Positions 1-36,543 of a stretch of DNA of 36,543 bases are shown piece by piece; position 1 is the stretch's first letter; the number at the start of each line of letters is the position of its first letter. The translations under genes and the position numbers were made by a program. Below the pieces are notes generated by a model, which saw only the letters and a list, made by a program, of their open reading frames with translations, ran no database searches and was not told the origin of the DNA. This DNA is from Acidithiobacillus sp. GTDB taxonomy: Bacteria; Pseudomonadota; Gammaproteobacteria; Acidithiobacillales; Acidithiobacillaceae. The stretch is taken from the NCBI RefSeq assembly GCF_027322205.1, contig NZ_DAHVHY010000015.1, positions 1 to 36,543 on the forward strand. Direction: 5' to 3'.

Positions 1-281
1 ACCACATCATGGCTGCGGGACCGGGCCTGCAACTCAGCCACTTCCGGCTCCAGACAGAAAAGCCGGGCGATAAATCGCTCAAGGTGCGGCGCCAACCGTA
101 ATAAAAACTCACTCTGGGCCTTGTCGGCGGGCTGATCTCCGGCCGCACGGTAGACCTGCAAATGTTCCGCCAGGGTTTTGTCCTTTTCCGCCAGGAACCG
201 AAGAAATTCCCCATCCAGACGACCAAGCCCTTCATCAGTAAAAAGTTCTTTATATTCAAAGTTAAATAGGTTAAGCACCAT
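1..281 (-). CDS. Unidentified protein, N-terminal 93 residues only
   Basis: An open reading frame runs on the minus strand from an ATG at 281 to the window edge without a stop. A GGAG motif four or five bases before the ATG supports the start. The visible residues begin MVLNLFNFEYKELFTDEG and are rich in Leu, Glu and Arg, suggesting a helical, soluble protein with no signal peptide or membrane segment. From memory the opening resembles the N-terminal extension of large GltD-like FAD-dependent oxidoreductases of proteobacteria, but no nucleotide-binding motif is visible in this fragment, so no function is assigned. It is divergent from the LpxH-like gene at 384, with about 100 bases between them. 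Confidence 0.6.
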   Translation of the reverse strand, partial: MVLNLFNFEYKELFTDEGLGRLDGEFLRFLAEKDKTLAEHLQVYRAAGDQPADKAQSEFLLRLAPHLERFIARLFCLEPEVAELQARSRSHDV

Positions 282-383
282 GATCTCCAGAGTCATACCG
301 GCGGCTATACGGCGACCAGCTTTCATCAAACTGTCATATTTTGCTGGCAATATAGGGTTCTGTCACCTTTTCAGGATGGCCCT

Positions 384-1172
384 ATGGCCCATTATCGCAG
401 CATATTTCTATCGGACGTTCATCTCGGCACCCGCGGCTGTCAGGCGGAGAGCTTGCTGGACTTCCTGCGCCACAACTCCTGCCAGCAGCTTTATCTGGTC
501 GGCGACATCATCGACCTCTGGCGCCTCAAGGTGCGTTGGTACTGGCCACGCAGCCATAATACGGTGGTCCAGAAGGTGCTCCGTCTGGCCCGCTCCGGGG
601 TAACGGTACGTTATATCCGCGGCAATCATGATCCCATCTACGAGTTACTCTCCGATTACGTGCAAACCCAAGGCAACGCCATGGCTCTCGGCGACATCGC
701 CATCCTCCAGGAAGCGGTACATGAGACCGCCGATGGCAAAAAACTCTGGGTCGTCCATGGTGATCAGTTTGATGCCGCCATGCGTTATGCCACTTGGCTC
801 ATTCGTATGGGCGATCATGGCTATACCCTGTTGCTCTGGATTAACCGGCTGATGCAAAGTGCATTCCGGCATCTGGGCCTGCGCCGTCACTGGTCCCTGA
901 GTGCTTACGTCAAATACCGGGTTAAGAAAGCGGTACAGTTTATCAGCGACTATGAACACCTGCTGGCCGAAGAAACCTCACGCCGCGGTTACGCTGGAGT
1001 GATTTGCGGCCATATCCACCATGCCGAGCAAAAAACCATCGACGGCATCCTCTATTACAACGACGGCGACTGGGTCGAGAGTTGCACCGCGCTGGTCGAA
1101 CATACCGACGGGCGCATGGAAATCATCCATTGGCCCATACCCCTGCGTTTTGATCAGAATATCGCCGCATGA
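384..1172 (+). CDS. LpxH-like metallophosphoesterase (UDP-2,3-diacylglucosamine diphosphatase family)
   Basis: The 262-residue product has the calcineurin-type metallophosphoesterase motifs in order: SDVHLGTRG near residue 8, GDIIDLW near 40, RGNHDP near 79, HGDQFD near 123 and GHIHHAE near 210. These supply the Asp, Asn and His ligands for a two-metal site. The length and the central region rich in aromatic residues and arginine match the LpxH/LpxH2 group, which cleaves UDP-2,3-diacylglucosamine to lipid X in lipid A synthesis at the inner membrane. The assignment to lipid A is by family; other members of this group are less well defined. The ATG at 384 has AGGA seven bases upstream. The stop at 1170-1172 abuts the gyrB stop directly, so the two genes converge with no spacer and no room for a terminator between them. 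Confidence 0.85.
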   Translation: MAHYRSIFLSDVHLGTRGCQAESLLDFLRHNSCQQLYLVGDIIDLWRLKVRWYWPRSHNTVVQKVLRLARSGVTVRYIRGNHDPIYELLSDYVQTQGNAMALGDIAILQEAVHETADGKKLWVVHGDQFDAAMRYATWLIRMGDHGYTLLLWINRLMQSAFRHLGLRRHWSLSAYVKYRVKKAVQFISDYEHLLAEETSRRGYAGVICGHIHHAEQKTIDGILYYNDGDWVESCTALVEHTDGRMEIIHWPIPLRFDQNIAA

Positions 1173-4630
<3,458 letters not shown>

Positions 4631-4631
4631 T

Positions 4632-5729
4632 TCAAAGACGGACGGGCATGATGATATAGAGAGGATTATCTCCGTCTATTGGAGTAAAAACTGCGCTGCT
4701 GTCGCTATCCTTGACGCGCATCCGCAAGCTTTCCTGGGAGAATATCTGGGTGGTATCCGTGAGATAACGACTGTTGAAAGCGATATCCAGAGTGTCGTCC
4801 TGATACTCGACGGGGATTTGGATTTCGCCTTCTTCCTGCTCTTCATTGCGGCTGTGCAGAGTCATCTGGTTATTGCTGAGGTGCAGATGGGTGGTTGGAT
4901 TACGGTCACTGACCAGGACATCACTTTGTTGCAGGGCACTTTTGAAGGTCTGGCGGTCGAGTATGGCGAAACGGGGATGCCCCTGGGGAATCACCCGCCG
5001 GTAATCGGGATATTTGGCGTCGATGAGCTTACAGGCGAACTGTTGCACGCCATCATTGAGCAGAAAGCTGGTGTCCGACATCTCCAGCGCGATATCGCCA
5101 TCATCGAGAATTCGCAACAGTTCGAGAACGGCTTTGCGCGGCAGGATAGCCTGGTAGCTCCCGCTTTCCAGGCTGTTGGCAAAAGGCAGGGTCATCATGG
5201 CCAGGCGATGACCATCTGTGGCTACGAGACGCAGTTCCTGACCTTCCACTTCGATGAGAACGCCGTTCAGGAAAAGCCGTGCATCATTTTGTGCCATGGT
5301 GTTAGCGGTGGCGGCAAGCGCTTCGCGAAAGACTTTGGCATTGCAGTTACCCTGACAACGGCTGCTGTGAATACTGAGATAGGGGAATTGATCTGCGGGC
5401 AAGACATGCAGGGTAAAGCGACTTTTGGCAGCTTTTAAGAGTAGCTTTTCTCCGTCTTTATGAAATTCTATGGGGGTGTGTTCGGATAAAGCGCGGCAAA
5501 TATCGTAGAGCTTGCGGGCAGGAACGGCACAGGTGCCAGGGGCATCTACCGGATGGTCCAAGTCGGCGGAAAGCTGTACTTCCAGATCCGTGGCGACGAA
5601 ACGGCAATGTTGCCCCGCGGCTTCGATGAGAACATGGGCAAGAATGGGTTGTACCGGCCGCCGGTCGGCAATGTTTGCCATATTCGCTAAAATAGGCAGG
5701 AGATCTTCGCGATCTATGGTGATTTTCAT
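4632..5729 (-). CDS. dnaN: DNA polymerase III beta subunit (sliding clamp)
   Basis: DnaN forms the ring-shaped dimer that tethers DNA polymerase III to the template. The 365-residue protein starts MKITIDREDLLPILANMANI and ends with the typical PVRL tail; three clamp subdomains of about 120 residues each fit the length. AAGGAG lies nine bases before the ATG. It sits between dnaA and recF, separated from dnaA by 283 bases that carry two perfect DnaA boxes in an inverted repeat, so it may have its own DnaA-sensitive promoter as well as read-through from dnaA. Confidence 0.97.
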   Translation of the reverse strand: MKITIDREDLLPILANMANIADRRPVQPILAHVLIEAAGQHCRFVATDLEVQLSADLDHPVDAPGTCAVPARKLYDICRALSEHTPIEFHKDGEKLLLKAAKSRFTLHVLPADQFPYLSIHSSRCQGNCNAKVFREALAATANTMAQNDARLFLNGVLIEVEGQELRLVATDGHRLAMMTLPFANSLESGSYQAILPRKAVLELLRILDDGDIALEMSDTSFLLNDGVQQFACKLIDAKYPDYRRVIPQGHPRFAILDRQTFKSALQQSDVLVSDRNPTTHLHLSNNQMTLHSRNEEQEEGEIQIPVEYQDDTLDIAFNSRYLTDTTQIFSQESLRMRVKDSDSSAVFTPIDGDNPLYIIMPVRL

Positions 5730-5900
5730 CAGGGTTTGCTCCTTGAATGCCAGGATTGAAAAGGGATCGGTCGGGTTGCTTTATATATATAATTTATATT
5801 TCTTCTTTTAACTACTATAACTATTAGTGGCCCGGTAGCCTGTGGAAAGGTGGGGTAATTCCTTGTCAGTGATAGCATTCTGGGCATTGACAAGTTGTCG

Positions 5901-6000
5901 ACAAGTTGTGGATAAGTCGGTATGCCTGGGGATGAAAAAGAGTCCATTTTTTCATACAGAGTCGGCACAGGGGTTATACAGGGGCTTATCCACAACTTGT
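5901..6000. promoter_or_regulatory. DnaA boxes within a perfect 16-bp inverted repeat, dnaA-dnaN intergenic
   Basis: The sequence ACAAGTTGTGGATAAG at 5901-5916 is repeated exactly in inverse orientation at 5985-6000. Each arm contains a perfect DnaA box: TGTGGATAA at 5907-5915 (box on the minus strand) and TTATCCACA at 5986-5994 (plus strand). GACAAGTTGT also occurs twice as a direct repeat at 5889-5898 and 5900-5909, 11 bp apart, about one helical turn. A weaker box with two mismatches is at 5841-5849. This could be part of the origin or a DnaA-responsive control site for dnaN. Confidence 0.8.
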
Positions 6001-6012
6001 GCGAGTGCCGGA

Positions 6013-7368
6013 TCATGCGCCGAGAATCCGCAGCAGGTTGCGGTAATCTTCATCCATCTGAGTATCTTCCTGACGCAGTTTGTCGATCTGGCGACAGGCG
6101 TGGAGGACGGTAGTGTGATCGCGTCCGCCGAAGGCCTCGCCAATTTCCGGCAAGCTGTGGTTGGTGAGCTCCTTGGTCAGGCACATGGCAACCTGGCGCG
6201 GCCGGGCGATGTTGCGACTGCGTCGTTTGGACTGCATGTCGGAGCCGCGAATATGAAAATACTCGGCCACGACTTTCTGAATGTTGTCGAGGCTGATCAT
6301 GCGCTTCTGCACGTCGATCAGGTCACGCAGGGCTTCACGGGCAGTATCCAGGTTGTAGGGCTTGTGGGTGAAGTTGACATGGGCGACGACCCGACGCAGT
6401 GCCCCCTCCAGTTCGCGGACATGGGAGCGGATTTTCTCGGCGATGAAAAAGGCTACCTCCTCAGGCAGATCGATGCCGCTTTCTTCCGCCTTGCAAAGGA
6501 CAATGGCCATGCGTGTTTCGAGATCATGGGGTTGGATGGCGACCGTCAGTCCCCAGCCGAAGCGCGATTGCAAGCGCTCTTCCAGGCGATCCACCTCTTT
6601 GGGATAGCGGTCACAGGTGATAATAATCTGCCGGCCACCGTCAAAGAGGGCATTGAAGGTGTGGAAAAACTCTTCCTGGGTGCGATCCTTGCCAGCAAAA
6701 AACTGGATGTCGTCGATGAGCAGGGCATCCAGCTTGCGGTAGCGCTGCTTGAAGTCATTGATGGTGTTGTGTTGCAGGGAGCGCACCATATCCATGATGA
6801 AGCCTTCGGAAGTGACATAGAGCACCTTGGCATTGGCATCGCGTTGGAGAATGGCGTTTCCTATCGCTTGCATGAGATGCGTCTTGCCCAGTCCAACGCC
6901 GCCATAGACATACAGAGGATTGTAGGATTTCCCCGGATTTTCGGCGACCTGCAGGGCAGCCGCCACGGCCAATTGATTGGATTTGCCTTCAACGTAGGAT
7001 TTGAAGGAAAAGCCCGGGTTGAGCCGGTTGCCATTGCGAGGATCGGTGATCGAAACCGTGGCTGGAATAGCTGCTACCGGGGCCGCCGCACCGTCGGTGC
7101 CGAGTTTCAGGCGAAGCATCATTCCGGGTGCAAGTTCGGCAAGCACCGCTTCCAGCAGGTTTATCAGCCTTTCCCGTACCCATTCCATGACGAAGGTATT
7201 AGGTGCGAACAGGTGCAGTTCATTACCATGCAACTCGCCACGGAGGGGGCGCAGCCAGGTATTGAACTGCTGGGCGGTGGTTTGTTCTTGCAGCTGCACA
7301 CACAGCGCGGCCCATAAGGCGTCTCCGTTGCGCAGCGCGGATGGCGCTGGATGACTACTCAGTGTCAT
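6013..7368 (-). CDS. dnaA: Chromosomal replication initiator protein DnaA
   Basis: DnaA binds DnaA boxes and opens the origin in its ATP form. The 451-residue product begins MTLSSHPAPSALRNGDALWA and has the N-terminal DnaB-interacting domain, a short proline/alanine linker, the AAA+ domain with Walker A GGVGLGKTHLMQAIGN, Walker B LLIDDIQFFAGKDRTQEEFF, and the C-terminal DNA-binding signature around GGRDHTTVLHACRQID. The reading frame is open up to 7482, but the start at 7368 gives the usual N-terminus; it has only a weak AGG seven bases upstream. A strong RNA hairpin lies 42 bases upstream in the leader. Confidence 0.96.
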   Translation of the reverse strand: MTLSSHPAPSALRNGDALWAALCVQLQEQTTAQQFNTWLRPLRGELHGNELHLFAPNTFVMEWVRERLINLLEAVLAELAPGMMLRLKLGTDGAAAPVAAIPATVSITDPRNGNRLNPGFSFKSYVEGKSNQLAVAAALQVAENPGKSYNPLYVYGGVGLGKTHLMQAIGNAILQRDANAKVLYVTSEGFIMDMVRSLQHNTINDFKQRYRKLDALLIDDIQFFAGKDRTQEEFFHTFNALFDGGRQIIITCDRYPKEVDRLEERLQSRFGWGLTVAIQPHDLETRMAIVLCKAEESGIDLPEEVAFFIAEKIRSHVRELEGALRRVVAHVNFTHKPYNLDTAREALRDLIDVQKRMISLDNIQKVVAEYFHIRGSDMQSKRRSRNIARPRQVAMCLTKELTNHSLPEIGEAFGGRDHTTVLHACRQIDKLRQEDTQMDEDYRNLLRILGA

Positions 7369-7397
7369 GCGTAACCTAGTCAGAGGGTCTAAAGGTG

Positions 7398-7456
7398 AAA
7401 AATGCTGTGCCCGCTGCCGCCACCATGTTCTTGTGTCATGTGGTAGCGACAGCGGG
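7398..7456 (-). promoter_or_regulatory. Stable hairpin followed by a T-run in the dnaA leader (possible attenuator)
   Basis: Read on the dnaA strand, 7456-7441 and 7425-7410 form a continuous 16-bp stem with a 15-base loop. Two of the pairs are G-U. On the opposite strand the same positions are C-A mismatches, so the structure is favoured in dnaA mRNA specifically. Five T residues (7402-7398) follow the stem after seven bases, which is a little far for a standard terminator. It lies between any upstream dnaA promoter and the start codon at 7368. Confidence 0.5.
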
Positions 7457-7589
7457 CTCACTCCCCGCAATGGGAAGGGCATTTCATCGTAATTCTCCGT
7501 TGCTGGAGTATATCCAAGTGTGGCGAGGCATGCCAGCGTGTCCGCAGTATGGCGATTTTTCGCCGGAGATAGATTTTCTGCTGGAATAG

Positions 7590-8260
7590 CGGCATTGTTG
7601 CGCCTTAAAATTCGTTATATATTATTTAACATATTGTTTATAAAACATTTATATTGAAGTTTTTGTTGTAAATCGTTGTATTACAGAATGGATTGGCGAT
7701 TCATTGTATGGTTGATATGATGATTTCGACGAATACGGTTTTTATAGGGCAGGCAAGATTAGAATATAACAAAATATTTTTCATTGAATGATACGGATTT
7801 TTGGTGGGGCTCTGCAGTATACACTACCTGACGCAGGGGCTGATGTCGGCGAACAAGGCGGTGGCAAAAGTGCGGCCGGCCATGGCTCGTTCTGCCCTGG
7901 CAGATAGCGATGCACGGCACCTTGGCTGCCGTATATGCCCAAAGCCGTCTATGATCGGGTGGTAGGGGTGTGGTAGGAAAAACACGCAAGATAGGCTCAA
8001 ACATGGACGAATCTTCGCAGCGATGGTGGCCAAGAGGGTGTCTGGCCTGATAAAGTTTTCCACAAAGAGGTTAGACGGCAGTTACATGGACTTATTCTGA
8101 ATCATGTTTCAGTAGTTTATGTAATGCATTGTAATAAATAACACTTTATTGTTACACAATGTTTCCGATCGGGATGGGTGCTGCATTGCCACAACCAAAC
8201 CACGGCGACCAGCAAAGTATCCACAAAGTTATCCACAGGTTGCTTGCCCCATAAAAATCT
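7590..8260. other. Probable chromosomal origin region (oriC) upstream of dnaA
   Basis: The 1322 bases from 7369 to 8690 have no convincing gene. Within them, about 7600-7790 is strikingly AT-rich, a candidate unwinding element. DnaA boxes follow: a perfect TTATCCACA at 8229-8237, and one-mismatch boxes at 8217-8225 (GTATCCACA) and 8056-8064 (TTTTCCACA). The position next to dnaA and the dnaA-dnaN-recF-gyrB order fit a bacterial origin. The usual rpmH gene is not seen on the far side in this window. A GC-skew switch would confirm the assignment. Confidence 0.65.
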
Positions 8261-8402
8261 TAGTCAGGTGGGCAGTGGGCTGCGAGACCTTCGAATCAGG
8301 CAACGTTGTGAATCCTCCTTCACGGTACCAGAGCGGCTAGGAGCAGTGATCTGCAACGGTGGGGATCCTGATAATGCGAGGGACAACAACGCCCCAACGC
8401 CA

Positions 8403-8430
8403 TTGACAAAGCCACTACACCTGGTAAATT
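8403..8430 (+). promoter_or_regulatory. Candidate sigma70-type promoter for nrdD
   Basis: A perfect -35 TTGACA at 8403-8408 is followed after 16 bases by TAAATT at 8425-8430, which matches four of six consensus -10 positions. Transcription would start near 8437 and give a leader of about 250 bases that includes the structured element at 8597-8690. No clear FNR site was seen around it. Confidence 0.4.
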
Positions 8431-8596
8431 ATACAAAAAGATGTCAACATATTGTTATTTTCGGCGTTCAGGTGTATACCAGTCCTTGCAGGATGGAGTT
8501 TTCGCCACATGCAGGAATACTCTAAGGCGCTACAGGCTGGCTTACCGCAGCCCTCGCAGAGCCGGTTTATAGTAGGTAATGAAAAATTAACTCTAA

Positions 8597-8690
8597 GATA
8601 GCCTGGCAATCAGGAGAAGCGGAAATGGGGCGGCTTGCTGCCGCCGCGCTATCCCCTCCGTCTTAGAAGACGGGGTCCCCGCGCAAGCTA
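8597..8690 (+). promoter_or_regulatory. Structured leader element, copy A (nrdD)
   Basis: One of five copies of a pseudoknotted leader. Strand a GATAGC (8597-8602) pairs with a' GCTATC (8648-8653). GGAG is at 8613-8616. Strand b GCGG (8619-8622) pairs with b' CCGC (8679-8682). Hairpin 1 is GGCGGC/GCCGCC (8629-8634 with 8640-8645, loop TTGCT). Hairpin 2 is CCGTCT/AGACGG (8658-8663 with 8668-8673, loop TAGA). Eight bases separate b' from the nrdD ATG at 8691. There is no Shine-Dalgarno motif next to that ATG. Confidence 0.8.
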
Positions 8691-10724
8691 ATGAAAGCAC
8701 CTTTGTTCGCCAGTCATTCGAGTCGACCTGTTTGGCCATTTGTCATTAAGCGAAACGGTACCAGGGCAGCTTTCGATCCAGAGCGAATTTGCTCAGCCAT
8801 CACCCGGGCGGGACGTGCGGCTGATGAATTTGATGCCAGTGTCGCTGGGCGAATTACGGAAGTGATTTTGAACACGTTACGGCCCCTCGTTATCGACCGT
8901 GACCCCACGATTGAACAGATTCAAGATCATGTCGAATTAACATTGATGGATGAAGGCTTCTATCGTACCGCCCGCGCCTATATCGCTTACCGTGAACAAC
9001 ATCAACGCTTGCGTAGGGATCGTCAGACCGTGGTGGATGCCGTTACCTCGATAAATGAGTACCTGGATCGGGAGGATTGGCGAATCAATGCGAATGCCAA
9101 TCAAGGTTATTCGTTGGGTGGCCTGATTCTGAACGTCGCGGGGAAGGTAACCGCCAATTACTGGTTGAGTCATGTCTATCCGGATGAAATCGGTGCCGCT
9201 CACCGTGAGGCGGATATTCATATCCATGATCTCGATATGCTGGCAGGTTATTGTGCTGGATGGTCTCTGCGAACCTTGTTGCAAGAGGGTTTTAACGGCG
9301 TGCCAGGGAAGGTGGAAGCGGCATCTCCCCGCCACTTGTCCAGTGCTGTGGGGCAAATGGTAAACTTTCTGGGCACCTTGCAGAACGAATGGGCTGGCGC
9401 GCAGGCTTTTAGCTCCTTTGACACCTATCTGGCACCTTTTGTCCGCAAGGATGGGCTTTCCTATGACGAGGTACGTCAGAATATTCAGGAGTTTATTTAT
9501 AACCTGAATGTACCTTCCCGCTGGGGCAGCCAGACGCCGTTCACAAACGTCACGTTCGATTGGGTCTGCCCTGAAGATCTTCGGGAGCAGGTTCCGGTCA
9601 TCGGTGGAAAGGAGATGCCATTCCACTATGGGGATCTGCAGGCGGAAATGGATTTAATCAATCGTGCTTACATCGAGGTGATGAGCGAAGGGGATGCCAA
9701 GGGCCGCGTCTTCACCTTCCCCATTCCAACCTATAACATAACCCCGGATTTTCCGTGGGAGTCCGAAAACGCCGAAAGACTGTTTGCGATGACGGCAAAA
9801 TACGGTCTGCCCTACTTCCAGAATTTCATCAATTCTGAACTCCAGCCCAATATGGTGCGCTCTATGTGTTGTCGGCTCCAACTCGACCTGCGCGAGTTGC
9901 TCAAGCGTGGTAATGGCCTTTTCGGCTCAGCAGAGCAGACCGGTTCCATTGGTGTGGTGACCATTAATTGTGCCAGGCTGGGTTATCTCCATAAAAACGA
10001 CCGCAATGGCCTATACCAACGCATCGATGAACTACTGAAGTTGGCGAAAAGCAGCCTGGAGATCAAGCGTAAGATCATCCAGCGCCACATGGACACGGGG
10101 TTGTTTCCCTATTCAAAACGTTATTTGGGGACACTTCGCAATCATTTCTCCACCATTGGGATTAATGGGGTTAACGAAATGATCCGCAACTTCACGGATG
10201 ATCGGGAGAATATCACAACGCCTTGGGGTTACGACTTCGCCTTGGAGTTTTTAGATTATATCAGGAATCATATGGTCACCTTTCAGGAGGAAACAGGCCA
10301 TATGTATAATCTGGAGGCCACTCCTGCGGAGGGCACTACCTATCGTTTCGCCAAAGAAGACCGCAAGCGATTTTCCGGTATTTTACAGGCCGGGACCTTG
10401 GACAAACCCTACTATACGAACTCTTCGCAACTCCCGGTTGGATTTACGGATGATCCGTTTGAGGCGTTGGAACGGCAGGAGGCTTTGCAAGCCAAATACA
10501 CCGGAGGGACCGTTCTTCACCTGTATATGGGCGAACGCCTCTCTAGCTCAGAAACCTGCAAGCGCCTGGTGCGGCGCGCGCTGGAGCGATTCCGGTTGCC
10601 ATACATTACAGTTACCCCCACTTTTTCCATCTGTCCTGTGCATGGATATCTGGCTGGTGAGCACCCATTTTGTCCCGTCTGTGATCAGGAGCGCATTGCA
10701 GAAAAGCGGCAGCGTTCTGCATAA
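8691..10724 (+). CDS. nrdD: Anaerobic (class III) ribonucleoside-triphosphate reductase, main chain lacking the glycyl-radical domain
   Basis: NrdD reduces ribonucleoside triphosphates to deoxynucleotides without oxygen, using a glycyl radical made by NrdG. The 677-residue chain has an N-terminal ATP-cone (about residues 15-105), the NrdD barrel with Cys in YCAGWSLR and in SMCCRLQLD matching catalytic positions, the TGSIGVVTINCARLGY segment, and the C-terminal zinc-binding region SICPVHGY...FCPVCD. It stops at 10724, soon after this region. The expected C-terminal RVxGY radical loop is missing here and is encoded by the next small gene in a different frame. The ATG at 8691 is fixed by the leader element ending eight bases before it. 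Confidence 0.93.
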   Translation: MKAPLFASHSSRPVWPFVIKRNGTRAAFDPERICSAITRAGRAADEFDASVAGRITEVILNTLRPLVIDRDPTIEQIQDHVELTLMDEGFYRTARAYIAYREQHQRLRRDRQTVVDAVTSINEYLDREDWRINANANQGYSLGGLILNVAGKVTANYWLSHVYPDEIGAAHREADIHIHDLDMLAGYCAGWSLRTLLQEGFNGVPGKVEAASPRHLSSAVGQMVNFLGTLQNEWAGAQAFSSFDTYLAPFVRKDGLSYDEVRQNIQEFIYNLNVPSRWGSQTPFTNVTFDWVCPEDLREQVPVIGGKEMPFHYGDLQAEMDLINRAYIEVMSEGDAKGRVFTFPIPTYNITPDFPWESENAERLFAMTAKYGLPYFQNFINSELQPNMVRSMCCRLQLDLRELLKRGNGLFGSAEQTGSIGVVTINCARLGYLHKNDRNGLYQRIDELLKLAKSSLEIKRKIIQRHMDTGLFPYSKRYLGTLRNHFSTIGINGVNEMIRNFTDDRENITTPWGYDFALEFLDYIRNHMVTFQEETGHMYNLEATPAEGTTYRFAKEDRKRFSGILQAGTLDKPYYTNSSQLPVGFTDDPFEALERQEALQAKYTGGTVLHLYMGERLSSSETCKRLVRRALERFRLPYITVTPTFSICPVHGYLAGEHPFCPVCDQERIAEKRQRSA

Positions 10725-10730
10725 TACATT

Positions 10731-10737
10731 AAGGGAG
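10731..10737 (+). promoter_or_regulatory. Strong ribosome binding site for the glycyl-radical subunit gene
   Basis: AAGGGAG ends six bases before the ATG at 10744 and lies after the nrdD stop. It argues that the small downstream gene is translated on its own and is not the remnant of a frameshifted nrdD. Confidence 0.8.
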
Positions 10738-10743
10738 AATACT

Positions 10744-10950
10744 ATGTACGCGGAGATAGTCAAAGAAAGAATGATAGAAGTTGAGTTGAGTGATGACGAA
10801 AGGCAACCCTGTGAAGTTTGGACAAGAGTCATGGGATATCATCGCCCGACATCGTCGTTTAATATCGGTAAGCAGGGAGAGCATTTGGAACGTAAACATT
10901 TCATCGAGACCAAGAGCCTTGATGGGGACCGCTCTCCGGCAGGGCATTAG
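10744..10950 (+). CDS. Separate glycyl-radical domain of class III ribonucleotide reductase
   Basis: This 68-residue protein contains CEVWTRVMGYHRPTSSFNIG at residues 23-42, which is the C-terminal glycyl-radical segment of NrdD; Gly31 in RVMGY would carry the radical. In typical NrdD the segment is fused to the rest of the enzyme. Here it is a stand-alone gene 19 bases after the nrdD stop, in another frame, with its own strong ribosome binding site, and its stop is immediately followed by the nrdG ATG. The first 22 residues are acidic and may dock on the main chain. A gene fission is the simplest reading. A sequencing error is possible, because this frame is open back to 10438, so one indel there could fuse the two. 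A comparable idea is the YfiD spare part of pyruvate formate-lyase. Confidence 0.85.
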   Translation: MYAEIVKERMIEVELSDDERQPCEVWTRVMGYHRPTSSFNIGKQGEHLERKHFIETKSLDGDRSPAGH

Positions 10951-11691
10951 ATGGGCGCCAACGTTCTCTATAGAAGGGATATTATATCCGATGACCGATC
11001 GATTTTATTACCATCTATTGCCGGTGTGTCCCAGTTTAGTGCAGTAGATTACCCGGGACACTTGTGTGCCGTAATATATACCCAAGGTTGTCCGTGTCGC
11101 TGTCGTTACTGCCATAATCCAAACCTGCAGCGGGGGGGGCCGGGATCGTCGATTGTGTCATGGTCTATGGTTATGGAGTGGCTGGCGACGCGAAGTGGGT
11201 TACTGGATGCAGTAGCATTTTGTGGTGGCGAACCAACCGTCCATAAATCGTTATTATTGGCGATTAAGCAAGTAAAGGCATTGGGATTTAATGTCGCTCT
11301 GCACACGTCGGGGTTGTATCCACATAATTTTGCGAAGGTGCTCCCACTCTTGGATTGGGTTGGGTTCGATATCAAGTCCCCTTTTGCGCATTATCCTGAT
11401 GTCACCGGCGTCCCCGGAAGCGGTGGCAAGGTAAAAGAATCTCTCGAGCAGATGTTGTCCAGCAATATTTCCTATGAGCTCAGAACAACGGTACATAATG
11501 CCATTTTAAGTAGCGCAGATCTTGTTATGATGGCTCGCGAGTTGCAAATACTTGGTGTATCTAGGTGGGTGTTGCAACGCTTTAACAAGGCAGGATGTGC
11601 AGATTTAGAGTTGGTTGCTAGCCACACCGCAATAGATGGTGATCTGGTTGATAGGTTACGTGTCTATATACCAAATATCTTGGTTAGATAG
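10951..11691 (+). CDS. nrdG: Anaerobic ribonucleotide reductase activating protein (radical SAM)
   Basis: NrdG uses S-adenosylmethionine and a 4Fe-4S cluster to make the glycyl radical on NrdD. The 246-residue protein has the radical SAM motif in GCPCRCRYCHNP, with cluster ligands Cys47, Cys51 and Cys54, an extra Cys49, and the AFCGGEPT glycine-rich SAM-binding segment near residue 90. The N-terminal SQFSAVDYPGH is typical of the NrdG group. The ATG follows the stop of the glycyl-radical gene directly, so the three genes form one operon. Its target would be the separate 68-residue domain, a setting in which the activase meets its substrate as an independent protein. Confidence 0.9.
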   Translation: MGANVLYRRDIISDDRSILLPSIAGVSQFSAVDYPGHLCAVIYTQGCPCRCRYCHNPNLQRGGPGSSIVSWSMVMEWLATRSGLLDAVAFCGGEPTVHKSLLLAIKQVKALGFNVALHTSGLYPHNFAKVLPLLDWVGFDIKSPFAHYPDVTGVPGSGGKVKESLEQMLSSNISYELRTTVHNAILSSADLVMMARELQILGVSRWVLQRFNKAGCADLELVASHTAIDGDLVDRLRVYIPNILVR

Positions 11692-11767
11692 CGAAGCTGG
11701 TTCTACGTCGTTTTTAGTGAGGGGCGGCGTTAAAATTCGTTGTTTACGTATTTGTTCGGCTATATCA

Positions 11768-13312
11768 TTATTGTACGGGTTCCCGGCGTGCAAGTTTTAT
11801 AACCTTTTCCGCGACGCCAAGGTCTATAGATGATTCGGCACTAAACTCTCCTGAATATGCCGACTGTTCTTGCATGAGATCGTAACAATTGGCGCCAGCG
11901 ATATCCAATAACAAGGCGGGCATGTTTGCTGAGCGAAAAGCATATTCTCGTTTGATGTAAAAATTATTACAACACATTCCTAAGTAGGACTTGGTGCCAC
12001 GTTCCTTGAGTGCTTTTAGTGTAATCTCTAAATGTTCAAAATTGGTTACGGTGGTGACTTGTAATCCTTGCTGTCTGGCTATTTGGTATACCTGACCAAC
12101 ATCGCATTTTCCGCACTGGGAGCAGCCGTCATTATGCCGCCACTTGCACCAAGTGGGCTTGGCGCAGTATGGAACGAGCACCGTGTCAGCCTTTGCTACG
12201 ATATCGAAGGCATCCATTGTTCCATCAGGGTCATGGATCATGAAGGAACTCGCTGCCGATGGCGCTATGGAAAGTTTGGCAGCTATTCTATGTTGTTCGA
12301 AAAGGCGTCGGAGTAATACCATAATATGTTGTGGAGCAAATCTATACAATTCCCATTGATTCTCATAAAATAAATTATCCATTCGGTGCATGATTTCGCC
12401 TTCTGCTGCCCCACGCAGTACGGATTCAATTTTGCGAAACAGGTTGTGTGGCCGAATGTACACATTGCCAGTCAAGTGCAAGGATGATATCCGGATATTG
12501 GCGTCTAACTGTATGCGTCCGTGAAGTATGCCGCCTGGTGTAATGGTAAAGCTGCTATAGGTGATTTCATGAGCATTTTCTGTGAGATCATTGTGATTGC
12601 ATACGTATGTTTGCGATGTGTTATTAACCCATGGGACTTGCATGAGCGTTGGTAAGTTACATGATCGAGCGATAGATTGTGCTAAAGACTCCTTGAGCTG
12701 TAACAAGTCTGCATCGCTCAGGCTCGGCAGCGTGGTGAAGTGACAGGTGGCCGTACGTATGCCTGCTAGTGTTAATTTTTCCTTGGGAACACGTAGCGCG
12801 CGAAGCATCGTATTTATGTCCAATGACCTGTATAGAGTGCCATTTGCGATTAGTATGTTGTCTAACATACCGATATGGACGTTCCCCAGTTTTTGTTCAT
12901 GCGCATAGATATCATTGGGGCGATTGAACTTAATATTTTCATAACCGCTATTATATAGACCACGACAAACCGCCATACAAATGATATCAAGCCATTGTTC
13001 GATACTTAAACGTTGTGCCGGAAGCGTTAAGCTCCAACTAATTTGTTTGGGATATAAATACGATGTACCGCCGCCAGTTATACGCCGAATAATTGGGATG
13101 GACCTAGTCTGACAATATGCTGTCCGCACAGCAAAATTCTTGTCCTCATAGGCACCTAATGCCACGGTTTGTGTGTTTTCGTAAAATCGAAGCAATGGCA
13201 CATGGTCTGTACGTGTAACGATGATTTGCTGCGAATCCAGGACGATGTTATCGGCGCCGTTCCGAAGCCCACTATCCCCCCAAGTTAGCTTGTTCATAAA
13301 TCTTTTTCCCAT
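11768..13312 (-). CDS. Lipoate-protein ligase-like protein fused to a cysteine-rich DUF116 domain
   Basis: The 514-residue product has three parts. Residues about 10-225 resemble the LplA/BPL catalytic fold, with RRITGGGTSY near 76 and RPNDIYAHEQKLGN near 131, including the lysine equivalent to the active-site Lys of LplA. Residues about 254-310 resemble the LplA accessory domain (PGGILHGRIQL). Residues about 375-510 are a DUF116-like domain with a cysteine cluster C..C.WR...GC..CGKC near 383-403 and a later GMCCN, probably an iron-sulfur site. The start at 13312 overlaps the ubiV stop as TGATG, suggesting coupling; an alternative ATG at 13297 would give a more typical LplA N-terminus. Its substrate is unknown. 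Its place behind ubiV suggests work under anaerobic conditions. Confidence 0.8.
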   Translation of the reverse strand: MGKRFMNKLTWGDSGLRNGADNIVLDSQQIIVTRTDHVPLLRFYENTQTVALGAYEDKNFAVRTAYCQTRSIPIIRRITGGGTSYLYPKQISWSLTLPAQRLSIEQWLDIICMAVCRGLYNSGYENIKFNRPNDIYAHEQKLGNVHIGMLDNILIANGTLYRSLDINTMLRALRVPKEKLTLAGIRTATCHFTTLPSLSDADLLQLKESLAQSIARSCNLPTLMQVPWVNNTSQTYVCNHNDLTENAHEITYSSFTITPGGILHGRIQLDANIRISSLHLTGNVYIRPHNLFRKIESVLRGAAEGEIMHRMDNLFYENQWELYRFAPQHIMVLLRRLFEQHRIAAKLSIAPSAASSFMIHDPDGTMDAFDIVAKADTVLVPYCAKPTWCKWRHNDGCSQCGKCDVGQVYQIARQQGLQVTTVTNFEHLEITLKALKERGTKSYLGMCCNNFYIKREYAFRSANMPALLLDIAGANCYDLMQEQSAYSGEFSAESSIDLGVAEKVIKLARREPVQ

Positions 13313-14190
13313 CAGTCGTTGTGCGTCTGCATGAATGCCATGCCTGGCAAGCCATGCCAATAGCCGTTACAAGCAGGCGAGCGCCGCGCATCCTCGGAAA
13401 TAGATGCCCCACCTAAAGTTGCCTGAAATATTTTCACAACGGTATCTGTATCTTTGAGTTGTGGAGATATACGCACTACGTCTATATCCATATTCAACAT
13501 TGCCTCAGTCTCGTGCAGCAGATTGCATGGAACCCCTGATTGAAGCTGGATGCCATTCATGGTGAACAGGCGTTCATGCTCTTGTGTAAACAATGGCCGC
13601 CCTTCTGGATCCCGTATGCAGCGTTGTTCACACTCATCCTTGCCGATATTATCCGCACGGGCAGTGAAGCAGCGTGCCGAAAACGATAGCGGTAAATATC
13701 CATATGCGAAGACTTCAGTTTCCATGGCCTCCGGCCGCGTGTTTTGTAACGTGCCGATGGTCGTGGCGGGTAGTTCCACCGGTGGCACCCATCGAATTGC
13801 CCCAAGCTCGGCTAAGAGCGACAAGGTCTCGTTGTTATAACAGTTTATGTGGGGTCCTGCGACAAAGGGAAACCGCCCCGCCAGTAAATGAACTGCAGAC
13901 ATGTCATTGGCTTCGACAAGGTAATTGGCATTTGCACAAATCTTCTCTAATTGTAGAAGATCCGAGTTGGCTTCCGGGAGGGCTAGCGTGGAAAGCACAA
14001 CCTCCTTGCCGGCGTCAGTGAGTCGCGCCGCAATATTGAGCCAGTCCGCTCTACGCAGGGCGCGTCGTTTTGCGCACACGGTCTCTCCTAGATAAACAAT
14101 GTCTACAGGCCAGGTTGCTGCAGACTGATAAAATTGCTCTATAGTTTCCTTTGACCAGTAGTAGTGAATCGGGCCTAATGAAATCTTCAT
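13312..14190 (-). CDS. ubiV: O2-independent ubiquinone biosynthesis protein UbiV
   Basis: UbiV and UbiU form a 4Fe-4S heterodimer needed for the hydroxylation steps of ubiquinone synthesis without oxygen. This 292-residue peptidase U32-family protein has the UbiV cysteine set: Cys39 in GETVCAKR, and Cys174, Cys187 and Cys191 in RCFTARADNIGKDECEQRC, with the conserved FTMNGIQLQSG segment near 210. It follows ubiU after a 164-base gap that contains leader element B. The ATG at 14190 has no adjacent Shine-Dalgarno motif; the GGAG is in the element, 75 bases upstream. Confidence 0.93.
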   Translation of the reverse strand: MKISLGPIHYYWSKETIEQFYQSAATWPVDIVYLGETVCAKRRALRRADWLNIAARLTDAGKEVVLSTLALPEANSDLLQLEKICANANYLVEANDMSAVHLLAGRFPFVAGPHINCYNNETLSLLAELGAIRWVPPVELPATTIGTLQNTRPEAMETEVFAYGYLPLSFSARCFTARADNIGKDECEQRCIRDPEGRPLFTQEHERLFTMNGIQLQSGVPCNLLHETEAMLNMDIDVVRISPQLKDTDTVVKIFQATLGGASISEDARRSPACNGYWHGLPGMAFMQTHND

Positions 14191-14284
14191 TTTTTGCTCG
14201 GGAAGCCCTGGCCTTTACGCCGGGGAGGGATAGCGTGGCCTGCGTTGCAAGCCCCATTCCCGCACTCCTTTTGAGGATGCTATC
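14191..14284 (-). promoter_or_regulatory. Structured leader element, copy B (ubiV)
   Basis: Given in ubiV-strand order. Strand a GATAGC (14284-14279) pairs with a' GCTATC (14234-14229). GGAG is at 14268-14265. Strand b CGGGAA (14262-14257) pairs with b' TTCCCG (14204-14199). Hairpin 1 is GGCTTGC/GCAGGCC (14253-14247 with 14243-14237, loop AAC, one G-U). Hairpin 2 is a GC-rich stem around 14224-14206 with loop GTAAA. Eight bases lie between b' and the ATG at 14190. The conserved joining sequence AATGGGGC follows strand b as in copy D. Confidence 0.8.
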
Positions 14285-14354
14285 TTGTTGAACGAATATC
14301 CATAGCCATCGATTCGCTAAATCACGCCATGAGACGCCTGTATAATACCGGGAG

Positions 14355-15365
14355 TTAATGCCAAGGTCTGTGATATGCCCCGAGAGTATGGGATTGTCCT
14401 TCAGAAAGGCGATCCAGAGCAGATATCCACTGGTTTTTTACGGAATATCGCTCAGGATTCAAAGCGCAAAGATCTATGGCCGCGCGCAAGACGCGTGCGA
14501 CGACGGCGACATAGGCCGGACTTCGCTGGCGTCCTTCCACCTTGATGGCGGCTACATTATGCTGGAATAAATCTGGTAAGATATCCAGGACATTTAGGCT
14601 GGTAGGTTCCTCAATGGCGTAATATGGCTGCGCGTTGGTATAGTAGCGACCCTTGCACAAGGTGGGATAACCAGCCGCCTCATTAAGGCCATGGCGGTCA
14701 ATCAATACGCCATTTAGACGAGACTGGCGGCCCAGGGAGGTCTCCTCCCACCGGACAGACTCGGCTGGTGAACAAACCCCGTTGACATTGGGGGACCGGC
14801 CCGTAATGTAGGATGACAAGGCGCAACGACCTTCTACCATGACGCATAGACTTCCATAACCGAATACTTCGATTTCTACGGGGCTGTTGGCTATGGTATG
14901 CCAAAGTTGTGGTAAGGAGAGAACTCTTGGTAGAACGGCTCTCTGAATGCCAAATCGCTGGTGGTAGAACTCCAGAGCCTGATAAGTGGTGGCAGAGGCT
15001 TGCACGGAAAGATGCAAACGCAGATTGGGATGGTGGCTTGCAGCATAGCGCAGCAATCCAGGGTCCGCCATGATCGCGGCATCTATTCCAAGCATCGCAG
15101 CGCGATCCACTGCGCTGGTCCAGACAGACCAATTGTGTGTCTGTGGGTAGGTGTTGATGGCTAGCAGGACTTTTTTCCCGGCGCGATGCGCATATTCGAT
15201 GCCACGTGCGGCTTCATCCGGACCAAAATTAAGTCCAGGAAAATTGCGCGCGTTAGTATCGTCACGGAAGCCCATATATACAGCATCTGCACCATTATCA
15301 ACAGCAGCTTTCAAGGCAGGTAGTCCGCCTGCGGGGCAAACCAACTCCGGTTTACGGTTATTCAT
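14355..15365 (-). CDS. ubiU: O2-independent ubiquinone biosynthesis protein UbiU
   Basis: UbiU is the partner of UbiV in the oxygen-independent hydroxylation of ubiquinone precursors. The 336-residue U32-family protein starts with the family opening ELVCPAGGLPALKAAVDNGA and has the four cysteines expected for its 4Fe-4S cluster: Cys174, Cys181, Cys198 and Cys237, with spacing close to E. coli UbiU. The ATG at 15365 has a normal AAGGGA six bases upstream, unlike its two neighbours. It lies between ubiT and ubiV, 62 bases after the ubiT stop. Confidence 0.94.
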   Translation of the reverse strand: MNNRKPELVCPAGGLPALKAAVDNGADAVYMGFRDDTNARNFPGLNFGPDEAARGIEYAHRAGKKVLLAINTYPQTHNWSVWTSAVDRAAMLGIDAAIMADPGLLRYAASHHPNLRLHLSVQASATTYQALEFYHQRFGIQRAVLPRVLSLPQLWHTIANSPVEIEVFGYGSLCVMVEGRCALSSYITGRSPNVNGVCSPAESVRWEETSLGRQSRLNGVLIDRHGLNEAAGYPTLCKGRYYTNAQPYYAIEEPTSLNVLDILPDLFQHNVAAIKVEGRQRSPAYVAVVARVLRAAIDLCALNPERYSVKNQWISALDRLSEGQSHTLGAYHRPWH

Positions 15366-15427
15366 ATGATGTCCCTTCTATATGGATGAAGTTTTAATCC
15401 GTCAACGCCATTTCCGAATATGGGCAC

Positions 15428-15964
15428 TCAAGGCTGAAGGGCGCGATCCAGCAAGTCATGCAAGCGCCTATCGGCATGCGTTCTGCGGATGGTGCGATCT
15501 ATGGTTTGCCTTATTCGGGGACCAAATGGGGCCGGTAGCCCGTTGATCGGGGTGAGCCAATCAAAGTCTATCGAATCCAAAATATTCTTCAGGTGGAGTC
15601 CGATGGATGTTTCTCCTTCCAGTACCAGACGGCGCGCGAAGAAGAGGGTGTCCGGATCTTCGAGGCGTAGTGCGAGTCGGCAAAAATCCTTGGCGGTTCC
15701 TGCAATGCGCAAATCGACTGATCCAGCCAAGGCTAGAGCAATCCTCCCTCGCCTTATTGTTAAGCGAAAGGATTTTCCGAGGTCGGACACCTCAACCGCT
15801 ATGCGCCGTCCCTCTATCTGATAGAGATCCGATTGATGCTTCGCCAGAATCCAGTTGGCTGTGCCCACGAAGAGGGCCGTGAGCACTGGATCCATAAAAA
15901 TGGTTGTTGTGGCGATAAGCGGATGCCTTAGCGCGCGTCCTTGATGCATGAATTTTGTCGTCAT
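15428..15964 (-). CDS. ubiT: O2-independent ubiquinone biosynthesis accessory factor UbiT (SCP2 domain)
   Basis: UbiT has a sterol carrier protein 2 fold that binds quinone precursors and is needed with UbiU/UbiV for anaerobic ubiquinone synthesis. The protein has the SCP2-like core (about residues 45-150) with the strongly conserved FFARRLVLEGETSIGLHLKN and LDSIDFDW. The frame is open to 16021, but the start at 15964 (MTTKFMHQGR) is preferred because it is where leader element C ends and because 178 residues matches UbiT length (E. coli 174). Translation from 16021 would run through the element's pairing strands. ubiT, ubiU and ubiV run in order on the minus strand. Confidence 0.88.
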   Translation of the reverse strand: MTTKFMHQGRALRHPLIATTTIFMDPVLTALFVGTANWILAKHQSDLYQIEGRRIAVEVSDLGKSFRLTIRRGRIALALAGSVDLRIAGTAKDFCRLALRLEDPDTLFFARRLVLEGETSIGLHLKNILDSIDFDWLTPINGLPAPFGPRIRQTIDRTIRRTHADRRLHDLLDRALQP

Positions 15965-16074
15965 TAGTTTTTTGTGGGAAACCCCGCCCGACACTTTCGC
16001 CGGGGAGGAATAGCGCGGCATGTGTAAGATTGCCCCTTCCCACCTCTCCTTATCAGTCAGTTGTTACGCGCTAT
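15965..16074 (-). promoter_or_regulatory. Structured leader element, copy C (ubiT)
   Basis: Given in ubiT-strand order. Strand a ATAGCGC (16074-16068) pairs perfectly with a' GCGCTAT (16016-16010). GGAG is at 16049-16046. Strand b GTGGGAA (16043-16037) pairs perfectly with b' TTCCCAC (15980-15974). Hairpin 1 is GGCA/TGCC with a ten-base loop. Hairpin 2 is CCCGGC/GTCGGG around 16004-15987 with loop GAAAGT. Nine bases separate b' from the ATG at 15964. The G-U-compatible change GCGGGA to GTGGGA is matched by TCCCGC to TCCCAC, a compensatory pair. Confidence 0.8.
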
Positions 16075-16094
16075 GGGGATGCTCAATCGCCTTG

Positions 16095-16123
16095 TTGACA
16101 TTCTGTTGAAAAAGCGTTATCTA
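16095..16123 (+). promoter_or_regulatory. Candidate promoter for the nitronate monooxygenase-like gene
   Basis: A perfect TTGACA at 16095-16100, a 17-base spacer and a weak -10 TATCTA at 16118-16123 point toward the gene at 16196. The spacing is ideal but the -10 matches only three of six positions. Confidence 0.35.
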
Positions 16124-16195
16124 TAGATCATAGCAAAACATAAACAGATACGGAAGTACTATTAGCGTTCGCGCGGCGCAAGCGAGGTGGTTGAC

Positions 16196-17377
16196 ATGGA
16201 TTTCCCATATTTAAAGGTCAAAGGGCGGTCTCTGCTCCCAGTGATACAGGGAGGTATGGGTATTGGTGTTTCGGCACACAGTTTAGCCGGTGCCGTGGCG
16301 GCGGAAGGGGCTGTCGGAACCATTGCAAGCGTGGAGCTACGTCGTTTACATGAGGATTTGATGCGACCCTTGCGGCGCCTGAGAGATCCTGCAGCCTCGG
16401 CCAAGGCAAACCTGATCGCGCTAGATCGCGAGATCCAGGAAGCGCGCCGGATCGCAGGAAAAGAGGGCTTTATCGCCGTTAATGTCATGCATGCCATTTC
16501 CGGCTATCGAGAGCATGTGCTTCAAGCTATCAAGAGTGGGGTTAACGCGGTGATCGTGGGTGCGGGTCTGCCTATGGATTTACCTACGCTGGCGGCGGAG
16601 TTTCCCAAGGTCGCACTGATCCCGATCCTTTCTGAAACTCGCGGTGTTCAGGTGGTACTGCGCCGTTGGATGCGCCAGAAACGTCTTCCAGACGCCGTTG
16701 TTATCGAGAATCCCCAATTCGCGGGCGGGCACTTGGGAGCCACCAGGCTGGAGGAAGTTTCAGATTCCAAGTACGATTTTGCCAATGTCCTGCCCGCGAT
16801 CCGCAAACTGTTTGAAGAATTGGGTCTGAAACCTGATCAGATTCCGCTTGTCGCCGCTGGAGGGATCTCTTCTCTTCAGAAAATGCGGGAGATATTTTCC
16901 CTCGGCGGGAGCGGGGTTCAGTTGGGTACCCCGTTCGCTGTAACCACCGAAGGCGATGCGCATATCAATTTTAAGCGTGTTCTGGCCGATGCGACGCCTA
17001 AAGATCTTGTGACATTTATGAGTTCGGCGGGCCTGCCCGCGCGCGCGGTGCTTACCCCTTGGTTGCGCCGTTACTTGGGGCGCGAGGAAAAACTGCGTGC
17101 TTGTGCGAGCCAAGACCGTTCTCTGTGCCCAAGTCAGACGGAGTGCTTGCTACATTGCGGGTTCAAGGATGGCAATTCGTCTTCCGGACAGTTCTGCATT
17201 GAGGCCCAGTTGGCTGCTGCGCAACGCGGTGATGTGCAGCATGGGCTATTTTTTCGAGGCGCCGGACAGCTACCCTTCGACCAACAAATTAGAAGTGTTC
17301 GCGATCTTATTGCGACGCTGCTATATGAAGCCACATGGACAACTGCAGAGGATTGTATGTCAGCGATGGCAGTATGA
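16196..17377 (+). CDS. Nitronate monooxygenase / enoyl reductase-like FMN flavoprotein
   Basis: The 393-residue protein is a TIM-barrel FMN enzyme of the 2-nitropropane dioxygenase family. Visible motifs are VIQGGMGIGVS near residue 16, NPQFAGGHLGATR with the family histidine, VAAGGISS and GSGVQLGTPFA for phosphate binding. Members oxidise nitronates or reduce enoyl groups; the true substrate is not predictable here. The C-terminal third contains six Cys, including CPSQTECLLHCGF, unusual for the simplest family members. ATG at 16196 has GCGAGG eight bases upstream; GTG at 16187 is an alternative start. It is divergent from the ubiTUV genes, a neighbourhood that suggests a role in anaerobic growth. 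Confidence 0.8.
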   Translation: MDFPYLKVKGRSLLPVIQGGMGIGVSAHSLAGAVAAEGAVGTIASVELRRLHEDLMRPLRRLRDPAASAKANLIALDREIQEARRIAGKEGFIAVNVMHAISGYREHVLQAIKSGVNAVIVGAGLPMDLPTLAAEFPKVALIPILSETRGVQVVLRRWMRQKRLPDAVVIENPQFAGGHLGATRLEEVSDSKYDFANVLPAIRKLFEELGLKPDQIPLVAAGGISSLQKMREIFSLGGSGVQLGTPFAVTTEGDAHINFKRVLADATPKDLVTFMSSAGLPARAVLTPWLRRYLGREEKLRACASQDRSLCPSQTECLLHCGFKDGNSSSGQFCIEAQLAAAQRGDVQHGLFFRGAGQLPFDQQIRSVRDLIATLLYEATWTTAEDCMSAMAV

Positions 17378-17684
17378 CTTGACGGTCATGTCAGAAACGG
17401 CAGCCCCCAATGACTACAACGGCATTTGTTTGTGAAAATGTATCAGTTAATCATGATGTTACTGAACACTAACGCATGCGGTTGTTTGGCATAAAGTTTG
17501 CTGCACCTCGGTGTGAGTGGTCCGATCCCTGGTAGCGTGGGGTGCGCAGATGAAAGCATTCGTGTTTTGCACTGTTTCGCAATAACACATGTGTCATGGC
17601 GAGATGGTTTAACGAAGTGGCAACAAAGGCGGGAATAGCTTTTCACGCCAGGAATGGAAGAAATATTAAAAAAGGAGATCTAAC
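17378..17684. other. Intergenic region upstream of the cyc2-like gene
   Basis: These 307 bases contain no convincing gene. An AAGGAG motif at the end serves the cyc2-like start at 17685. No clear promoter pair, terminator or copy of the leader element was found, although the region must carry the control signals for the cyc2-like/cyc1-like pair. Confidence 0.5.
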
Positions 17685-19226
17685 ATGAAAATAAAGTCGG
17701 AGTGGAAGAATAAAGTCCGTTGGGCTACATGCGCTACGCTCATGGTCGGGGCGACGGCATTCTCAGTCGATGCGCTGGCTTTGCCGTCATTCGCTCGGCA
17801 GACCGGATGGTCTTGCGCAACCTGTCATACCTCCTACCCCCAGCTCACCCCGATGGGCCGCATGTTCAAGTTGCTTGGATTTACAACGACAAATCTGCAG
17901 CAACAGCAGAAAGTTGAGGCAAAATTCGGGAAAAGTGTCGGTTTGCTCATATCGAGGGTTTCACAGTTTTCTATCTTTTTGCAGACCTCTGCTACTAACG
18001 TAGGGGGAGGACAGGCAGTTTTTGGTGGTACGAATCTTGGTGCTTCACCGAATAACAACGTTCAATTCCCACAACAGGTTAGCTTATTTTATGCCGGTGA
18101 AATAACACCACATATTGGTTCGTTCTTGCATCTCACGTATTCCGGCGGAGGCAGTGGCACCGGTGGGGGCGGGTTTAGTTTCGATGACTCCAGCATCGTG
18201 TGGGCCCATCCATGGAAGATTGGTGCCAATGATCTTCTGGTCACCGGCGTAGACGTCAACAATACACCTACTTCCATGGACCTGTGGAATACCGTTCCAG
18301 ACTGGCAGGCGCCATTTTTTAGCTCTGATTATTCGTCCTGGGGCCACGTACCTCTGCCGTTCATTGAAGGCTCAGCTGGTGCTGGGTATCCATTGGCTGG
18401 TCTTGGTGTTTATGGGGCGGATATTTTCGGACCAAACAAAGCAAACTGGCTGTACGCGGATGCTGATGTCTATACGAATGGTCAAGGAATCCAAACTAAC
18501 CCGGTTGGTGGTTTTGCGGCATTTAACTCAGGACCCGCCGGTAGGCTTTCCGGGGCTGCGCCTTACGTCCGCCTGGCCTATCAGCATGATTGGGGCAAAT
18601 GGAATTGGGAGATTGGGGCCTATGGTATGTGGTCCAGCGTATATGATGCGTCGATACAGCCTGAATATACCATCGTGGATGTGAATGGAAATCCGCAGAC
18701 AATACCAACCGGAAATGCCTATAACTATAGCGGTGGCCCCATTGATACGTTCGATGATTATGACCTAGATACACAGCTTCAATGGCTTGACATCAACGAC
18801 AACAATAACGTCACGGTCCGTGCTGCATGGGTACACGAGCAGCAGCGGTTTGGGGGAGTAGGTGGAACTCTTCCAGCAGGCGCCCAATCCGCAAACTCGA
18901 CATCTCAGGCCGGCAGCTTGAATTTTTTCAACCTAAATGCAACCTACTGGTATCATGATCGGTACGGCATCCAAGGTGGATACCGGGATGTGTGGGGATC
19001 AAACAACCCCGGTCTCTACGGCACCACATACACGAATAATGGATCGCCTGATACAAGCAATGAATGGGTAGAACTTTCCTATCTCCCTTGGTGGAACACG
19101 CGTTTTTCACTGCGGTACAATATTTATAATAAGTTCAACGGAGTAGCTTCTGCAGCATCAAATAATCTCAATTATGGTGCCTCCGCATATAATACTCTAG
19201 AGCTACTGGCCTGGATTTCTTACTAG
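17685..19226 (+). CDS. Cyc2-like outer-membrane fused cytochrome-porin
   Basis: The 513-residue protein has a signal peptide ending near VDALA (residue 32), then directly one haem-binding CATCH at residues 44-48 inside SFARQTGWSCATCHTSYPQL, and then about 440 residues rich in Gly, Asn, Tyr, Trp and Ser with alternating hydrophobic pattern, ending in ISY. This is the plan of Cyc2, the outer-membrane cytochrome-porin that takes electrons from ferrous iron at the cell surface. Length is close to Cyc2 of A. ferrooxidans (485). AAGGAG is placed well before the ATG. The next gene is Cyc1-like, as in the rus operon, but no coxBACD or rusticyanin gene follows here. Family membership is well supported; the electron donor is inferred. 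Confidence 0.85.
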   Translation: MKIKSEWKNKVRWATCATLMVGATAFSVDALALPSFARQTGWSCATCHTSYPQLTPMGRMFKLLGFTTTNLQQQQKVEAKFGKSVGLLISRVSQFSIFLQTSATNVGGGQAVFGGTNLGASPNNNVQFPQQVSLFYAGEITPHIGSFLHLTYSGGGSGTGGGGFSFDDSSIVWAHPWKIGANDLLVTGVDVNNTPTSMDLWNTVPDWQAPFFSSDYSSWGHVPLPFIEGSAGAGYPLAGLGVYGADIFGPNKANWLYADADVYTNGQGIQTNPVGGFAAFNSGPAGRLSGAAPYVRLAYQHDWGKWNWEIGAYGMWSSVYDASIQPEYTIVDVNGNPQTIPTGNAYNYSGGPIDTFDDYDLDTQLQWLDINDNNNVTVRAAWVHEQQRFGGVGGTLPAGAQSANSTSQAGSLNFFNLNATYWYHDRYGIQGGYRDVWGSNNPGLYGTTYTNNGSPDTSNEWVELSYLPWWNTRFSLRYNIYNKFNGVASAASNNLNYGASAYNTLELLAWISY

Positions 19227-19239
19227 GAGGGTGTACACA

Positions 19240-19887
19240 ATGAAACCAATAATGAGTCTGAAAAAGTGGGCATCTCCTGCACAAAACAAGACCGTTGTTG
19301 TTGGTGGTGCTGTGGTGGCCATTGCGTTACTCGCATCGTGTCCAACGCTGGCGAGCGTCCCCCAGTCGGTCCAACAGTCATGCATGGTCTGCCACGGGCA
19401 GACCGGAGAGAACACCATCTATCCAATTGTCCCTCGGCTTAACGGTCAGTTGGTGCAATATCTCGCATGGCAACTTAAGCAGTTCAAGAAGCACACGCGT
19501 GCGGATCAAAATGCGCAGATTTATATGTGGCCAGTTGCTCAAGCCTTGGATCAGCAGGAAATACAGTCGCTTGCGAAGTATTATGCGGCGCAGTCGCCTA
19601 TGCACAGTGCGTCCTCGCCGCGTCCAGGAGTGTCTGCCGGCAAACAAATATTTCTGCAAGGCATCGCTGCAAAGGGCATTCCAGCATGTATGGCATGCCA
19701 TACCGTAAACGCGACCGGTATGGGGACATTCCCACGATTGGCGGGGCAGCGATATGAATATCTGGTTCAGCAATTGGAATATATGCATGCTGGAAGCAGG
19801 GCGAATCCCATTATGCAGCCTATAGCAGAGAAGCTAACGATCCGGCAAATGCGGGATGTGGCGGCTTATCTGTCCGGTCTGCATTGA
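19240..19887 (+). CDS. Cyc1-like dihaem cytochrome c4
   Basis: The 215-residue periplasmic or membrane-anchored protein has a hydrophobic N-terminal signal (about residues 18-38) and two c-type haem sites, CMVCH at 48-52 and CMACH at 150-154, each followed by the PRLAGQ-type segment of c4 cytochromes. The stretches YPIVPRL, SRADQN-like TRADQN and IYMWPVAQALD are those of Cyc1 from the A. ferrooxidans rus operon, which passes electrons from rusticyanin to the aa3 oxidase. AGGAGG lies nine bases before the ATG, 13 bases after the cyc2-like stop, so the two genes are co-transcribed. The usual partner gene order cyc2-cyc1 is preserved. Confidence 0.88.
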   Translation: MKPIMSLKKWASPAQNKTVVVGGAVVAIALLASCPTLASVPQSVQQSCMVCHGQTGENTIYPIVPRLNGQLVQYLAWQLKQFKKHTRADQNAQIYMWPVAQALDQQEIQSLAKYYAAQSPMHSASSPRPGVSAGKQIFLQGIAAKGIPACMACHTVNATGMGTFPRLAGQRYEYLVQQLEYMHAGSRANPIMQPIAEKLTIRQMRDVAAYLSGLH

Positions 19888-19912
19888 GATGTGGTGGGAT
19901 TTAATGGTGGTT

Positions 19913-19929
19913 GCGACGCTGTCGCTTTT
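19913..19929 (+). terminator. Possible weak terminator after the cyc1-like gene
   Basis: GCGAC-GCT-GTCGC (19913-19925) forms a short five-pair stem followed by TTTTA. It is small, so termination may be partial and leave read-through into cycA. Confidence 0.3.
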
Positions 19930-20170
19930 AGTGAATAGGGCTCGCAATCATGGTCTTAAGGGGAATTATGGCATTAATTCCTTGCAATCGATAAAGCGGA
20001 TGTATGGATTCGCTAGAAGTCTGAATGGTGCGTCGGCAGGTAGTGTCTATATAACGTAGTCACACTGGCGTATATTCAACATGGGGTTTTGTTTATAACC
20101 GGCCTATAACTATCGAGAGTCTGCAACAGGAACTTGGTGGTTGCTAGCCTTATCAACCAAGGTGCCACAT

Positions 20171-20884
20171 ATGCTACAAAAAAACCAGTTTTTATCAGCT
20201 ATTCCCGCGCTAACGATAGCAATGGCCATGACGTCAGTAGCCTATGGATCCACTATCGCTAAAACGGCCTCGGCGGCTCCTCCTGCGGCGGCCACCGCCA
20301 GTGTGATGAGCGTGGCGGCTGCCACCCCGTCTGTTACTTCAAGCGGTATTCCCACGGTGGTGCAGAACTCCTGCATGGCTTGCCATGGCCTGCAGGGTGT
20401 GGCGGCAGATGGAGGTATGTTCCCCAATTTGGCAGGACAATGGAAGCCCTACATCCTGCGGCAACTCGACCATTACAAAACGCACACCCGCGCGGATCCG
20501 CAATCATCCATTATGTGGGGCATGGTGGCCCCGTTGACGTCCGCGCAGATACAGCAGGTCGCCGCATACTTTTCTTCTCAGAAGCCCGCATCGGGACATG
20601 TTTATGATCCCAAACTCGTCGCCGAAGGCAAAAAACTGTACTTCGGAGGGTTGCCCAAGGCACACATGCCAGCGTGCATGGCCTGCCATGGCGCAACGCT
20701 GGCCGGTCTGCCCCCGTTTTTCCCGATGTTGGCGGGGCAAAAGCGCACTTATGTGATTAACCAACTGACCTATTTCAAGTCAGGACAGCGGGTTGCCACC
20801 CATAAGGGCATTATGCAATACGTGGCTTCCAGGCTGAATCAAAAGCAAATCACCGCGCTGGCCGCCTATATAAGGTCACGGTGA
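20171..20884 (+). CDS. cycA: Dihaem cytochrome c4 (CycA-type) of the bc1 cluster
   Basis: The 237-residue protein has a signal peptide, an Ala-rich linker (about residues 28-56) and two haem sites, CMACHG at 68-73 and CMACHG at 169-174, with the c4 repeats FPNLAGQ and FPMLAGQ. In acidithiobacilli CycA cytochromes are encoded first in the pet operons and carry electrons to or from the bc1 complex. The ATG at 20171 has AAGGTG six bases upstream; the frame is open 30 bases further but without a signal. The stop overlaps the sdrA start. A 283-base gap separates it from the cyc1-like gene, so a separate promoter is likely, though none was clear. Confidence 0.9.
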   Translation: MLQKNQFLSAIPALTIAMAMTSVAYGSTIAKTASAAPPAAATASVMSVAAATPSVTSSGIPTVVQNSCMACHGLQGVAADGGMFPNLAGQWKPYILRQLDHYKTHTRADPQSSIMWGMVAPLTSAQIQQVAAYFSSQKPASGHVYDPKLVAEGKKLYFGGLPKAHMPACMACHGATLAGLPPFFPMLAGQKRTYVINQLTYFKSGQRVATHKGIMQYVASRLNQKQITALAAYIRSR

Positions 20885-21699
20885 GCCTCATGACTGAAAA
20901 TGATTATACCAAACCGAAAGGTGACGGTGCTCTGGAAGGGAAAACGATACTTGTCACCGGTGCGGGAGACGGCATTGGTAAGGCGGTATCCATTGAATAT
21001 GCCCGACAGGGCGCTACGGTCATTTTGTTGGGAAAGACGAAGCGTAATCTGGAGGGGGTTTACGATGAAATCACCGACTATGGGTACGTGGAGCCAGCCA
21101 TTCTTGTGGTGGATCTCGCCGAACCGGCAGCCGATGCATTTAAAACCATAGGTGCGGCCATTTCCAGCGAATTTAAACAGCTGCATGGCATAGTGCACAA
21201 TGCGGCGGAACTCGGGATGTTGACGCCGCTGGAAATCTATGAAGATGTTCTGTGGGATCATGTATTTCAGGTCAACGTAAAGTCTCCACTGCTCATAACG
21301 CAACAGTGCCTTCCGTTATTAAAAGAGGCTACGTACGCCTCTATCATTTTCACAACGGATGAATCTGGCGTAAAGCCCAAAGGCTATTGGGGTGCCTACG
21401 GGGTGAGCAAGGCCGCTATTTTGCATATGGCGCGCATGTGGGCGATAGAGTATGCCAACACGAATATTCGGGTGAATATCGTAGATCCTGGGCCTTGTAG
21501 AACAGGGCTTCGCCTGCTGACGCATCCCGGCATGCCGATGAAGCGATATACGCCTCCTGAAGCAATTACCAGTATCTATATGAGATTAATGGATTGTGAT
21601 GTGTTGGGTCATAACGGCGAGTTGTTTTATGCCCAAGATTTTATCAATCCCGATTTGGATGACAGAACTGAAAGGGATCTGGCAACTTCTACCATGTAA
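20881..21699 (+). CDS. sdrA: Short-chain dehydrogenase/reductase of the pet cluster
   Basis: SdrA is a Rossmann-fold oxidoreductase always found in acidithiobacillus pet operons; its substrate is not known. The 272-residue protein has the cofactor motif TGAGDGIG near residue 27, HNAAE, and the catalytic YGVSK with upstream Ser/Thr in IIFTTDESG. The GTG at 20881 overlaps the cycA stop (GTGA) and has AAGG five bases upstream; an ATG at 20890 is the alternative. No signal peptide is seen, so it is cytoplasmic, unlike its neighbours. This makes a role in electron transfer itself unlikely and one in quinone or cofactor chemistry more likely. Confidence 0.88.
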   Translation: MSLMTENDYTKPKGDGALEGKTILVTGAGDGIGKAVSIEYARQGATVILLGKTKRNLEGVYDEITDYGYVEPAILVVDLAEPAADAFKTIGAAISSEFKQLHGIVHNAAELGMLTPLEIYEDVLWDHVFQVNVKSPLLITQQCLPLLKEATYASIIFTTDESGVKPKGYWGAYGVSKAAILHMARMWAIEYANTNIRVNIVDPGPCRTGLRLLTHPGMPMKRYTPPEAITSIYMRLMDCDVLGHNGELFYAQDFINPDLDDRTERDLATSTM

Positions 21700-21729
21700 T
21701 CCATCAAATAGCACATAGGAATCAATATC

Positions 21730-22350
21730 ATGTCAGACGAAACGCAAGACAACAAGCATGCTCCGAATGTAACGCGTCGCCGCTTCCTCACGGCGCTGGT
21801 GACGGTATCTGGTGCAGCGGTGGCGGGCACTATCGTAGTACCAATGGTCAAGTCGCTGGATCCAACAGCCGCCGCCGCTGCCTTAGCCACCACGACCATT
21901 GATCTGAATCCCATCGAACCAGGGATGCAAATGGTGGCGCTGTGGCAGGAGAAGCCCGTTATTGTGGTAAACAGAACCCCAGAAATGCTGGCCACACTGG
22001 ATGAGACCGCGCAGAAGGGCCTACTGAAGGATCCCAACTGCAATGTGCCGCAGCAGCCGCCCTATTGCAAAAACAAGTATAGGTCACGGGTGCCGGAATG
22101 GTATGTCGGCATCAAAATATGCAACCACCTGTGTTGCATCCCGCACTACCGGCCCAAAAAAGCCAGCGTCGCTCCGTGGTGGCTCGGCGGATTCCATTGC
22201 CCTTGCCATGGATCGATGTACGATCTTTCTGCACGCGTAATCAAAGGGTCACCCGCCCCTCACAATATGGCGGTTCCGGAATATGACATCGACATGGAAA
22301 AGAAAAGCGTCGTGGTAACCAAAATGTATCCGCTCGCGCATTTGTGCTGA
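21730..22350 (+). CDS. petA: Rieske iron-sulfur subunit of cytochrome bc1
   Basis: PetA takes electrons from quinol at the Qo site and passes them to cytochrome c1. The 206-residue protein has an N-terminal twin-arginine anchor (RRRFLTALVTVSG, residues 16-28) with one membrane helix and a C-terminal Rieske domain. The 2Fe-2S ligands are visible in CNHLCC (131-136) and CPCHGS (157-162). The usual first box is CTHLGC; here Gly is replaced by Cys, giving adjacent Cys135 and Cys136. Additional Cys residues occur at 104, 113 and the C-terminal residue 206. It is followed 27 bases later by petB. Confidence 0.95.
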   Translation: MSDETQDNKHAPNVTRRRFLTALVTVSGAAVAGTIVVPMVKSLDPTAAAAALATTTIDLNPIEPGMQMVALWQEKPVIVVNRTPEMLATLDETAQKGLLKDPNCNVPQQPPYCKNKYRSRVPEWYVGIKICNHLCCIPHYRPKKASVAPWWLGGFHCPCHGSMYDLSARVIKGSPAPHNMAVPEYDIDMEKKSVVVTKMYPLAHLC

Positions 22351-22377
22351 GTGTGGTAGCCGAGAAAGGAGGCTGAT

Positions 22378-23592
22378 ATGAGTTTCAAAGAGTGGTTTGT
22401 CAAACGTTCGCCATTGCCGGAGATGTGGCGGGAGCACATGGCTGAATACTACGCGCCCAAAAATTTCAACATCTTTTATTACGCAGGGTCCCTGCTGTTA
22501 CTGATGGTAGTGCTGCAGTTCCTGTCAGGATTTTTGGTTATGGCACACTACATACCAACCGCCAGGGATGCATACGACTCCGTATATGGAATCATGTATG
22601 ACGTGCATTATGGTTGGCTTATGCAGTATATGCATGTCGACGGCGTATCCCTGATATTCATACTGCTGTACATACATATGGCGCGGGGCATGCTTTACGG
22701 CTCCTACCGATCACCGCGAGAGATCGTCTGGATCATTGGCTATACGACCTATCTGGCTTTTATGGCGGAGGCATTTTTCGGATATATACTGCCTTATTCA
22801 AACCTGTCCTATTGGGCTGGGACGGTGATCACCTCATTATTCAAGTCCATTCCATTCATCGGGCATTGGGTAACCACCCTGGTACGTGGTGGCGCGGGAA
22901 TGAGTGGTGATACGTTGGGCCGATTCACGGCATTGCATGTGACCGTGGTGTTTCTGGTCATTGTCGGACTGATCGTATTTCACATCCTTTATCTGCACAA
23001 GGTCGGTTCCAACAATCCCGACGGCATTGAAATCAAGGCCAACAAAGGACCCGACGGACATCCGGTGGATGGTATTCCCTTTCATCCCTACTATTCCGTG
23101 AAGGATCTGTTCGGATTCGGGGTATGGCTGACTATCTTCGCCGCAATTATTTTCTATGCCCCGACATTTCATCATATTTTCCTGGAGCGGACTATGTCCA
23201 CGCCAGCGAACCCGTTGAAAAGTCTGCCGGATGTTACCCCGCCATGGTATTTATCGCCATTTTACGCCATGTTACGGGCGATACCGAATAAAAATGGTGG
23301 CATCATATTGATGGTGGTGGCGGTATTGTTCCCATTCGTGCTTCCATGGCTTGATAAAAATCCGGTGAAATCGACACGTTACCGCCCGATTACCCGTATT
23401 ATGCTCATTATCTTTTTTATCAACTTCTTCGTGCTTGCCTATCTTGGAGAGCAGCCTCCGCTGCCTAAATATTTTTTCCCGGAGCGGTTGGGGGCGGCGA
23501 TTTATGTGGCATTTTTCGTTTTATTGCCACTGGTGAGCAAGTTTGAGCCGACCCGTACGCCACCGGCGCGAGTCCGTTTCCGTGCCCACTGA
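22378..23592 (+). CDS. petB: Cytochrome b subunit of cytochrome bc1
   Basis: PetB is the membrane core of the bc1 complex and holds two b haems and both quinone sites. The 404-residue protein has about eight hydrophobic helices. Haem ligand histidines appear in the helix containing YMHVDGVSLIFILLYIHMAR and in the helix RFTALHVTVV...FHILYLHKVGSNNP. The Qo loop motif reads PPWY where most bc1 proteins have PEWY. That glutamate takes part in quinol proton transfer, so the change may matter in an enzyme proposed to run in reverse in iron-grown acidophiles. An AAGGAGG motif precedes the ATG. Confidence 0.95.
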   Translation: MSFKEWFVKRSPLPEMWREHMAEYYAPKNFNIFYYAGSLLLLMVVLQFLSGFLVMAHYIPTARDAYDSVYGIMYDVHYGWLMQYMHVDGVSLIFILLYIHMARGMLYGSYRSPREIVWIIGYTTYLAFMAEAFFGYILPYSNLSYWAGTVITSLFKSIPFIGHWVTTLVRGGAGMSGDTLGRFTALHVTVVFLVIVGLIVFHILYLHKVGSNNPDGIEIKANKGPDGHPVDGIPFHPYYSVKDLFGFGVWLTIFAAIIFYAPTFHHIFLERTMSTPANPLKSLPDVTPPWYLSPFYAMLRAIPNKNGGIILMVVAVLFPFVLPWLDKNPVKSTRYRPITRIMLIIFFINFFVLAYLGEQPPLPKYFFPERLGAAIYVAFFVLLPLVSKFEPTRTPPARVRFRAH

Positions 23593-23614
23593 TATTGGGC
23601 AGAGAGGAGGAGTT

Positions 23615-24316
23615 ATGAAAAAGTATGTTGTATGGGCGGGCATGACCCTGGGGCTGCTTGCTAATGCATCAGGGGCCTTTGCTGCAGATAACGGACCCAA
23701 GATGTTGACGCCGCATTACACCTATAATGCAAAGACCATTATTGCGGGTGCAAAGCTGTTCGCAACCGATTGTATGGCTTGTCATTCCATCAAATTCATG
23801 CGTTACGAGTTTCTGACGCAAGATCTGGGCATGTCTAAGGCCGATGTGCATAAATATATCATGTTGCCGACTGGTTCCGAATTTAAGGGAACGATGGTAT
23901 CGGCGATGCCAATCAATATGGCGCACAAATGGTTTGGCCTTCCCCCGCCGGATTTGAGCCAAATGGTTCGGTATAAGAGTCAGGATTGGGTATATACCTA
24001 CTTGCTGTCATTTTATCAGGATCCCAAGCGTCCATCCGGTTGGAATAACCATGTATTTCCTAACGTGGCGATGCCCGATGTGCTGGCGCCGTACGGTGGG
24101 ATTGTGAATGAGCATGGGAAGGTGCTCCGTGCGGGTGACGAGTCTCCTCAAAAGTTCAAGGAGCAAGTGACGGATATTGTCGCTTTTTTAAGGTTTGTGT
24201 CCGATCCGTCCGTCGTGCAACGAGAGGACGATGGGCCTTGGGTACTCGGCTTGCTGGTGCTGTTTACTATATTTGCTTATTTCCTCAAAAAGGAGTACTG
24301 GAAAGACGTGAAATAA
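23615..24316 (+). CDS. petC: Cytochrome c1 subunit of cytochrome bc1
   Basis: PetC accepts electrons from the Rieske protein and passes them to soluble carriers. The 233-residue protein has a signal peptide to about residue 24, the c1-type haem site CMACHSIKFMRY with Cys53, Cys56 and His57, and a C-terminal membrane anchor (about residues 206-226) ending in lysines. The ATG at 23615 has AGGAGG four bases upstream; the frame is open to 23543 but this would overlap petB. petA, petB and petC are in the standard order. Confidence 0.95.
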   Translation: MKKYVVWAGMTLGLLANASGAFAADNGPKMLTPHYTYNAKTIIAGAKLFATDCMACHSIKFMRYEFLTQDLGMSKADVHKYIMLPTGSEFKGTMVSAMPINMAHKWFGLPPPDLSQMVRYKSQDWVYTYLLSFYQDPKRPSGWNNHVFPNVAMPDVLAPYGGIVNEHGKVLRAGDESPQKFKEQVTDIVAFLRFVSDPSVVQREDDGPWVLGLLVLFTIFAYFLKKEYWKDVK

Positions 24317-24405
24317 GTTGCCATCATTCAGGTCTATGACGCGGTGTAAATCTGCGGATTATAGGAAACAAGAGTGTTAAACCGTCAATCTAAAGGAGTA
24401 ATATC

Positions 24406-24726
24406 ATGAGTAAGGAAGAGAACGAAATTGAGAAGACCACGCCGGAGAGCCTGAGCCGCCGGGATGTCTTGAAAGGTCTTGCGATAACGGCTGGTGTGGT
24501 GGCGGTTGGGGCCGTGACCGGAGTAAATCCGATCGGCGCGGCCCATGCGGCTGGAAAGTGTCCAGGAACCACACCGAAGGCTGCCCTGCAATATCGGCCA
24601 CATCCCAACGGTAAAGACCATTGTGCGGTTTGTGCAAATTTTATCGCACCGCACTGCTGCAAAGTCGTGGCTGGATCCGTGGTGCCTGATGGGTACTGCT
24701 TGGCATTTATACCTAAACCGGCATAA
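24406..24726 (+). CDS. hip: High-potential iron-sulfur protein (HiPIP, Iro/Hip type)
   Basis: HiPIPs are small periplasmic 4Fe-4S electron carriers. The 106-residue precursor has a twin-arginine signal (LSRRDVLKGLA, residues 16-26, cleavage near AHA 48) and the HiPIP core CAVCANFIAPHCCKVVAG plus GYC, with cluster ligands Cys73, Cys76, Cys85 and Cys98. It is close to the Iro protein of A. ferrooxidans in motif, with Cys84 replacing Ser and an extra Cys52 near the mature N-terminus; these two could form a disulfide. It has AAAGGAG before the ATG and lies 89 bases after petC; a terminator follows. This fits the pet-hip or pet-iro arrangement of acidithiobacilli. Confidence 0.92.
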   Translation: MSKEENEIEKTTPESLSRRDVLKGLAITAGVVAVGAVTGVNPIGAAHAAGKCPGTTPKAALQYRPHPNGKDHCAVCANFIAPHCCKVVAGSVVPDGYCLAFIPKPA

Positions 24727-24752
24727 AAACTTATTTGTGGCTTCTCCCCTTT

Positions 24753-24778
24753 CCCCTCTCGGTGGAGAGGGGATATTT
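24753..24778 (+). terminator. Rho-independent-like terminator after hip
   Basis: A perfect eight-pair stem CCCCTCTC/GAGAGGGG (24753-24760 with 24765-24772) with loop GGTG is followed by ATATTT. The T-run is weak but the position right after hip marks the end of the pet cluster. Confidence 0.6.
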
Positions 24779-24887
24779 CACCCGCACTGGCCAAATAGGC
24801 GATGAGTTATGAACAACCATGCGGAGTGGATGTTAGTGAAGCACAGGACTAGACTTATGCCTGTGAGATTTAGAGGTATGACCGAAA

Positions 24888-24989
24888 GGTAGCTCTACAA
24901 AATAAGGAGGTGCGGGGGAGGGCAGGTATTTTGCAATGCCTGCGGGCTACCCAGCCTTGGCGCAGACGCCAGGGACTCCGCGTAATATC
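24888..24989 (+). promoter_or_regulatory. Structured leader element, copy E (monohaem cytochrome)
   Basis: Strand a GGTAGC (24888-24893) pairs with a' GCTACC (24946-24951), a compensatory change from GATAGC/GCTATC in copies A, B and D. GGAG is at 24906-24909. Strand b GCGGGG (24912-24917) pairs with b' CTCCGC (24976-24981), with one G-U. Hairpin 1 is GCAGG/CCTGC (24922-24926 with 24939-24943). Hairpin 2 is CCTTGGCG/CGCCAGGG (24955-24962 with 24967-24974, loop CAGA). Eight bases remain before the ATG at 24990. Confidence 0.8.
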
Positions 24990-25424
24990 ATGTCGTTGCG
25001 AAAAATATCATGTACTGTGGTAGCGATGGCTGTGTGCGCATTGACTTTTACAGCCCCGGCTTTGGCGGCTGAGAAGCCCATGCAAGCGGCTATTCATGAG
25101 GGGGGCCAGTTATTCGCCGCAGCCTCCTTGGGGGTTAACGGTGAGAGCTGTATGACGTGCCACCGCGGTGGCGGACGCGTGGAAGGCATGTTACCAACAG
25201 GCAAAAAGATTCCAAGTCTTATCGGGGCTGCGGCCAGCTTTCCCCGCTATAATGAGCGCGCTGGGAGGGTGATAACACTGGGGATGCAAATCAACTCCTG
25301 CATAACGAATGGCCTGCACGGGATGCCGCTATCCTACGATGGCCCAAAGATGGTGGCGCTTATTAGTTACCTGACCGACCTGTCGCAGGGCAAACCCATT
25401 GATCTCCAAGGCGTGAAGCGGTGA
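24990..25424 (+). CDS. Periplasmic monohaem cytochrome c
   Basis: The 144-residue protein has a signal peptide ending ALA at residue 26 and one haem site CMTCH at residues 54-58. The later segment INSCITNGLHGMPLSYDG, with a possible Met ligand and another Cys, resembles the class I domains of TsdA/SoxX-type cytochromes, but the similarity is too slight to assign a substrate. The frame is open from 24936; the start at 24990 is chosen because it gives a clean signal peptide and lies eight bases after leader element E. There is no Shine-Dalgarno motif directly before it. It follows the hip terminator and precedes the DsbG-like gene by 46 bases. Confidence 0.85.
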   Translation: MSLRKISCTVVAMAVCALTFTAPALAAEKPMQAAIHEGGQLFAAASLGVNGESCMTCHRGGGRVEGMLPTGKKIPSLIGAAASFPRYNERAGRVITLGMQINSCITNGLHGMPLSYDGPKMVALISYLTDLSQGKPIDLQGVKR

Positions 25425-25470
25425 TCAAAGGTATGCTCCCTTCTGGGGCGATGGAATCAAGGGAGGTTGA

Positions 25471-26229
25471 TTGACACAGAACGCCCGAGCTATGCCATCG
25501 TTTGTTATACGAATGTTGCTCATGGTACTGGCGGTGGTCCTGCTCGCGGCGTGTACAAAGAAGACAACGACATCCGCTAATTCCAATAAGGCGGGTGTCC
25601 TTGCAGGAGTAGCCAAACCCGGTATACTCAGGCTACCCGAAGTCTCTGCGGCCCACTTCTGGAGTATGATGGGCAGCCATCTGACATACATCCAACAAGG
25701 CCATGGCGGTCCCCTAATATATGACTTCACCGACACCAATTGTCCATACTGCCACGTCATGTATAGCTCTGAAAAGCGCCTCATCAATGAGGGTCGGCTA
25801 ACAGTTCGCTATGTCCCCGTCGCTATGATAGAGCCTAGTAGCATGTCAGAGGCTGTTTATCTACTACAGGCCAAATCACCAGCCATGGAATTATCGCATA
25901 TAGAGCGCATTATTGGTGATAATATGGATAATAAAAACCACGCAATGCTTCCACATGCTACTCATGTTTTTGATAAGCCATCTACGAGAGATATGGCAAC
26001 AATTAGAGAGATAGAACTAAATAACGGATTTTTACGTGAGATAAACGTTGATCAACTCCCGGACATCATTTACCAGCAGCGAGGTGGTCATCTCGGATTG
26101 GTCAGTGGCTTGATCAGTGCGGGGAGGCTTACCGCGATGCTGTCGAAGATAGCGCGAGCGCCTGACGCTTATATGAAGAATGCCCATAATAGGGTAGCGC
26201 CGGTATTGATGGGTGAGAATGACGAATAA
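25471..26229 (+). CDS. DsbC/DsbG-like thioredoxin-fold lipoprotein with CPYC motif
   Basis: The 252-residue protein has a lipoprotein signal with lipobox LAAC (Cys28) and a thioredoxin-like domain with the redox motif CPYC (Cys91-Cys94) in YDFTDTNCPYCHVM, the setting seen in DsbC and DsbG. The start is a TTG at 25471 with GGGAGG four bases upstream; an ATG at 25492 would shorten the signal by seven residues. It is next to resB and ccsA, so it may be the thiol reductase that keeps apocytochrome CxxCH cysteines reduced (the ResA/CcsX role), or an isomerase for extracytoplasmic proteins. No CcdA/DsbD partner is seen in the window. Confidence 0.78.
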   Translation: MTQNARAMPSFVIRMLLMVLAVVLLAACTKKTTTSANSNKAGVLAGVAKPGILRLPEVSAAHFWSMMGSHLTYIQQGHGGPLIYDFTDTNCPYCHVMYSSEKRLINEGRLTVRYVPVAMIEPSSMSEAVYLLQAKSPAMELSHIERIIGDNMDNKNHAMLPHATHVFDKPSTRDMATIREIELNNGFLREINVDQLPDIIYQQRGGHLGLVSGLISAGRLTAMLSKIARAPDAYMKNAHNRVAPVLMGENDE

Positions 26230-26260
26230 ATATAGCTGGATTAAACCCGCTGTGGAATAT

Positions 26261-26407
26261 AAGTGGCGCAAGGGTGCTGAGTTATGAGAGTCGGACCATT
26301 CAGTGTCTGGGGCCAGAATAAGTTATCGCCACTTAGAATGCCTAATTTTGTTATGAATCAGTATTTAGGGATTCTAAGTATTTCTGAAAACTATCAGCCT
26401 AAGTGGC
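26261..26407 (+). promoter_or_regulatory. Leader of resB with mutually exclusive inverted repeats
   Basis: The segment around ACTTAG at 26327-26339 can pair in three ways: CGCCACTT (26327-26334) with AAGTGGCG (26261-26268), ACTTAGAAT (26331-26339) with ATTCTAAGT (26371-26379), and GCCACTTAG (26328-26336) with CTAAGTGGC (26399-26407). All three are perfect. The last strand ends four bases before the AGAGAG ribosome binding site of resB at 26423. Confidence 0.45.
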
Positions 26408-26422
26408 AATAGAGAGTAATAT

Positions 26423-28207
26423 ATGCAGAAGAAAATGGCGGAATTCATTGTTATTCTTACCTCAATGCGCTTTGCGGTGTCCTTGCTCGTTTTATTGGCA
26501 ATAGCCTCTGTCATTGGTACCGTATTGCCACAGGCACAGCCTTACACTGACTATGCACATCAGTTCGGCCCATTCTGGTTTGCCACTTTTAATTCTCTTG
26601 GGATTTACGATGTTTACGGAGCCCCGTGGTTTTTGACTATCTTGGGAATCCTGGTACTTTCTACAGCCTTCTGTCTGATAAGAAATATTCCGACAAAAAT
26701 AATGGGTATGATAAACATCTGGAGAGACTATGTAAGTGATGGCGGCAAACATAATGGGTATCGCACTTCACTAAGTCTAGGATCCGCGACAGCGGTCCTT
26801 GCTTCATGGATGACTGCGGCGGGATATGCGCCGCGTGTTAGAACTACAAATACATCGGCTTCGCTGGTATCGGTTCGTGGGCGTTTTTATGGCGCAGGCT
26901 ACATACTGACACATGCGGCAATTGTGATATTCTGCCTGGGTGCAATGTATAATGCCAATCTGCCACAGAAGTGGCAGTTATGGAACGGATCGATAGTTCC
27001 CGAGACTAATTTTTCTGAGCCGATATCTGATGTACCACAAGTGTCCAGGTTGCCACTGAACAATGCCGCGTACCGAGGTAATGTCACCCTCCCTGCTGGG
27101 GATTCCACGGCTAATGCGTTTGTTCCATCCGGTAATGGTTATTTAGTGCAGCCACTGCCGTTTGTGATACATTTGCATAAGTTTAGAATAAGTTATTATT
27201 CGAATGGCATGCCAAAGGATTTTGTTTCAGATATATACATTGAGAATCACCACGGGGAAGTACTAAAACGTGCTTTTGTTAGGGTTAATCATCCACTTTT
27301 ATATCGCGGGGTAGACATATTTCAGGCGAGCTTTAGTAACGGCGGGACGTTGCTACACCTAGACAGCCATTCGTTTTCGAACCCAGGAGCCACGCCGAAG
27401 CATGTCGAAGCGCAGATAGGTGATACTTTAACTGTGCATGACAAATACCAAGTTAAAATAAAGTCTTTTTCGCTCCGGAATGTTATACCGGCAAAGGCCG
27501 CGGGCGTAACCGCAAGCCACTCGAGTCCATATGTGGATCTCGGTCCCAGCATGACTTATGTCGTGTCCTCCCCATCCGGACAGGAGGCAGAATTTAAGAC
27601 GTTTGTATCTCCAATTGCCCGTTCCGGGCAGAACTATTTTTTGCAGGGTGTGCGAACAAAAGGGTCGCCGTCCTATCAATACCTGTTAATACCCGTCGGG
27701 CCTGATGGCGGAATAAATTTCTTCATGGCTTATTTGACGCAGTTAAGAAATGTTACCGCTAATGGGACCAAGCTTACTATGCAGGTTGCGACAACGATTT
27801 TCAAAAAACAAATAAGCACCAGCTACCCATCTATCATGTCTGACTACCGGCAGCAGGCAAAATTATTTCAGTCTGTTATGAATGCAATGACCCAGTTGCA
27901 GGCATATCCCGTTCCTTTCGTTATGACGGTTGATGGATATAAACATAAATGGGCTGCTGGAATTGAGGTTACAAAATGGCCGGGTACAATTTTTTTATAT
28001 ATCGGAAGTGTTCTGCTGGTGTTAGGAATAATGATATCATTTTATATGCCGCAACGACGGATTATGGTGAAACTGTCCGCCGCGGGTGAGGGTACTGATG
28101 TGGCAATTACCGGTCATAGCAGCCGTGGTGGAAGTAATGTACCTGAGGTAATAGATGCTCTTTACGAGCGTATAAAAACTGAAAGCGAAGGAGAACATAA
28201 TGAATAG
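26423..28207 (+). CDS. resB: Cytochrome c biogenesis protein ResB (Ccs1)
   Basis: ResB and CcsA form the system II haem lyase that attaches haem to apocytochromes c outside the membrane. The 594-residue protein starts with the family's membrane segment and SMRFAVSLLVLLAIASVIGT, contains the LPQAQPYTDY region, three N-terminal membrane helices (about residues 12-33, 58-82, 156-176), a long extracytoplasmic domain and a final helix near 545-565. It overlaps the ccsA start by eight bases. This region and the following genes are visibly more AT-rich than the gyrB or hem regions. Confidence 0.93.
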   Translation: MQKKMAEFIVILTSMRFAVSLLVLLAIASVIGTVLPQAQPYTDYAHQFGPFWFATFNSLGIYDVYGAPWFLTILGILVLSTAFCLIRNIPTKIMGMINIWRDYVSDGGKHNGYRTSLSLGSATAVLASWMTAAGYAPRVRTTNTSASLVSVRGRFYGAGYILTHAAIVIFCLGAMYNANLPQKWQLWNGSIVPETNFSEPISDVPQVSRLPLNNAAYRGNVTLPAGDSTANAFVPSGNGYLVQPLPFVIHLHKFRISYYSNGMPKDFVSDIYIENHHGEVLKRAFVRVNHPLLYRGVDIFQASFSNGGTLLHLDSHSFSNPGATPKHVEAQIGDTLTVHDKYQVKIKSFSLRNVIPAKAAGVTASHSSPYVDLGPSMTYVVSSPSGQEAEFKTFVSPIARSGQNYFLQGVRTKGSPSYQYLLIPVGPDGGINFFMAYLTQLRNVTANGTKLTMQVATTIFKKQISTSYPSIMSDYRQQAKLFQSVMNAMTQLQAYPVPFVMTVDGYKHKWAAGIEVTKWPGTIFLYIGSVLLVLGIMISFYMPQRRIMVKLSAAGEGTDVAITGHSSRGGSNVPEVIDALYERIKTESEGEHNE

Positions 28208-29375
28208 CTTGCATGTTCGTTTCGACGAATTAAACAACGACGCTGGGTTGCGTTCCAGTTGGCATCCTAAACCTATGGATGGTCTGTGGGCGCTGTTACT
28301 GACCGGTGGTGCTGCAGTTTTACTGCTGCTGTTTTCCAAGTCATTTGGGTATTGGCAGTACTTGATACTGGGATGTTGGTATGTAGCGCTTTTAATCTCA
28401 GGCCTCTATTGGCGCCCACTTCAAATCATGACCTATGTTGTGCTGGCGTTCTCCATGGTTGCCGTGTGGTTATACAGTATTGGGCAGACCCCGGACAACA
28501 ATTGGCTGATGAGATATGTTCTCCAAGGTGATGCCGCGGCGATGTGGATGAGCGGCTTCCTGCTGCTTGCCACTATCGGGTACGAAATATATTTATTCAC
28601 CTGCAAATCCTCTGTAGCTGCTGCGAGTACGGCCCTGACATGGCTCGGCGTTGTAATGGGATTTACTGCCTTAGGGGTGCGATGGAGAGAAACCTATATT
28701 GGCCATCCGTCATGGGGACATATCCCGGTTGGCAACTTATGGGAAGTGATGTTGTTATTCTGCGCTTCAACATCACTATTCTACCTGTTCTACGAATCGC
28801 GTTATAAGGCGAAAGCCTTGGGCGCGTTTGTAATGCCTCTCGTCGGAGTTGCAGCGCTATTTTTCTTGTGGATAACCTTTGCTCAGCACATGGATAAAAT
28901 AGAGCCACTGATTCCTGCGCTGCAAAGTTTCTGGATGAAGCTCCATGTCCCCATGATGTTTATCGCTTATGCGAATTTCACCATCGCGTCGCTCGTCGGT
29001 TTCGCATATATCCTGGATGGCGTCTCCCAGAAGCGGGGTGGGGGGCTAGCCTTGATTCTTCCTGGCAAACAGGTCATGGACGACATCATGTACTCAGCCA
29101 TTACATTTGGGTTCCTGTTGTTTACTATTTCCACTATTCTTGGAGCGGCATGGGCCGCCCAGGCTTGGGGTGGGTTCTGGTCATGGGATCCCAAAGAGAC
29201 ATGGTCACTTATTGTGTGGCTAAATTATGCAGGGTATCTGCATGCCCGCACAGTTAAGGGATGGCGAGGCACGAATATGGCGTGGTGGTCGTTTCTTAGT
29301 TTGTGGGTTGTGTCATTCTGTTTTCTGGGCGTTAATTTATTTTTATCGGGGCTTCATTCGTATGGCAAGTTATAA
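28200..29375 (+). CDS. ccsA: Cytochrome c biogenesis protein CcsA (ResC/CcsB), haem-handling subunit
   Basis: The 391-residue membrane protein has about eight helices and the tryptophan-rich WWD haem motif WGGFWSWDPKETWSLIVW near residue 320, with conserved His residues nearby. It forms a complex with ResB for haem export and ligation to cytochromes c. AAGGAG lies upstream of the ATG within the resB end, so it is translationally coupled. The many c-type cytochromes in the cluster (Cyc2-like, Cyc1-like, CycA, PetC and the monohaem protein) are likely clients. Confidence 0.94.
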   Translation: MNSLHVRFDELNNDAGLRSSWHPKPMDGLWALLLTGGAAVLLLLFSKSFGYWQYLILGCWYVALLISGLYWRPLQIMTYVVLAFSMVAVWLYSIGQTPDNNWLMRYVLQGDAAAMWMSGFLLLATIGYEIYLFTCKSSVAAASTALTWLGVVMGFTALGVRWRETYIGHPSWGHIPVGNLWEVMLLFCASTSLFYLFYESRYKAKALGAFVMPLVGVAALFFLWITFAQHMDKIEPLIPALQSFWMKLHVPMMFIAYANFTIASLVGFAYILDGVSQKRGGGLALILPGKQVMDDIMYSAITFGFLLFTISTILGAAWAAQAWGGFWSWDPKETWSLIVWLNYAGYLHARTVKGWRGTNMAWWSFLSLWVVSFCFLGVNLFLSGLHSYGKL

Positions 29376-29471
29376 TTACCCATGGCGCGCCGTGACCTGG
29401 CACCTCGGGCGCTGAGATGTTGAGGATGTTTAGAGATCCGCTGCGTGTAGCGCGTGATTACTCCACACTAA

Positions 29472-29570
29472 GATAGCATCGCACCAAAAAGGAGAGGCGG
29501 GAATGGGGCGGTCTATGGACTGCTATGCTATCCCATCCCAGCCACAAGCTGGGACATCCCGCATGCTTTG
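29472..29570 (+). promoter_or_regulatory. Structured leader element, copy D (small lipoprotein)
   Basis: Strand a GATAGC (29472-29477) pairs with a' GCTATC (29527-29532). GGAG is at 29491-29494. Strand b GCGGGA (29497-29502) pairs perfectly with b' TCCCGC (29557-29562). Hairpin 1 is GCGGTC/GACTGC (29508-29513 with 29518-29523, loop TATG). Hairpin 2 is CCCAGC/GCTGGG (29537-29542 with 29548-29553, loop CACAA). Eight bases remain before the ATG at 29571. Confidence 0.82.
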
Positions 29571-29954
29571 ATGAATAAAAAGAATATTAGCTTTCCCTTG
29601 CTGCTATCGTCTATCATGCCCTTGGTTCTGGTCGGCTGTTCTACCGCCAGTACGCAGAACATGCAGCCACTTGCGTACAGCGGTTTGGCGAATAGTGCCG
29701 AGATGGGTAAAATAACCCCTTCTTCTCGACCGACTCCTGTGAAAATTGCGCATGAACCGCAGCGTGTGCATCTGTCAGCAACGACCACGAGCATGCTTGG
29801 CAAATCAGGCGCCATACAACTGGGAAGCCAAACACCTTGTGGTATGGTAGTAAACCTTCGCGGTCCGTTGGCAAAGGTACAGGTGGGACATGCAGCATAC
29901 TGGGTCCTGATCAGCAAGCTGGATGATGCCCAAGGCTGTATAGAACGTCGATAA
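29571..29954 (+). CDS. Small predicted lipoprotein of unknown function
   Basis: The 127-residue protein has a lipoprotein signal with lipobox VGC (Cys23) after a hydrophobic stretch. The mature part is polar with Ser, Thr and Pro in its first half and a compact C-terminal half including TPCGMVVNLRGPLAKVQVG and two further cysteines. I do not recognise the family. The ATG at 29571 is set by leader element D and has no adjacent Shine-Dalgarno motif. That it shares its leader with nrdD, ubiT, ubiV and a cytochrome suggests expression under the same condition. Confidence 0.7.
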   Translation: MNKKNISFPLLLSSIMPLVLVGCSTASTQNMQPLAYSGLANSAEMGKITPSSRPTPVKIAHEPQRVHLSATTTSMLGKSGAIQLGSQTPCGMVVNLRGPLAKVQVGHAAYWVLISKLDDAQGCIERR

Positions 29955-30126
29955 AGTGTTGCCTGTTTATAGTTCAGGCTCTCTCGCAGCAGCGCGATGA
30001 TGGATAGGTTGGGCGTCAGGCCAGGTATTTTCAGTAGGTTGTGTGACTGTATCGTGAATAAATGGGATTGCTTGGGCTGCTTCTGTTTTACTGTAAAAAC
30101 TATGAGACTGGTTGAGGGGATAATGT

Positions 30127-30576
30127 ATGTCTGGGCAGCAGAATGACTTAAAATACACTTCAGCCGTGGCATTGGACGAGGTTAGCGTGGCGCCATCCGC
30201 TTTTTTCGGTTCACTGCTAATATTCTTTATCAGCATTCCATTTGTGGTTTTTGGCAGTGGCTTTGTTGTAATGATTGGGGCGGTAATAATTGTCTTATCA
30301 TTGGTTGACGCAGCAAATATTGCGACATTAATGTTAACCACCAGTTGTCTTGTTGATAATGGTACCCTAGTGATAAAATATGGTATGGCGCGACGCCTAA
30401 ATATTTCCATACCGGCGACAGCTATTCGAGATGTAAAGATTAAACAAACGTGGATTGGCGCGAAATTTAAATATGGCTCCGTAATCATTGTAGGTGATGA
30501 TGTAGGGGTTATGGTGCAGTATATAAAAAACCCGTTGGCTGCAATGGAAGCAATTAACAAATCCATTGGTAGGTAG
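30127..30576 (+). CDS. Membrane protein with a PH-like (DUF304/bPH2-type) domain
   Basis: The 149-residue protein has two closely spaced hydrophobic helices (about residues 25-70) followed by a beta-rich domain of about 70 residues beginning SCLVDNGTLVIKYG. This plan matches small bacterial membrane proteins with a PH-like domain. Function is unknown. A GAGGGG motif lies a few bases before the ATG. It stands between the small lipoprotein and the cytochrome b561-like gene on the same strand and may belong to the same transcript. Confidence 0.65.
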   Translation: MSGQQNDLKYTSAVALDEVSVAPSAFFGSLLIFFISIPFVVFGSGFVVMIGAVIIVLSLVDAANIATLMLTTSCLVDNGTLVIKYGMARRLNISIPATAIRDVKIKQTWIGAKFKYGSVIIVGDDVGVMVQYIKNPLAAMEAINKSIGR

Positions 30577-30681
30577 CCACGACAAAACCAAAACGCATTA
30601 TATGGCCATATGTACATACCAAAAGTCGAGTATCAGCCCGCGATGTTGCGATCGTCGCCAATCAATAGAGAGGTGGTCAGA

Positions 30682-31281
30682 ATGTCCAATAGCGATGTCG
30701 GTATCACAACCAAAGGTTGCGTAACCGAATTTGATAATACGACTAAGACGATACATACGGTTATGGCTATCGTATTGACTATTCAGATGGTTATTGGGTT
30801 GCTTGTTCATGACCCGCGCACGAAATTATATCTATATGCGCACGAATACGTTGGTATCGCGTCAACGATTGTTATTTTGGTCGAATGGCTATGGATATAT
30901 ACTGTGTCTCAGTTCTCTGTTTTATTCCCATGGAATCGCGCGGGTATGCAACAGGTTGTTAGAGATATAAAAAACTTGGGGAAACGCATCCTCCCTGAGG
31001 GCGGCAACACGGTTGGGCTGTCAGGGTTTTGGCATGGAATCGGAATAACATCGTTTACGTTGATGGCGTTAACCGGAATACTATTGCTTTTGGTTTTACC
31101 TCGTGGGAACTCGATACTTGGCCTGCACTCAAACGATTTTGTGCTATATACCGAGTTTGCTGTGGTCCATAGGGTAATATCTTATACTGCATGGGTGTAT
31201 CTTGGTGGACATATACTTTTTGCCATTCTTCATGAACTCAACGGGAAGGGTATCATCGGAAAAATGTTTCTTTATAAATAA
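30682..31281 (+). CDS. Cytochrome b561-like membrane protein
   Basis: The 199-residue protein has four hydrophobic segments and His residues spaced as in the bacterial cytochrome b561 / Ni-Fe hydrogenase b-subunit fold: His in KTIHTVMAIV, YAHEYVGIA, FWHGIGITS and VVHRVISYT...GGHILFAILHE. Such proteins carry electrons between quinone and periplasmic partners. The ATG at 30682 has AGAGAGGTGG five bases upstream; the frame is open to 30610 without a good signal. Its electron partner could be one of the periplasmic cytochromes of the cluster, which is an inference from location only. Confidence 0.8.
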   Translation: MSNSDVGITTKGCVTEFDNTTKTIHTVMAIVLTIQMVIGLLVHDPRTKLYLYAHEYVGIASTIVILVEWLWIYTVSQFSVLFPWNRAGMQQVVRDIKNLGKRILPEGGNTVGLSGFWHGIGITSFTLMALTGILLLLVLPRGNSILGLHSNDFVLYTEFAVVHRVISYTAWVYLGGHILFAILHELNGKGIIGKMFLYK

Positions 31282-31461
31282 TAAATAGGATCTTATTTGG
31301 GTGTTGGCGGCAGCGTGACTATCATGATGGTCCCTGGTATTCAGGATGGTGGTGCTATTAGGTTGTGGTTGTCCCAATAATTTACCGCATAGGAGGCCCT
31401 CAGTGGTTATGTTTTACTACCGTTTGTGCAGCGCTATTGCTAACGGATTATAGCCGCATCA

Positions 31462-32316
31462 ATGCCCAAGGAAGCAATAAGCTATGATTCACTCCGGAAA
31501 GGATTTTGTCACCCGGAAGTGGTGGGGCCGCCGCCCGTCGTCCTCAGCATTGCGGGCTCTGATCCCAGTGCGGGTGCGGGCGTGCAGGCCGACCTGCTGA
31601 CCCTGGCCAGCCTGGGCGTGCATGGCTGCACGGCGGTGACGGCGCTGACCGTTCAGGATTCGGTGAATGTACGTGCCTATACGCCGGTGAATCCGGAGCA
31701 TACCGTAGCGCAGGCCCGTGCCGTGCTGGAAGATATGTCCATACGGGTCATCAAGATCGGGATGCTGGGAAGCGCGGCCATGGTGGCCGCGGTGAGCGCA
31801 CTGCTGGCAGATTATCCGCAGATTCCCGTGGTGCTTGATCCGATACTGGTAGCTGGAGGTGGCACGGCCTTGGCCGAGACGGGGTTACGCGAGGCCTTGG
31901 TCGCGGACTTGCTGTCGCAAGTCACGGTGATGACGCCCAACGGGCCGGAAGCACTGGCCTTGTCTGGCGCTGACGATTTGCCTGCGGCGGGTGCCTGGCT
32001 CAATCACCATGGGGCGGAGTGGGTACTGATCAGCGGGGGGCACGGCGAGGGGCCGGAGCTGGAGAATATGCTGTTTCACGGTGAGACCTTGCAGCGGACC
32101 TTCCGGCAGTCCCGGCTGCCCCACCGCTACCACGGCTCGGGATGTACCTTGGCCTCGGCGCTGGCGGCGGGTCTGGCGCGTGGTTTAGCCATGGAAGAGG
32201 CCGTGGCGCGGGCCCTGGATTTCACCCATGCTTGCCTGGCGCATGCTTACTCGCCGGGGAAAGGACAGTATTTTCCGGATCGATGCTTTGGGGCGCGTGG
32301 GCATCGGGAGGGATAG
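31462..32316 (+). CDS. thiD: Hydroxymethylpyrimidine / phosphomethylpyrimidine kinase ThiD
   Basis: ThiD phosphorylates the pyrimidine moiety of thiamine twice. The 284-residue ribokinase-fold protein has SIAGSDPSAGAGVQADL near residue 30, the VLDPILVAGGG and MTPNGPEALAL segments, and the GSGCTLASALAAGLA anion hole near the C-terminus. The start is uncertain: the ATG at 31462 adds about 20 residues before the normal N-terminus, and GTG at 31519 or 31522 is an alternative. No TPP riboswitch was recognised upstream. It lies two bases before thiE. Confidence 0.93.
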   Translation: MPKEAISYDSLRKGFCHPEVVGPPPVVLSIAGSDPSAGAGVQADLLTLASLGVHGCTAVTALTVQDSVNVRAYTPVNPEHTVAQARAVLEDMSIRVIKIGMLGSAAMVAAVSALLADYPQIPVVLDPILVAGGGTALAETGLREALVADLLSQVTVMTPNGPEALALSGADDLPAAGAWLNHHGAEWVLISGGHGEGPELENMLFHGETLQRTFRQSRLPHRYHGSGCTLASALAAGLARGLAMEEAVARALDFTHACLAHAYSPGKGQYFPDRCFGARGHREG

Positions 32317-32317
32317 G

Positions 32318-32971
32318 ATGGTCGGGCAGAGCCCCCTTATTTCCGGGCTGTATGTCATCACCGAAGCGCGCCTGATGCCGGAGCCCGTTTTTCTGGCGCG
32401 GGCCGAGGCGGCGCTGCGCGGGGGGGCGCGTATTCTGCAATATCGGGACAAGGGCGATGTTGTGGCCGAGGCACCGCGACGGCGGCGGCAGGCAGGGGCT
32501 TTGCGGGAGCTTTGCGCGCAGTACAACGCCCTTTTCGTCGTCAATGATGATCCCCTGCTGGCGCAGGCCATCGGGGCACCCGCCCTCCATGTGGGAGCGG
32601 AGGATGTGCCCCTGGCAGCGTTGCGTGGGCAGTTGGGGCGCGCCATACTCATCGGGGTTTCCTGTTATGGATCGGTGCGGCAGGCGCAGGAGGCGGCGGC
32701 GCTGGGGGCGGATTATGTGGCCTTCGGGTCCTTTTTCGCCTCTCCCAGCAAACCGCAGGCACCGGTGGTCAGTGTGGATCTCCTGACGGCGGCGCGTGCG
32801 GTTATTGATCTGCCGATTGTGGCCATCGGTGGCATCACGGAGGCCAATGGGGGTGCATTGATCGCGGCGGGTGCGGATGCCCTGGCGGTGATTTCCGGCG
32901 TTTTTGCCGCAGACGATGTGGAAGGGGCGGCCCGACGCTTTACCGCCCTGTTCAGTAACCGTAAGGAGTGA
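32318..32971 (+). CDS. thiE: Thiamine-phosphate synthase ThiE
   Basis: ThiE joins the pyrimidine and thiazole phosphates into thiamine phosphate. The 217-residue TIM-barrel protein shows ILQYRDKG near residue 38, [30 protein letters not shown] near the pyrophosphate site and [10 protein letters not shown]. The frame is open to 32228 but the ATG at 32318, two bases after the thiD stop, has AGGGA upstream and gives the standard length. Confidence 0.94.
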
Positions 32972-32973
32972 CG

Positions 32974-34266
32974 ATGACGCAGACTTCACACGCCCTGTTC
33001 AGTGCGGCGCAACAATGCATTCCGGGCGGGGTTAACTCGCCGGTCCGGGCTTTTCACGGCGTGGGCGGTGACCCGATTTTCATCGACCATGCCGAAGGAC
33101 CCTTCTTCTGGGATGTGGAAGGCAAGCGCTATATCGATTATGTGGGTTCCTGGGGGCCGATGATTCATGGTCACGGCCACCCGGAAGTGCTGGCAGCGGT
33201 GCATGCGCAGGTGAACAAGGGTCTTGGCTTTGGTGCGCCTACCGCCATCGAGGTGGAAATGGCGGAGCTGGTTTGCTCTCTGGTGCCGGGCATCGAGTCG
33301 GTGCGCATGACTTCCAGTGGCACCGAGGCGGTGATGACCGCCATTCGCCTGGCGCGTGGTTACACCGGGCGCGATAAGATCATCAAGTTTGAGGGCAATT
33401 ATCACGGCCACAGCGACAGCCTGCTGGTAAAGGCTGGTTCGGGGGCGCTGACCCTGGGCCAGCCCTCGAGCGCGGGGATTCCGCGCGAGGTGAGTCAGGA
33501 TACCCTGGTGCTGCCGTATAACGACCTCTCCGCGGTGGAAGAAATGATGGCGCAGTTCGGTTTTGATGTCGCGACCATTATCGTCGAACCGATTGCCGGC
33601 AACATGGGTTGTGTGCCGCCGGAGCCGGGCTTTCTGGAAGGCTTGCGTGCCGTGTGTGATCAACATGAGTGCGTGTTGATTTTTGACGAAGTGATGACCG
33701 GATTCCGGGTGGCGGTGGGCGGCGCGCAGGCGCTCTACGGGGTGCGGCCCGATCTGACCACGCTGGGCAAGATCATCGGCGGTGGTCTGCCGGTGGGTGC
33801 CGTCGGTGGCTCGCGGGAAATGATGGAGTATCTGGCACCCACCGGGCCGGTGTATCAGGCGGGGACGCTGTCCGGTAATCCGGTGGCCATGGCCGCTGGC
33901 CTGACGACCTTGCGGTTGCTGACGGTGCCGGGTTTCCATGCGCGCCTGGCGGCACAGACGGCCATGCTCTGCAAGGGCCTGGCGGAACGTGCCAAGGCCG
34001 CTGGTATTCCTATGCAGATCAATCAAGTACCCGCCATGTTCGGCTGGTTCTTTGCGGAACAGCCGGTGCGTGATTTTGATGCGGTCATGGCCGCCGACAG
34101 TAAACGCTACGCGCGCTTTTTCCATGGCCTGTTGGCGCGCGGGGTGTATCTCGCCCCCAGTGCCTATGAGGCGGGTTTCCTCTCGGCGGCCCACGGTGAC
34201 GCCGAGATCGCCGCCACCCTGGATGCCGCGGAAGCCGTTTTAGCCACGCTGAAGGAGGACGCATGA
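32974..34266 (+). CDS. hemL: Glutamate-1-semialdehyde 2,1-aminomutase
   Basis: HemL is the PLP enzyme that makes 5-aminolevulinate from glutamate-1-semialdehyde in the C5 haem pathway. The 430-residue protein has [11 protein letters not shown] at the N-terminus, [10 protein letters not shown], and the PLP lysine in [20 protein letters not shown] ends five bases before the ATG at 32974, so this is preferred over the GTG at 32968. It overlaps the HIT gene (ATGA). Haem supply fits the demand of the cytochrome-rich cluster upstream. Confidence 0.97.
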
Positions 34267-34658
34267 GCACCCTGTTCACCCGCATCATCAACGGCGAAAT
34301 TCCGGCGCAGAAAGTGCTGGAAGATGATCGTTATCTGGCTTTTCTCGATATTCGCCCGGTGCGGCCGGGGCACACCCTGGTCATTCCCAAGATCGAGCAT
34401 GATTATATTTTCACGCTGGATGACGAGACCCTGGCCGGGTTGCTGCCCTTTGCCAGACGTGTCGTGCCCGCGCTGGAGCGGGTCACCGGCTGCAAGCGGG
34501 TCGGGGTCATGGTGGCGGGGCTGGAAGTACCGCATGCCCATGTGCACCTGATTCCCATGAATGCCATCCCCGACCTGAATTTTGCCAATGCCAAAGATAC
34601 ACCGGCGGAGGCGTTGGCGGCGATGGGGGATAAGATACGCGCGGCGTTGCGGGGGTAA
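34263..34658 (+). CDS. HIT-family nucleotide-binding hydrolase
   Basis: The 131-residue protein has the histidine triad HAHVHLIPM near residue 93 and the N-terminal CxxC-free opening [19 protein letters not shown] typical of HinT-like hydrolases of purine nucleoside phosphoramidates. The start overlaps the hemL stop and AAGGAGG precedes it. The role next to haem genes is not evident. Confidence 0.92.
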
Positions 34659-34690
34659 AGGGTAACCCGCATTCACAGAAAGGGTATCCC

Positions 34691-35017
34691 TTGCGTCTGT
34701 TAAAAACGTCCTGGAGGGGCTTGTGGCTACCTTTATCGGCCTTGTGCATGATATGCGCGGGCGGTGGGACGCTGGCCGCCGCTAAAGATTGTCCGGCTCC
34801 CGTCGACATCAACCACGCCGATGTGGCCCAGTTGCGCTGTCTGCACGGCATTGGCGAAAAACGCGCCGCCGCGATAGTCGCTTTCCGGGAGGCGCACGGC
34901 CCCTTTCCCGGCCCGGCCTCCCTGGCGGCGGTCGTTGGTCCCAAGATGGCGCAGGCGCTGCGCGAGAGGGTGGTGGTGACCCCCATTTCGCGAGGCGTTT
35001 TGCCGAATCGCCCTTGA
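34691..35017 (+). CDS. ComEA-like helix-hairpin-helix DNA-binding protein
   Basis: The 108-residue protein has an N-terminal hydrophobic signal (about residues 10-30) and one ComEA-type unit with VDINHADVAQLRCLHGIGEKRAAAIVAFR, which contains the helix-hairpin-helix motif. Such periplasmic proteins bind incoming DNA in competence or act as general DNA-binding proteins. The start is a TTG at 34691; an ATG at codon 20 would cut the signal. It has two Cys, in KDCPAPVD and LRCLHG. Confidence 0.82.
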   Translation: MRLLKTSWRGLWLPLSALCMICAGGGTLAAAKDCPAPVDINHADVAQLRCLHGIGEKRAAAIVAFREAHGPFPGPASLAAVVGPKMAQALRERVVVTPISRGVLPNRP

Positions 35018-35040
35018 CAGAAAAAACCGCGCTGTTAAGG
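35014..35040 (+). promoter_or_regulatory. Candidate promoter for hemC
   Basis: A perfect TTGACA at 35014-35019 overlaps the end of the comEA-like gene. A weak -10 (TTAAGG at 35035-35040, spacer 15) follows. The gap to hemC is about 50 bases. Confidence 0.3.
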
Positions 35041-35088
35041 TGAATGGCCTATTCTTCTCCCGATCATCATTAGAGCCGCCGACCAGAT

Positions 35089-36009
35089 ATGCCGCACCAC
35101 CTTCGCATTGGTACCCGCGCCAGCCCACTGGCCGTCTGGCAGGCGGAGCATGTCCGCGCCGCCCTGTTGCGGCATCATCCGGGAATGACGGTCGAGATCA
35201 TCACCATGACCACCAGCGGCGACATTCTTCTGGATGCGCCCCTGCATGCGCTGGGCGGCAAGGGCCTCTTCGTCAAGGAAATCGAGGATGCCCTGCAGCA
35301 GCAGCGGGTGGATATTGCCGTGCACTCCATGAAGGATGTGCCCGCACAACAGCCCGATGGTCTGGAGATGGTCGCCATCATGGCCCGGGAAGACGTCCGG
35401 GATGCCTTCGTCAGCAATGCCTTTCTGCACCCCGATGCCCTGCCGGAAGGCGCGCGGGTGGGCAGTTCCAGCCTGCGGCGGCGGGCGCAATTACTGGAAC
35501 GCTACCCCCATCTGCGGGTCGATGACTTGCGCGGCAATGTCGCTACGCGCCTGCGCAAGCTGGATGAGGGGCATTATGAGGCGATCATCCTTGCCGCCGC
35601 GGGCCTTAAACGCCTGGGTTTATCGGGTCGTATTACCCACTTGCTGGATATGGACTGCTCTCTGCCGGCAGTGGGGCAAGGGGCCATAGGCATTGAGGCG
35701 CGCAGCGACGACCGGCGGACCCAGGAACTGCTGGCCCCCCTGGCCGATGCCGATACCCACAACTGCGTGCTGGCTGAGCGCAGCATGAATCGGGTGCTGG
35801 GCGGGGACTGTCGGCTGCCGGTGGCGGCGCTGGCCCAATGGCAGGGGCCGCAAATGCTCCTGCGCGGGCTGGTCGCCACCCCGGACGGCCGCCGGGTACT
35901 GCATGCCGAGGCGCGGGGCAGCGACCCCGTTGCCCTCGGCATGACCGTCGCTGCGGCGCTGGTCGCGCAAGGGGCGGCACAGATAATCGAGGATGTCAGA
36001 AACACATGA
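35089..36009 (+). CDS. hemC: Porphobilinogen deaminase (hydroxymethylbilane synthase)
   Basis: HemC joins four porphobilinogens into hydroxymethylbilane. The 306-residue protein has RIGTRASPLAVWQA at the N-terminus, HSMKDVPAQQPDGL near residue 83, RVGSSSLRRRAQL near 127, and the dipyrromethane cofactor cysteine in GGDCRLPVAA near 243. The stop overlaps the hemD start by four bases. No obvious Shine-Dalgarno motif precedes the ATG at 35089. Confidence 0.97.
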   Translation: MPHHLRIGTRASPLAVWQAEHVRAALLRHHPGMTVEIITMTTSGDILLDAPLHALGGKGLFVKEIEDALQQQRVDIAVHSMKDVPAQQPDGLEMVAIMAREDVRDAFVSNAFLHPDALPEGARVGSSSLRRRAQLLERYPHLRVDDLRGNVATRLRKLDEGHYEAIILAAAGLKRLGLSGRITHLLDMDCSLPAVGQGAIGIEARSDDRRTQELLAPLADADTHNCVLAERSMNRVLGGDCRLPVAALAQWQGPQMLLRGLVATPDGRRVLHAEARGSDPVALGMTVAAALVAQGAAQIIEDVRNT

Positions 36010-36543
36010 ACAGCACCGCACTGCAAGGCAAAGGCATCGTGGTCACCCGGCCGCGCGCGCAGGCGGGCGAGATGCTGACCCTGTTGCAGGCGCAAGGCGC
36101 GCGCGCCATTTTGTTCCCCGCCGTACAGATCGAGGCGCCGGAGAACTGGCAGTCTCTGGATGACGCTTTGCATCAGCTGGTGGCGTATGACTGGGTGATT
36201 TTTTCCAGCCGCAACGCCGTCGCTTTTGCCCTCAGCCGCTTGCAGAGCCGCAACCTGTCCTGGCCGGCGGGGCCGCGCATTGCGGCGGTGGGGCGGGAGA
36301 CCGCCAAGGCGCTGCGTGAGTTTGGTCTGCAGGTCGAGCTGGTCCCCCAGAGGTTCAGCTCCGAGGGTTTGCTGGAAAGTCCGGAGCTGGTGGCCGTGCA
36401 GGGACAGCGTATAGCGCTGTTTGCCGGTGATCAGGGCCGGGAGTTGCTGGAGAAGACGCTGGGCGAGCGAGGGGCGGTCATCGATAAGGTATTATGCTAT
36501 CGGCGCGGTATTCCCGGTGTTAACCCGACGCCGTTGTTGCATG
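36006..36543 (+). CDS. hemD: Uroporphyrinogen-III synthase, N-terminal part
   Basis: HemD closes and inverts ring D of hydroxymethylbilane. The frame from the ATG at 36006, overlapping the hemC stop (ATGA), continues to the window edge. Visible features are VVTRPRAQAGEML near the start, FPAVQIEAP, DWVIFSSRNAVAFAL near residue 62 and the FAGDQGRELLEKTLGERGA segment, all typical of HemD. About 179 codons are present; the C-terminal part is outside the window. Confidence 0.93.
   Translation, partial: MNSTALQGKGIVVTRPRAQAGEMLTLLQAQGARAILFPAVQIEAPENWQSLDDALHQLVAYDWVIFSSRNAVAFALSRLQSRNLSWPAGPRIAAVGRETAKALREFGLQVELVPQRFSSEGLLESPELVAVQGQRIALFAGDQGRELLEKTLGERGAVIDKVLCYRRGIPGVNPTPLLH

Follow-up and report, generated by a model that had tools for sequence, protein, structure and literature searches.

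A recombinant cyc2 joined to cyc1B and a petII-type bc1 operon in Acidithiobacillus: a probable unit of anaerobic ferric-iron respiration

Background

Two bc1 operons, petI and petII, have been described in A. ferrooxidans together with their gene contents (PMC2754497). petI is the operon tied to uphill electron flow in iron oxidation, and petII is tied to sulfur oxidation in the forward direction and is raised on sulfur (PMC2754497). Later proteomics linked petII to anaerobic Fe(III) respiration; indeed, petII, Hip, Cyc1B and Cyc2B all increase when A. ferrooxidans respires Fe(III) anaerobically (PMC7735108, PMC8790237). A review of 2022 distinguished two Fe(III) chains, one through bc1-I, CycA1, rusticyanin and Cyc2, the other via bc1-II, CycA2 and Hip with a reductase listed as unknown at its end, and considered organisms without rus proteins as likely unable to reduce iron enzymatically (PMC8790237). 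Besides its rus operon, A. ferrooxidans has a Cyc2B-Cyc1B pair (Cyc2B ACK78881; Norris et al. 2018, as cited in PMC7735108 and PMC10715153), which stands alone at ~1.23 Mb, away from petII.

Here we analyse a stretch of 36,543 nucleotides (hereafter the window) that makes up one contig, NZ_DAHVHY010000015.1, of an Acidithiobacillus sp. draft genome (GCF_027322205.1; 2.28 Mb, 150 contigs, 90% complete). The draft is placed in the genus by its relationship to records named A. ferrianus, A. ferriphilus, A. ferrivorans and A. ferruginosus. In this window, a cyc2-cyc1 pair stands ahead of a petII-type operon.

Results and discussion

Gene content of the locus

Checking of the open reading frames gave eight intact genes in the order cyc2, cyc1, cycA, sdrA, petA, petB, petC and hip (Table 1). 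In profile searches, family models backed cyc1, cycA, sdrA, the Rieske protein, cytochrome b, cytochrome c1 and HiPIP/Iro, the last of which matches solved HiPIPs weakly. The intact frames and family models bear out the preliminary description, in which the pair directly precedes a full pet-hip cluster with neither rusticyanin nor oxidase genes between; within the cluster we found none. Cyc2 was named by no Pfam or NCBIfam model in these searches; the protein aligns end to end with known Cyc2 and has a signal-like N-terminus and a single CATCH motif at 44-48. An AlphaFold model of its barrel, computed from 11 sequences, reached a pLDDT of 27 only and was unusable. The start of cycA is most likely ATG 20171, which is preceded by AAGGTG and conserved across petII loci, and petC2 likely starts at ATG 23615.

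Table 1. Features of the window, in order of position
Feature	Position	Strand	Basis or remark
nrdD, anaerobic ribonucleotide reductase	8691..10724	+	NCBIfam TIGR02487/NF006126 over cut-off
nrdG-type activase	10951..11691	+	TIGR02495 over cut-off
ubiV, O2-independent ubiquinone synthesis	13312..14190	-	NF047965 over cut-off
ubiU, O2-independent ubiquinone synthesis	14355..15365	-	NF047963 over cut-off
ubiT, accessory factor of the O2-independent ubiquinone pathway	15428..16021	-	NF047962 over cut-off
Nitronate-monooxygenase-like flavoprotein, conserved left neighbour	16187..17377	+	PF03060; equal position in petII loci of the genus
cyc2, outer-membrane porin-cytochrome, mosaic	17685..19226	+	Codons 1 to ~59 Cyc2B type, remainder rus (Cyc2A) type
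Recombination crossover inside cyc2	17862..17879	+	Last B-type site codon 59, first A-type site codon 66
cyc1B, periplasmic di-heme c4-type cytochrome	19231..19887	+	PF00034; clusters with Cyc1B
Conserved block upstream of cycA, candidate petII promoter/regulatory site	20045..20114	+	Alignment of 10 petII loci
cycA2, di-heme cytochrome c4	20171..20884	+	Family model; ORF open from TTG 20141
sdrA2, short-chain dehydrogenase	20881..21699	+	PF00106
petA2, Rieske protein	21730..22350	+	PF00355, PF10399
petB2, cytochrome b, petII type	22378..23592	+	PF00033/PF00032
petC2, cytochrome c1	23543..24316	+	PF02167; listed ORF begins at TTG
hip/iro, high-potential iron-sulfur protein with TAT signal	24406..24726	+	NF041615 over cut-off
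SoxA/TsdA-like mono-heme cytochrome c, gene after hip	24936..25424	+	PF21342; retained in some petII loci

Type of bc1 complex and neighbouring genes

PetB is 92-94% identical to one of the two bc1 sets of iron-metabolising species and 64-65% identical to the other. In A. ferrooxidans, gene content identifies these sets as petII, which includes hip and adjoins ubiVUT/nrdDG (93% identity), and petI, which is followed by resBC (65%). PetB also groups with petII in the tree, and the cycA-sdrA-petABC-hip order is that of the A. ferrooxidans petII operon (AFE_2727-2732, PMC2754497), which has the same nrdDG-lplA-ubiVUT surroundings and, unlike the window, no cyc2-cyc1 ahead of it. The bc1 operon of the window is consequently petII and not petI, and petI was found neither in the 90% complete genome nor in the 85% complete sister genome YP4.bin20. 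The reading of the locus as "downhill and uphill iron-oxidation genes" side by side fails, because its bc1 set is petII; moreover, neither aa3 nor rusticyanin was detectable in the genome.

The left flank carries a lipoate-ligase-like gene beside nrdD, the nrdG-type activase and ubiVUT, and the right flank the SoxA/TsdA-like cytochrome, a thioredoxin-fold protein, resB and resC. That UbiTUV make ubiquinone without oxygen is reported as established for the family (PMC6747719, PMC10470549). A. ferrooxidans, A. ferridurans, A. ferruginosus and A. ferrianus have the string of nrdDG, lipoate-ligase-like gene and ubiVUT adjoining petII, and A. ferrivorans and G006 have some of it there; in A. ferriphilus, nrdDG is retained and a UbiU match is absent. 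Most Acidithiobacillus species that metabolise iron have kept nrdDG and ubiTUV next to petII.

A recombinant Cyc2

On the evidence of its sequence, cyc2 is a recombinant, found in two independent MAGs, that joins the signal peptide and 5' end of a Cyc2B gene to a rus-type body. We used 265 nucleotide sites at which, within the genus, cyc2 genes of the rus type and those of the B type share no base. Codons 1-59 hold 44 B against 3 A sites and the later codons 24 B against 180 A (Fisher p 6e-28), the crossover falling just past a near-identical heme region. At the amino acid level, the 105 fixed differences fit a single breakpoint with 4 exceptions, and none of 2000 shuffles did as well. The Cyc2 phylogeny is likewise mosaic: the body is nested in the rus (Cyc2A) clade as sister to the A. 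ferruginosus rus Cyc2 (support 100/99 and 98/94), and the 5' end sides with the B type. Since the tree of the 5' end is short and long branches were flagged in it, the claim of a hybrid rests on the site counts. The full-length protein does not fall in the Cyc2B clade, only codons 1-59 being of B type. From the crossover and the trees, the predicted mature protein would be almost wholly of rus type, made from a gene with the signal peptide and position of a Cyc2B. Most of the window Cyc2 is of the oxidation-operon type, a feature that sits against a ferric-reducing reading of the locus.

Misassembly as the origin of the hybrid was ruled out, because the independent YP4.bin20 has the same hybrid cyc2 with 35 nucleotide differences; these differences also indicate that the hybrid is not recent. 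As the source of the rus-type body, a rus operon must once have existed in an ancestor or donor. Cyc1 groups with Cyc1B rather than with rus Cyc1, with moderate support (93/93 for the B side, 87/91 for the Acidithiobacillus B group). Compared with the A. ferrooxidans Cyc2B-Cyc1B pair, the window has the same two-gene order, the same type of Cyc2 signal peptide and a Cyc1 of the same subfamily (76-77% identity), and differs in lying ahead of petII and in the rus type of its Cyc2 body. Compared with the A. ferrooxidans rus operon, the Cyc2 body is 77-84% identical over the aligned length, whereas Cyc1 is only 51-59% identical to rus Cyc1 and the cluster is without rusticyanin, cup, coxBACD and cta genes.

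Distribution and history of the joined arrangement

Five genomes, belonging to two genera, have the pair immediately ahead of cycA: that of the window, its sister YP4.bin20 (97-100% protein identity), WY1.bin85 (JAKAFG010000006), and YF4.bin20 and clean1615, two genomes of another genus of the family. As the order recurs in this way, it is neither chance nor an assembly oddity. The last three loci share the order cyc2-cyc1-cycA-sdrA-petAB(C-hip) and differ from the window in their non-recombinant Cyc2, of B or B-like type; WY1.bin85 also has a rus operon.

The petII loci of A. ferrooxidans and A. ferruginosus are without the B-type pair, which these species carry elsewhere. Between the left neighbour and cycA, A. 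ferrivorans DNA matches the window up to 17514 and resumes at 19753, leaving the last ~135 bases of cyc1 (83% over 447 bases), and A. ferriphilus shows a cleaner deletion of the pair. Given these relics, the simplest history is that Cyc2/Cyc1B and petII were joined in the ancestor and that the pair was later lost or moved in several of the named species. The components are known and the pathway is of a known kind; the new part is the arrangement itself, of which no description was found in the literature searched (Norris et al. 2018 may mention the linkage). The recombinant Cyc2 also appears to be new.

Region upstream of cycA

The ~280-base gap between cyc1 and cycA contains a block conserved in ten petII loci, including loci without cyc2-cyc1; it holds a TATATAA-like element as well as a ATAACCGGCC-like region that is invariant. 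This block suggests that petII has its own promoter and may start a transcript separate from that of cyc2-cyc1. A sigma-70 scan did not pick it out; neither that scan nor one for terminators exceeded the level of shuffled sequence, and FNR-like sites showed no excess (22 found, 18 expected by chance).

Iron-oxidation components in the rest of the genome

The genome has one Cyc2, that of the cluster, which speaks against the option of a second Cyc2 system raised in the preliminary description. When the rest of the 90% complete draft was searched for rus and cox genes, none of rus type was detected, and no second, complete rus operon carrying a canonical Cyc2 turned up. Neither a protein search nor two family models found rusticyanin in the genome, and none was found in the sister; matches of at least 90% were obtained in seven members of the genus. 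For rus-type CoxA, only 32-34% matches were found in the genome and its sister, against 86-100% in the same seven members of the genus. The three heme-copper oxidase loci of the genome have a quinol-oxidase layout, with subunits II that are without the CuA cysteines present in rus CoxB; bo3-type quinol oxidases are present, and no high-potential acceptor oxidase (aa3, cbb3) was found in the genome. A search for COX15-CtaA, chosen as a heme A marker, missed even those species whose aa3 operon is proven and is hence uninformative. The sister has a group 1 hydrogenase, which was not found in the 90% complete genome.

Proposed role and alternative explanations

We propose that the cluster is probably an anaerobic ferric-iron respiration unit, a function deduced from its genes, and that the organism most likely uses iron by respiring the ferric form, not by oxidising the ferrous form. 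UbiTUV would keep up ubiquinol without oxygen, and bc1 complex II would oxidise it in its normal, energy-conserving direction. Electrons would then pass via CycA2 and/or HiPIP to the periplasmic di-heme Cyc1B and on to the porin-cytochrome Cyc2, whose rus-type body would reduce Fe(III). Gene linkage and studies of related organisms are our basis for the proposed path between bc1-II and Cyc2; Cyc2 as reductase is the simplest reading because the window encodes a bc1-II/CycA2/Hip chain joined to Cyc1B and Cyc2. The potentials of CycA, Cyc1 and Cyc2 fall between those of quinol and Fe(III) at acid pH, so that the passage from quinol to Fe(III) is downhill. Values given in work on A. ferrooxidans are +430 and +510 mV for CycA, +385 and +485 mV for Cyc1 and +560 mV for Cyc2 (PMC7735108). 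This reading is drawn from a bc1 complex of petII type only, two sister genomes with no rusticyanin or rus-type CoxA found, subunits II without CuA, the adjacent nrdDG and ubiTUV, the published rise of petII, Hip, Cyc1B and Cyc2B in A. ferrooxidans respiring Fe(III), and the joining of Cyc2/Cyc1B to petII in five genomes with relics in A. ferrivorans and A. ferriphilus. The earlier idea of a different electron route without rusticyanin, perhaps reversed in ferric respiration, is supported. Against the ferric-respiration reading, loss of rus expression abolished Fe(III) reduction in A. ferridurans (Bonnefoy 2018, as cited in PMC7735108), so rus products may be needed besides the B pair. The genome sequence of the type strain of that species, however, shows cyc2B as frameshifted by a one-base deletion in a run of G, which could explain this result unless it is a sequencing error. 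The candidate promoter of petII, the want of an excess of FNR-like sites and the hydrogenase found in the sister but not in this genome also count against the reading.

The main alternative is that an ordinary rus operon dropped out of the draft assembly and that the cluster is a Cyc2/Cyc1B/petII side pathway, as in WY1.bin85, which has both loci. In its favour, completeness is only 90% and 85% in the two drafts, a rus operon must be the source of the rus-type Cyc2 body, and mobile elements, which bin poorly, often flank rus loci (PMC10654088). A rus operon missed by both drafts is possible, since mobile or variable regions bin worse than average; yet rusticyanin, CoxA and petI are absent from two independent sister drafts, the chance that both lack one locus being ~0.015 by completeness alone, if completeness is random, and we regard this explanation as unlikely.

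An unusual Fe(II) oxidation, in which Cyc2 takes electrons that run through Cyc1B/CycA/HiPIP and uphill through bc1-II to quinone, for use by quinol oxidases or NADH dehydrogenase, would agree with a Cyc2 body of the type known for Fe(II) oxidation and with the bo3-type oxidases. We nevertheless judge it very improbable, as an Fe(II)-quinone-bo3 route costs energy at bc1 for little gain, a net downhill reaction needs a high-potential acceptor where no aa3 or cbb3 was found, and petII is linked to the forward direction (PMC2754497). About as improbable is aerobic sulfur oxidation, in which bc1-II would feed a terminal oxidase through CycA2/HiPIP and cyc2-cyc1 would be mere passengers: A. ferrooxidans does raise petII on sulfur (PMC2754497), but a CuA oxidase that could take up the electrons was not found, cyc2-cyc1 are open, 97-100% conserved in the sister and kept in a second genus, and the neighbours are anaerobic genes.

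As for the history of a lineage respiring ferric iron, aerobic iron oxidation (rus, petI, aa3) may have disappeared from it while a dedicated Fe(III) chain stayed, an oxidation-type Cyc2 body having recombined into the reduction operon to run in reverse; we give this scenario a little less than an even chance. If it is true, the partners of Cyc2, and not the porin-cytochrome, would decide in which direction Cyc2 works.

Conclusions

The linkage of Cyc2/Cyc1B to petII in two genera, beside genes that make quinone without O2, points to a candidate for the reductase by which acidophiles would deliver electrons from the bc1-II/CycA2/Hip route to Fe(III). A clean test of this candidate would be offered by genomes in which no rus operon is detected, and the natural A/B hybrid Cyc2 may serve as a ready-made experiment on what fixes the direction of electron flow across the outer membrane.

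Chromosomal context

The cyc2-cyc1-cycA-sdrA-petABC-hip cluster is probably located near the chromosome origin, since gyrB, recF, dnaN and dnaA are found about 10 kb away (Table). dnaA also adjoins nrdD in A. ferriphilus. The nrdDG-ubiVUT string of anaerobic genes to the left of the cluster includes, as a conserved member, a gene encoding a lipoate-ligase-like/DUF116 fusion.

Features located in the window and in stretches from relatives
Stretch	Positions	Feature
Window	1173-7482	gyrB, recF, dnaN, dnaA (names from sequence inspection)
Window	11771-13360	DUF116 domain fused to lipoate-ligase-like domain
A. ferridurans JCM 18981 (L048, genome G011)	8676-10108	cyc2B, split by a 1-base deletion within a G run
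A. ferrivorans DSM 22755 (L112)	10347-10478	cyc1B 3' relic, between flavoprotein gene and cycA2

Iron-oxidation and anaerobic genes in relatives

Because its cyc2B is split, the B pathway (the Cyc2B/Cyc1B pair) may be broken in A. ferridurans JCM 18981, the type strain, as read from its sequence; the single-base deletion could also be a sequencing error. In A. ferrivorans DSM 22755, a relic of cyc1B was located. A. ferrianus carries two copies of the rus operon on two contigs (L041 and L042); Cyc2, CoxA and rusticyanin each score the same in both. Finally, petII is retained in G006 (L113), a genus member with no Cyc2 match at all. In this genome, ubiU contains two in-frame stops and ubiV is matched only partially, which suggests that anaerobic ubiquinone synthesis may be decaying.
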